Shown: in pieces, positions 1-64,000 of the stretch
How the letters are laid out: the number at the start of each line of letters is the position of its first letter
How positions within the stretch are numbered: the first letter of the stretch is position 1
From: Thuidium tamariscinum
Lineage: Eukaryota; Streptophyta; Bryopsida; Hypnales; Thuidiaceae
Length of the DNA: 64,000 nucleotides
Reading direction: 5' to 3'
NCBI GenBank assembly: GCA_947034885.2
Contig: OX344753.2
Location: 620,001 to 684,000 of the forward strand
The notes under the pieces: generated by a model
What the model saw: only the letters and a program-made list of their open reading frames with translations
The model's database searches: none
Told to the model about the DNA's origin: nothing
Position numbers and translations under genes: made by a program

Positions 1-92
1 GGCAAGTTCTCTGGGCAGTCTAAAAAAATGACATCTAACCCTGCTCGTGTATTTGGCACACCTTCAAATGTGCGAGTCTTTCCATTCGACAT
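1..92 (-). pseudogene. Methyltransferase-like exon of the decayed ParB/MTase gene copy (E3'), partial at window edge
   Basis: Read on the minus strand this encodes the same peptide as exon 7 of the intact-layout paralog (45989 onward on plus). It begins at an ATG right after a CAG acceptor at 93-95 and runs through the segment ending D-C-P-E-N-L before leaving the window. The DCPE segment sits where amino-methyltransferases carry motif IV (D/N-P-P-Y/F). The preceding exon of the same gene lies 49 kb away at 49425-50123; the intron between them holds the Ty3 element that starts at 163. Homology to the paralog is close and directly visible. The function is inferred from the paralog, and the copy is a pseudogene because other exons carry stops and a lost splice site. 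Confidence 0.8.
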
Positions 93-162
93 CTGCCAAC
101 AAGCAAGTTATTTTAAAGTTTATTTTGAACATTAACAATATCCATGTTGCTAAACCACTTAA

Positions 163-576
163 TGTTACGACTACGTCGTTCCAAGGGACAAGATTATACG
201 ATGGACGGGGAGCGGGGCTTACTAGTAGAGGACAAGACGATTACTTAGGGTTGGAGGACCAAAGCATGAACTTAAGCTCGGTGAGGGAGCAATGTCCCTC
301 ACTTGACATACGTTAATGTAAGAACTATTTCCAATGATGAGTCCTTCGCTTCGATATCTCTTTGTGTTGATTCTATGATTGATTTGTAATGGAAGAAGAT
401 GTTCTTGTATTTTGACATATTATGATTGACCGCATTTATATTATTATTCCTATTTGGTTTAGGTTATGTTAAGAGAAGTATTAATTCGGAGTGGTTGAGT
501 TGGAGAATAGCAATCGGATATGAAATCCACTAGGAAGCATTAGCAGAATAGGCACGTTGGAATCCGAGTCATAACA
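163..576 (+). repeat. 5' LTR of the Ty3 chromovirus
   Basis: 414 bp, TG...CA bounded, identical to 48964-49377 except at two positions. The sequence following 576 (TTATGTCAAG) does not match the usual initiator-Met primer site, so the priming tRNA is unclear. Confidence 0.95.
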
Positions 577-705
577 TTATGTCAAGTCTTTGACTGCCCC
601 TGCTTCCATGGTAGGAGGTGTTCGGTGGAGCATGACTCATGATGGTAGACCGATCAATTTGAGGAAGTGGTTGAACTTTGTAGAAGAGATTGTGTTGTTG
701 TATTT

Positions 706-1767
706 ATGTCTCAAGACAGGACCAATGAGGAGCCGGCACAGTCTGTGCCAGAAGGGCTTGGGTCAGAATGGGTGAATTTCATCCAACAACAAGTGCAAGT
801 CGTATTTGAAACTGCCATTCCTCATATTGTCCAACAAATTTCGGAGCGTGCGGTGAGCCGGCTAGATCCAATATCTACACCTAATAATGCACGGTTGAGG
901 TCGGAAGGACGTGACGGTGAAGACTTCGAGGGACGGGACTCTAAGGTTGCAACACCGGATAAATTTTCGGGAAAGAAAGGCGGGGAAGTTTACAAATGGT
1001 TCGCGCAACTCCGTTTAGTGTTTTGAGGTAAGCCACGTGCATATCGTTGTGATGAAGATAAAGTTGCATATGCTTTGTCCTATATGAACAGTGCCGCCCA
1101 AAATTGGGCGATGCCAATTCTTCAAGCGTTGGACGAAGGACGACCTCACAATTTATTGACGGATTATAATGCTTTCCGAGAAGCGGTAATCGCCGTGTAT
1201 GGAGAGATTGACCACAAGGGCACGGCGGAGGATCGACTTGGGAAAATTCGACAAACAGGATCGGTTGCGGCTTATATTTCCATGTTTAATGAATATGCCG
1301 CACAAGTCGATTGGAACGAGCCAAGTTTGGTAGCCAGATGTCGTGGAAGATTGAAGGAAGAAATTCTTGACTCAGTAGCTACCGCCGAAAATCAACCTCG
1401 CCAATTGCAGGAGTGGATGTCCATGGCCTCCCGAATTGATGAGCGTTTATGGACCCGACGACAGAATCGACGTACACCCCTCCCCATTTCGCACTCACGA
1501 GATCAGTCAGGCCGAAGTCAATCCAATTTAGGAAGTTCTGGCCCGACACCAATGGAGATTGATGCCACTTTTGCATCGACCGCCCTGGCAAAGACTGCAG
1601 CTGATCGTATGGAATATCAAAAACAAGGGAGGTGTTGGGGTTGCGGGTTGTATGGGCATGTACGGGCTAAGTATCCTACCAATCCCTCCAAACCCTATTC
1701 CCTTACCGTTGTTGGAGAAAAAGAAGGCGGATCAAATGGTCCGGGAAAAGGCCGAGCCCGGGACTGA
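706..1767 (+). pseudogene. gag: Ty3 gag, interrupted by one stop
   Basis: The frame starts at ATG 706 and encodes a capsid-type protein whose C-terminal end (about 1633-1700) carries a degenerate zinc knuckle: C-x2-C-x4-H-x4-Y, with tyrosine where the last cysteine is expected. An in-frame TGA at 1024-1026 breaks the frame, which continues in the same phase from 1027 to the stop at 1765-1767. Both the stop and the Cys-to-Tyr change fit single transitions. Chromovirus gag is normally fused or frame-linked to pol; here the frame shifts near 1700-1790 before the protease. The role in Ty3 elements is particle assembly and RNA packaging. This copy cannot make a full protein without readthrough. 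Confidence 0.85.
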
Positions 1768-1789
1768 AGCCTTTTATTCGGTACTCGGG

Positions 1790-2570
1790 TACACATCAAA
1801 CGACAGCAAGTGCAATCTCAAAAGGAGACTTGGTCGATGAAGTTACACTTCAACAATGACAACAGTCTGATGAGGTTGCATTGCCGCATTATTTACGTGC
1901 CACTACAGAGCCAGGGGCACATTTGACTATGGATGCTCGTGTCAACTCGATTGCGACGACAACTTTGATTGATTCGGGCGCTACTGGCATTTTTATGCAT
2001 CAAGATTTTGCTCATAATTGTGGAGCAAGAATACAATCTGAGAAGATTCCACGAGAGGTCCGAGTTATAGATGGGAGAGTAATAAACTCTGGGCTTATCA
2101 CCCATGAGGCAATATTTGAATTGGAAGTGGGAAATCACCGAGAAATGATTGTTGCAGATCTTACAAATACGGGTCGCTATCATTGTATTCTGGGAACACC
2201 TTGGCTTATTCGCCATGACCCCACCATTCATTGGCCTCAACATCAAGTAATTTTCGACTCAGATTATTGTCAACATCACTACATAAGGAAAAAAGGAGAA
2301 TTTTTTGACCAAAATCTGGTTCCAGTACCAAGCCCGGCAGCCCGGCAGCCTGTACCGGGCCCTGCAGGCCGGCAGGAGCCCTCGGCAGGCAGGCCGGCCC
2401 AGCTGCCGCGCCAGTCAAGCTGGCTAGCGTTGTGGCTAGGCCAGCCCAGCAGGCCAGCGCAGGTGCTGCGCCAGTCAAGCTGGCTGGCGCTGCGGCCAAG
2501 CCAGGCAAGCGGGCCGGCTCAGCCCCCGGGCTTAAAATTTTTTCTGCAATTACGCAGAACTCAAAATTAA
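1790..2570 (+). pseudogene. Ty3 aspartic protease region with GC-rich tail
   Basis: The frame continues from about 1790, is cut by a TGA near 1851, then is open from about 1863 to 2570. The catalytic signature D-S-G-A-T is near 1972-1986, followed by an I-L-G-T-P-W-L block near 2188-2208, both typical of retropepsins in plant chromoviruses. After about 2330 the frame enters a GC-rich, Ala/Pro/Gln/Arg-rich stretch not typical of the family, and it ends at 2570, in a different phase from the RT frame that follows. The protease matures the gag-pol polyprotein; this copy is broken on both sides. Confidence 0.8.
2325..2535 (+). repeat. GC-rich low-complexity island inside pol
   Basis: About 210 bp of GGC/CAG/GCC-rich sequence between protease and RT, in an element otherwise near 45 percent GC. 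It contains internal near-repeats such as CGCCAGTCAAGCTGGCT at about 2409 and 2471. The pol phase changes across this island, so it may be an expansion that broke the frame. Confidence 0.7.
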
Positions 2571-4891
2571 TCATTGAAGAAGAAAAAATTCGACAAGGGA
2601 TTCAAAAGCCAACATCATCATTATAATTTCCAAGTCATTCTTTTGTATCGGCTTCGGCGTTTCGTCTTTCAGCTAAGGAAGCTGATCTATTTATTTTGGA
2701 AGTATCCGAATTGGAAAAAAATAATAATATTGCGGGGGAATTAGATTCCCAAATCCCAAAAGAATATCAAGACTTACAAGAGGTGTTCAGGGAAGAAGCC
2801 TCCAACGATTTACCCAATCACAGTGGGTCGGATATGAAAGTGGAGTTCAAAGAGGGACAGGAGCCCCGTAACACGGCATTGCGGCCTATGTCTCCCGTGG
2901 AACTTGAGGAACTCCGACAATACCTTGAAGAAAATCTAGGCAAAGGGTGGATTCGTCGATCTAAGTCTCCAGTTTCGGCCCCTATTGTATTTGCAAGAAA
3001 AAAAGACGGATCCATCCGAGTTTGTGTGGATTATCGAAACTTGAACAAAGTCACGATAAGAAATCGGTACCCCCTTCCGTTAATCCCTGACTTAATTGAC
3101 CGATTGGCAGGAGCCAAAATTTTCTCAAAGCTTGATATAAGACAAGCTTATCATCGAGTGAGAATGGCAAAAGGCCATGAATTTAAAATGGCGTTTAAAA
3201 CGCGGTATGGATTATTCGAGTACTTGGTCATGCCATTCGGGTTAACCAATGCTCCTGCTCAATTCCAAGCACACATGTAGGGTATTTTTTATGACTTATT
3301 AGATATTTCTGTTGTGATTTATTTGGATGATATTCTTATCTTCTCTAAAACATTAGAAGAACACAGGGCAATTGTGCGAGAAGTACTTCAACGGTTGCTG
3401 CATCACGGTCTGTATGCTAAACTTTCAAAGTGCCAGTTTCATCAAAGTCGAGTGGAATTCTTGGGTATGATGGTTTCGGAAAAGGGATTAGAAATGTGCA
3501 ACGACAAGGTGCAAGCCATCCATGAATGGCCCATTCCTAAATCTATGAAAGAGGTCCAATCTTTCCTTGGTTTTGCTAATTTCTACCGGCGCTTCATCTA
3601 TGATTATTCTAGAATTACTACACCTCTTACTTCATTGACACGAAAGGATCAACGGTTTGAATGGATGTCTTCAACGGATAAAGAATTCAAAGAGCTAAGG
3701 TCTCGGTTCATTAAGGCCCCGATATTAATGCATCCTAATTTTCAACTCCCATTTATTGTCGAAACAGATGCCTCAGACAACGCTACAGGAGCTATTTTAT
3801 CACAACGTGCGGAGGACGGGCATCTACATCCATGCGCCTATCGGAGTTCCAAAATGCAACCGGCAGAGAAGAATTATGACATATATGACAAAGAATTGCT
3901 CAGTATTGTGCTGGCATTTCAAGAATGGCAGGTCTACCTAGAAGGTTCACCACATCTAATTCAGGTGATTTCGGACCATAAGAATTTGGAACATTTCTTA
4001 ACAACTAAACAATTAAACCGACGACAAGCACGGTGGTCCAAGCAACTTTCCGCATTCAATTTCGAAATTCACCATCGGCCGGGGGTACTAAATGGTCGTG
4101 CCGATATGCTTTCAAGACCTCCCGATATATTAGTAGAGTCATCCGAAGAATCCAAGCCCCTACTAAAATTAGCAACAATGGAGGCATGCGATCTCATTTG
4201 GACTGATGCTAAAATCATTCAACACATAAAACAGGCCATAAGAGAGGATATCTCACTTAAACCAATATTGGCATTCTTTATGAATGACCCTGACCGTGCT
4301 CCAATGAATATTCGTCGACGTTTTCAAGATTACAAGATTAGTGACGGCGTACTCTATTTTCGGGATGCAATTTATGTACCGGATGATGATGAGATACAAC
4401 GACAAATATTGCGCTCTCGACATGATGCACCCGCGATGGGACATCAAGGTAGAGCAAAAACGGTGGACTTGGTGTCAAGAACTTTTTATTGGCCAACATT
4501 TCGAAAATACATGCATCGGTATGTTGATGGGTGTGATTTATGCCAACGCTCGAAGCCTACTCATTATGCCCAACATGGATTATTGCAACCCATTCCCGCG
4601 GCGGAGGCCCCATGGAAACGTGTCACAGCCGATTTCATTGTCAAACTGCCTAATAGCAATGGATCCGACTCCATTTTGGTTGTTGTGGACAAAAACACAA
4701 AACTAGCGCATTTCATTCCGACTATTGAAACGGTGGATTCTTCAGCAACTGCCAATCTATATCTCCACCACGTGTGGAAACATCATGGCATTCCGGAAGA
4801 AATTATATCCGACCGTGGGCCGGTGTTCATTTCTAAATTTATGAAACGTTTACACGAAGTCACGAACTCCTTCGCATCCAACCTGCTTTGA
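2540..4891 (+). pseudogene. pol: Ty3 pol: reverse transcriptase, RNase H and integrase core
   Basis: Phase 2 runs from about 2540 through a TAA at 2624-2626, an RT block at 2696-3280, a TAG at 3278-3280, then 3314-4891. The RT active site Y-L-D-D-I-L is at about 3317-3335. RNase H motifs follow (E-T-D-A-S near 3760, and the conserved D-x-E region near 3885). The integrase has an H-H-C-C zinc site ending C-x2-C near 4530-4545 and catalytic Asp residues near 4635 and 4810. A one-base shift near 4861 moves the frame before the G-Q-T-E-R-V block. Every expected domain is in the standard Ty3 order, so assignment is firm; the copy is disabled by two stops and the shift. Confidence 0.9.
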
Positions 4892-5381
4892 CAACAGCTT
4901 TCCATCCACAGTCTGATGGTCAGACAGAACGCGTAAATCAGGTTCTCGAGCAATTTCTTCGCATGTTTACAACCCGACAACAAGATGACTGGTCAGATCT
5001 CCTCCCAATAGCTGAGTTTGCTTACAATAATGCAATTCATTCAACAACAGGTTTTTCACCGTTCTATGCCACCTACGGGTATCACCCAGCATTATCCATT
5101 GGTACACCAACAACTTCAAGTGTTCCAGTGGCAGAGGACAGGATTCGACTCTTAAAAGAAATACATGATGAGGTAAAGACTATGATCCAAATAGCAGGTG
5201 ACCATGCCAAGCTCAACTATGATCAACGAGTACAGCTACAACCATCATTTGCAGTAGGAGACAAGGTATTACTTCGACATGATAACATCTCTACAACTGC
5301 GCCCATGAAAAAATTGGAAGCTAAGTTTTTGGGGCCATTTCCCGTTATTTCTAAACTCTCTGACTTGGTTTATCGACTTCG
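4864..5381 (+). pseudogene. Ty3 integrase C-terminal half, cut by the E1 insertion
   Basis: This continues the integrase in the shifted phase: the H-P-Q-S-D-G-Q-T-E-R-V block with the catalytic Glu at about 4903-4935, then the G-P-F-P-V-I segment at about 5332-5350. The gene stops being Ty3 at the 8-bp duplication 5382-5389; the same frame resumes at 48609 with the next expected residues of the domain. Confidence 0.9.
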
Positions 5382-5389
5382 GCTACCAA
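5382..5389. repeat. Left target-site duplication of E1 (GCTACCAA)
   Basis: A perfect 8-bp match with 48607-48614. Eight bases is the hAT-type duplication length. It lies inside Ty3 pol, and the coding frame is continuous when one copy and the intervening DNA are ignored. Confidence 0.9.
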
Positions 5390-6055
5390 CAGGGTTGTCT
5401 ATCCTGACGTGACATGGGCTTTTCCCGTCGGGATGTCATGACACGTCAGTCGTGACGCGGCAGGACACGTCAGAGGCCGTCCCGAATGCTGACGGCGTCG
5501 TCGACAGCGCGGATGAAGTCCGTCGACAGCGCGCAGACGGCCTGTCGGCCGCCTCGACGACTAGCCGTCGCGTGGACGGACAGAGCGTCCGCGGCTTTAG
5601 GGTTTAGGCGCGACGGCCAGGCCGTCGCCTCGACAGTTTTCTGTTCAGCGGACGGTCACGGCGTCCAGAGTCCGTCCACGCAGCGGGGACGGCCAGAGCG
5701 TCCGCGGCTTGTGCACTTCGACGGGACGGCCAAGCCGTCGCCTCGACAGTTTTCCGTTCAGCGGACGGTCACGGCGTCCAGAGTCCGTCCACGCAGCGGG
5801 GACGGCCAGAGCGTCCGCGGCTTGTGCACTTCGACGGGACGGCCAGGCCGTCGCCTCGACAGTTTTCCGTTCAGCGGACGGTCACGGCGTCCAGAGTCCG
5901 TCCACGCTGCGGGGACGGCCAAGCCGTCGTCTGGACAGCGGGACGTCCGCTGGACAGCTAGAGCATCTGCGGGGACGGCCACGACGTCCCGTCCGCGGCT
6001 GTCCACAGTGCGCCAACAGACAGGCCGTCGACTGGACGATTGCTGCCAGGCCTTC
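5390..6055 (+). repeat. Left subterminal CCGTC/GACGG array of E1, with 113-bp tandem units
   Basis: Very GC-rich block just inside the left terminus. It contains tandem units of 113 bp starting at 5612, 5725 and 5838, each opening GACGGCCA(G/A)GCCGTC, and many more CCGTC/GACGG pentamers. Long open frames here are by-products of composition. Such arrays in hAT elements are transposase-binding regions; that role is inferred here. It directly precedes the transposase TATA box. Confidence 0.85.
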
Positions 6056-6059
6056 ACAG

Positions 6060-6253
6060 TATATAGCACAAGCCGTGTATTTGAAGGTCACTTTTCCTTG
6101 CTGATCTCTACTCTTATGACCTAGTTGGCACACAGCCATTGCACTAGAGTGAAGTCCAAGAAGAGTGTGTGGGAGGAACACTTGCTGTGAAAGCAGTAAG
6201 TGTTATTTCCACATCACATCTAAACAGAATACTAACCTGTTTTGTTTGTGCAG
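6060..6253 (+). promoter_or_regulatory. Transposase TATA box and 5' UTR intron
   Basis: TATATA at 6060-6065 follows the CCGTC array. A GTAAGT donor near 6197 and a TTTGTGCAG acceptor ending at 6253 define a short 5' UTR intron just before the first ATG at 6280. Confidence 0.6.
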
Positions 6254-6279
6254 TTTCAAGTGAAGAACCAGTGGGAGCA

Positions 6280-9200
6280 ATGGGAGGGGGGAGGACACAA
6301 TGGGAACCCTAGTACAGGCTACAAGAGGATGGGAAAGTGGAATGCAAGTTCTGCAAAACGAAGATTAGTTACCGCAAGGATCGCTTGCTTTTCCACTTGG
6401 GTTATAGACGAAATGACACCCTCCCCGGAGTGAGAATGTGCAACAAGGCCAGTGCAGCAGTGAAGGCTATGTTTTTCAATTGTGGGGGGAATGTTCCTAC
6501 GGTCTCCGAAGACGAAGAGGAACATGATGTGGAAGTGGCATCACCGTCATCGAATCCAACGAGGGTGGTACGTGATCAAGAATTACCCAATGCTTCAATC
6601 TCAATTAGTGGAGGGGGAGGAAATACTTTGGGCCAAAATTCTCAAGTTCGATCATCAGAGGCGCCTGTCCCTTCTTCGACCCATAGTCGACCGCTGAGGC
6701 AATTATCTGTACAAGAAGGGATGGACACATCCAAAAAGCAAGTACTAGACAAGAAGTGGGCAAAGTTTTTCTACGAAGCAAATATCCCATTCAATGTGGT
6801 GAGACACCCCGCTTTTGTGGATGCCGTGAAATCAACCTCCGAGTCTAGAGTTCTTTACAAACCTCCACCTTACAATGCCATACGTATGAAGCTCATGACA
6901 TCAACAAAGGAGGAAGTGGCTGCACTGGTAGCGGAGAAGACAAGGGGGCCTATCCACAAGTACGGTGTCACTATATGTTCTGACGGATGGGACAATGTCA
7001 GCCATCGGCCATTGATCAATGTAATGTTGTCGTGCACGAGTGGAGAAGTATTTTTGGGATCGGTGGACACTACAGGCGAAAGCAAAGACGCTGTTTATGT
7101 GGCTAATCGCATGATCGATTACATTGACGCGGTGGGGGGATAGAATGTGGTGCAAGTTTGTACGGACAATGCGCCAAACATGCGTTTGGCTGGTACTCAA
7201 ATTACTCGCGAATTCCCTCACCTATATTTCCAAGGTTGTTCCGCGCATGCACTTGACCTTCTACTTGAAGATTGGGGCAAGCAACTTTGGGTGGTCAAAA
7301 TGGTGAAGAAAGCAAAATCAATCGTGAAATTCATTCGTACGCATCACATGCCACTCGCCATTTTCCGACGACATTCTCCTAACCTCATGTTGAAGAATCC
7401 CATTGAGACACGTTTTGCGACCATGTTCCTCATGATCGAGCGTTTGGCCGAGGTCAAGGAAGCCGTGGAATCTACAGTCCATGATCCGCAGTGGAACGAA
7501 TATGTGAGGTCCTCGAACGCTGCAATACACAATAAGGCAGAAAAGGTTCGACGTAGGGTTCGAAAGGACGAGTTCTGGAAGAGGTGTCTCAACTTTGTGC
7601 ATATGGTAGAGCCTGTGTTGGTGGCTCTTCGAGAGTTTGATGGAAAACATCCGATCATGGGCAAAGCATGGATCGTGATGAAGAAGCTAGAAAAGCATGT
7701 TTTGGCTTTGAGGAATCGACCATTTTCATTGGAGGCAAATTATGCGGACCGTGCTGAATACGCGTTTTACAAACGATGGGATTTGATGAAGACCGATTTG
7801 CACTACGCAGCTGCCCTGCTCAATCCATTCCTCCTTGATGAAATTATACTAATAGACGATAACGAGGCAAAGGAGGCCATTCTTAGAGTACTACGCAAAT
7901 TGGCAGTTGGAGGGTTGGGATATGCAGCCGCTTTGTTTGAGTACCAATCCTTTCGAGACCGCCGAGGCATGTTCGCTAGACTTCCCGATGTGAATACTTT
8001 GAATTTGGAGCCGCATGAATGGTGGGATCTTCTCGGAGCCGCTACTCATACGCTTGCACCTATTGCAAGAAGGATCCTCGCACAAGTATGTTCCGCATCA
8101 TCATGCGAACGCAATTGGAGCATGTATTCATTTGTCCACAACAAGTCTCGCAACAGATTGACATCTGAGCGCGCGGAGGAATTGGTTTACATTTATACCA
8201 ATTCGAGGACTCTCAGGGAAAGGGGTGCGGCGGATGCAGCACGATGGTACACTGAGAATATGTTGTCCGAAGATTCCATGACAACCGAATCAGATGGCTT
8301 GGATCGTGGTTCGGTTATGTCAGACGCTAACAACGATGACTCAGACGACAGTTCCAATGGCGATGATGATCCACCATTTCGGCCTTTGGGTGAAAGGCAA
8401 GAAAGGGGTCCCCTAATTGACGAGTCCGTATTTGACTTTGATGGCGCGGATAATGATGGAAATGACCACGGGGGAGATGAGGATGGAAATGACAACGGGG
8501 GAAATGATGGCAGTCCGTCATGGATGCCACGTACATCGATTGCGGGGTCAAGTGGTGGAAATCAAAACGAAGGGGTTGAAGCCCCACCTTCGCCGGTTAT
8601 AGGGCCGATTGAAGAAGAAATGCGTACCCGGAGACATGAACATGTCGTTGCGGTAGAAAGACAAGGCGAAGATGAGGTCGTTGCCACAGATCCCCCATTG
8701 GTGTCGAGATAGACTTTCGCACATTGCGTCGAGACACGATCGGCGTGCGACCACAAGCGCCTAGCTTGGATGATCCACCCGTCCAAATTTCAGCACGGCC
8801 TTCATCTTCTAGAGTCCGCCCCAACCAAGAAACTCCATCAGTCGGTACACGATTGGCCGGTCTCTTCCCAACTCTAAATATGACCGAGCGAAGGAATGCA
8901 CCTCCATCCTCAGAACAACCCGTTGCACCGCCTACACGCACTACTAATCGACGCCCGCGGCCACGTGAAGAAAGCCCTACCAATGAACGAGTGAGTAGAA
9001 GAACACGTAGAAGGCTAAGAAGGGAAGAAGCGGTGAGTATACCATTTCTCCGCGAAGGTCTTCTCCCTAGACCGACGGGGCCCAGTGTGGATACCGCTAG
9101 AGATGGAGTAGGAGGGCGAACAATCCGCAGATTGGCTTCTATAGTAGGTGAAGGCTCAGACAGCCCTGACAACTCACCAAGCGAAGTCGGTAGGGCAACG

Positions 9201-9380
9201 TCCAATCATGATGATGAATCCATGGGTCCTAGTATAGGTGAAGATGGTGAAGTTCCGGGAGATAGTGATTATAGAGGGACTCGTAGAGGTCCTCCACCTG
9301 CACCTCAAGACAATCAAGCAACCACGCGAGAGGCTGCTGCAAGGAGCATGGCTCTTAATCGTACATGTGCAAGACGTTGA
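6280..9380 (+). pseudogene. hAT transposase with BED finger, DUF659 core and hATC domain
   Basis: The frame from ATG 6280 encodes a BED-type zinc finger (C-x2-C at 6340-6351, then H and C to about 6440). A DUF659-type RNase H core follows with Asp in C-S-D-G-W-D (6976-6993) and C-T-D-N-A (7159-7173). A C-terminal hATC dimerisation segment spans about 7990-8210 and includes S-C-E-R-N-W-S with the probable catalytic Glu. An acidic, Asn/Asp/Gly-rich tail follows, then an Arg/Pro-rich tail to 9380 reached by a frame shift near 8700-8712. TAG codons interrupt the frame at 6310-6312 and 7141-7143. The protein would bind the terminal arrays and move the element; this copy is probably inactive. Its place directly inside the left terminus suggests it belongs to E1. 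Confidence 0.88.
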
Positions 9381-9761
9381 GAGCATCTAGGGAAAAAAAT
9401 GTCTCCATGTCATCTTATGTAATATTGTGTAAGGCTGAATACCTTGCATGTGAAATTCGGCATTAATTATAAATACTATACATGCTTCCTGTGCTCATGT
9501 AGGGCGCATGGGTAGAAATTTTTTATCTTCACATGTCACAAATTCTACAACGCAACAACGGATCCATTTATGGATATTTGTCCCAAGAAATGGAAATATT
9601 TGCTTTGTCATTTGCCATGTGTTCTATACTCTTAAATTTGGATTCATTCTTCGAAGCTGGTTACCTACATGCTTGGATATTTTGAGATCATTATGGATTT
9701 TGCCATGTACAAGAAAACAAATGTAATCTGGAATATGGAGAAAATGATTGAAAGTACTGAA
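9381..9761. other. 3' flank of the transposase gene
   Basis: AT-rich sequence after the transposase stop. I see no gene. Confidence 0.5.
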
Positions 9762-10688
9762 TTAACCCCTAAAGGACCAAGAGTCCCCTCGGGGAACTTT
9801 AAGAATTAGGGCAAGTACTTGTGACTTCAATTTTTAATGAATTTTATTGAAATTTTCACATAAGATAAAAAAACTGATTAGCTCCGTGGAAATATTCATT
9901 TTTTTTCAATTGGTGACCGGGAGCAAAAGTTATGCCATCATAAACATTATTTTTATGTTGCCGGGTAGAAAAAAAATCTACAGAAACTTCAAAATTTTAA
10001 AAATAATTTTTTTTTCTTATAGATTATATTTTTGTCTACAAGTAAAGCTTTGATTCATTCCATTTGGATTAGTAATGTGAAAGTTATGAACAATCTTGTT
10101 TTTCGGGCAATCTAAGCATCTTCTTGAAAAAATAACTTCTAGGATTCATTTGTGAATGCAATTTCCACAATTTAAAAAAAAAAATTGTTGGACAAGGTTG
10201 ATTTTGTTTTCTAGAACAATCTCACCATTGGGATTATTGTGTTTCAATTCCATCTATGAGATATTTGCAATTTAGTTTTTCTTTCAATCTTGGACCTACA
10301 TCTACTTGACAATTTTTTAAAGAATGACAAAAAGTCTTTATTTTGTGAATTTTTTTTCCTAAGCTCTTAGCTCAATTTCTCAATAAAATTTTTTTAATTC
10401 AAGGTCTATAGTGCAAAAAGATTACATAAATGGAGGACAAAGTCATTTGAAGTTGCAAACTAGTGTTTAAGAAAACTTTGTTTTCCAACTTTGAATGCTC
10501 ATATCTTCCTATCTATACGGTCAAACTTCATGAAATTTTCACCACATCATCTTAGTTAAGTAAAGTTCAAGATCCTATGGTTAGATTCTAAAAATTTAGT
10601 TTTTTTGTTTTTCATGGATGAATGGAACAAAAATGGCAGTTTTGAGTGGTTTTGGGTTGAAAAACGGCCGTGGTCCTTTAGGGGTTAA
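9762..10688. mobile_element. piggyBac-like MITE with TTAA duplication
   Basis: TTAA (9762-9765) is followed by CCCCTAAAGGACC, and the other end is GGTCCTTTAGGGG followed by TTAA (10685-10688). This gives 919 bp between two TTAA copies with 13-bp perfect inverted ends. TTAA duplication plus CCC-starting ends is the piggyBac signature. The interior is AT-rich and non-coding. Part of the interior (about 10030-10170) resembles 24975-25115 inside E2, so the family has other degraded copies here. Confidence 0.75.
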
Positions 10689-10900
10689 CATGGCATTCAG
10701 TCCAAAATTTACGAAGGGACAGAACTACTCACAAATCCACTCACCAGAATCATACTCGAATGGAACAAAAATATTTACATATATTTATTTCAAAAAGGAG
10801 TTAGTACAAAATTCAGTGACGCAAAGTTCGTGGACTATACTGTGGTAAAAGCAAGTACTAAGGTACGTCTACGATTACATTGCCACTAAAATACTATTCT
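10689..10900. other. Spacer downstream of the kinase-like gene
   Basis: Short spacer between the MITE and the 3' end of the minus-strand kinase-like gene. Nothing else recognised. Confidence 0.4.
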
Positions 10901-12562
10901 CTAATCTTCATTCCTTGCTTGTTCTTGTAGAAGTGCTTGCTCCTTGCGGGCCTCGCGGTAGCAATCCACGGGTGGAGTCCAAAATAAGGGGGCGCCACTA
11001 ATTCGTCCCACAGCGTACGTTACTGTGCGTCGTTGTAGTGGGTCCTCTTTGCACAATTCGCCCAATGTGGCTTGAAATGTACCAAACGTTGTATGGTCGG
11101 GAAGCATTTGCGTATTTTCGCGGTCTTTCTTCCATATCTTCTCCGCAAGCTTCCCAACAGCATATCCGTCTGTATGTATACTAACACACGGTGCCCCATC
11201 TGCACGAGTGGGGGATACCGAAGTGCCCGCCTCTCCAGGAACATACATCAATTCAGGGGCCACCCACCAACGTTTTTGACGTGTAGCCCGCATTTGGCTT
11301 GCACATTGAAACTAGTACAAAGAATGGGTTTCTTCATTGATACGACTAGCCATTCCCCAATCACATAGCCCAATCCACACTGTTCACCCATCATCATTCG
11401 GAAAATGCAACATGATGTTTTCTGGCGTGATGTCGTTGTGGAGCACCGAAGATTGTTGCACCGCATCCACGATGCAAATTAACGCCCATGCAAGCTCGGT
11501 GCGGTTTCTACGATAAGCCAAGAGTCTTTTGGCTTCTTGCATCGTTTGTGGAGTTGTATGGTAGGCAAGCTCCCCGATCTCAGCATAATCTCGGTTTTTC
11601 TAGTCCAATGCGAACATGGCTCCCAATGTTCCTCCATTCCACCATTGAGAATAACACTCCATGGTCATGTCATTTATAGCAAAAAATTTTATGACCCTTG
11701 GATGATTACATGGACAAACCAAAGCCTCGATGGACAACTTCTCCCGCGACTTCTTCAATTGATCCACATATAGGGCTGTCTTGCCCGCCAATTCCATCAT
11801 GGGGGGAATGTGCCTTGAATTTTGGAGGCTCACTTTACGCACCCTCCCGTGCCCCCCTTGTTTGTTGTGGCCTGACAATGGAACCACCACCACTCCTCGT
11901 TCAAGAAATACCACTCCTCCCGCACCCGCTTGGCCTAGGGACAAGCTTTGGCTCTGCTGAAACCATGGGGCAGAGCGGATATTGCTGGAAGACAGCGCTC
12001 GCATTGCGTCATGCCACCAATACACCTTTTTGTGCAACAAATGCAATGCTTGTTGCTTCGGCGCTACATCTCGTTTGAAGCCCTTTACCGATGCGGCGAC
12101 TTGGGCGATGTTGAAAACACAAGTTTGCACTTATTCGTCAAGCCAACGACGGAAGTGTTCCTTTGTGCGATCTTCAAGCCACTCATCCTCGCCCATTGTT
12201 GTCCAAAACATGTGGGTGAATTTTTTTTTAATTGTCTCCACCCCTTGCAATCCACGCGAGACGTAGGTCGTATTCAATTGAGCAATCGTATATTGCTCCA
12301 AAAAATCCAATGCCACTTCCTGCACTTTCCTGGTCGCAGCCTTCCTTGGCCAGTCGTCTGTATTCGTAGCCTTGTGCCTCCGCCTGCTCTTTTTTTTCTT
12401 GGCCCCCGAAGATTCTCCTCCAACCGCACCACCGACCCCTTCTCCGGCCAATACTGCCTCCGATACGCAGTCAATGGATTCTGGAGACTACTCACCAACA
12501 GGATCTCCGATGCCTGAAAACCACTCATCAACCTTGCGCTTCGACGCACCTCGCCCGTCCAT
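10901..12562 (-). pseudogene. Kinase-like gene, one frame with five stops
   Basis: One minus-strand phase from ATG 12562 to the stop at 10901-10903 (554 codons) shows kinase landmarks in order: a glycine-rich loop (G-G-H-G-R-V), a catalytic loop H-N-D-I-T-P-E-N (HRDLKPEN-like) near 11430, C-D-W-G in place of DFG near 11360, W-V-A-P-E-L (APE motif) near 11265, T-D-G-Y-A-V-G (helix F) near 11170, and a final C-x3-D-P-x2-R near 11045. A lysine-rich N-terminal region precedes the domain. Stops interrupt the phase at 12488-12490, 12131-12133, 11600-11602, 11384-11386 and 11312-11314, with no frameshift. The first stop lies in GGTGAGTAG, which could instead be a splice donor. HND and DWG are unusual, so catalysis is uncertain. 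The gene faces the hAT transposase and has its own CCGTC array upstream. Confidence 0.75.
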
Positions 12563-12770
12563 TCTGAAAAAAAATATGCGATGGTAAAACCAAGGAATTA
12601 GGGTTCAGTACTCACAAATGTGAAAACTATCCCCCCTTCCTCAGCCGAGCCTCCTCGCAAGCACCCGCGCTCCCAAGCAAGGACTGCAACCAATCCAGGG
12701 CAAGAGAGCACCGTCAGAGCAGGAGAGACTTGTGCAGAGTAGGGGACCTGGCCCACCTTATATAGTCGTT
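12563..12770 (-). promoter_or_regulatory. Kinase-like gene promoter and 5' UTR
   Basis: TATATAAG reads on the minus strand at 12758-12765, about 200 bp before the ATG. A GTGAGT donor near 12616 and a T-rich CAG acceptor next to the ATG suggest a very short 5' UTR intron. The layout (array, TATA, UTR intron, gene) mirrors that of the transposase gene. Confidence 0.55.
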
Positions 12771-13210
12771 GGCGAGCCGTCGCATGGACGGCCGATCCGT
12801 CCAAGGAACTCGAAAGCCGTCGAGGGGTGTCGGGAACTCCGAGACCGTCGAGGGGACGCGCTGAAGCCGTCGAGGGGAATGTCGAAGACGATGAGGCCGT
12901 CGACGGGACGCACCCATCCGTCCCGGGAATTTCGAAGCCGTCGTGGGGACCGTCGAGGAACTGCGAGACCGTCGAGGGGACGCACTCGCCGTCCTCAGAA
13001 TTGGGAAGCCGTCGAGGGGAATGTCGAGGACGATGAGGCTGTCGACGGGACGCACCCATCCGTCCCGGGAATTTCGAAGCCGTCCAGGAAACCGTCGAGG
13101 AACTGCGAGACCGTCGACAGGACGCACAAGCTGTCCTGGGAATTCGGGGGTCCGTCGTGGAACGAGGCCGTCCACGCGACCCCACAGGGCGTCCCGGGAA
13201 TTCTGAACCA
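12770..13210. repeat. CCGTC-rich array upstream of the kinase-like gene
   Basis: GC-rich array with repeated CCGTCGAGGGGACGCA-like words and two copies of a block of about 145 bp (near 12862 and 13008). It has the same pentamer as the E1 ends but a different unit. It may be a second promoter array or part of the right subterminal array of an earlier, shorter E1. Open frames on both strands are composition artefacts. Confidence 0.75.
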
Positions 13211-14690
13211 TTAAGGGGATCGTCGGGGAAGCATAGGGCGGTGAAGATGCCAGCGAAGACTTAATGGCAAGCCTCGTGCAACTGAAATTCCTCTACAAGG
13301 TAATAAGGTAACAGGCCAGAAACCGCCCATCTAAGGGCTGACACTGAATTTTGAGAAGGTCAAAAACCCAGCCTAAAGCCCTTGCCCAACCGAAGGTTTT
13401 AGGATTTAGGGTTTAGGGTTTAGGGTTTAAGTTCCTTTTTACTTTTGCGTAAATGAGGGTAAAATGTCTAGTTTAGTAATTTAATAACTTAAGAAGTGCA
13501 TTATAATTTGTATTCGGTAATTGATCTTTATTTTCCTAGCGTCAATCTAATTTTGCAAATTTTGAAGTAATTAAAAGAAATAACATGAAATGATTAAACT
13601 TATTGGTTCTAGTCTAAACACATACCTCTTCGGTTGATGCGTATCCGTTCTCAGTTGTGTCGTCAAAAAGCTCTACTTCCTCCCTTTCCATCTAATTTCA
13701 TTCTCCCCCGTAAATTTAGGAAATAGGAGCTAATTTTAATAATTTAATCCGGCTTAATTAGCATTTGCTATTTGATGGTCACACTATAACTCCTTGAGGA
13801 ACTTAAATCATTTCCGTACAATGACTTTGCCTAAATCTAATTCAAGCGTACATACATCTATTTTACAAAATGGGGTCACATAAAATGCCTAATTGAATTC
13901 TTCAACCCAATTATATTGTTGTAACTTACTAGGAATCTAGGATGTTTTTTGGTATGAAAGATGTGCATATGGATGTTTCCTACATATCTCCTCTTTGCAA
14001 ATTAATGCTAATTCATCACCAATGTTTTATAATCAATTATCATGCTAAACCATGAGTTTTGAATGAAACAATTCACCAAATACTGAATTTGACTTATGTG
14101 AAATCCACATTTGGTATGCTTGATTATATTATGCAAAATTCGTTTCAATGGCAGAATTGGATGATCCTAAACTTGTTGGTGGGTAGTGTGTAATGTACAC
14201 GGCTAAAATTTTACATTGCCTTCCAGTGCTTCATCTCATATCGAGAATGGCTGAAGTGATGGACCCTAAATTTTAGAAGTTGCCCTACGGATATGTAGGG
14301 ATTTAAACTTCTCAATTTTAAATTCGGGAGCCATCCGACTAGGCATGTATTTTTTAGGAAATAAGATTAGTACTACATGTACATATTAGTATGTTACTAT
14401 ATTGCATAATATTCTGGTCATGTAGTCATGTACTCTACTTATGAGTTATGAAACTATGAGTTATGAAAGTATAAGTGAATGGCGAGCACTAATTAGGAGT
14501 TTAGGACGGGGGCACTGGCAAGCAAGACTCCGTTAGTGGGCACCAACCAATTTTCAGAATTCAGACTCTTCTGCGGAACCCTAAACCGCTCTAATCCTCT
14601 CTTTGCCGAAGTGTATGATAAACCCTAGAAGAAAGAGTTAGAATTCCGCAAGTGTGTTAATGGTTTGAACCAAAAATACACGTCAAAGGG
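13211..14690. other. AT-rich spacer with short telomere-like repeat
   Basis: No gene seen. Positions 13397-13432 hold about three TTTAGGG-type units, too few to be a telomere. Confidence 0.5.
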
Positions 14691-14694
14691 TTAA

Positions 14695-15045
14695 AAAAGT
14701 TACCCCAAAAAAATATAGAAAGGGTTTGGAAAGAAATTGTCGAGCCCTGTTCGAATAAAAAAAATGTGGAAATGGGTTGGAAAAAAATGTGTTAATGGTT
14801 CAATTAAAAAAATAGGGAAAAGGTTTGAATCCCCAAAATGGAAGTGGTGTGAATAAAGCAAAACGTTAATGGTTTCGGGTGTTGGGCAAAAATATATAGA
14901 AGGGATTTGGACCAAAAAATGGGTTAATGGATCGACTAAAAAAATATGGAAATGATTCGGTTTGGAAAAAAATGTGGAAATGGTTTGAATAAAAAAAATG
15001 GTAAAGGTTTGAATAAAAAAAATGGGAATGGTTTGAATAACAGAC
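14695..15045. repeat. AT-rich AATGGTTTG array (inverse of the 31-32 kb array)
   Basis: Repeated words AATGGTTTG, GTTTGAATAAAAAAAATG and GTGTTAATGG. This is the reverse complement of the CAAACCATT words at 31082-32166 and 47789-47955, so the two arrays are in inverted orientation around the 15-47 kb segment. Confidence 0.75.
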
Positions 15046-15245
15046 TCGGGGGTTCACCCCCTTTATCTTTTGGTAACCACGTGCGATAATGGGGTATTTA
15101 ATGGGGGGGTATTTATGTCCTTCTCATGCTTTTTTCCCTCCCTATTAGTAGAAATAAAGCTACCGGAGTGTATTTTAGAGTACCCTATTTTCTTTTGTAA
15201 ATTCTTTGAAGGACTATTTTTGAACACCCTATTTTTTTTCTACAT
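15046..15245. repeat. Degraded copy of the 21.8-kb MITE family
   Basis: Shares CCACGTGCG, GGGGTATTT, stretches of G and CCCTATTTT words in the same order as 21790-22010, but I could not find matching inverted ends. Confidence 0.45.
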
Positions 15246-16620
15246 TTCATAATTACAAAATATTGAGAAGATCAAAAACATTGTATACAAGGAAACATGT
15301 GAGCTTCAAGGATTTTGATGAACTAAGAACATGGTGAAACGCACAGCATATGCTATCTATATGCCACTAAAGAGTTTGAAAATCAAAAATCAAAGCTACA
15401 ACTATTTATATTTCACCATTTATAAGAAAACAAAGCATACAATAGAGAAATTAAACTATAGTATACAATCCTAATTAATGCAATATTTAAAACCAATTTA
15501 AAGGCACAAGAGCATATTCACATTCATTTATATAATAAGAAAACTTAGGGAATTTAATAAGCCGATTGTGTTTAAAAACACAAGTATCAGTAAGTCTGCA
15601 AATCCATTCTAACATCTAAAATGAAGAAGTTCAAGGACCTCTTGCTCTCAAATCAACTATTATGGTAGGAAGCTCACACGGAGGTTCATAAACTATGCAG
15701 GCTTTTTTATCTGCCTAATAGGACTATAGGAGGGTCTGAAATCTGAATTGGAAAGCTCATTGTGAGGAAACTAATTGTGGATTATATTGAAGCATGCTAA
15801 GATTTGATTTTTACTATATGAATGGATGGTTTTAGAGTTACAATGGATTCAATCGTAACTAAGTGTACTTATAGGTGTCTACTAATTTTATTCAAAATAA
15901 AAAATGGTTGTTAAACTACCTTCTTTCAAATGTGAAATTGTTTTGAAATAATGATTAATTGAAGAATTCATTTCAGTTTTTGAAAGGGACACATTTAGAA
16001 ACCATTTCAAACCATTTTTTACATGTTGCATTACTAGTTTATTCACCAAACCAGATTCTTTTAGAAACTGTGCATGTATAGATTTTCAAGGCTTACTGAT
16101 CACAAATAGGGTCCTATGACAAATTGTGTTTGAAAATTAATAATTAATTCAATTTTTCTTCCAAAAAATATGAAACAACTTGTATTAGATTCCTCATCTA
16201 TTTCTCCTTGACTGAAAAATAAACTAAAAATATTTTCATCTAAAGACATACACGAAAAAGGCAAATCAACTCTTAATTTAAATAAGTGCAATCTTTGCCT
16301 CCTACCATGCATACATGGCTAACACACTTGTCACAATCATGAATCCCAAAAAAATTTAAAAAGAAATACAAGATCTGAATGAGTCACACACTTGTCACAA
16401 CCATGAATGAATCCCAAAATTTTTTAAAAAGAAATGCAAGCTGTGAATGTTAACTCACTGAGCTCCAATAAAAATTACAGTATACAGGTACTGCATTGGC
16501 AATCTTCACCAGTTCACCCACATTAAAATTCTGCTGTCTTACAGCTTATTGCATCTCAACTGCCTAAATGAATACCAATTGCGTAATTGGATCCTGGCTG
16601 TCTAATTGGATTCCACCTGC
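15246..16620. other. AT-rich spacer, nothing recognised
   Basis: No supported gene. There is one short near-repeat (TCACACACTTGTCACAACCATGAATG-like, at about 16320 and 16383). Confidence 0.45.
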
Positions 16621-16644
16621 CTAATTGAAATTCAGTATATATTG

Positions 16645-17440
16645 GGCCCACCTATTGGGCCCGTCCAGGACCTGGGCAGGCCGTCACGGGGATGGAGAGC
16701 GTCCAGAAAACCGTCCAGGAAGACGGGCCCGTCCAGGACCTCGGCAGGCCGTCACGGGGACGGAGGGCGTCCCTAAAACCGTCCAGGAAGACGGGCCTGT
16801 CGAGGACGGCCAGGGAGGACTGACCCCTCTATTGCCCCTTTTTTACCCTTGCAGAAAACCCTGGAATTTCTTTTATTTTTCACACAAATTCTTTTTTGCA
16901 AATTCTGAATTCTTATTTGGAATCAGAGACCTCGATTTAGCTAGGGGACGTGTTGAAATCTAAAATTTAATCGGCACAAATTAGGGGGGAATTTTTTACA
17001 TTTACCCTCCGGAGGGGCAATAGAGGGGTCAGTCCTCCCTGGCCGTCGAGGCCCTGGGCAGGCCGTCACGGGGACGGAGGGCGTCCAGAAAACCGTCCAG
17101 CAACACGGGCCCGTCCAGGACCTGGGCAGGCCGTCCGCAACGAATTTGGCTGCGGGCTGGAGCGTTGACCTGTCCGGGTAGGTTGTCCACAGCGGAACAG
17201 TGGCCGTCCAAGACCACGGGTAGGCCGTCACGAAGAGCCATTTTTGGCCATCGAATTTGCAATTCGACGGAATAATTATGGATTTTCGAACTCGTTGACG
17301 GCGCCGGACCTGTTGACAGCCTCTGTGACGTCATCCCGAAGCTGTCGACAGCCTCCCGAACCTCCATCGACGCTCCCTCGACGCCCCAGCCGTCGATGGC
17401 TGTCCGCATCAACGGCTCCAGGTGGTGCATGGCGATGTGA
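16645..17440. repeat. CCGTCC/GGACGG array upstream of the RING gene, with internal inverted repeat
   Basis: Repeated CCGTCCAGGACCTGGGCAGG and CCGTCACGGGGACGG words. Inside it, 16809-16841 is the inverse of 17012-17044 (GGGAGGACTGACCCCTC and complement), flanking about 170 bp of AT-richer sequence: a small hairpin-capable insert. The array ends just before a TATA box, as at the other two E1 genes. Confidence 0.75.
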
Positions 17441-17484
17441 TTAGACACAAATTAACACTCCTAACGAGGCTTGGTAATGGGGAG

Positions 17485-17691
17485 TATAAATCCCAAATTC
17501 AGCCACAGTTAACCTTGCTTTCTCTCTTGAGTTGCTCTGTCCTAGCTTGAAAAAAGCTTTGCATTGCAATTCGGGAGGAAGTCAAGCATTTGGCTATTGC
17601 TTTGCCACATTCCAGTTGCCCTCACGCAACAGGAGGCAGAGCATAGTCATCTGTACATACATACCGTGTTGTGGCATTGTGTGCAGGTACT
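17485..17691 (+). promoter_or_regulatory. RING gene TATA box and 5' UTR
   Basis: TATAAAT at 17485-17491 lies about 200 bp before the ATG at 17692. The sequence GTGTGCAG just before the ATG could be a splice acceptor for a 5' UTR intron. Confidence 0.55.
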
Positions 17692-18369
17692 ATGGCCTTA
17701 AACCCTGGAGAGATGGTACTACATGTAGAGAACCCCCCCATGGCAGAGAACCAGGAGGTGGTAATTGCTGGAAATCACCCCCCAGTGGTAGAAAACCAGG
17801 AGATGGTAACCCATGAAGGTGAACCCCCACACAGGAGGCGTCGTGGGAACAGGAGCATTGTAGACTGGGCGACTTTCAACATTGGAGAAGTTTTGGCCGG
17901 GCACGGGTGGAAACAGGCACTTGAGCCATGGACCCGCACCACATGTTAGAGATACGTGGACTGGGCCTACATCAACCGCCATTTTCCACGGGAGAGAAAT
18001 GAGACGCAAGTGCGATCTGGCGTTGCATTGATCAAGTATTGCGTACACCCAACGTTCAAGAAGCGGTTGACCGAGGTGGCATTGGCACTTTGGGGGACCC
18101 TCTCGAAGAAGGATGGGACCCTCGCATTGTGTCAAATGGCGTATGCGGAGGTTTTTTTGGGCAAGGACGTGGATTGGAACCAAGGTTTTCTTGTCGGACA
18201 TATTTTTGGGTTTTGGTGTCGTGTAGGACGTCTGACGTCGCGTGTCGCAGGTGACAACATGTCGCTACCCCGTCGCAGGCCGTCGAGTAAGGTAAAAAAA
18301 ATTTACCCTACGGTAAATGGATTTGGCATACGTGGCAGATTGTTCAGAGTGACGTGGAACTTTAAGTAG

Positions 18370-19290
18370 GCGACTTCGGGTGGGGCGACTGCGCTTCAAG
18401 ATAGGGCGACCACGTGTCTAATTTTGAGGGCGACTTCGGGAAGGGCGACCGCGCTTCAAAATAGGGCGACCACGTGTCCAATTTTGAGGGCGACCTCTTG
18501 TCGAGGGGCGACCTCGGGTGGGCGACCTTTGGTTTGGGGGCGACCTCTTATCAAGAGGCGACCGCGGGTGGGCGACCTCTGGTCTAGGGGCGACCTCTTG
18601 TCAAGGGGCGACCGCGGGTGGGCGACCTCTTTGTTGCAATTGTCAAAAAAACACTTAAAACTGCCATTTTTAGTACAAAAAACAAAAAAAATTAGAAATG
18701 AAATTTTTTTCATATATAATGGTAGGATCTTGTAATATTATAGTATGAGAATATGTGAAAAAAATTTCAAAAATTTTCACCACACAGATTGCAAGATAAT
18801 TGCATTCAAAGTGTAGAAATTATGTTTTGGGGGACTCTGGCGACCTCGGGTGGGCGACCTCTTGTCTAGGGGCGACCTCGGGTAGGCGACCTCTGGTCTA
18901 GGGGCGACCTCTGGTCTAGGGGCGACCTCTGGTCAAGGGGCGACCTCGAGTGGGCGACCTCTTTGTTGCAATTGTCAAAAAAACACTTAAAACTGCCATT
19001 TTTAGTACAAAAAACAAAAAAAATTAGAAATGAAATTTTTTTCATATATAATGGTAGGATCTTGTAATATTATAGTATGAGAATATGTGAAAAAAATTTC
19101 AAAAATTTTCACCACATAGATTGCAAGATAATTGCATTCAAAGTGTAGAAATTATGTTTTGGGGGACTCTAGCGACCTCGGGTGGGCGACCTCTTGTCTA
19201 AGGGCGACCTCGGGTAGGCGACCTCTGGTCTAGGGGCGACCTCTGGTCAAGGGGCGACCTCGGGTGGGCGACCTCTTTGTTGCAATTGTA
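18370..19290. repeat. GGCGACC subterminal array with about 320-bp tandem units
   Basis: Runs of GGGCGACCTCGGGTGGGCGA-type words alternate with a nearly identical AT-rich block that starts near 18627, 18958 and 19271 (spacing about 331 and 313 bp). The third AT block continues to about 19460. The ends of the copies differ slightly, as expected for a tandem amplification of a subterminal region. Confidence 0.8.
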
Positions 19291-19489
19291 AAAAAAACAC
19301 TTAAAACTGCCATTTTTAGTACAAAAAACAAAAAAAATTAGAAATGAAATTTTTTTCATATATAATGGTAGGATCTTGTAATATTATAGTATGAGAATAT
19401 GTGAAAAAAATTTCAAAAATTTTCACCACATAGATTGCAAGATAATTGCATTCAAAGTGAAAAAAATATGTTTTAGGGGACAATGACAA

Positions 19490-20520
19490 ACTAAGGTAGA
19501 CATGCCTATTTGCAATCTAGCTATATTGGAGTCAATTCTAAGAGGGGTACATATTTATTTGAAGTGTGCACATGTTTCTTGAATCAAACCCAAATGAAAT
19601 TATAATTTTTCAATCAAAATCGTAATTTCTATGAATTTTTGAAGTAGACAATCCTAAATTACAAAACCGCCTTTAGGCTAGGATCATAAACAACTTATAA
19701 ACATTGTATAACCACCTAATCAACAACTAGATATTTTCTATTTAAATAGTGACACATTACTCCAACTTGTCATAAAATCCTTGATTTTGTCATAGAATGA
19801 AGGGAATTTGGGGGGGGAGGTAGAAATGGGGCCAAAACTAGAGTGACGGAAATAGGCTAGTCTAGTTGGTGGAATAGAGTTACAAATGGAAATGGGTTGG
19901 TCTACTTTAGCTTAAGAGATTTGATTTTCTTAACTTAAAAAGTTTTCACTTTAGATCTTAACTTAATATATCATTCAAAATTAAGTTGAGAATGTAGGGA
20001 AAATAATGTGGTTGTCATTTTATTTTAAATTATTAAGTAGAAGGTACATCATAGAGGAAAAAAAATAATAGCTCTAAGGTGGAAATGTGGAAATAGAAAT
20101 TCTAATCCCAATGGTGAGATTGTTTGATTAATCAATGCTAATACTACAAAACTGCTTTTTTTAAAATTAAAATTGAAGTAAAAAATGAATCCTATCTCAA
20201 ACAATTTCAAAATCTTATTATTATTGCCCACAAAACAAAATGATTCATAATCTTTGCATCACCAATCTAAATAAAATGAATCAAAGTTCTAAGAAGACAA
20301 AATTACAATCTATAAGAAAAAAAAATTTAATTTTTGTGGATTTGTCTTTACCTACATAATTTAGATCTAAGCTTATTGTGATATGACTCTTGCTTTTAGG
20401 CACTAATTCAAATAAAACTACATTTTTAGAAAGCCAATAAGATTCTCTATCTTATAATAATGTTTCAAAAAGTTCCATAAAAATTTGACATTATAGGAAC
20501 TTGTACAAAATCCACTTTAC
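19490..20520. other. AT-rich interior of E2, nothing recognised
   Basis: No gene seen; short random open frames only. Confidence 0.45.
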
Positions 20521-21317
20521 CCCCTTGTAGAGACAATGAAACTTTAGAAGATTACAATCTACTAATGTATTACTTATCAAAAAGATTTTGAAATATAAAA
20601 TTATGGATTGTGATTTTTTTTAAATCATCCCCATTTGATTTTTTCTAATCTCCAAGCATCATTATATTCTTATATTTCTTAGCAAGTTAGCATCTTCACC
20701 TAAATTTAAAAATTAGAAGAAATAGATTTGAATTAAAACTTCTCCTTGTAATTTATGTAAAAGTCAAAGAATCATTCTAAAACTGTATTATTAACTAATT
20801 CGATTTCAAAATACAAAATAATGAATGGATATTTGTGTAAGAACTTCATCACTTCAATTTTTCTATTTTTCAAGCATCATTATATTTATGTATAATTTAC
20901 CACCTTCACCAAAAATTTTAAAACTAGAGGGAAGAGATTATTTTAATTTAGAACTTCTCTTTTGTTTATATATAAATCTCATAGTCATTCTAATTGTGTG
21001 AAATTTATAACTCAGGAGGGGGGGCACTCCTGGTTTATTTAATTATAGCGTGCAATCAAATGAAAGGTGCTTTTAATTCCCTTAGCCTAAATTTTAAACA
21101 ATTTTTAGAAATAAATTAGCATCACTAAAATGAGCTATTATCATTATAAATAATGAAGGGTAGAAAATAATACACAACTTTATCAAATTTGTTTTTCTAA
21201 ATAAGGGTAGCCAAAAAGGATCTCTAGAAATTTGAACTTTTATGAAGTATACTAAGTTTGAAATAAGGAATCCTATGAGCTAAATACTATGAGAGCATGA
21301 GCTCTACATGTAAATGA

Positions 21318-21390
21318 GAGTAACAACTAATGGGTGACAACTAATGGTGACAACTAATGGTGACAACTAATGATGACAACTAATGGTTGT
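21318..21390. repeat. 13-bp minisatellite (TGACAACTAATGG)
   Basis: About five head-to-tail copies of TGACAACTAATGG with small variants. Confidence 0.8.
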
Positions 21391-21745
21391 GCTCTTATGA
21401 GTACTCACACTTTGAATATGTTTGAATGAAATTGTTTAAAATGGAAGTATTGCTTATCTAGTCTCTAGCCTCTACATGTATCACATGTTTAGTCAAAGTT
21501 TTAATGACAAATTCTTTTTTCTTTGTAATTATTTGCAAAAAAAATGCAGGTCTTTCTTATGTATAATGAACATAGTGTATAATTAATTAGCACCCAAGAA
21601 AAATTCAAAATAAAGATAGGGTTATTGAAATTACCTAAGTTTAAAAATTTAGGTAAAGATAGGTCTATTTTAATTCACCAAATGTACCTACATTGCCCCC
21701 ATCTTATAAGGGCTTGAATGCACGTCATGTCCTAATATATTACAA

Positions 21746-22060
21746 AGTGCATCCCCGGGGAGGACACTTCTTGTATATTTGGAGGATCCACGTGCGGCGG
21801 TGGGGTATTTTTAGGGGGGCTATCAATTACTTGTAATCATTACTTGGCAACATTAAAAGAGCTCCTATTTTACCATAAAGCGGAAAAATCAGCCATATTA
21901 TAATCCCTATTTTATTTTTAAAACACTTTGCCTTTTTAATGTCCCCTATTTTATATGTAAATTTCTTATAAATTTTACCTAATATTATTTAAATGTACCC
22001 TATATTCCGCCGCATGTAGGTTATTAAAAAACGGGAAGTGTCCTCCCCTAGAGTGCATCC
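21746..22060. mobile_element. MITE with 9-bp duplication and GGGGAGGACACTTC ends
   Basis: The duplication AGTGCATCC at 21746-21754 and 22052-22060 flanks a 297-bp element whose ends carry GGGGAGGACACTTC and its inverse. A 9-bp duplication suggests Mutator-type mobilisation. The interior is non-coding. A degraded relative is at 15046-15245. Confidence 0.7.
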
Positions 22061-23848
22061 CCCAAGATTTATAAAGTGAATTATAGGATACAAAATAATT
22101 ATTAGAATTTTGTGTAACTAAAAACTTCTCCATTTGAATTTTTTCTATTTTCCAAGCATCAACATATTCATGTATTCTTCATTACCTTCACCAAAAGCTT
22201 AAAAACCAAAAAGAAGAGATTCAGATGAAAACTTTCCCTTTTCATCTAATCAAATCTTAAAGTCATTCTAATGATGTAATATTTATTAAGTGAATTTTAG
22301 AATAAAAAAGAATGCATGGATATTTGTGAACAATCTTCTCCATTTAAAATTCTCTATTTTTCAAGCATCATTATATTTGCGTACTATTTATCAATCTCCA
22401 CCTTCAACAATAAATCAAAAATAAAAATGAAGGACTTTAAATTTAAAAAATTTAATTTTTATTTCTACAAATGTTATTTGAAGGCTCATCCTAATGGCAA
22501 ATTATTTATCAAGCAAATTTTAGAACTCAAAATAGGGGATGGAGACTTTAATAACAACTTACCTATTTCAATTTTTCCTATTTTCAAACCATCATCATTG
22601 TCATGTCTTATTTAGGCACCACCTTGATTTTATCCTAAAAATTAGAGGGAAGAGATATAAGTGAAACTTCTCTTTTTTATTTATACAACTTTATTTTGAA
22701 GGCTTATCCTCATGGTGGATTATTCTATCAAATAGATTTTAGAACTCAAAATAGTAGATAAAGATTTCAATAACAATTTGCCCATAAGCCCATTTGAATT
22801 TCTTCATTTTTCAAGCATCATGATACTCATGTTTTATTTAAACACAACCTTAATTTTGTCTTTAAAATTAGAGGGAAGAGATTAAAAAAATGAAACTCTT
22901 GTTTTAGATTTATGCAACTTTAATTTGAAGGCTCATCTTTTTGGTAAATTATTTATCAAGTGGATGTTAGAACTCAAAATAGTGGATAGAGATTTCAATA
23001 ACAATTTACCCATTTGAGTTCTCTATTTCCAAAGTACCACCATACTCATATCTTAATATTTCACCACCTTCATCTCAATCCTAAAAATTAGTGGAAAGAT
23101 ATTTAAATGAAAACATTTGCTTTTTGACTTACAAAAATGTCAAAGAATTGTTGTGGTAAAAAACATTTATCAAATAAATTCTAGAATACAAAATAATAGA
23201 TTGAGATTTGTATAAGAAGATATCCATTAAAATTTTCCATTCTTGAAGCATCATTCTACTCAAGTATTATTTATTACTTCAATTTAAGATTTTAAAATAA
23301 GAAGAAAGAGATTTAAATGATAACTTCTCCTTTTAGTTTATGTAAATGTCAATGAATCATCCTCATAGTGTATTGGATTTCAAAATACAAAATAATAAAT
23401 AGAGATCAATGTAGATTGTTCCCCATTTAATTTATCAATACATTAAAAATTACAATTCCATTTACATAAACATTCATACAATAATAAATTTCCCTTTCCG
23501 CAAAATCTGAATCCTCAATGAAAGTTGTGACCTTATCACTCCAATTATCCAGTAGAAAAAACTCATAGGTTAAATTAGATACACAAAAATTAAAACCTTA
23601 CTATAGACAATCGAAAGTAAACAAATCTTGAGAAGAGCTTTGATATTTAGCAAATGAGATTAGACATTTAGGCATTGAAGTCTAATTTCAAACATAAACA
23701 TTTTCTTAGGTCACCAAACATAGAAGGTACATTAATCAATTCAGAAATTGAAGCAAGTGTAAGTACTCACAATGAGCTAGACTCTTCTTTCCCTCCATTT
23801 TTCAAAAAAATGCCATACTCTATGTTTCTTTCGCGACTACTTCTCAAG

Positions 23849-24235
23849 GGCGATCTCTTGTGGGCGACCGCGGGTGTGGGGCGACCGAAGGTAGGAGAAC
23901 GCGGGTCTAGGGCGACCGCGGGTGGAGGTGGGAGCCATTCCCTCAACCAAGCTCAAAAAAAGTCATTTTGGGGCCATTTTGGGCCATTTTGGGGCGACTT
24001 TGGGTCTTGGGGCGACCTCTTGTGGGCGACCGCGGGTGTGGGGCGACCGAAGGTAGGAGAATGCGGGTCTAGGGCGACCGCGGGTGGAGGTGGGAGCCAT
24101 TCCCTCAACCAAGCTCAAAAAAAGTCATTTTGGGGCCATTTTGGGCCATTTTGGGGCGACTTCGGGTCTTGGGGCGACCTCTTGTGGGTGACCGCGGGTG
24201 TGGGGCAATTGGAGGTGGAGGTGGGAGCCATTGCC
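23849..24235. repeat. GGCGACCGCGGGTG array, 162-bp tandem units
   Basis: Units start near 23849, 24011 and 24173 and combine GGCGACC words with a GGGGCCATTTTGGGCCATTT block. It has the same orientation as the left E2 array and may mark the end of an older nested copy. The open frame across it merely reflects the 162-bp period (a multiple of three). Confidence 0.75.
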
Positions 24236-24239
24236 TTGC

Positions 24240-25967
24240 CTTTTGTAACATTCTCTTTTATTTTGGATTTTTTTTGGCATTAGATTGAGATTTTTCAACT
24301 TGTTTACTATTTTTCCTAAAAATTAAAGAATTGTTGGTAGATGACTCTAAAATTATTCTCTGTGAACAAGTGATAACATTTAAAGAAGAGTATAAAGAGA
24401 ATGCAAGCAAAGTATAAATATACAATGGAATCTATTTTGTTTTCTATTGGAAAATTTGCCAACTTGATGAAAATTAATTAATAATATGGAAAAATACAAT
24501 AGTGAAGTATTTGAAAATACATCAACATTAAGGTGCTTAATGAGGAAGTTGGGTGTATTGCTTCGAAGAAGCAAATGACAAATGGATAGTTGGTGAACTT
24601 GCTTACAGATAAACTATGGTTGATGAAGCTCTTGAAAATAGTTTCCCCCACCCATTATTTTGTAATAGGACATGATATTCCTATATTACCATAAATGGGT
24701 AGGCCACATTGCATGCCTCTAAATTTCAAAAAGTAATGTAAATAAATTAACAAATTCTTTATGATGTGCCATTTAGAAAAATATGTTGAATATCTTGTAT
24801 GCAAGGTGATAAGGTGTTGAGATCTATGCATAGAATCTCAAATTTGAATTCTCTTGTGCAAATATTTTGTAATTTTTGTTATAAAATTTACTCTCATTTG
24901 TTCATTCCTAAATTACTGCATGAAAAAGTCTACAAAATGAAATTGAAATATAACATGTAAAGAATCAAGAATCCCCTTGTCTACATATAAAGCTATGATT
25001 CATTCTATTTGGACTAATGATTAAAAAATTATAGATAATCTTGTTTTTTGAGCAATTATAGAAACTTCTTGAAAAATAACGTATTAGATTTCATTTTGAA
25101 TGCAATTTTCACAAATTTTCTAAAAAACTATTTATCAAGTTAAAATTTTCTTCCTAGAAAAATCACACAATTAGAATTTATGTGATTCAATTCTATCCTA
25201 GAGCTATCAATAATTTATTTTTTTGTTCAACCTATTTCTACTTAACAATTTGTAAACCCCTAAGTACTCATGTGGCTTTTTTTTGGTTGTTGCTTGACTT
25301 TGGGTAGAATTTTTGGGCATTATATTTTTTTTCAATTTAAAAAAATTGAATTGTCTTTCAACATTTACATTCAAAACTAAGATCAATGTGATCAAACAAA
25401 AATTATAAGAAAAATAGTAGGAAGTGTTTAGAATTGCATAGTGTTGAAAATTTTAATATTTGGAGAAAATTTTGATTCTTTCATTATTAGATCTTTTTCA
25501 TTTTTTCACAAATCAATAGAAACCACAATTTTGACCAATCCAAAAAAAATCAAGTGCTAAAGATGAAATTTGTATTTTTGGTGATTTTTTGAAGTTATAT
25601 CTTCAAAATTCATTTGAAAATAATCTAAAAACAACTTTAAAACTCTAACTATATAGATACTTTCTATTTTTTGTGTTTCATATAATCTTTTTTGATGATA
25701 ACTTCAAAAAAGTTATAGAACTTGTATTTTATCACATTTGCATTTTGTCCTAACCTTTTGGGCTTTTCGGGGTTAGAGATTGAAAACAAATTTGTTTTTT
25801 TGGAATTTTTTTTCTTAGACTTTTAAATAATTTTTTTTATTATAATATAACATAAAAAACAAAGTCTATAGTGCAAAAAATTTCCATGAATTACGGTCAA
25901 AGTCATTGAAATTGTAGTCCAACATTCAAAATTTTATTTTCCAACTTGAATGCTAATATCTTCTAAT
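24240..25967. repeat. AT-rich segment with a degraded relative of the piggyBac-like MITE interior
   Basis: Positions 24975-25115 match 10030-10170 in word order (GTCTACA-A-TAAAGCT-TGATTCATTC and following). No inverted ends were found. No gene. Confidence 0.5.
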
Positions 25968-26814
25968 GGGTGATTGCAAGAAACACTTGTACTATTTGTT
26001 GCGTTTTGTCACACCTTAGATTCTGATTTTTTTTTAGCCATAAATTTTGTGTTTTAGCTTCAAATGATTCAAAATTTATTGGGAAGCTACTCATGGCTAT
26101 TATGTATCTATAATGAATTTTGGAGATTTTTCAAAAATAACTTATTATTTTTAAATAGCCCCAAAAATTTCTCACAATACTTGATTTAGGGGTTTTTAGC
26201 ACCATTTACCTCCCCCCAAAACGAATTTTGACCTAAAATTTAGAAAAGATGGTCTCTTAGTATATTTATAGCTACTGTCTAAATGAATTTTCAAAATAGA
26301 CTTATTTTTATGTATTGTAGAAGTCCACAAAAAGAGCTTCATTTTGCATTTTTTTCCAAAGGTATAAAACATTATTTTAGTGAGTTTTTTGGTCAAATCT
26401 CATCTCCGCAAAGTTTTTCCAAATGATGTATTTTTATGTATTTTAAGAAAAAATGCAAAATGAAGCTCTCTTTGTAGACTTCTACAACACATTAAAATAA
26501 GTATTTTAAAAATTCATTTAGACAGTAGCTATAAGTCTACTAGGAGACCATCCTCTCTAAATTTTAGGTCAAAATTCGTTTTTTTTTGCAGGTAAATGGT
26601 GCTAAAAACCCCTAAATCAAGTATTGTGAGAAATTTTTGGGGCTATTTAAAAATAATAAATTATTTTTGAAAAATCTCCAAAATTCATTATAGATTTATA
26701 ATAGCTATGAGTAGCTTCCCTACCAATTTTAAGTCATTTGGAGCAAAAAATAAAAAGTTATGGCCAAAAACAAATAAAAAACTAGGGTGTGACAAAAGGC
26801 TTTAAGTGTTTCTA
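25968..26814. repeat. Large foldback (inverted repeat), arms about 370-390 bp
   Basis: Left arm 25968-26359 and right arm 26446-26814 are diverged reverse complements (for example GGGGTTTTTAGCACCATTTA at 26188 and its inverse near 26590). The outer end GGGTGATTGCAAGAAACAC recurs inverted at 56255-56290, showing a dispersed family. Confidence 0.75.
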
Positions 26815-26829
26815 AATTTTTATTTTTTG

Positions 26830-28500
26830 TATTCTTAGATGAGTGCAATTTTTTTAATAGCATTAGAAGAGGTCACCCCCTTTCTTTTTAATGCAATGGG
26901 GTTTCCCCATTTGCTAAAAAAAAAAGAAATGTTTTTTCGAAACTTCCCTGTTTTCAGAGTAGATTCTATTCCCTTTCGATTTTCCCACTTAAGTATAGAT
27001 TTTAGGAATCCTTTTTGAAATTGGAACTAAAATCGATACTAAAATCGACATCCAGTTTCAGTGAACAGAGACGAACTTAGAGGCTCAGAGTTAATCTAAG
27101 CAATAAGTGAGTAATGTAAACCATCATCATAAAAATTCCTACACTCCTCAGTTATAATTTACAACCATTATAGTCCAAGTAGTAAGACTCATTGTAACTA
27201 AAGATTCAGTTCGAAAGTTCATGATATTCGATCAGCTCGCAGTGATCGTAATAGATCAATACTGCTTTCACGATCTGCTAGCGTTTCACACATGCAGTTC
27301 AAAAAAACCCGTATGATTGACAAAAAAAATTGGGGTATAATATTGTTCTCTTCCTGATCTCTAGAGGGAGATCAGGATGTATATACATGCCGAGATGAAC
27401 CAGTAGGTTCAGTAACGAAAATACACACTGCAGTTTGTCTCCGTTTCCTTCAGCCGTGGAAGCTTCGAAAAACTTGACCTGCTTAAAGCGACTGAGTTCC
27501 TGAACCTACAAGTATTTTCTGTCTGGAAAGCAAGAGCATAGCTCATAAATGCAAAGAGCACAAAGCTCTTCTTTGCAAAGGAGAAGTAGACTTCACATGT
27601 CTGTAAAGAGTTTGGAAATTTTTTGAAAAAAACTTCCTCCGGAGGTGGTAACTCTCACCTGTACCCATGCCAACCAGCCAACAATTAGTTTGCTATTTGA
27701 CGCATACAAGGTGTCTACAAGTTACCACTACTTGTTATTGTATATTCACCAGAGAAAAACTTCAATCAAACTTCACAAACTAATTCCGAAATTGTTCAAA
27801 GAACAACAAACGTAACACTGTTGTAAACTTTTGCAACACTTGTTGGCTGCTAATTTGCGATCCAAGCACCATTGTTGCCTTGCAGTTTTTGCACCACTCT
27901 AACGATACTAACAACAAGTCCTCCCTAGCTTTGATCTGAGCAGATCAGAATTTTGAGCAGCTCCGGAAGTTGGAACGATGGACACACAGTACTGAAGTTC
28001 CCTCTGTGAGACAGGGGTATTCCGGGTGTTCAGCGGGATCGATGCCATGCTTACTGGGCAGTGGTTTCAACGGATCCAATCCAGTTGTCATTTGCAAACT
28101 TGCAGAGCCTCCAAAGTTTACTGCCCCAGTACCGAAGTACAGTCAGGATGTTTTCAAAGCCATTTAAGCGATGAGCAAACTGGGGGCTTTATTTGAAATC
28201 TGTGTTTCAATGTATTAGGTGTTCCTGGCAAGGTCATAATCAATTAGCATATTGAAACATCAATATATTTTGATTATGCAGGTACTAATAGGTATCCAAG
28301 AGCCTAACTTGGATATTCAAATTTATATTTATCCTGAGGCATTTATATGCGTTTAGCATACTGACACAATTAATTCTTGGAGAATTAAATTTGTGTTTTG
28401 TTTATTATGAATCAAAGCAAATAGCAGTAGACTTATTTTCAAAACACAAGAAATAATCCTTGAATTATAAGCCTAAAAAAGAAAAAAGGAAAAAAAAAAA
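26830..28500. other. Non-coding interior of E2
   Basis: No supported gene. A 65-codon open frame at 27970-28167 has no recognisable domain. A poly-A/GAA run lies at 28484-28522. Confidence 0.4.
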
Positions 28501-28520
28501 AAAAAAAAAAGAAGAAGAAG

Positions 28521-28650
28521 AGGTCGCCTCTACCCGAGGTCGCCCCCACCCGAGGTCGCCCCCACCCGAGGTCGCCCCTACCCGAGGTCGCCCCCACCCG
28601 AGGTCGCCTCTACCAGAGGTCGCCCTCTACCCGTAGTCGCCTATCTTTTT
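28521..28650. repeat. Right E2 array, GGTCGCC words
   Basis: About eight ACCCGAGGTCGCC words, the inverse of the left E2 array, as expected for inverted subterminal repeats. Confidence 0.85.
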
Positions 28651-30723
28651 TAGACCCGCATGCGCCTCCCAAATGTAATACGTGGATGCCACATGGCATC
28701 CAGGTGGCGTTATTTACTGTGTGGTAAATTTTTAAAAGTCAAAGGTAACTTTGACTCTATTGGACGTCGCGAGGGTAACCACGAGACGTCGTGTGACGTC
28801 TGGTTGTCGCGATGTCGCGTTGTCGCCAGAGAAAACCCTGATTGGAACACGTATCCGGCAAAACAACGGGGCGGCCGTTTCCCTGCTAAAAGCCGTAGAA
28901 TTCCACCAAATCCTGAAGTGCAATTGGAGGGCGAAGGAGTGGCTGGGGCACAAGGGGACGAAGCGGCGGCCGTGGACCCCATGGAGGTCGACAATGCACC
29001 TCAAGGCGCCAACGAACAAAATCCGGTGGCTCCCGAATTGGAGGCGCCCATTGCCAGTCCAAGCGAGCCCATGCCACTCGCCATTCACCCAATTCCCCCG
29101 TCCATGACAATTAATGAAGTATTTGGAGCAAATGGGGAATTAGAGGCATTACGTGCATTGGTGATTAAGCTGCGTGAGGATGGTGCAGAAGCTGAGCGAA
29201 GGCACGAGATGGAGGTACAAGCCCACAACGCACGAGTGAAGGCTTTGGAGGAAACGAATGCTAAGTTACTAGCAAGTAACATTGACTTGCTTGAACGTGA
29301 ACGTCGCCAAAGCACGGATGGCACTCCACCATTGGATGAGGTCGTGGAGCGGGCCACATATGGTCTAATTGAGCCAGCTGACCCATTGACGGTGCGCCGG
29401 GTGCGGCCTCATGGTATATTCCCAACACCACATTTTCGTGGTGAGAGTTCAAATGCGGCAACCCAATCAACAGATGCATTGGGCCAAGAGTTCATAAGCG
29501 TTGAGCGCGTGGCATACGATGCCCTTGTGGCACGAGCGGAGCGTGTAGAGGGTGAGTGCAATGAGGCCAAGGCCAACATGGAGACTGTATCAGCGGCTTT
29601 GGAGGGACTACAGGACGAGTTGGCATTTGTAAATGCCATGAAGGATAGATTGTTGCAACAAACGTCAACTACGAGGGAGCAAAAGTTGCTTGCCATGAGC
29701 AACATGAGATTGGCATGCACTTTGGCTATGAACGAGGTCGCACAACTGCAGCGTGAAGTTAGGAGAATAGCTGCACAATTTAGAGATGGTAGCCAACGTT
29801 ATTTTGGCTTGACATCGTGGGCCCGACTGGAGGATATGTTTCCAGTTACATTGCCCCAAAATCGCGATAATGCAAGCATTGATTGGGACGGGCATCCACA
29901 TCTAGACTTCCAATTCAACACCGCGAGATATCGATACGGGCCCGTGGATAGAGAAGGCAATGCCCCCTTACTGTGGCCCATAGTTCCCGAGTTTGTGAAG
30001 GATGGAACGACGTGCACGATTTGCATGGAACCGTTTGGACCCGAGGGTGGATTTTGCCTTGGAACGTGTGGACATATGTACCACCCCGGATGTCTCATTC
30101 CGCACATGGTCACAAGAAAGCGGTGCGCACAATGCAAGGCTCCTTTGCACCGGCGGTTGTACGTCCAATTTGGGTTGGAGGATTACATGCCCCCACACTT
30201 CGAGTTGAACGAAGAGAACTTGCCTGGCGATGAGAATAGAGGGAGTTGGGGTAATGACATGATATGGATGTGGAAGTGGGGCCATGACAGTAGACACCTC
30301 GCCGTGCGCAACGTGCAAGACATTCCGTGGAACGATGATGCGGAGATTACGGAGGTGTGCAAGAAGCTAATTAGTGCGGGCGATCCAGGGCGGCGAGTAT
30401 TTTTTGGCCAACTTGCTGGTGGCCATTGGGACTTGGACCGACAGGAGTTCGTGCGCCGACCACATCCAGAGAATGTGGTTTTTGACTCCAGTGGAAATCC
30501 TATCGGAATACTCCAAGACATGGATCATGAGGCACAAATGAGGTTCATCGAAGACACTACGTTCAATGAGGTGCAAATGTTGTCAACCATTTCTTCCTAC
30601 TTGCACGATCGATATGATCGGACCGTAGTGGCTACGTTGAACAGTTTGCAATCTAGAGAAGGATTGCAAGATTTTTTGAGAAATAGTATAGGCAGAGGCA
30701 TTGTAGAACCAGAACAAGGTTGA

Positions 30724-31080
30724 ATACCTTCTGGTGATGAGTTAGGCCATTAGACAGATGTATAGTATATTAGTATTGTAAATAGTATTTGGCTATGACG
30801 ACCATTTACGAGCGTTTGTTGCTCATGTTGCAAAAGTACATTTTTTGGGCAATGAAGCATTTTCATTTTTCTCGTACAACTGTATTGTTTGTTAAACACT
30901 TAAACTGAAAACTTAACCATGAACAAATGAAAAGAATACTCAATACGTTTGCTTGAAATGTATGTGCAACAAGTTCATTTAAATCCAATGCCATACTTTC
31001 ACTTAAAGTAGATTTTGTAAGTTCACTTTTAAAAATTGCCAAAATTCTATTTTTTACATATGCCACAAGTATATATGCTT
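30724..31080. other. RING gene 3' flank
   Basis: AT-rich; presumed 3' UTR and spacer. Nothing else recognised. Confidence 0.4.
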
Positions 31081-31081
31081 T

Positions 31082-32166
31082 TGTTTTTGATTCCCACCAT
31101 TTCGAATTTTTTTAATCAAACCATTAACCCAAGTTTTTCCCACCGCATTTTTCCACATTTTTTTTTCCACATGTCAAACCATAACCATTTTCTTACCCTA
31201 ACCCATTTCCATTTGTTAGATTCAAACCCTTTCCATATTTTAGATTGAACCCATTTCCATATTTTTATTAGTCGAACCATGAACACATTTTTTTAAACCA
31301 TTTCTATATTTTTTTGTCGTCCACATTTCAAACCATCAACGTTCTTTTTTATTCAAAGCATTCCCATTTTATTGATTCAAACTATTTCCAATTTGAGCCT
31401 TAACCATTAAGGCATTAACATTTTTTTTCCAAACCATTTCTAAATGTTTTTTATTCAACATTTCAAACCATGAAAGTTTTTTTTTTCAAACCATTTCCAT
31501 ATTATTTTTAATCAAACCCTGAACACATTTTCTTTCCAACTTATTTCCATATTTTTTTTAGTCAAACCATTAACACATTTTTTTTCACGACCCTTTCTAT
31601 AAGTTTTTTTCCAACCTTTCAAACCATTGCCTTTTTTTTTATTCAACCCATTTCCATATTTTTTTTTATTCGAAGCATTTTCATATATTTTTTAGTCGAA
31701 ACATGAACACATTTTTTTTCCAAACCATTTCTATATTTTTTTGTATTCAACATTTCAAATTATTAACTTTTTTTTAATTCAAAGCATTTCCTTTTTCTTT
31801 TTCTTTGATTCAAACCATTTCCATATTTTTTTTAGTCGAACCATTAACCCATCTTTTTTCCAAACCATTCCTATATTTTTTTTCTAACACCCTATACCAT
31901 TACCGTTTTTCTTTACTCAAAACTTGGCCATTTTTTTACCCTAAACCATTTCCATATTTATTCTAGTCAAACAATTAACACATTTTTTCTCCAAACCATT
32001 TCTAAATTTGTTTTTCCAACATTTCAACCCATTTCCATATTTCTTTTAGTCAAACCCTAATCACATTTTTTTCCCAACCCATTTCCAAATTTTTTTGGTC
32101 GAGCCATTAACACATTTTTTTCCAAACCCTTTCTATATTTTTTTTTCATTCAACATTTCAAACCAT
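31082..32166. repeat. AT-rich CAAACCATT array, target of E3
   Basis: About 1.1 kb of variants of TTCAAACCATTAACG, CATTTTTTTCCAAACC and TTTCTATATTTTTT. It continues at 47789-47955 on the far side of E3 and is inverted relative to 14695-15045. Confidence 0.8.
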
Positions 32167-32250
32167 CAACGACGCTAGCGTTCGAGCGTGGAGCGGTGAG
32201 CTTGTGAGCTGCGAGCGGGAATCTTGTGAGCGGTGAGCCTCAACAAGACT
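32167..32250. repeat. E3 left terminal inverted repeat with GTGAGC words
   Basis: Shares GCTAGC, CGAGC, GGAGCG and repeated GTGAGC with the inverse of 47705-47788. Confidence 0.7.
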
Positions 32251-33111
32251 TAATTGTTGAAGAAGTTGGTGAAAAATGGAATTGGGCTAGAATTATTCAA
32301 AAATATTTCTGAATTTACTATTTGTATGAAGTTCTGTGGCCTATTACCGTGCCCCCCTATAACCGTGGATTGTCATGAAAAATTATATTGAGTAGCCATA
32401 GATTGTTTAGGATTTAGGTGTAGGATTCCAAAGTTTTGTGCAAAGTATCAAATCCAAAACTTGATTTACAGTTAAGAACTTTCAGACTGCTTCAGGTATT
32501 ATGAACTCATCATGTCACTTTTGGAATAGTCACTAGTATTTTTGGGAGGGTATATAAAAGTGATAAGCAAAATTGAGGCATATAACTATCCTATACAAAT
32601 AGGGATTTGGGACATGTGTTGGTACACGTGTAGATGTAAAGCAAAAAAAAAGGCTAAGGTATAGAAATGAGTTTAAAATGGGAAAAATGGGGAGATATTT
32701 TCTGAAAATGGAAGATAAATGGAAACAATCAAAGAAAATTTAAAAGAAAATACTTAACAAATGCATCTCCCAAATTAAAACCAAATAATGATGGAGGAGG
32801 GGGAGAAAAGACAAGAGAAAAGGAATTTTGGCTTTTTATAAAATGGACTACAAGGGTTTAGGAAATGATTCAGAGAAGAAAAATGTGTTTCATATTCACA
32901 TGTGCATTATCATGATAAGATATACAATTTGAACTTGTACATATGCATTTGAAAAATTATTCCACAATTCCTTTACTTTTGAGGGTTAAGGGTCATGTAT
33001 TCATGTCATGCATATATTTCCTTCTATTCCATGATCTTCATATGATTTCATGCACTGAAAATGTCCAATGATACAATATGGATGAGGTACATTGAAAATA
33101 AGTAGCTATGC
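32251..33111. other. Spacer between the E3 left end and the transposase 3' end
   Basis: AT-rich; no gene seen. Confidence 0.4.
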
Positions 33112-36100
33112 CTATTTCGAGACTATAATGATCCCTGCACGAACTAGGAGTACCTTCAACTCATTGAAGCTATAACTAGGTGCATGAATGAATTTATCAT
33201 CATGAATATCCATCTTGCAGAAATACCTGTACAAATAGTACAAGTGTTTGCAGTTCACGTACTGTGCTCGCCCTCCAACAGCAGATACAACCATGTTCAC
33301 AAAGTCTGGGCATGTACATGTAGGGAACATACCCATTGTCACTCGATAAACATTTTTCTTTGATTCTATGCTAGTTTCCAATACTACAATTGCACCAAGT
33401 CTTGGAAAAGGGAGAAGAGTCACTTCTAGAATTTGTCCTCTAATATTCCCAGCACTCTCCCATTTGTTTCGTTGCTCTACAGTTGGGGCATTTGCAAGTC
33501 TCCTAATAGTTCGGTTGTTTCTCACTGTTGGATGTACATCCGCATTAGGTGGAGATGGTTGGTCAAGAAGGAAAGGCGTGAAAATCTTAGACATGGTAAA
33601 GAGCTTACGTGGTGACAAAATCGGCTTCTCTTGGAGATGGAAGCCCGCATGCTGCAACAACAAAGTCTCTTCTCGATTAAGATTTGTTCCACTCAAAATA
33701 GGCCAAACCTCCGGCACCTCTGGCCAATCAATGACCCACTTCCGCTTGGTACCTTTGACGCATCGTTCAATATCATCCCAACAAAACCAGAAGTCTACCA
33801 CGACCTCCCGTTTAGTGCCATATTCTTCTTTTCTACCACGATATGTGGGAGCAGGGGTTCCCTTTTTCCCCTTTGAAATCCTACAAGTACATTTGATGTT
33901 GGATGTTCGTTGCTGAGCCGAGCATTTAGCATTTGATTTGTGATTGATCCTAGCAATGTGCCACTTTGATGTGTCACAATCACTTTCAAATGCTACAGTC
34001 ACAAATTGAAAGCGATTTACCTCACTTTGTGATGCATTGACCTCCAATGGCTCTTCCAATATCCTAGTTGACCTTGTTCGAATACGGGGTTGGGAGAAGT
34101 TCATTTTGTCTGGTCTATGCGAATCTCCATCATCACCAATAGGCACATCCAACTTTCACTTAGTGCTTCCAAATATTTCTTCTCCTTCTAAATGTGGTAC
34201 TCGAGTTCCCACACCATGAGCTTCTGGCAATGTATTCAATGCTTCCGCTATTTTCTTAGGGCATCCGCTACGTCTTGCAGCTCTCAACTTCAATTCCCCC
34301 TTGGATGGGCCTGAACCAGATGCGTGTCCTTTGAGATATGCATGGTAGTTCGTCATTTGCATCCAAGCGCGAATACTATCATCACAAGTAGCATCAAACA
34401 AATTGTTTGCGCGTTTTCCAGACATTTGCAGCCACTTGTTATGAATCGTTTCAGATAAATTACAGAAAGGTAGATCTGTCATCTCTTCCAAACTCAATCC
34501 CTGAAAATTGAATGATATGAGTTAGAGACACAATATTCCTCAAAATTTAGATCAAAGATTGCATCGTTCCCCTCCAAATAATCTAAATGTGGGTGTAGGA
34601 CAGTTTGCAAGATAAATGAACATTCAAAATCCTAACGGACAGATGTCCAGACTTTTTTAAAAGTGATAAATATCTAGAATGGTATTATTTTGAGGCCACC
34701 AATATGATTCCGTCGGATCCGACGGAACCATATTGGTGGCCTCAAAGTAATCCCATTTCACTACTTCAGATACCAAGAAGAATTTTATAGGAAATTTCTA
34801 GTTTTTTATATTCACACAATAAATATTGGAATACAAAGACTTAGTCCTTCTATTTGTAAGCTTAATTACATACCTTCCACATTTTATAGCAAATATGAGA
34901 AGAAACTACAAACAAATCATTATTTTGCGTACCATTGTCATAAAGCCTCCCCATTGTAAATACCGAAAATGCCAGAATGCCAGCCAATGCTCTAAGTGAT
35001 GAAGAGACTCTTCGCTTGCAGCTCCAGATGACAACCACCATGACCGGATTGCAAGATAGCGTGTCTCTGCTTCATCCATAGTCTTGGATTCTTTGTATTG
35101 CTTGCACAACATATTGTGTTGCTGTTGGAATTCTTGCTTGATGTGTTTCTGAGTGTGCTTGATAAGAGAAGAAGTCCAATGCAACAAGCATGTCCTCTCT
35201 CGATTTTGCATGACCTCATTTGGAGAACCACTGCCAAAAACAATACGTACTGCATTCCAATTAGCCATTGCACTGTCTGCCATGAAGCCCTTAAAGTTTG
35301 TGTCAGGCACACCATGATTAGTCATGACAACATTCAAACTCCTCCAGAATTGTACTTGAACTTCCGTATCTTCAGACTGCATGTCACATACTGCAATGGT
35401 CATCACTTTCTTGTACTGTGCATCATACACGTGGCAAGCCATCGTGGTCCAGTCCTTCACGCGCTTCACGTGGTCAAACATCATCCACGCATTGTGAAGA
35501 TCACCTTCGGGTTGCATGCGCTTCACAAGGTCGACTCCACTTCCAGGTCCTTCGGTAAGCATTTTGAATATATACACTTTCTCCTTGCCTTGGCCTGGAA
35601 AAACGCTGTCGTGGATGAATTCGAATTTGGATTCTTTCTTCATAGTCATAATGCTGTCGATAACACCTCCTCGATTGTTTGTGCGGAAAGAAGAGATGAC
35701 ATTCCGTATACTAGGACTGCTTAAAACTTGGAAGCGGTCCATGATCTCTTCCATCTCTTCTCCCTTAAGCAATTCCTTCTCTCCTTTTCCGTAGTGAAAT
35801 AAATGATTTGTCAAGAAGTCCTTGCTAGCAGACAACGCAATAGCAGAGTTTGTTGCCGTTGGAGTTTTGGCCACTTGTTCTTCAATGAGTTTGCTAATCT
35901 CCTTGGCGGAGTCTCTATACATGCCTTTAGCTACTGGGTGAGTATGACTTCCAAAGTGAATAGCGGTTCTAGTCATTTCGGGATTATCATTGTAACAGTA
36001 GTACATCCTAGCGTCACACATGCCAATGCAAGTAGGTATATTTTTGCAAACTTTGCAAATAAGCCTACAATCTTTAGGAGGACCTTCTCCTACTACAAAA

Positions 36101-37092
36101 GGAAAAATAGTAGACCCTGTCCACTCTGTTTCATTCTTCCTAGAAGCCCTCTTCAAATACTCACACTCAGTATTCTCACAAACAAGATGACCAACGCAGT
36201 ATGACTTACGAAACTTCAGATTGTCTGTGTTGTGGATGTTTGTTGTCACGAGCTTGCACCAAGGATGTCCGTCATAACGCTTATCCATTCCCTCCAGGTT
36301 CTTGGCAGCCGAGGAAGAAGATGAGGATCGACAAGGTGGTAATTCAAAAATGGAGTCCCCGTTGTATGCAGGTGGTAGAAACGCTACCCGATGATGTTTC
36401 ATGGTATTCAGGTCTACTGTAGACAGTTCACTCCTAGAACGATGAAGAGCAGAAAGTCTATATAGACAATCCATTATACTGACGGACCTCACAGTATTTG
36501 CTTGTGGCAAAGGACTAGAAAGCAAAGACTGAGAAATAAAACTACCTTCCATTTTCCTGTCAAAGTGAGGGGTGGCCTTTTCACCTGAGTCAGTTATAAT
36601 CATAGAGGGTTTAGGGTTAAGAGATGAGGGTAGGAATTCTCCTTCCGAATCGCTAGATAAATCTACAATAGTATCCAACTTCTCTACCTTCACAAGAACA
36701 TCATTTTCATTCGTAGCAAATATTGGGAGATGACTACGAGCAGGACTTGGTATAGTTGCCTTAGCCGCAGAGGGCATGTCCACTATTGAGTTGGCCGACT
36801 GACGACTTCCTATTTCTGTTGACAACTGATGCATCGGTAGAGGGAGACCATACACTCTATAATTTCCAAAACCCAACGACCAGCAATGTCCTCCTTCACA
36901 TAGTGACTTCACCAGAGGAATAGATTGTAGCAGATCACCTGCCTCAGACTTTCGCTCTTCCTCAATATAGACAGATGACTCAACGAACTTGAACCTCACA
37001 TGAAGGTAGTGGCTGAAAACAGTAGCGTACCCTTTTTCATCAAGTGGGAAGACTAAGGGAACCTCGTGACCATCTACACGTATAGAAGCCAT
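33112..37092 (-). pseudogene. E3 transposase: zinc cluster, MULE-type core, SWIM finger; one stop
   Basis: Exon 1 (37092-34933, 720 codons) ends at a GTACGC donor. Exon 2 (34500-33112, 463 codons) follows a TTTTCAG acceptor, both in phase 0. Domains: a conserved N-terminal block shared with E3'; a SIM-like I-V-D-L-S-S-D-S-E near residues 142-152; a Cys/His cluster with H-T-H-P resembling WRKY-GCM1/FLYWCH fingers near 300-380; an RNase H-like core with A-D-S followed by C-x2-H near 600-650; and a C-terminal SWIM finger (C-T-C-P ... C-K-H) near 1115-1145. SWIM plus the C-x2-H after the second Asp fits Mutator-like transposases; KDZ/Zisupton is an alternative because those also carry SWIM. A TGA at 34156-34158 interrupts exon 2 in phase. 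The ATG at 37092 was chosen because it is conserved in E3' (55981). Confidence 0.8.
34689..34746. repeat. 58-bp palindrome with core CCGTCGGATCCGACGG
   Basis: A near-perfect inverted repeat centred at 34717/34718 in the transposase intron. The core is identical to that at 41811-41826, but the arms differ. Confidence 0.9.
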
Positions 37093-37965
37093 AGTTTTAG
37101 CAATAGACCAATCCAATCCAATACTACAAAGGGAGACTCCTCTAAGAGTCTTTTGAATTCATAAGGAAGAGTTTTGGGTATGAAGGGGTTACAATACTCA
37201 CCACAAATGATTTATGTGGCAAGACATTGCTGGAGCTCATTACTTTCACTATGAAGTTCAATGCTGGTACGATCTGTTTTGTCATTGTTAACGTCCTTTA
37301 TTGAAGCCGCCGCTTAGTGCAAATTTGAAATGGTATTGTTCTTAATTACTAATTCAAGGGACATTCTATTAATGCTTTCAATTTTGAAGTAGTGAGATCC
37401 TTATATAGTAATTACATTAAAATTTTAAATATTAAATAGTACTTGTATGCTTCTTGTACATTTAAGTGTGTCACATTCAGTTCTGAAATAGTACTTAGAT
37501 TAACTAATTAAATTCTTTGGATTCTATGACAACGAATACATACATAGGTGATTCATTCAAGATTTGGCGGCACACGGAAATATCATTTCTGGATATCATT
37601 TATGTGCGGCAATCTCTGCCGGCCTGCGATATGACGGCAAAGAAAGGACGGTCGCAAAGACGGCACATTTATGAGTATTGGGCACAGTGCCGCACAAAGA
37701 AACGTAGTACCGCCGAATGTGTAGTAAAGGGCCCCTTCCCAATTTGAAGACTATTTATCCTCCCCTTCAGCAACAATGTTCACTTCAGATTGTCTTCTAT
37801 GTTGTTTGAGAGGTTGTTTTCTTCCGTAGTTTCGGACCCTAATGCTTTATGCTTATGCTCTTAGAAGGCGACACTTTTATTGTTGATAGCTCATAGCCTA
37901 TTAGAAAGAAGAGGAAGCGAAGGTTGTTTCTTTTTTCTTCCAATAGAGCTCTCCGTAGGGCTAGG
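37093..37965. promoter_or_regulatory. Divergent intergenic region of E3
   Basis: Lies between the transposase (minus) and the SIM-protein gene (plus). On the minus strand near 37200-37265 a block matches 55805-55880 of E3', including a conserved GGTGAG donor; it probably contains a 5' UTR exon and intron of the transposase. Shared regulation of the two divergent transcripts is inferred. Confidence 0.5.
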
Positions 37966-40900
37966 ATGACACGGGCTAAGAGGGCTCTTTCTAAGTCGAG
38001 CGACTCAGGAGCTGCTGATACTCGGAAGACTCTTCGATTTGAAGGCGGAGCAAGCGGCGAGTCTGTGATTGCTGTGCACAAGGATGTGGAGGCGGGGCAT
38101 GGCGATTTCAACCCCAACTTGGAGGCTGACGAACTTGCACCTACAGATGAAGTTCCGAATGTAAGAACCTTGTAGTCTATTCCAACTCCTTTACCATTTA
38201 CTGACTTTTATCTTCTGGGCATTTACTTTGTATAAGGATGAAAATAGGAGCCATGATAGACTAAGCTCATTTCTACAGAATTCTTCATTGTCATTAGAAT
38301 CGGTAACAATGGAAATGCTTTCAACTGAAAGAGTAGCATTTACATTTAGACGTTGTGGGAAACTGGGATACCCCGATCCGAGATTACAGTGATCAAGTTC
38401 TATAGCAAAGTTAGAAGAACTTCAAAGTTTAGGGTAATTGAAGTGAAATACAGAAGTAGAAGATTTAGATTATATTGAATTCATTTAAGAGGAGCCATCA
38501 TAGACTAATCTTCTGTATTAATTTGATGTAAGAGGGTTAGACCTTGTACTCATATAGTGAAACAACTAGATTATTCAAATTCAATAGAAAATAAAGGACT
38601 ATAGATTGTTCTGCAAAGAATTTTCTGGAAGTCACATTCTATTACAGTTATTGTCTCCCTTTTAATTTCAAAATGCACAGGGTCACTTGATCTTTAATGG
38701 AGTACAATGAAATGAACTATTTGAATATGTGATTTTTATGGTTTAGTGCAAGCCCATTATCTCAATTTTCTTTTTGAATATTTTTCTTGTCGTTCATGAT
38801 GAATCATAAACAATACTTATTTCAAATACTTGAAGTTCAGATAGGACAATAATGATGATTTGTATGACAAAGTTTTATCCTGGTACCACATGCTTCATCA
38901 TTTTCTTGCGAGTAGAAGGGTTCTATGGAATACAAAACTCCAGAACCTTAAAGTATAGTTACAAATATGAAATTGTCATGACTTTTGATTCCAAATCCAA
39001 TATCCACACTTTTAGAAGTGAAACGATAAAATGAGAACTTCCGTGGTCCTTGTCCTACTTTCAAGCTACATTTGCCATTTCGCTGGCGCCACGGGGACCG
39101 CTGGAAATCAATGAACATTTTTGAACTGGACGTAAGAGGGACAACGCAAGCGCGATGAACCTAAAACCTGTATCTCGTTATCCAAGTCAGTAAGCAGGAG
39201 GAGTCGATAAAATTCACTCGTAGTCTGGTAAAATACTTTAACAGATGATTCCAGATTAGGATGCGTGGCGCTTCACTGACCCGCATGTTCTGGATCCCAT
39301 TTGAAGCTCAACGAGTTCACTTTCCGAAATCTTTGGCCACCTGCAACGCTGTGGAATCCAAAGTGCCAACTGACAGAAAAGTGTCTCGAACTCCGAGGCG
39401 CTGAATCTCTCACGAGTAACAAGGAGCCAAGTTGTCCCGAATAGAAAGGATTGGAAGCTCCTACCGCATTTTCCAGTTGCCTTGCCAGAAATCTCCTTGT
39501 CGCTATTCGTAAAATGGACTTCCAAAACTGTAGCTTAGATTCCGAGAACGCAAACTACCGGCACCGACCTCCAGACTCTTGCTCAGTTTCAGAAGAGTCT
39601 CTCCACTTGCACAGGAGAGTATCTGCACTTGCGGGTGCCGTTCTGCTAACTTGCCATCGCAAGTCCTCACTCTTGTAATGGTGCTGCTGTAGCTCAGATT
39701 GGGTTTTTTGATCTTGCAGAGTCCCTCCAGGATGACTCGCGCAACGCGGAGCCGCGCCAGACAGGGGGAGGCAAGTCGTGGTGATGCGAGGGATCCAAGA
39801 AGGCCGCAATCCGTCAGCGCACTTGAGGTAAGTCATCACACAATCACTCAATGCCTCTGAATGTAGTGGTAGAATCACAGCTCATGGCGAATTTGAGAAA
39901 ACGCAAAGGCCCAGCACCTGAAGCGGTAAGTCCCTGGAGATTTGGGTCACGCGTATCTCAATCTCCTCGCCCGCATCAGCCTCCGTCGCGGCTCTATGTT
40001 GCCCCCTAACAGCGCGGCAGTGCGAGCAATGTGAGCACGCGGCACTTCGAGCGTGAGCTCTGCGAGCACTGCGGCACTGCAAGCCCCCCAACGACGCAGC
40101 ACTGCGGTATTCTGAAAGAGTCACGCCGAGGAGTCACGCCCGACGGGGAGAGTCCCGCACTCCCGCCTCAACGGACACCGCGCCTTCGCTCCGTCCCTTC
40201 TTTTTTTTTAAATCCCGATATGCTTGTTCTCTGAGTACCGCGACCCTCATCGACAGTCTCCGTCGGATTCGACGGCAACATCCAGTTCGGGTCGCAGTAC
40301 CCATGGTTTGGAGTGACCACAATTTGGCTTCAGTTTTTTTCCTTCACGATTGGTTACCAGCGGCGTTGCCTCGATGTTCACGATTGCAAGTCTTGGAGGC
40401 TTGTCACGGCGCAGTGGTGAAATTATCCAAACGCTTGCGCGTAGGATCAGTGGCAATACTCCAGGATCAGTGGAAAGATCAGTCACAATACACGCTTGTG
40501 CGCGTGTGAAGGCCTGTGTAGGCGCGAGGTACCACCTGGATGCAATGTGACAGCCCCGAAGATCAGGAGCCTCGAGTTAGATTTCTCAATCGGTTGTCCC
40601 GAATACTGAATTCTGGAGGTACCGCGGCCATGGTCAGAAATCTCCTTCGGATCCGACAGTAGTTTCGGGCTCCTGTCGTGGTACCCTTGGATTCGCATGT
40701 TTGAGATTTTGTTTCTTCAATTCTGCTTCTCACAGAAGATGACTGAGACTCCCGATTTGATAAGTAATTCACATGTTGAATGTGACGTTTGCAAGACTAC
40801 TGCCATCCCTAGGTAGAATTCTTCTTATGGATCTGCTGAATCCTTGAAGATGCGGCTCCAAACTCCGAATTTCGAACATAGAGTCTTGAATTCAGATCAT

Positions 40901-42626
40901 GGTTCAAGAAACATCGATTTATTCCTTAAAATTTGAAAACAGAGGGTAGCAGGAGATTCCCCAGTTAATCCCGTCGGATCCAACGGTGTTTCTGGTGGTC
41001 TCTCATGCTACCCAAAAATTTCTCTCATCGGGAGTCCAAGGCCGAAATGGTTTAGTTTTGCGATTTAAGATTCAATTTTGGGTTTTTAGTTCACAGCTTC
41101 TTGACGCTGGTTGACCTTCAATTTAATGTCCACTAAACCGTTTACACTCAGTTTGTGAGTCTTGCAATCTACAGGGAGAGGAACTTGAGCTCTTGATACT
41201 GATTAGAAAGTACAAGAAATCCAGTTTTGTATTCGGACTTGTTTGTAGAAAAGCGGAATTTTATTTGAAATTTTTGTTTTATCGATAGAAAGCTGAGTAC
41301 CAGGACAGAACGCCCAATATATCGTCGGATCCGAAGCTATGATCCTGAGCATGTCAGGGTACCCCTAATTTGGTTCCCTTTGGGTAACAGCTAATTTTGT
41401 TTTTGATTTTTTGTTATTCTCTCTTATTCCATCAGGTACCTCAAGGTGCTCCTATCTCATCCGAGGTTTTACAGAATAACTCTGAGCAGGTGAGTCCTCC
41501 TTGAGTGATCTTGTGATTATCTTGAATTTGTATTCCTTTAAGTATTCTCCTTGTCACAATTCATAAAATTTGGCTAAGGGGTTTCATTTATTGTTTTTAT
41601 TTGTTATTAGTCATCCTCTGGAATCTTGCCTATTCCCATAAGAATGGAAGATAGTTTCTAAAATTTGAAAAAGATTATTATAAGTCCGAAAGATTATGTT
41701 TCTATGTGAAGATGGTGATTAACTTGTTCACAAGAAAACTTTTACCAAAAAGAAAATTAATCTTCTCAAGGTATTAAAATAAGGGGTACCATAAGGTATC
41801 AAGGAAATGACCGTCGGATCCGACGGTCATTTCCATGATACCTCATGGTACCCCTTATTTCCATTCATTAAAAGGATCAAACTATTTTTTAATTATAAGT
41901 ATTTTTTAAAGTGTTCTAGATGATTGTTGGAATACAATAAAAGGGAGACAAAAAGATCTGAAAGAGTTGTATTTCTCAAAGTCCTTAAGTCCTTGACATC
42001 AATGGAAGATTTCAAGAAAGTTTTTGTTGACATGGATTGGATGGCTTTGTATGATATTCTTGTTCATATATTACTAGATAACCTTTTAATCATGGTAATT
42101 TGATTTCTCATTCTTCACCAAGACCAAATTTCATTTGGTCATGAATTGTTTCAAGTATTGATTTCTCTTTATTTCTTTATTTTTTTCAGGCTGGTGGACG
42201 AAAGGTAAACGTTTGAAGACCTCATCTACAGAGAAGCAACCCCCCCTAGAGCAATCCTTTCCAGCTCTTGACATTGGTGGACCGTCGAAGCCAAAGAAGT
42301 GGCCACAACCTAGCGTACCACTCTCAAGTGATTCTAGTGACGAAGAACAAACTCTGGTGAGTTTTGCAGATATCATGGATGCTGCCGAGCGAGCTGCTAA
42401 TGATTTTGAGGGAGATAGATTGAGTTGGAACCGCGGCCCTGGTCCTTGGTTTTCTTCAGAGAGCTCAGAAACAGAATATTCCTCTGCTATAGAGCTCTCC
42501 AATGCTAGTTCTAGTCCTCCGTTTGAGGAGTTCTATGAATCAAACCACACTGGTAAATTTTATACTTACAAGGTCATCATCCTCAGTTCTGACTCTGAGG
42601 ATGATGATGTTGACATCATAGGGTAG
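37966..42626 (+). CDS. E3 short acidic protein with terminal SUMO-interaction-like motif
   Basis: The first coding exon 37966-38160 (M-T-R-A-K-R start, GTAAGA donor) is conserved in E3' (55116 downward). Candidate internal exons are 39732-39827 (a possible alternative first exon, start M-T-R-A-T-R) and 41436-41489, both with good GT-AG borders. The last exon, 42190-42626, is also conserved in E3'. It is acidic and serine-rich and ends V-I-I-L-S-S-D-S-E-D-D-D-V-D-I-I-G, a classic SUMO-interacting motif layout (hydrophobic core followed by acidic/serine). The phase from 41489 to 42190 does not reconcile, so exon borders are provisional. No enzyme domain is visible. It could be a silencing antagonist or targeting factor, but nothing in the sequence proves a role. 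Confidence 0.55.
38161..39731. other. Intronic or spacer sequence of E3
   Basis: Long intron of the short acidic protein gene. GC content rises after 39040. No independent gene is supported. Confidence 0.4.
40240..41380. repeat. About 350-bp degenerate tandem repeat, each unit with a GTACC-arm palindrome
   Basis: Palindromic cores related to CCGTCGGATCCGACGG lie at about 40260-40275, 40644-40659, 40971-40986 and 41322-41337 (spacing 384, 327 and 351 bp). Most are flanked by inverted GGTACC-type arms about 25 bp away. Other shared words such as TTGCAAG(T/A)CT recur between them. The array lies in an intron. Confidence 0.7.
41777..41860. repeat. 84-bp palindrome with core CCGTCGGATCCGACGG
   Basis: Inverted repeat centred at 41818/41819 in the intron before exon 42190. 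Its arms (GGGGTACCAT-AGGTATCA) are homologous to those of the E3' palindrome at 53563-53658, so the structure is kept at the equivalent place in both copies. Confidence 0.9.
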
Positions 42627-42861
42627 TTTAGGTTTCTATAGGTTTAATTTCCCTAGCGATATTTCCTTGTTCCACTTATGAAAAGAGCCTTCTAAAGGCT
42701 CATTTTGTCTCTATATCACTTGAGGATTTTTACAAATGAAAAAATTCTTTATATTAGTAAAGCAATTCAAATTGCAAATTTTGTTACATGCTTACACGAT
42801 TAGTATTTCTTTTCTATGACATTGCTCTCAATCAATAATATTTTTGAACTTGTGCTTCCAG

Positions 42862-45800
42862 ATGGATGTCTCACCAGTCAAAGAAACTCAAGTGGAAACC
42901 ATCTTTGAGACACCCAAAACAGATGAGACAAGACAACCACATATTGAAGGAGGAGAGGAGGACCTTCAAATGGATATGATTTACGATGAGGAGGAGAAGA
43001 AAATGTTGGAGGACGACTTGAGGCGTATTCAGAAGGGCGATTCAGTGGACATTCTCTCCCAACTTCGCATGAAGCCCGAAGAGCTTTATCGGCTTCGCAT
43101 TCCCCTTTGCAGGCTAGTAGCCATGCCCTTGGTAAGGCCTACTCTAGCTTCTGATATTGTCAAGTTGGAACAGGAATTTGCTGGGGGATATCAGGATGGG
43201 GCGGCTGCTTTCTATGTGTCTACTACGAATGAGGAAGGATACAGCTCAGAGTTCACTGAGGCTGAAATGAGTGAATGGGACCCCATTTGGAGAGAAAAAA
43301 ATGAGGTTTTTGAGCGGCACCTTGAATCCAGGCCTGAGCTCAAATCCCTGAAGAACTTGAAGTTCTTCATTTGCGATGGGAATCACAAAAGAATTGCCTG
43401 GATGAATCTCATAGACATGTGTTATACTTTGATTCCGAAGTGGCACTACGTTGTGGATAGCATTCTATTGGATACGAAAGGGCGAACGGAGCTTGTTATG
43501 CAAGTGATGCATAATATCAACAAGTAAGTTCTCCAATTCAAATGTTTTCAAGATTTTAGTTGTTTTTAGTTTTCTTTTATCTTTCTTTAATATAAATTTC
43601 AAAGACTTTCACTGATTTCATTGTCATTGATGACCTATAGATCGGTGGAGGACTCTCATGTCAAGACTAACTTGGTACATACTTTGTACCAAGTGCAGAA
43701 GTATGGACTTCTACCAATTGAAAGGTTTGCAGATCTTCTAAGGCCCTCAGAGAAGAAGAAGTGTTTTGAAAACAAGGTTTCTCGGAAGTGGTACAGCATA
43801 CCCGTGGAGGTTTTCACGTCCTTCATTTTCAGGGTAAGAATTTATTTCCTATAGAAATCATATATTGTTCAAATTGACAAACGTTTGAACTCTGGGGTTT
43901 ACTAATTTCCAAAATCGGTTTATTTTGCAGCAAGAGATTTCTCAAGCTGCAGATTCTGCAGTGAGAAAGTATAATGATGTTACAGTAGAATGCGATAGGA
44001 AGGCAGAACTGGCTGCCCAGGCCATGCGGGAAGGAGCTAGGGAGAAAACCAAGGTTTTGATGGGGAAGATGGGCAAATTGCTAGCAGTGGCTAACCCTTA
44101 CAATGGACCTGGCTTTCTTGAGGAGGTGAGTAATGTTTACATGTGATGCATTTTTATGTGTTGGTCTCTTAATAAATGGATTTGGAACTAAAAATCTGAA
44201 GATTTCTTATATAGGTGGAGAGGCATTGGAGCACCAATGAAGTGCTCGAGATGACATTGGAGAAACTACAGCTTGTGGCCACGTGTAGTATGACTTCAGC
44301 GCACAAGATCAAGATCTTGAGCTGGTGGAATTCTTCTATTCCATCTCGTGAAGCACGGAAGTTCCCACCGAAACCTGTTTCCGAGCTTCTCCTTCCTCAA
44401 TTTCTTGCCAAATGCGTTTGGTTTGCAGGGGTAAGTAATCAATTGATTGTGTACATTGGTTTGTAGCTTTTCATTATTTCTATTGAATATGGCACTTTAG
44501 CCTTTATATTCACTTAATGAAATATTGAAGCGTGCATTTTGCTGTGCAATTTGTTTTTTAGATTGAAGATGCGGCTTTGGAATACTTTGATTCGGTTGTC
44601 AAGCAAGATAACATCATGATCAATTACAAGCTCCCAACACAACCAGAGTCCTTGGTAGAGTACATTGAGAGGTGGAGGGTCATTATATGGGAGCACGGCT
44701 TTATGAATTATTTCAAGGGCCAAAATTACTTTAAGAAGGGTGACTCCTTCATGGCGCACGAAGGTTCAGCTGCTGCAGTTCGTAGAGTGCTTTTCCGGTA
44801 TGTACTATTCTATTTTTTCATACAAATTATGGATAGTATTCAGTTATGTGTCTTTCATGACTTAGAAATTAAAGTGATTCATTTTATGTGTTTCTAAATT
44901 ATTAATTTTTTATATGAGGTTGATTTGTTAAGGCTAAATTGACATGCAAGCATGTCTACATTTTGAATCGGATATCATTGAATTCTAGAAGATGAGGACT
45001 TCAGTTATGAATTATAATGTCCTGTCTTGAAGAAAGTGTATTCAACTTTTTAAACTTTTATTTGCTTCTATTATTCTGAAAATTGTTGACCTATCCATTA
45101 ATGGAATTTTCAAATATAATGTTATTCTCCTAGTTATATTGGCATGATCAAAAATGTCCCTTCAAAATGTTTATCCTTGTGTTGTAGGTACTTTAAATTT
45201 GAGCTTGAAGGGAAAGGAGCAATCGCACGCTTAGACCTCCCTCCATTTCTGCCATCATTCCTTGATCGTGGTTCTTCAGCTTGCATGTTTAGTGCTCACC
45301 AACTTCGCACTTATACTACGGCGCATCTTACTTCAAGAGGGTGGTACCTTGATTGTACACTCGAGTTCACTCCGCCATCAGAGATTGAGCTCATGAGGTC
45401 TTTGGATGGAAAAGGGGTCGTGGACTGTGACGTCGATGAGTTTGTTGGACTTGATCAGAATGCAAGGAAGAGGGCCATTGCAAGGAGGGATGTAGTTGAC
45501 AGAAAGAAAGCAGCTCGAGTCCAACTTCACCTTGAAAACAAGGAGAAAAAGGAGGCTGAGCGAGCAGCAAAGAAAGCACAGAAGGACAAGGAAGAAAAGG
45601 GCAAAGGCAAAGGTAAGAAGAAGGAGGAAGCAGGGGCAGAAGGGGTGCCATCTTCTACAGTGGATCAAGGTTCACAGATGGAATCCAAAGTGATGAGAAA
45701 GGTCACTCTCTCCCAGCTCACCGAAGAAGTCATCACACATGTTACACAAGGTATGGTCCTCACTGAAGATGATGCGGTGAAGAGTGAGGATTTAATCCTC

Positions 45801-47358
45801 AACTTCTCCATTCAAGACCTTGCAGACGACATGGAGGAAGACAAACCGACTTTGTACAAGGACGTGGTACAATTTCTAGAGAAGGTACCAATGTTTATTG
45901 TCATTTTTGAACTTCATTGTTTTATTTCAAGTCATTTGATTCTTGTTTTATTTTTTAACTAATTCTGAGATATATTACATATTTGCAGATGTCAAATGGA
46001 AAGACTCGCATGTTTGAAGGTGTGCCAAACGTGCGAGTAGGGGTGGACGTCATTTTCATTGATTGCCCTGAGAACTTACCCGTGCCTGGGCTTTCTTCCT
46101 CACCAAACGATGTGCCAGAGTAGAACGCAGATGTAGAGGCGGAAGCACTACAATCAGCTTGTAGTTTTGCCATGGAGCATCTACAAGACGATGGATGCAT
46201 CATAGTATTTCACTCATACAGTATGAAGTCCAGGCAAGACATTGCTGGAGTTTGTGAGGCGTATGACTTGGTGCAGAAGAAGGAGTGGATGGGGATGAAC
46301 CGCATGCACCTTACTTCGGCTGCAGAGAAGACCAAGACGGTAATTTCAATTGACTTCTAGTGTCTTTCATCAAAATTGTATATTTCCCTACATTTTAAGC
46401 GTTCTAATGTACATTTGGCCTAAATGTGCAGACACAGAAGTTTGGAGTCACCCTGCTTGTGAAGAAGCTTGGCTCCAAGGGACCATCCAAATTTTCCTTC
46501 AAGAAAACCAATATTATGGCAAAGGCAGGTGTTGATGTTGCAGAGGATGACATGCTCATGAACTACACCCATCCATATGACATGGCCATGAATGGGGAGT
46601 GGCCTTGGCGGGGTGGGCGCGAAAAAGATCCAAGGTTCTTTACCATCCTCCTCGAAGCTACAAGCATTGAAGGAGATTTGATATTGGATTGCACGGCATC
46701 TACAGGTCAGTGTTTAATTCAAATGTTTTACACTATAATTGTATTTCTCCCCTTCAATCAAAGCACTAATACATTTTATTTCATTGGCAATAGGTGCATG
46801 CATTACAGCTTGCCGTGCCACTGGACGCCACATTGTGGCTTTAGAGGGCAACAAACCCATTTATGATGCTATCCTCAAGCCGATGAAGAAGTCACTCGAG
46901 CGTGTAGTAGAAACAGTGCAGTCAACGCCGGTGGTGGAGCTTTCACAAGATTTGGAGGACATGCCAGTGGTGCCTCGCAAGTTTGTTCACAAGGGGAAAT
47001 CTAGTAAGTAAGTTGGCAATATTTAAATTCTTTTTTCACATGTTTGATTCTCTTTTGTGTTCAAGAAGCCTAATACCATGTCTTATTTTTTTGCAGAGGT
47101 CGTGGATTGATGCCAACTTCTGTCATCATTCCAAAACAAAGTCTTCTCATCAGCCCAGAGAAGACTTTTGAGCTCCCTATCTATGTTGAGCAATTAGCAA
47201 GTGCCTTTGCGGAGTTTGGTTGTTCCAAACCAAAACGCCGTAAAGATACTTATGCTCTAAATGTTTTGCAGTTTGTAGATGTGTCTGCATCTGAGGGTAG
47301 AGAGTCCTCAGAGTCATCTATAGGATCAGATTCTGCAACAGAGTCTACAGCGATTTAG
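42862..47358 (+). pseudogene. E3 ParB-like / amino-methyltransferase-like protein, ten exons, one stop
   Basis: Ten exons (42862-43523, 43641-43833, 43931-44125, 44215-44430, 44562-44797, 45188-45884, 45989-46339, 46432-46705, 46794-47007, 47097-47358) have GT-AG borders and sum to exactly 1100 codons in one phase. Residues about 100-200 look ParB-like, with F-I-C-D-G-N-H-K-R-I-A near 170-185 where ParB/Srx proteins have a D-G-x-H/R-R motif. A Lys/Glu-rich linker is in exon 6. Exons 7-9 resemble a beta-order N4/N6 amino-methyltransferase: D-V-I-F-I-D-C-P-E in the motif IV place, then L-D-C-T-A-S-T-G-A-C and H-I-V-A-L-E as motifs I and II. Motif IV (DCPE for D/NPPY) is degenerate, so catalysis is doubtful. 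A TAG at 46121-46123 (codon 778) breaks the frame. ParB-methyltransferase fusions are known from bacteria and phages; a captured origin is inferred. Confidence 0.7.
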
Positions 47359-47704
47359 ATTCAGAAGATTGATAAATCTCTTGGATCAAACTATTGTGTA
47401 TTGATTTTTATTATGATTGGATTTGTGTGTTTTATGGCTACTTCTTTGATGTATTTCATTTTCTTGCATAAAAATGTTTATTGCTTCATTTATATTTATT
47501 TAAATAATATTTAATCTTTGTCTTGTAGAAAATCATATAAAGAATAATCAAGTAGTTGTCTTATTGGACAAAGGTATTCCTATAAAATCCTAAACCCTAA
47601 ACTCTTACAATGAATTTAAATTGTTCTAAAACAATTTCCTAAACAATGAACAAATAAGTGACAGATAATGTATGTTTTTGTAACCACGGTCATAGATCCT
47701 TCAT
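47359..47704. other. 3' flank of the ParB/MTase-like gene
   Basis: AT-rich presumed 3' UTR and spacer; nothing else recognised. Confidence 0.4.
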
Positions 47705-47788
47705 CAATTTTTGTGAATTTTTTTTTCCCGCTCACAGGCTCACAGGCTCACAGGCTCACGCTCCCAGGCTCGCCTGCTAGCAACCCTG
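47705..47788. repeat. E3 right terminal inverted repeat with GTGAGC words
   Basis: On the minus strand it reads CAGGGTTGCTAGCAGGCGAG, then four GTGAGC words within about 60 bp. The first eight bases equal the E1 terminus, CAGGGTTG. Confidence 0.75.
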
Positions 47789-47955
47789 TTCAAACCATTA
47801 ACGTTTTTTTTATTCAAACCATTTCCATAATTTTTTTATTCGAACAATTAACACATTTTTTTTCAAAACCAGTTTTACATTTTTTTTTATTCACAATTCC
47901 AAACCATTAACGTTATTTTCATTCAAACCATTTCCTTTTTTTTGATTCAAACCAC
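47789..47955. repeat. Continuation of the CAAACCATT array
   Basis: Same words and orientation as 31082-32166, resuming directly after E3. Confidence 0.8.
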
Positions 47956-48119
47956 CAAAACCTTTTTTTTAAATACAGAATATATATTATATTTAGACTA
48001 TGGAAGGCCTAAAATACAAAACCATGGGAAATTATTTTTTGAGAGATGGTTAAACCTCATAGACTAATGAGAAAATTTTGATTGCGAATATGAACTCAGA
48101 CTTTTAAGTCTTACAAATA

Positions 48120-48606
48120 AAGAGTTCCAGTCCACGGAGCCCAGGCCGTCCATCCTGACCGTCGACGGCACGGCCAGGCCGTCCATCGAACCCAGGCCGT
48201 CCAACCTTCCTCTCAATCCAAGCCGTCCTTCCCAAGCGTAGACCGTACCCAGACCGTCGATCTGGAGGCGTCCGTCCAGGCCGTCCTGTCCATTGGGGCC
48301 GTCCATACCCCGCGAGCGGGGCCGTCCCCTAAAACCGTCCACCGGATCCGGACCGTCCGCAGAACCCAGAGTGTCCATCCAAGCCGTCCAGTCAGCCAGG
48401 ACCGTCCATCGGAACTGTCCACCGAGCACGTCCTTCCAGGCCGTCCACGGAGGTCGTCCGTGAGGGCGTCCACGACCGCTGTCACGATTTTTCATCCTCT
48501 GTCGCGGATTCTGTCGTGAATTTCATCCTGACGGACGCTCGGCTCCCCGTCACGTCAGCGGACGGACATCCTGACGGACGGACGTGACGCGACGGAAGCA
48601 ACCCTG
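48120..48606. repeat. Right subterminal CCGTCC array and terminus of E1
   Basis: Dense GGCCGTCC/CCGTCCA words ending in the inverse of CAGGGTTGCTTCCG. Open frames on the minus strand here are composition artefacts. Confidence 0.85.
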
Positions 48607-48614
48607 GCTACCAA
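48607..48614. repeat. Right target-site duplication of E1 (GCTACCAA)
   Basis: Perfect copy of 5382-5389. Confidence 0.9.
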
Positions 48615-49117
48615 AGGATCTTCGTATACACAATGTGTTTCATGTATCACTGTTAGAGAGGTACCGACTTGATACCATCTTGGGTCAACGACAGAGACCA
48701 CCGCCGCCCATTGTAACCCCAGAAGGCGACATGGAGTGGGAAGTGAATAGAATTTTAGATTCTCGACGGGTAGGAAGATGGAGAAAACTCCAATACTTGG
48801 TAGCTTGGGAAGGATATGGGCCTGAAGAGAATTCCTGGGAACCGGCTACTAATTTGCAAAATGCTTCTAATGTAGTAGCTGACTTCCACAGGCGTCACCC
48901 ACAAGCGACCAAACCAGATGACTCAACAATTCATTGGCTATACGCCTTGAAAGGGGGGGGTAATGTTACGACTACGTCGTTCCAAGGGACAAGATTATAC
49001 GATGGACGGGGAGCGGGGCTTACTAGTAGAGGACAAGACGGTTACTTAGGGTTGGAGGACCAAAGCATGAACTTAAGCTCAGTGAGGGAGCAATGTCCCT
49101 CACTTGACATACGTTAA
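48609..49117 (+). pseudogene. Ty3 pol C-terminus with chromodomain
   Basis: The frame resumes directly after the E1 duplication with the H-N-V-F-H-V-S-L-L block found at the end of Ty3 integrases. It then shows a chromodomain at about 48735-48895 (W-E-V-x-x-I-L-D ... Y-L-V-A-W-E-G-Y ... S-W-E-P). Chromodomains steer chromovirus integration to methylated histone regions. The open frame does not stop before the LTR: it runs about 51 codons into the 3' LTR and ends at 49115-49117. Confidence 0.9.
48951..48963 (+). promoter_or_regulatory. Polypurine tract of Ty3
   Basis: GAAAGGGGGGG-type purine run directly before the 3' LTR, the expected plus-strand primer site. Confidence 0.8.
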
Positions 49118-49377
49118 TGTAAGAACTATTTCCAATGATGAGTCCTTCGCTTCGATATCTCTTTGTGTTGATTCTATGATTGATTTGTAATGGAAGAAGA
49201 TGTTCTTGTATTTTGACATATTATGATTGACCGCATTTATATTATTATTCCTATTTGGTTTAGGTTATGTTAAGAGAAGTATTAATTCGGAGTGGTTGAG
49301 TTGGAGAATAGCAATCGGATATGAAATCCACTAGGAAGCATTAGCAGAATAGGCACGTTGGAATCCGAGTCATAACA
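48964..49377 (+). repeat. 3' LTR of the Ty3 chromovirus
   Basis: 414 bp, differing from the 5' LTR only at 49041 and 49081, both transitions. Confidence 0.95.
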
Positions 49378-49424
49378 CTTGACATAAATAAATGATATTT
49401 TACAATGAAGATGGAAATAGGCAC

Positions 49425-52400
49425 CTTCTCAATAAAGCGCAAGACCTCGTTATACAAAGTTGGCATCTTTTCTTCCATGTCCTTTGCAATGTCTTGAATG
49501 GAGATGTTGAGGATTAAATCCTCGGTCTTTGCCACAACATCATCTGTTAGGACCATTGCTTGTGTGACATGACTAATGACTTCTTCTGTTAGCTGTAATA
49601 GAGTGACTTTTCTCATTACTCCACTTTCCATTTGTGAACCCTGGTCTACAGTAGAAAATGGTACCACTTGGCCTACCGCTTCTTCTTTTTTCTTGCCCTT
49701 GCCCTTGCCTTTTTCTTCCTTCTCTTTCTCTGCTTTTTTGGTTGCTCGCTCGGCCTCCTTCTTCTCCTTAATTTCCAACTGCACTTGCACTTGAGCTTCT
49801 TTCTTTCTATCAACTGCATCCCTCTTTGAAATGGCCCTCCTTCTTGTAGTCTCATCAAAGCCATCAAATTCATCCATATCCAAGTCTACTATTGCCTTGC
49901 CGTCCAAAGATCTCTTGAGCTCAATCTCTAAAAGTGGAGTGAAATCAAGGGTACAATCCAAGTACCATCCTCCACTTGTAAGATGTGTAGTGGTATATGT
50001 GCGGAGTTGGTGCGCTCTGAACATGCAGGCTGTTGACGCCCGATCTAGATATGATGAAAGAAATAGAGGAAGGTCTAAGTGGGCAATAGCCCCTTTGCCT
50101 TTGAGTTCATATTTAAAATATCTGCAACACAACAATGATCATTCATTGGTGAGAATTTCCACAATGAATATGCAAGTGTAGGAAAAGACAATCTGAAATT
50201 CCTATTGGCTAGGTCTACACTTTTTACAAGAAAAAGGAGCTATTACAGTTTCCAAAACAACGAAAGAACTTCCATGAAGAAGTACAATAAAATATATATG
50301 GAAAGCCTACAAAAACAAGAGAAGACATTTGAGGTGAACTCCAAGAAAAAATCAATAATATCCAAGTAAAATAAAATAGTTGTTTTGTGCCCATGAAGCC
50401 TCTCATAATTACCTTCACATTTACTAGTGTTGAAGTAAACATATAAGACTATATAAGTTCAAGTTCTATATCATGAAAGACATACAATTGCATAAATCAT
50501 TTAATTTCATAAAACAAGTTTAAAGTACATACCAAAAAAGAACTCTACGCACTACAGCAGCAGAACCTTCGTGCGCCATGAAAGAATCCCCCTTCTTGAA
50601 ATAATTCTGGCCCTTGAAATAATTCAAAAAGCCATGATCCCATATCGTATACCTCCAAGCTTCAATGTACTCCTGCAAATACTGTGGCCATTGTGGGATC
50701 TTGTAGTTTATGGTAATGTTGTCTTGATTCACCACTAAATCAAAGTACTCCACGGCCGCATCTTCAATCTCAAAAAAATGATTGACAAAAATTTCGAATT
50801 TGTTATTTGGAGAAATTCATTCCAAACCTGTAATTGTAAATTTCCAAAACAGTTTTCAACAACTACAATTCTATGAACTTGACAAATATATCACTTACCC
50901 CCGCATACCAAACGCATTTGGCAAGAAATTGTAGAAGAAGAATCTCAGAAACAGGCTTCGGTGGGAACTTCCGTACTTCTCGAGATGGTACCGATGAATT
51001 CCACCACTTCAAGATCTTAATCTTGTGCATGGCTGTCATGCTGCATGTAGCCACCAATTGTAGCTTCTCCAAAGTCATTTCGGGCACCTCATTCATACTC
51101 CAATGCCTCTCCACCTAAACCAAGAATCCCCCATATTTTCAATAAATTGAAAATAAAAACAAAAGAAGAACATAGTCAAGTTATATCTTTAAATTCTAAA
51201 AATCCTGGACCATGAAGGGGGTGAGCTACGGCAAGAAGTTTGCCCATCTTCACCATCATAGTCTTGATCTTCTCCCTTGCTCCAGCCCTCATGGCATGAG
51301 CAATTTTGGGTGCCTTCCTATCCTCTTCAAGTGTGGCATCCATGTACTTTCTAACCGCAAAATCTGCAGCTTGAGATATTTCTTGCTGCAAAAAAATCCA
51401 ATAGCTCAACTTAGTCATTGGAGCAATTCTTGAACAAGAAACAAAGAAGCTTGTAAATTTCATGAGAAATAGTATATCTTACCCTGAAAATGAATGAGGT
51501 GAACACCTCCATAGGTATATTGTACCATTTTCAAGAAACCTTGTTTTTCATACATATTTTCTTCTTTGCAGGCCTCAAAAGATCATCAAAACGCTCAATC
51601 GGTAGAAGTTCATACTTTTGTACTTGGTACAAAGTATGGACCTAGTTAGTCTTTACATGTGAGCCCTCAACCGTTCTGCAAGTCATGAATGACAAAAAAA
51701 TAATTATGAGTCTAAATTCTATCACCAAAGAAGAATATCAAAACCATTAAATACCAATAAGCATAGAATAATTTATAAAAGTAAAAAAAAACTTATTTGT
51801 TGATGTCGTGCATCACTTGCATGACAAGCTCTGTCCGTCTTTTTGTGTCCAATAAAATGCAATCCATCACATAGTGCCATTTTGGAATCAATGAGTAGCA
51901 CCTGTCAATGAGATTCATCCACGCTATGCGTCGATGGTTCCCATCACAAATGAAGAACTTCAAGTTCTTTAGGAACTTCAGTACAGGTTTTGACTCTAAG
52001 CGATGCTTGAAGACCTCATTCTTCTCTTTCCAAATCGGATCCAAGTCATTCATCTCAGCCTCTGTAAATTCAGAGCTAAGCCCTTCTTTGTTTGTGGTAG
52101 ACACATAAAAGACCGCTGCTCCATCACGATAACCGCTCGCAAATTCCTGCTCCAATTTGAGAACGTCACAAGAGAGTATAGGCCTTACCATGGGCATTGC
52201 CACAAGTCTGCAAAGAGGTATGTGTAGACGAAATACTTCTTTGGGCTTCATGCGCAAAGTAGAGAGAATCTCCACACAATCGGACCTTTTCTGTAGATTC
52301 CTCAATTCGTCCTCTAACATTTTCTTCTCTTCTTCGTCTTCAACAAGATCAACCTCCATAGGCTCTCCTCCCCTTCCTTCTATATTACCAACTTCTCCTT

Positions 52401-52486
52401 CAATATAAGGTTGCCTTAGCTCATCAGTGCTTGGAGTCTCCATAATTTAAATCCTCTTGAGTTTCTTTGATAGGCGAGACATCCAT
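49425..52486 (-). pseudogene. E3' copy of the ParB/MTase-like gene, exons 1-6, decayed
   Basis: Minus-strand exons match those of 42862-45884 one for one: exon 1 about 52486-51793, then exons near 51676-51484, 51447-51190, 51117-50900, 50770-50535 and 50123-49425; exon 7 is at 1-92. F-F-I-C-D-G-N-H-R-R-I-A is kept. Damage includes a shift near 52450 just after the start, a lost donor at the end of exon 1 (AACAAATAAGT in place of AACAAGTAAGT), a TAG where the paralog has Leu and a TGA where it has Arg in exon 2, and the Ty3 insertion in intron 6. The copy cannot make the protein. Its value is as a comparator that confirms the exon model of E3. Confidence 0.85.
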
Positions 52487-52719
52487 CTACACACACAAGT
52501 TTTTGTATATTCATTTAAGAAAAACCAAGAATTTCAATAGGGAAACTAGAATTGTCAAATAGGATGCAATTGAAGAAGATTCATTTAGAAACCAAAATAC
52601 ACTTTTATAATATTGAGGTAGTAGTGATATGGGAGAAAATAAGGCTTTTTTTAAGCTTTAAACAAATAAGCACTAAAAGGCCTATCACCAGAAAATCCGA
52701 TACACTACCAAGCATTTCT

Positions 52720-55116
52720 ATCCTATAATATCAATGTCATCATCTTCAGAGTCTGAGCTGAGGACAATGACTTGGTAGGTATAAAATTTTCCAGTACGAT
52801 AGGACTCATGTAATTCTTCAAATGGAGGACTACTGGACTAGAGCTAGCATTAGAGAGTTCCACTGCAGAGGAATATTCCGTCTCCAAGCTCTCTAAAGAA
52901 AACCAAGGTCCGGGGCCATGATTCCAACTAAGTCTATCTCCCTCAAAATCAATAGCAGCTCGCTCTGTAGCATCCATAATATCTGCAAAACTCACCAAAT
53001 TTCTCTCATCGTCACTGAAATCACTTGAGAGAGGCACACTAAGTTGAAGCCACTTCTTCTTCTTTGATGGTCCTCCAATTTGAAGGGCTAGAAAAGTTTG
53101 GTCTATTGGAGCTTCATTCTTTGTAGAACATCTCTTCAGTCGTTTGCCTCTGCATCGAACACCTTATTTGACAAACATATTAAGATAATATCTTAGTCCT
53201 TGATCAACCAATCAAGCAAGAACTAAAAAGAAATCATCAACATTTTTATACAAGATGAAGAATCTTCAACCTTCTAATTAAATTTTCAAGAACCAAAGGC
53301 CTATTTTAAAAGGGTATATAAAGGTACCTAGGGTATAAGGATACCTACGTGGATCTTTGTGAGTGTAAGAAAAAGTGCAGGGAGAATCTCAATCCCAATA
53401 GAAAACTTGGTCACAAATCTCATTTGAAAAATTAATTGAAGTGTGAGACTACTTCATGGTAAGATAAGGTTGGACTTATAAAAGATATCAAAATCATTTC
53501 TATGAAATGAGATTGCCAAGAGCTCAAATTTAAGGTAAAATGTTGAAGGTGTCCCTTTTAGTGTATGTGATTTTAGAGTACCACGGGATACCACGAAATG
53601 GACCATTGGATCCAACGGTCTGTTTTGTGGTATCCCACACTACTTTTAAATCACATACTCTGAAAGCACTATAACAAAACATGGTAAAACTAAACCTCAC
53701 TCAAAAATTGAGTGCGGTTCTTTTTGCTACATTTCTGTGCATGTGCGCGTAGTGGACAGTCACGGTTTTTTGCAATTTCTCACTGCAATTTTTGGAATTT
53801 TGGAGCGTATAATATACCATTGGAAAGGTATTTAAAATAGGGTTTCAGTTGTGCAGTGAAGACGACTGATTAGTCTAGTGGAAGGACCGCTGGAAACTTC
53901 TCCCGTCTCGAAATTTGAGACGCATTTGCGCTCTCTAGATGTGAAGGCGCGCTTTTAGAGGGGTTAGTAGGAATCTTAGACGTGGCTTGCTGTGGACCTA
54001 CTCTGTGTGATTAATTTGCAATTGCTTTCTTGAATGGCAAACATACTGCAAAGTAGGATCTCTATTTCAGAAGGTGATATCCTGATTTATGGATTCAGAT
54101 TTTGAGGAAGGGCAAGCATTTTGGACTACTCCCAGGCTAACTTGCGCTTTTTCAGAAGCTACGATACAAGTCGCTGCACCTGATTTTGAGCTAGTAAGAA
54201 ACTTCAGGGATGGAAACTGAATTTGAAGACCACGTCTCTGAGCCTCAGTGATTTCTATTATATATTGCTTACAATCATCTATACATTTATTTATGAACTG
54301 CATTGCTAAGTAAGCATTTCTTCTATTTTAACAATTTACATTTGTAAATCGTGTGACTACAGATTGCTTCATGATGACAAAGAATCCCAAATAAATATCA
54401 TCAATGCAAAAGCTCTTCAAATGTTATCCAAGCAAAGGGACTAAGAGCATAGAGTTTGAAGAAATCGGTAAAGTCATAGTCATCCAGTACTTTGGCATTT
54501 CATGATATACTGTTGGAGCCAAAAAATTTGAGAAAGGAATCTACAATATTTCAATTGCATTCACAATTCAAAAAAATCTGTACTTTACAATAGGTGCATT
54601 TGATAATCTTACGTTAAAATAGTGAAGGAAAAAGGAATAGTTTCTTTCTTATCCTTTTCTTCCACCTCAATGTAATTTCTTCTGTGACTCCTAATATGAA
54701 TGAAGAAACAACCTAGTTAAATTAGTAGTACTAAAGTATTCATGCCAGCCTAAGAACATTGTCGTGAAGAATACTTGGAGGCCTTGCTTTAATACATTCT
54801 ACTAATATTCTAATTCTCAATATTGAATCTTTGTTCTGCAAATACTAATGTGAAGTATATATCCGCAAGATAAAAAATGGCAAGGAGCTCAACACATTGA
54901 ACTCAACTTAGAAAAGCTTAGACTGTGAATGTCATCAAGAATTGGACCTTCAAGATTTCCAAAACTCAGATCTCCTTCTCCATGAACTACCTCAAAGTCC
55001 TTTCGCGCAACACTCATTGTACCGCCGCTAGCTCCTCCTTCAAATCGAAGAGACTTGCGAGTTTTGGCAGCTCCAGAATCGCTTGATTTAGACGCAGCTG
55101 TCTTTCCTTGTGTCAT
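52720..55116 (-). pseudogene. E3' copy of the short SIM-protein gene
   Basis: The first exon from ATG 55116 shares S-K-S-S-D-S-G-A-A and T-L/S-L-R-F-E-G-G-A-S-G with 37966-38160. The last exon (about 53150-52720) shares V-S-F-A-D-I-M-D-A and F-E-G-D-R-L-S-W-N with 42190-42626. A small insertion near 52833 shifts the frame; in the other phase the SIM-like end (L-S-S-D-S-E-D-D-D-I-D-I-I-G, then stop) is preserved, so the terminal motif and stop predate the copy split. Confidence 0.75.
53563..53658. repeat. 96-bp palindrome with core CCATTGGATCCAACGG
   Basis: Inverted repeat centred at 53610/53611 in the E3' intron. Its arms share GTACCA, GATACCA and GAAATG words with the palindrome at 41777-41860. 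The core differs at a few positions but stays largely self-complementary. Confidence 0.85.
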
Positions 55117-55980
55117 CCTCTCCCTATTGATTGCTCTAGAAAAAGAGAAGAACAAATTTCTTCTCCTTGGTCCCCTAATGTGGTGTGAGATTTCAAACAA
55201 AGAGCTATATCTTTCTAAGAGAAAGAACAAAGAAACTAAACTATATGACCTCCCCTAGAAAACTACATCAAAGACGCGGCGAAGAATAACTTGAAATGAA
55301 CATTTTTTTCCGAAGGAGAAGAGGATTAATACTTTTCAAAATCAAACGTTGCATTTGCTCCCACATGTGGATACATAACTCTTCTGGCAATTTGCTCGAT
55401 ACATTTGAAATAGGTGAATTTGACGGCATTGTAAATGCGCTGTCAATTTGCAATGTGACAGGGATTTGGTTTTGTCCTTTCATCTCTGACATTGTCGTCT
55501 TCATACATGCCGCCAATGTTTGAATGCATCAAGTGTGCGTCAATTCCCTTTCATAGAATCCAAAGCAAATATTTAGTTTTTAAAAATACTATTGAAGTCC
55601 CAAATGTCATACTATTGGTAGTACAAAACAATACAATTAATATTGAAGGCCTTAATCTTAAATGTAATTACTCTTAGAAGATGCCATCATTTTGTATTTA
55701 AATGCACTATATTTATGACCAATAAAATAGTATCACCTATTGCATTTCAAATTCACACTAAGCGACAGCCCAAATAAAAGAAGTGCATGGTGAAAGGACA
55801 ACACTTACCAGCATTGATCATAATATTGAAAATAATGAGCTCCGTTTCTGTGGCCGCATTAATCATTAATGGTGAGAGGTACTATAACACTACAATACAG
55901 GGTCATGTCTAGAAATACTTGATACTTTCAATTGAGTTTTTCTTTTCAATATTGGTTTTGATTGGTCTATTGTTTGAAAT
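55117..55980. promoter_or_regulatory. Divergent intergenic region of E3'
   Basis: Between the SIM-protein copy and the transposase fragment, equivalent to 37093-37965. A block at 55805-55880 matches the E3 region, including GAGCTCC and a GGTGAG donor. Confidence 0.5.
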
Positions 55981-56240
55981 ATGGCTTCTATATGTATAGA
56001 TGGTCAAGAGGTTCCTTTGGTTTTCCCACTTGATGAAAGAGGTTGCACTACAATTTTTAGCCACTTGCTTCATGTAAGGTTCAAGTTCATTGAGTCATCT
56101 ATCTATGTAGAAGAAGAGAGGAAGTTTGAGTCGGGTGTATTGTAGCAATCTATTCCTTTTGTGAAGTCTAGTACTGATGGAGGTCACTACTGGTATTTGA
56201 GTTCAGGAAACCATAGAGTTTACAGTCTGCCTCGACTAGT
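55981..56240 (+). pseudogene. E3' transposase, N-terminal fragment only
   Basis: Starts at ATG 55981 and matches the first about 85 residues of the E3 transposase (V-P-L-V-F-P-L-D, V-R-F-K-F, V-E-E-E-R-K). It has one in-frame TAG near 56140, then loses homology near 56235, just before a foldback-family end at 56255. The rest of the gene is absent in this window. Confidence 0.85.
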
Positions 56241-56254
56241 GCTAAGTTTAAAAT

Positions 56255-56640
56255 GCAACAAATAGTACAAGTGTTTCTTGCAATCATCCCCTAGTACTAA
56301 AAAATCCTAAACCGCAAAGTGCGACAAATTAGCTTAATTGAAATTTAATTATAAATTTTTTTTGAATTTTTTTGAAAAATAAGGAATTTGATTGTAGTCA
56401 TATCAGAAATATCCAATAAAAATTTCAAGCTAATCTGGTTCATACTTTAAGAGTTATAGTCAATGAAAACTTCGTCATGCAAAATGTGATGCAAAACAAT
56501 ACCGATCTTTTTTGCAATCACCCATTCATTGGTAGTATTTCTATATTAGAAAAAAAACTCATTTTCAAGTGCACCCAAAAATAATCATAAATTTTTTGAA
56601 AATGATACAATGTCAAATAGAGTTTCTTGCAATCACCTTC
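56255..56640. repeat. Relative of the 26-kb foldback family
   Basis: 56255-56290 is the inverse of the outer arm at 25968-26003. Similar TTGCAATCACC words recur at about 56510 and 56627. It truncates the transposase fragment. Confidence 0.55.
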
Positions 56641-58620
56641 ATTACTAACAATACATGGAAGAAGTCAAAAGACATGTTTATTGGACTATACAATATCCTT
56701 TAATATAACCTTAATACTATATCCATTTTGTAGTTTACAAGCCAATCTTTAGATCCATATCCTATTATAGTCCACACATCTATAAATAAAAACCCACGTA
56801 ATCCAAAAAAAAAATAAAGAAATCTAAGATCCAAAAACTTCTATTATTCCATGTGGAATAAATATCATAGCTACTCAAGAATGTATGCAATTTCAACAAC
56901 AAACTTTCAAGCATACTAAATTCCCTTGGCTACATTCTTGCATATACCCACCTTCTAACAATTGTTTCCATGAAGCTATATTTTGTCCAAATTTATTTTG
57001 CATTTTTCTCGAAGGGAGGGAGTATACAAGCAAAAATAAAGAAACCACATGAATTTGAGTCATTTATCCTAACGTAAGCAAAGACTTCAGCCTTGGTTGG
57101 TAGTGATCACTAACAGATTGAAGACAAATATGATAGAGAACACACAATGGTTGTTTTTTTACAATTAATTCTAGATTCTTGGATTAGTTCTCTAAAATTT
57201 GCAAGGTATGACCGATTATCACCTCCTACAAAATCAATGAACATTTAAAATAAAAATCTCAAAGCCCACTTATAAATGGAAATTTACATTTTGAACTTTG
57301 AAATGAATCATGTGAAAACTACGAATATGCTATTTTCTCCACCTGCATGTGCTTCGTCCATTCGTAGCTGGAAAGATAACTGATAACTTCATTAGCAGCA
57401 TTTGCTCGTTACTTCCATTGAAGCAAAATCATGCAAAAAGCGGTAAAGTACTCCGCATAATAGATTCCCGGGATGGAAAGTGAGCAAGTTCCTGACCTCT
57501 ATTTGTTGGAACAGTCAAGAATTCTCTAAAAATATATTATTGGACTATTGAACAGACGATATTTTAATGAAGGAAAAAATCTATTTAATTAACAAGGAGA
57601 TACTAGCTGCTTCAAAGGTTTAACCTTGCAGTGCATCAAACAACTACGCTTACTTGGAATCCGGTGGAAAACTAATGAAAACTCTCCAAGAGACATTCAA
57701 TACATATAATCCTGAGCCTCGACTTTTAGCATATGGCATTACTTGAAGAAATTGAATAAACAACCTAAATATTGAAGTAACAAGAGATGGAAGCTTGAAT
57801 GTCTCCATCATTGTGTTTGATTTTCCACATTCAAAAAAGTAACGCAAATTTCAGGTTCTGTCAATCAATATATATCGACAGCTAGAGGCCATCTACTTAG
57901 CTATACATCAGGAGTACGTACGGACACTTAATTCCATTTGAAGCCCAGTGATAGTCACGTAGTACAATTAAAGGCCAGGTGAGCCAGTTTATTCACAGAA
58001 AAGTCAGTAACCCAAGAACCGTGATCCTCGATCTGGTCGAGATGCTCACGTCGTCACACATAGCCATAGCAGGCTTAAATTTCTCAAGCTCCGATTGATC
58101 GTAATCCTAGCTACTCTTCAAAGTACTTCTAGCCAGGACTATCCTCGATCTCAACTCCCACATATAAGCCTACTTAGGAACTGGCGTATACTTCTTTAAG
58201 ATCACACTTGCTAAATCCAAGGTCGAATCCCAATGTCTCCTATTCTCGATCTTAGAAGGCCTCGGTAACCTCATTCCTGGTACGATTGGATCAGTCTGTA
58301 GACAAAGGTCGTCCATGCCGTCATGGTAGTTGGATGAAATCAACGGATTTGCACATAATTCTACTCGCAGAACAAAGACAACATACAATTAATTGAAGGA
58401 TAGACATTAACACATTCACGTAATGATCGATTATTATTACTTAAACTTCACCGCTCTCGATCGATCTCCATACATACGCACGGGTCGGAAGCGGCGATCC
58501 ACACTGCTGCTGAATCATGTAGTTTCCATTCCCTCGCCACCCAAGAGGCAACTCCACATAGATAGGCTTGACTGCGGGCGCCTAAGGAGGTACGTATTTC
58601 ATTTGATCAGCAGCCAGCCG
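56641..58620. other. Intergenic, nothing recognised
   Basis: No supported gene. Open frames at 57650-57847 and 58170-58388 on minus lack domains and introns that I can recognise. Confidence 0.45.
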
Positions 58621-58625
58621 GGTAG

Positions 58626-60027
58626 CTAGCTCCCTCGATCGCTCACTCCATCTCGGCGGTGTCTGTGGTGGGCACAAAGACGAGGTCCGAATCGATAATG
58701 ACAAGCCTTGTCGCCGCGGGGAATGCTGAGTGCGCTGAAGGCTGGGTAGGTGCTGAGCCACAAGGAGGTATCAATGTGGCAAACGCCCACAGCATGGATG
58801 TCGGCGTCGGTGGCGCTGGCCGCCTTCAGCGTGGCGGTGATCACTTTGGTGCCCGTGACGCGGTGGCAATAGTAGAGCGACGAGGGGAAGTTCACGACGT
58901 GGCAGACCACGATCTTCTGCCGCTCGGCCACAGAGCCTTTGCGGAAGGCCGTGATGGTGACGGGCGCCTTCGCATTCGCTACGGACACGGGCGTGTTGCT
59001 GGTGGATAGCACCTTCACTTTGGAGCCCAGTTCGGAGGAGACGAACTTGGCCACGGCGTCGCTGGAGGCGGCGCAGGTCATCTTCTCGCCCGGGAGCACA
59101 CCGTAGCAGCACAAGTATGCGGCCGTGGCGGTGGCCGTGGCAAGGTCGCTATGGGGAGCCACGCCGAAGTACCGGACGAGCGTCATGGCATTGGATGAGG
59201 TCAGCGCGGGCAGTTGGTTGGCGGAGGACGCGGTCAGGAAGGCCCGCTTGGGCGCATCGTCGCGGAGGTTTGCGTCGAGTGTCATCTTGCCGCCCACCAC
59301 CAGCGCGGACTCTAGGAAAAAATCTCGTTGTAAATCATTGATGGTGCTGATGGAGTGGTCGCACTGGAAGCCACCGGCCTGGGAGGATCGCGTTTGCAGG
59401 GTGCTGTCGACACACACGAGGCCGGCGGAGCTGTAGATGGCAGCTACTTTCGCAGTGTCCGTTTGGCCATCGTTGGCGAAGGATGGTCTCGCTCCGGCCA
59501 CCTGCCAAAGCATGCACGAAATTGAACACACGAACAAATTAGTTGGCTTTGCGACCCGATCGATACATGGGAAAATGATTTCTATTATATGCATGTGTAT
59601 GACGACTGGTAATGACCAAAGGATTCGTTGCACGCAATTCCATGAAAGCAAAATAATCACATGACTAATGGCCAGCTCGTAAATGATCGAACATCAAATT
59701 CAGTTCTCTTTGGTTTTATCGATCGAGGACATGCATGCATGCATGGCTTGCTAAATATATATTCTGAAACTAGAGCACATAGATATCTTCTGAATTCTCA
59801 AGAGCATGCAAAGTGCAGCTATCCATCAGGTATATAAATTATAACAATCTTTTAGAACAAAGCTAGTACACAATCACATACTCTATCCAAATTAAAGGAA
59901 AAAAAGGGTACATTTGCAATTCAACGGACTCAGTCAGTGCGTGCATGCATGATCGACTACTTACGGTGACCGCGGCCATGATGAAGAGCGCCTGCAAGAC
60001 AACCATCAAGCTCCACAGCTTAGCCAT
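58626..60027 (-). CDS. BURP-domain secreted protein, two exons
   Basis: Exon 1 (60027-59965, 21 codons) encodes a signal peptide (M-A-K-L-W-S then a hydrophobic run) and ends at a GTAAGT donor. Exon 2 starts at 59501 after a TTTGGCAG acceptor, both in phase 0. The BURP domain begins at an F-F-L-E motif and shows the diagnostic spacing CH-x10-CH-x27-CH-x24-CH, with V-C-H-I-D-T-S-L-W and P-A-F. BURP proteins are plant-specific cell-wall or apoplast proteins linked to stress and development (RD22, USP, BNM2 and PG-beta classes). The frame as read ends at TAG 58626-58628 in a basic tail. A one-base shift just after the last CH would instead give a family-like L-V-F-V end and stop at 58643-58645. 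This is a single-copy host gene outside the transposon stack. Confidence 0.9.
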
Positions 60028-60225
60028 GCTACGAAGAGGGCCTGATGACGAAGGGGTGCCGTATATATGTAGCATCAAGAGACAAGGAATGGTGGAGGTG
60101 CTGTAAGCAAACAGACTAAAGGCGCAAACTGATAGATCAAACAAGTGCACTGAAGAGAGTGGGTACGTATTCAAGGAAGACAGTAGTGTGCTTGTGAATG
60201 CAGGGAGGCCTTGAATTTATAAGTG
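60028..60225 (-). promoter_or_regulatory. BURP gene promoter and 5' UTR
   Basis: TATAAAT on the minus strand at 60215-60221, about 190 bp before the ATG, is a plausible TATA box. A TATATA near 60062 is too close to the ATG to be the main one. Confidence 0.6.

Positions 60226-64000
<3,775 letters not shown>

Follow-up and report, generated by a model that had tools for sequence, protein, structure and literature searches.

A DNA-transposon family in the moss Thuidium tamariscinum with a divergent cargo gene whose product has a methyltransferase-related C-terminus

Genes combining a ParB-like part with an N4/N6 methyltransferase have been described as cargo of algal transposons. According to PMC12477816, the element Sola1-1_Ec32 of the brown alga Ectocarpus is 21.5 kb long and encodes a 1104-residue ParB-like and N4/N6 methyltransferase protein opposite its transposase, and similar proteins of green and red algae are cited (Iyer et al. 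2011; Petroll et al. 2025, on Bostrychia). Plant VANDAL elements carry an extra gene, VANC, that acts on silencing (PMC10398659), and bdelloid rotifers possess N4CMT, a transposon-linked, bacterial-type amino-methyltransferase of the host that has an SPPY motif and a chromodomain and acts in silencing (PMC8885841). Phages encode proteins of about 415 residues, annotated as methyltransferases, in which an N-terminal ParB-type part is fused to a beta-order methyltransferase with a canonical TDPPY motif (L065-L069).

Here we analyse a 64,000-nucleotide stretch of the T. tamariscinum genome (GCA_947034885.2, contig OX344753.2, positions 620,001 to 684,000; the window), which contains a transposon, E3, with a two-exon transposase on the minus strand and a short SUMO-interacting-motif gene, SIM, followed by a ten-exon gene, PM, on the plus strand (Table 1). 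We consider it very well supported that E3 represents a large DNA-transposon family with the divergent PM gene as its usual cargo and a methyltransferase-related C-terminus in the PM product. Compared with Sola1-1_Ec32 as it is described, E3 is likewise a giant DNA transposon (15.6 kb) with an accessory gene opposite the transposase and a methyltransferase-type domain; a ParB-like part has been claimed for both products, each of 1104 residues (copy c3 in the moss). It differs in its land-plant host, its SWIM-like transposase and its 10-bp target-site duplications, and is not classed as Sola1; motif IV of PM is non-canonical. As in the VANDAL elements, which likewise belong to plants, the additional gene of E3 could act on silencing, but PM ends in a methyltransferase-derived domain; and whereas N4CMT is a host gene with SPPY, PM is transposon-borne and lacks that motif. 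The sequence-only reading had taken such a gene to be undescribed, which the Ectocarpus report contradicts. What appears new is the land-plant host, the other transposase type, the at least 150 copies and the non-canonical active site, although the cited algal works may include land-plant members; open PMC text yielded no land-plant case of a ParB/methyltransferase transposon gene. E3 and PM thus look like a land-plant variant of a kind of cargo already reported from algae.

Table 1. Features of E3, the older copy E3' and the retrotransposon between them (window positions).
Feature	Position	Strand	Remarks
LTR of retrotransposon that split E3'	160..576	.	compared with 48961-49377
Second LTR of same retrotransposon	48961..49377	.	
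E3 transposon, 15,622 bp	32167..47788	.	10-bp duplication on both sides; alignments to c1-c5
Left target-site duplication, TTCAAACCAT	32157..32166	.	
Right target-site duplication, TTCAAACCAT	47789..47798	.	
Left end, GTGAGC-type subterminal repeats	32167..32246	.	sequence; left end shared by c2 and c3
Right end, inverted GTGAGC-type repeats	47709..47788	.	sequence
Transposase exon 2, SWIM-like CxC...CxH	33112..34500	-	by eye
Transposase exon 1, 720 codons	34933..37092	-	open frame; by eye, a Cys/His cluster and a DDE-like region
SIM exon 1	37966..38160	+	homologous stretch in E3'
SIM exon 2	41436..41489	+	
SIM exon 3	42190..42626	+	ends KVIILSSDSEDDDVDIIG
PM exon 1, segment with ParB/Srx-like motif	42862..43523	+	
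CDGNHKRIAW motif	43372..43401	+	alignment of 16 sequences
PM exons 2-6	43641-43833, 43931-44125, 44215-44430, 44562-44797, 45188-45884	+	no assigned domain
PM exon 7, motif IV region	45989..46339	+	
DCPENL in place of motif IV ([DNS]PP[YFW] in canonical beta-class enzymes)	46061..46078	+	opposite DPPYNI in the alignment with DpnA
PM exon 8, core of the methyltransferase part (motifs X to I)	46432..46705	+	
Motif I, LDCTASTG	46684..46795	+	split by exon 8/exon 9 intron
PM exons 9 and 10 (stop)	46794-47007, 47097-47359	+	
E3' start of PM exon 7	1..95	-	contains DCPENL
E3' PM exons 6-1	49422..52486	-	older copy
E3' SIM exon 3 (part)	52900..53187	-	
E3' SIM exon 1	54976..55155	-	
E3' transposase N-terminus remnant	55915..56232	+	106 aa aligned

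The proposal that E3 is a transposon is confirmed: its ends are exact, with TTCAAACCAT directly adjoining both sides, and five further copies (c1-c5) align to it in longest single alignments of 11.7-14.9 kb at 98.4-98.9% identity. In c2 and c3, which with E3 are the copies for which both flanks were to hand, the element is bounded by perfect 10-bp duplications of its own (CAGGAGCTGC and TAATGAGAAA, respectively), and because the three duplications differ we reject an assembly artefact. Among ten further copies, blastn places the right edge at 47788 in four (c1, c2, c7, c9), at 47789 in c3, at 47793 in c6 and within 47749-47778 in c4, c5, c8 and c10; when read directly, nine of the ten, c4 being the exception, have CAACCCTG followed by unrelated flank. 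The E3 termini match each other poorly (CAACGACGCTAGCG / CAGGGTTGCTAGCA). Duplications of Mutator-like elements (MULEs) are 8-11 bp long, a range into which the 10 bp of E3, c2 and c3 fall, and the family appears Mutator-like; those of KDZ (Kyakuja/Dileera/Zisupton) elements are 8 bp, and membership of that group is rejected accordingly. Pfam gave no MULE transposase domain in the E3 transposase, where the DDE-like pattern and a CxxH are visible by eye only, and its SWIM profile stays under the cut-off (E=0.62-0.74).

E3 is nested in a young LTR element that itself split the older copy E3'. Since E3 sits between the two LTRs its insertion postdates that element, and since these LTRs are identical at 415 of 417 positions (99.5%) E3 moved recently. 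The gene pair had been read as occurring twice in the window; E3' is indeed a real copy, but its transposase is reduced to about 106 residues and its PM leaves the window, exons 7-10 running on to C5:617418 (L003:7418) because of the split.

The recent mover is not itself an intact element, as its transposase, SIM gene and PM are all broken, and none of the six copies inspected for all three genes (c1, c2, c3, c5, c10 and E3) has all of them unbroken. The transposase was read in seven of 11 copies, c4, c6, c7 and c8 being left out where the sequence stretch did not hold the whole gene. It has no internal stop in c3 and c5, one in E3 (in exon 2, at 34156-34158) and in c10, two in c1 and six in c9, and in c2 the start codon is absent and there is one stop. 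For SIM, exons 2-3 were compared in seven copies and exon 1 with E3' alone; exon 3 of E3 is one base shorter than in the six others, giving a frameshift, and there is a stop at the end of exon 2 in c3, an altered splice site in c5 and a stop in c6. The PM frame, which encodes 1104 residues in intact copies, is open in five of 11 copies (c2, c3, c6, c7, c10; one acceptor in c6 reads AA in place of AG), interrupted by stops in c1 (two), c8 (four), c9 (three) and E3 (one; an in-frame TAG lies in exon 7 at 46121-46123), and lost in c4 and c5. All nine PM introns are GT-AG.

Searching the genome with PM exon 1 gave matches at all 150 places scored (the best 150 of 633 candidates; E<=2.1e-82), and a transposase probe matched at all 62 (the best 62 of 1075); in a third search the best 150 of 618 candidates were scored. 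The expectation that most genomic copies hold both genes is borne out among these best 62 of 1075 transposases: both PM probes lie divergent to 53, and 59 have at least one. Could PM and the transposase be independent repeats that lie close by chance? The scored places are the best of longer candidate lists, so unpaired copies may be unseen; moreover, for six of the 62 transposases no divergent exon-1 place lies within 15 kb, three have neither probe, and 47 of the 150 exon-1 places have no exon 7 downstream among the matches listed. Nonetheless, 55 of the 62 have their nearest exon-1 place in divergent orientation and no more than 15 kb away, whereas 1000 random placements gave 0.38 such cases on average and never more than 3 (with the lengths of C6 and C8 assumed to be 28 and 25 Mb), the right end is common to copies, and alignments of up to 14.9 kb span both genes. 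On these full-length alignments and the placement test we reject chance pairing for the E3 subfamily and regard that explanation as extremely improbable.

Comparisons between copies also bear on whether PM matters to the element. The dN/dS ratio is 0.149 for the methyltransferase part of c3 and L056 (242 codons), 0.192 for c3 and the decayed copy E3' (257 codons) and 0.154 for E3 and E3' (1083 codons), ratios that are rough because dS approaches or exceeds 0.8; for exon 10 by itself the ratio is 0.61, at a dS of just 0.16. The methyltransferase-part comparisons of c6 and c10 were set aside, as these run into introns and stops were counted. By these estimates PM is under purifying selection, at a dN/dS of about 0.15 and of about 0.15-0.19 between subfamilies. 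Capture of genes by Mutator-like elements is documented (PMC6431247), and PM might on that precedent be a captured host gene travelling as a passive passenger; but that a ten-exon gene is retained between subfamilies under such constraint, and accompanies the transposase in the majority of the copies scored, makes this very improbable, and we reject it.

The beta-order amino-methyltransferase-like segment noted in the C-terminal half of PM is upheld as a relationship by profile searches and by hhalign. The PADLOC profile MTase_II (PDLC03371) matches PM residues 730-979 over its positions 16-254 of 260 (E=4.4e-6), a whole-domain match in which motif IV precedes motifs X and I within one domain. 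Pfam N6_N4_Mtase (PF01555) matches two of three sequences (E=9e-5), below its curated cut-off of 26.7 bits (c3 23.0, E3 18.1), NCBIfam CcrM matches with E 0.0069, and the six PHROGs families matched are every one methyltransferases (E 9e-4 to 0.095). By hhalign, the 62 columns of motifs X-III score 71.9, against a maximum of 24.1 in 60 column shuffles, and the methyltransferase half of the phage fusions scores 33.5 against PM, compared with at most 19.7 in shuffles (probability 27-35%). In a tblastn search of phages, 20 of the 25 matches listed (171 records; E 5e-3 to 8) fall on the methyltransferase stretch and are annotated as methylases, the other five being DNA ligases on a different stretch of PM. 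DpnA aligns in two collinear weak stretches, neither significant alone (E=0.048 for the whole); the top match of that search was an unrelated repeat protein. A phmmer search of the PDB with the methyltransferase part of E3 returned four matches (E 0.3-1.3), none of them a DNA methyltransferase, and among the 44 candidates of a genome-wide PF01555 search was one match, below the cut-off (E=0.54), with the PM exons not among them, presumably because introns split the domain.

In the copies read, the motifs themselves are altered. DC[P/L]ENL occupies the motif IV position in ten of 11 copies scanned, DCPENL is found also in E3' and L056, and the more distant copy L058 (47% identity) has DC-stop-ENL. 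Two changes, DC[P/L]E for the canonical tetrad and the loss of the first glycine of motif I, suggest that the domain is probably no working DNA methylase. That PM is instead an active DNA methyltransferase, modifying N4 of cytosine or N6 of adenine in the element that carries it, would agree with the whole-domain match and its correct motif order, the purifying selection on the methyltransferase exons and the acidic residue retained past motif I (ALEGN), and the same proposal has been published for the algal proteins (PMC12477816). However, the catalytic aromatic of DPPY is absent in all 12 copies where the position was read, motif I reads LDCTASTG, and changing SPPY to APPA abolished the activity of the rotifer enzyme (PMC8885841); we therefore regard an active enzyme as unlikely. 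The altered motif IV argues against an element that methylates itself, although a motif does not prove inactivity.

The ParB-like segment proposed for the N-terminal part could not be established. CDGNHKRIAW contains a G-x-H-R-x-x-A pattern that we take to be Srx/ParB-like, and it is retained in 14 of 16 aligned sequences (from 14 of 30 exon-1 loci, L039 and E3'). Against this single motif, none of the profile searches matched a ParB profile to PM, and the ParB half of the phage fusions scores 12.6 by hhalign, at the level of shuffles (mean 12.9). The ParB-side part found one phage record of 50,697, with E=5 and an unrelated annotation, and viral contigs searched with exon 1 gave ten pattern matches and no relatives. 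AlphaFold2 models of exon 1 (two window sequences) had a mean pLDDT of 34 and were not used. Because the ParB-like part lacks profile support, we infer, rather than observe, that this half binds DNA.

How PM might serve the element can be suggested tentatively. PM would be an element-encoded DNA-binding partner whose N-terminal part and methyltransferase-like domain, the latter probably catalytically dead yet kept by purifying selection, bind the ends or the promoter of the element that encodes it, with the GTGAGC-type repeats as possible sites; once bound, it could keep the element open, an anti-silencing role like that of VANC in VANDAL elements, or help the transposase. We hold the non-catalytic DNA-binding mechanism to be plausible but short of probable, and the best explanation as a whole, an element-specific, probably dead DNA-binding protein acting as an anti-silencing or transposition partner, to have not quite an even chance. 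A narrower version, in which a bacterial-type ParB/methyltransferase fusion turned into a non-catalytic reader, conserved by selection throughout a family with 150 or more copies, that recognises the DNA of its own element and shields it from silencing by the host, is doubtful. About equally doubtful is that PM is purely a transposition accessory factor, helping in end-binding or strand transfer with no part in silencing; that PM accompanies the transposase in most of the copies scored fits this, as do exons 2-6, about half of PM, which have no recognised domain (exon 6 includes a K/E-rich stretch), but it leaves the methyltransferase-derived domain unexplained.

Transposon-borne genes of the ParB/methyltransferase type have been reported from brown, green and red algae; the E3 family adds a land plant and another transposase type, with high copy number and recent movement. 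Since the silencing pathways of land plants have been mapped well, cargo that may write, read or evade DNA marks becomes testable there.

In transposon E3 the plus-strand gene PM was noted, in a sequence-only reading, to have a methyltransferase-like segment, and profile searches bear this out. The PADLOC profile MTase_II (PDLC03371) matches PM residues 730-979 over profile positions 16-254 of 260 with E=4.4e-6, and the remaining four PADLOC rows are all MTase_II. Pfam N6_N4_Mtase matches two of three sequences, under the curated cut-off (E=9e-5 with c3, one of the further genomic copies c1-c10); the six PHROGs families matched are all methyltransferases (E 9e-4 to 0.095), and NCBIfam gives CcrM (E=0.0069) and a DNA methyltransferase (E=0.18). 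With five phage methyltransferases hhalign returns 96.8%; the score, 71.9 for the 62 columns that span motifs X to III, exceeds the highest among 60 column shuffles (24.1) and the reversed score (19.4). A comparison with five phage ParB-methyltransferase fusions scores 33.5, where shuffles reach no more than 19.7, at a probability of just 27-35%. Phage tblastn with the methyltransferase part finds 171 records, weakly (best E 5e-3); among the 25 rows listed, 20, annotated as methylases or methyltransferases, fall on the methyltransferase stretch, and the other five are DNA ligases on a different stretch. The PDB profile search includes DpnA (E=0.048), with VIFIDCPENLPV aligned with AIITDPPYNISV and neither stretch significant by itself; the repeat protein Ika8, top row of that search (E=0.012), is irrelevant here. 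The sole whole-genome PF01555 match (E=0.54, profile positions 177-202) is not beside any listed PM place.

Judged by its motifs, this half of PM departs from the canonical enzyme. Motif I is LDCTASTG, compared with LD-x-x-x-GSG in five phage enzymes, and the acidic residue following it is retained. Motif IV is DCPENL or DCLENL in 10 of the 11 copies scanned, with Leu in c1, c6 and c9 and the frame lost in c4; it is DCPENL in locus L056 and in E3', an older diverged copy of the transposon, and DC-stop-ENL in L058, a more distant copy. That PM is an active methylation writer is possible. The PM frame is open in 5/11 copies, and its exons are conserved despite the altered motifs: dN/dS is 0.149 for c3 and L056 (242 codons, methyltransferase exons), 0.192 for c3 and E3' (257 codons, same exons) and 0.154 for E3 and E3' (1083 codons), ratios that are rough because dS is about 0.8 or above. 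Exon 1 has saturated dS in most pairs. In exon 10, by comparison, E3 and E3' give a dN/dS of 0.61 with a dS of just 0.16 (at least 0.59 in exons 1-9); the low dS could reflect gene conversion or a second constrained sequence that overlaps the exon.

For the proposed ParB-like segment, a motif is present and the profile tests are negative. Exon 1 holds FFICDGNH[K/R]RIAW, which is close to the Srx/ParB motif G-x-H-R-x-x-A, and the pattern is retained in 14 of 16 aligned copies, loci L031 and L033 each deviating at one position. Extended by two preceding hydrophobic residues and [DNAG], the pattern, which was picked post hoc from PM itself, occurs in 0/20,000 PM shuffles, and a looser form in 93/20,000. 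No ParB profile matched the N-terminal part in Pfam, NCBIfam, PHROGs or PDB profile searches, and hhalign of the exon-1 alignment with phage ParB domains scores 12.6, where shuffles average 12.9; since that alignment is shallow (75-99% identity), the power of these tests is limited. The ParB label is best kept as hypothetical.

The pairing of PM with the transposase recurs genome-wide. All places scored gave a match, whether with the PM exon-1 probe (150/150, the best 150 of 633 candidates), the exon-7 probe (150/150, the best 150 of 618) or the transposase probe (62/62, the best 62 of 1075). For 55 of the 62 scored transposases the nearest exon-1 place is divergent and no more than 15 kb away, against a mean of 0.38 and a maximum of 3 in 1000 trials of random placement, which used assumed lengths for contigs C6 and C8. 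If every divergent neighbour is counted, with a limit of 15 kb for exon 1 and 25 kb for exon 7, both probes are present at 53 of the 62, exon 1 only at three, exon 7 only at three and neither at three; part of the apparent misses may be PM places outside the scored best matches. At 103 of the 150 listed exon-1 places, and at 71 of the best 80, exon 7 follows on the same strand no more than 10 kb downstream. Contig C11 (17.5 Mb, 4.8% of the assembly) holds 47/150 best exon-1 places (binomial p ~2e-25) and 46/150 best exon-7 places. This excess may partly be a subfamily effect, the places being best matches to E3, and C11 could also be a chromosome with many repeats and little recombination, for example a sex chromosome.

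Target-site duplications were read in the copies with both flanks, E3, c2 and c3. The 10 bases directly abutting E3 at either end are TTCAAACCAT; c2 and c3 have 10-bp duplications of their own, CAGGAGCTGC and TAATGAGAAA, different from that of E3. GCTAGC and GTGAGC-type subterminal repeats are common to both E3 ends, and comparison of the end sequences revealed no long terminal inverted repeat. The ten copies c1-c10, picked among the best exon-1 matches in the assembly (363 Mb, 19 contigs; the window is C5:620001-684000), align with E3 at 98.4-99.2% identity (c1-c5) or in pieces at 75-92.5% (c6-c10). The assembly has four matches to BES1_N, a domain that marks plants, each above the curated cut-off, whereas 14 control genomes gave none; this fits a land plant. 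E3 inserted into the degenerate repeat array that flanks it. Two palindromes within introns have inverted matches in 7/10 (transposase intron) and 6/10 (SIM intron) of the further copies, and are small hairpin elements transported inside the E3 family.

Features of E3 and its surroundings (window positions unless a contig or locus is named)
Feature	Position	Strand	Remarks
E3 transposon	32167-47788		10-bp target-site duplication both sides
Transposase		minus	1182 residues in c3 and c5
SIM gene		plus	short
PM		plus	downstream of SIM gene; 1104 residues where intact, from ten exons
PM exon 10, E3	47097-47359
PM exon 10, E3'	L003:7418-7672
Repeat array	31076-32146 and 47798-47971		degenerate TTTCAAACCATTTCC-type
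Palindrome, transposase intron	34678-34757		TCCGACGGATC-like centre
Palindrome, SIM intron	41747-41890		TCCGACGGATC-like centre
LTRs of retrotransposon	160-576 and 48961-49377
Reading frame	48575-49114		near 3' end of retrotransposon
Direct-repeat block	18370-19516		translated stretches mostly 84-97% identical
PF01555 match	C1:23148035-23148112

By eye, a Cys/His cluster and a DDE-like region can be seen in the transposase, and CxC...CxH at its C-terminal end; Pfam SWIM scores E=0.62-0.74, under cut-off, and Pfam gives no MULE match. Its stretch IVDLSSDSEGE resembles the C-terminal end of the SIM gene, KVIILSSDSEDDDVDIIG, a SUMO-interacting-type motif.

E3 sits between LTRs identical at 415/417 positions (99.5%) and therefore inserted later than the young retrotransposon that hosts it. 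The same retrotransposon, whose reading frame near the 3' end we take to be chromodomain-like, interrupts E3' between PM exons 6 and 7. E3' extends beyond the window to C5:617418 and matches all ten PM exons; it carries stop codons, and about 106 transposase residues are left. The earlier view that the window holds the gene pair twice thus stands for PM, partly beyond the window, and the second transposase is a remnant. Transposase, SIM gene and PM are all broken in E3 despite its recent move, which, from our reading of the genes, points either to mobilisation in trans or to decay of very recent date.

The impression that nothing like this had been described does not hold. For the brown alga Ectocarpus, a published account describes a 21.5-kb element, Sola1-1_Ec32, in which a protein of 1104 aa, with a ParB-like domain and an N4/N6 methyltransferase domain, is encoded opposite the transposase (PMC12477816); by that account this kind of transposon cargo is already known. 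PM is likewise 1104 aa and opposite its transposase, and this common plan makes homology with the algal proteins likely. The most economical reading is that PM would be a DNA-binding partner of the element, binding element DNA with its methylation capacity lost, and would be retained for helping the element stay expressed or move; anti-silencing and transposition are both possible roles, neither favoured by the data. To this the E3 family adds its occurrence in a land plant, its type of transposase, its copy number and its altered active site.
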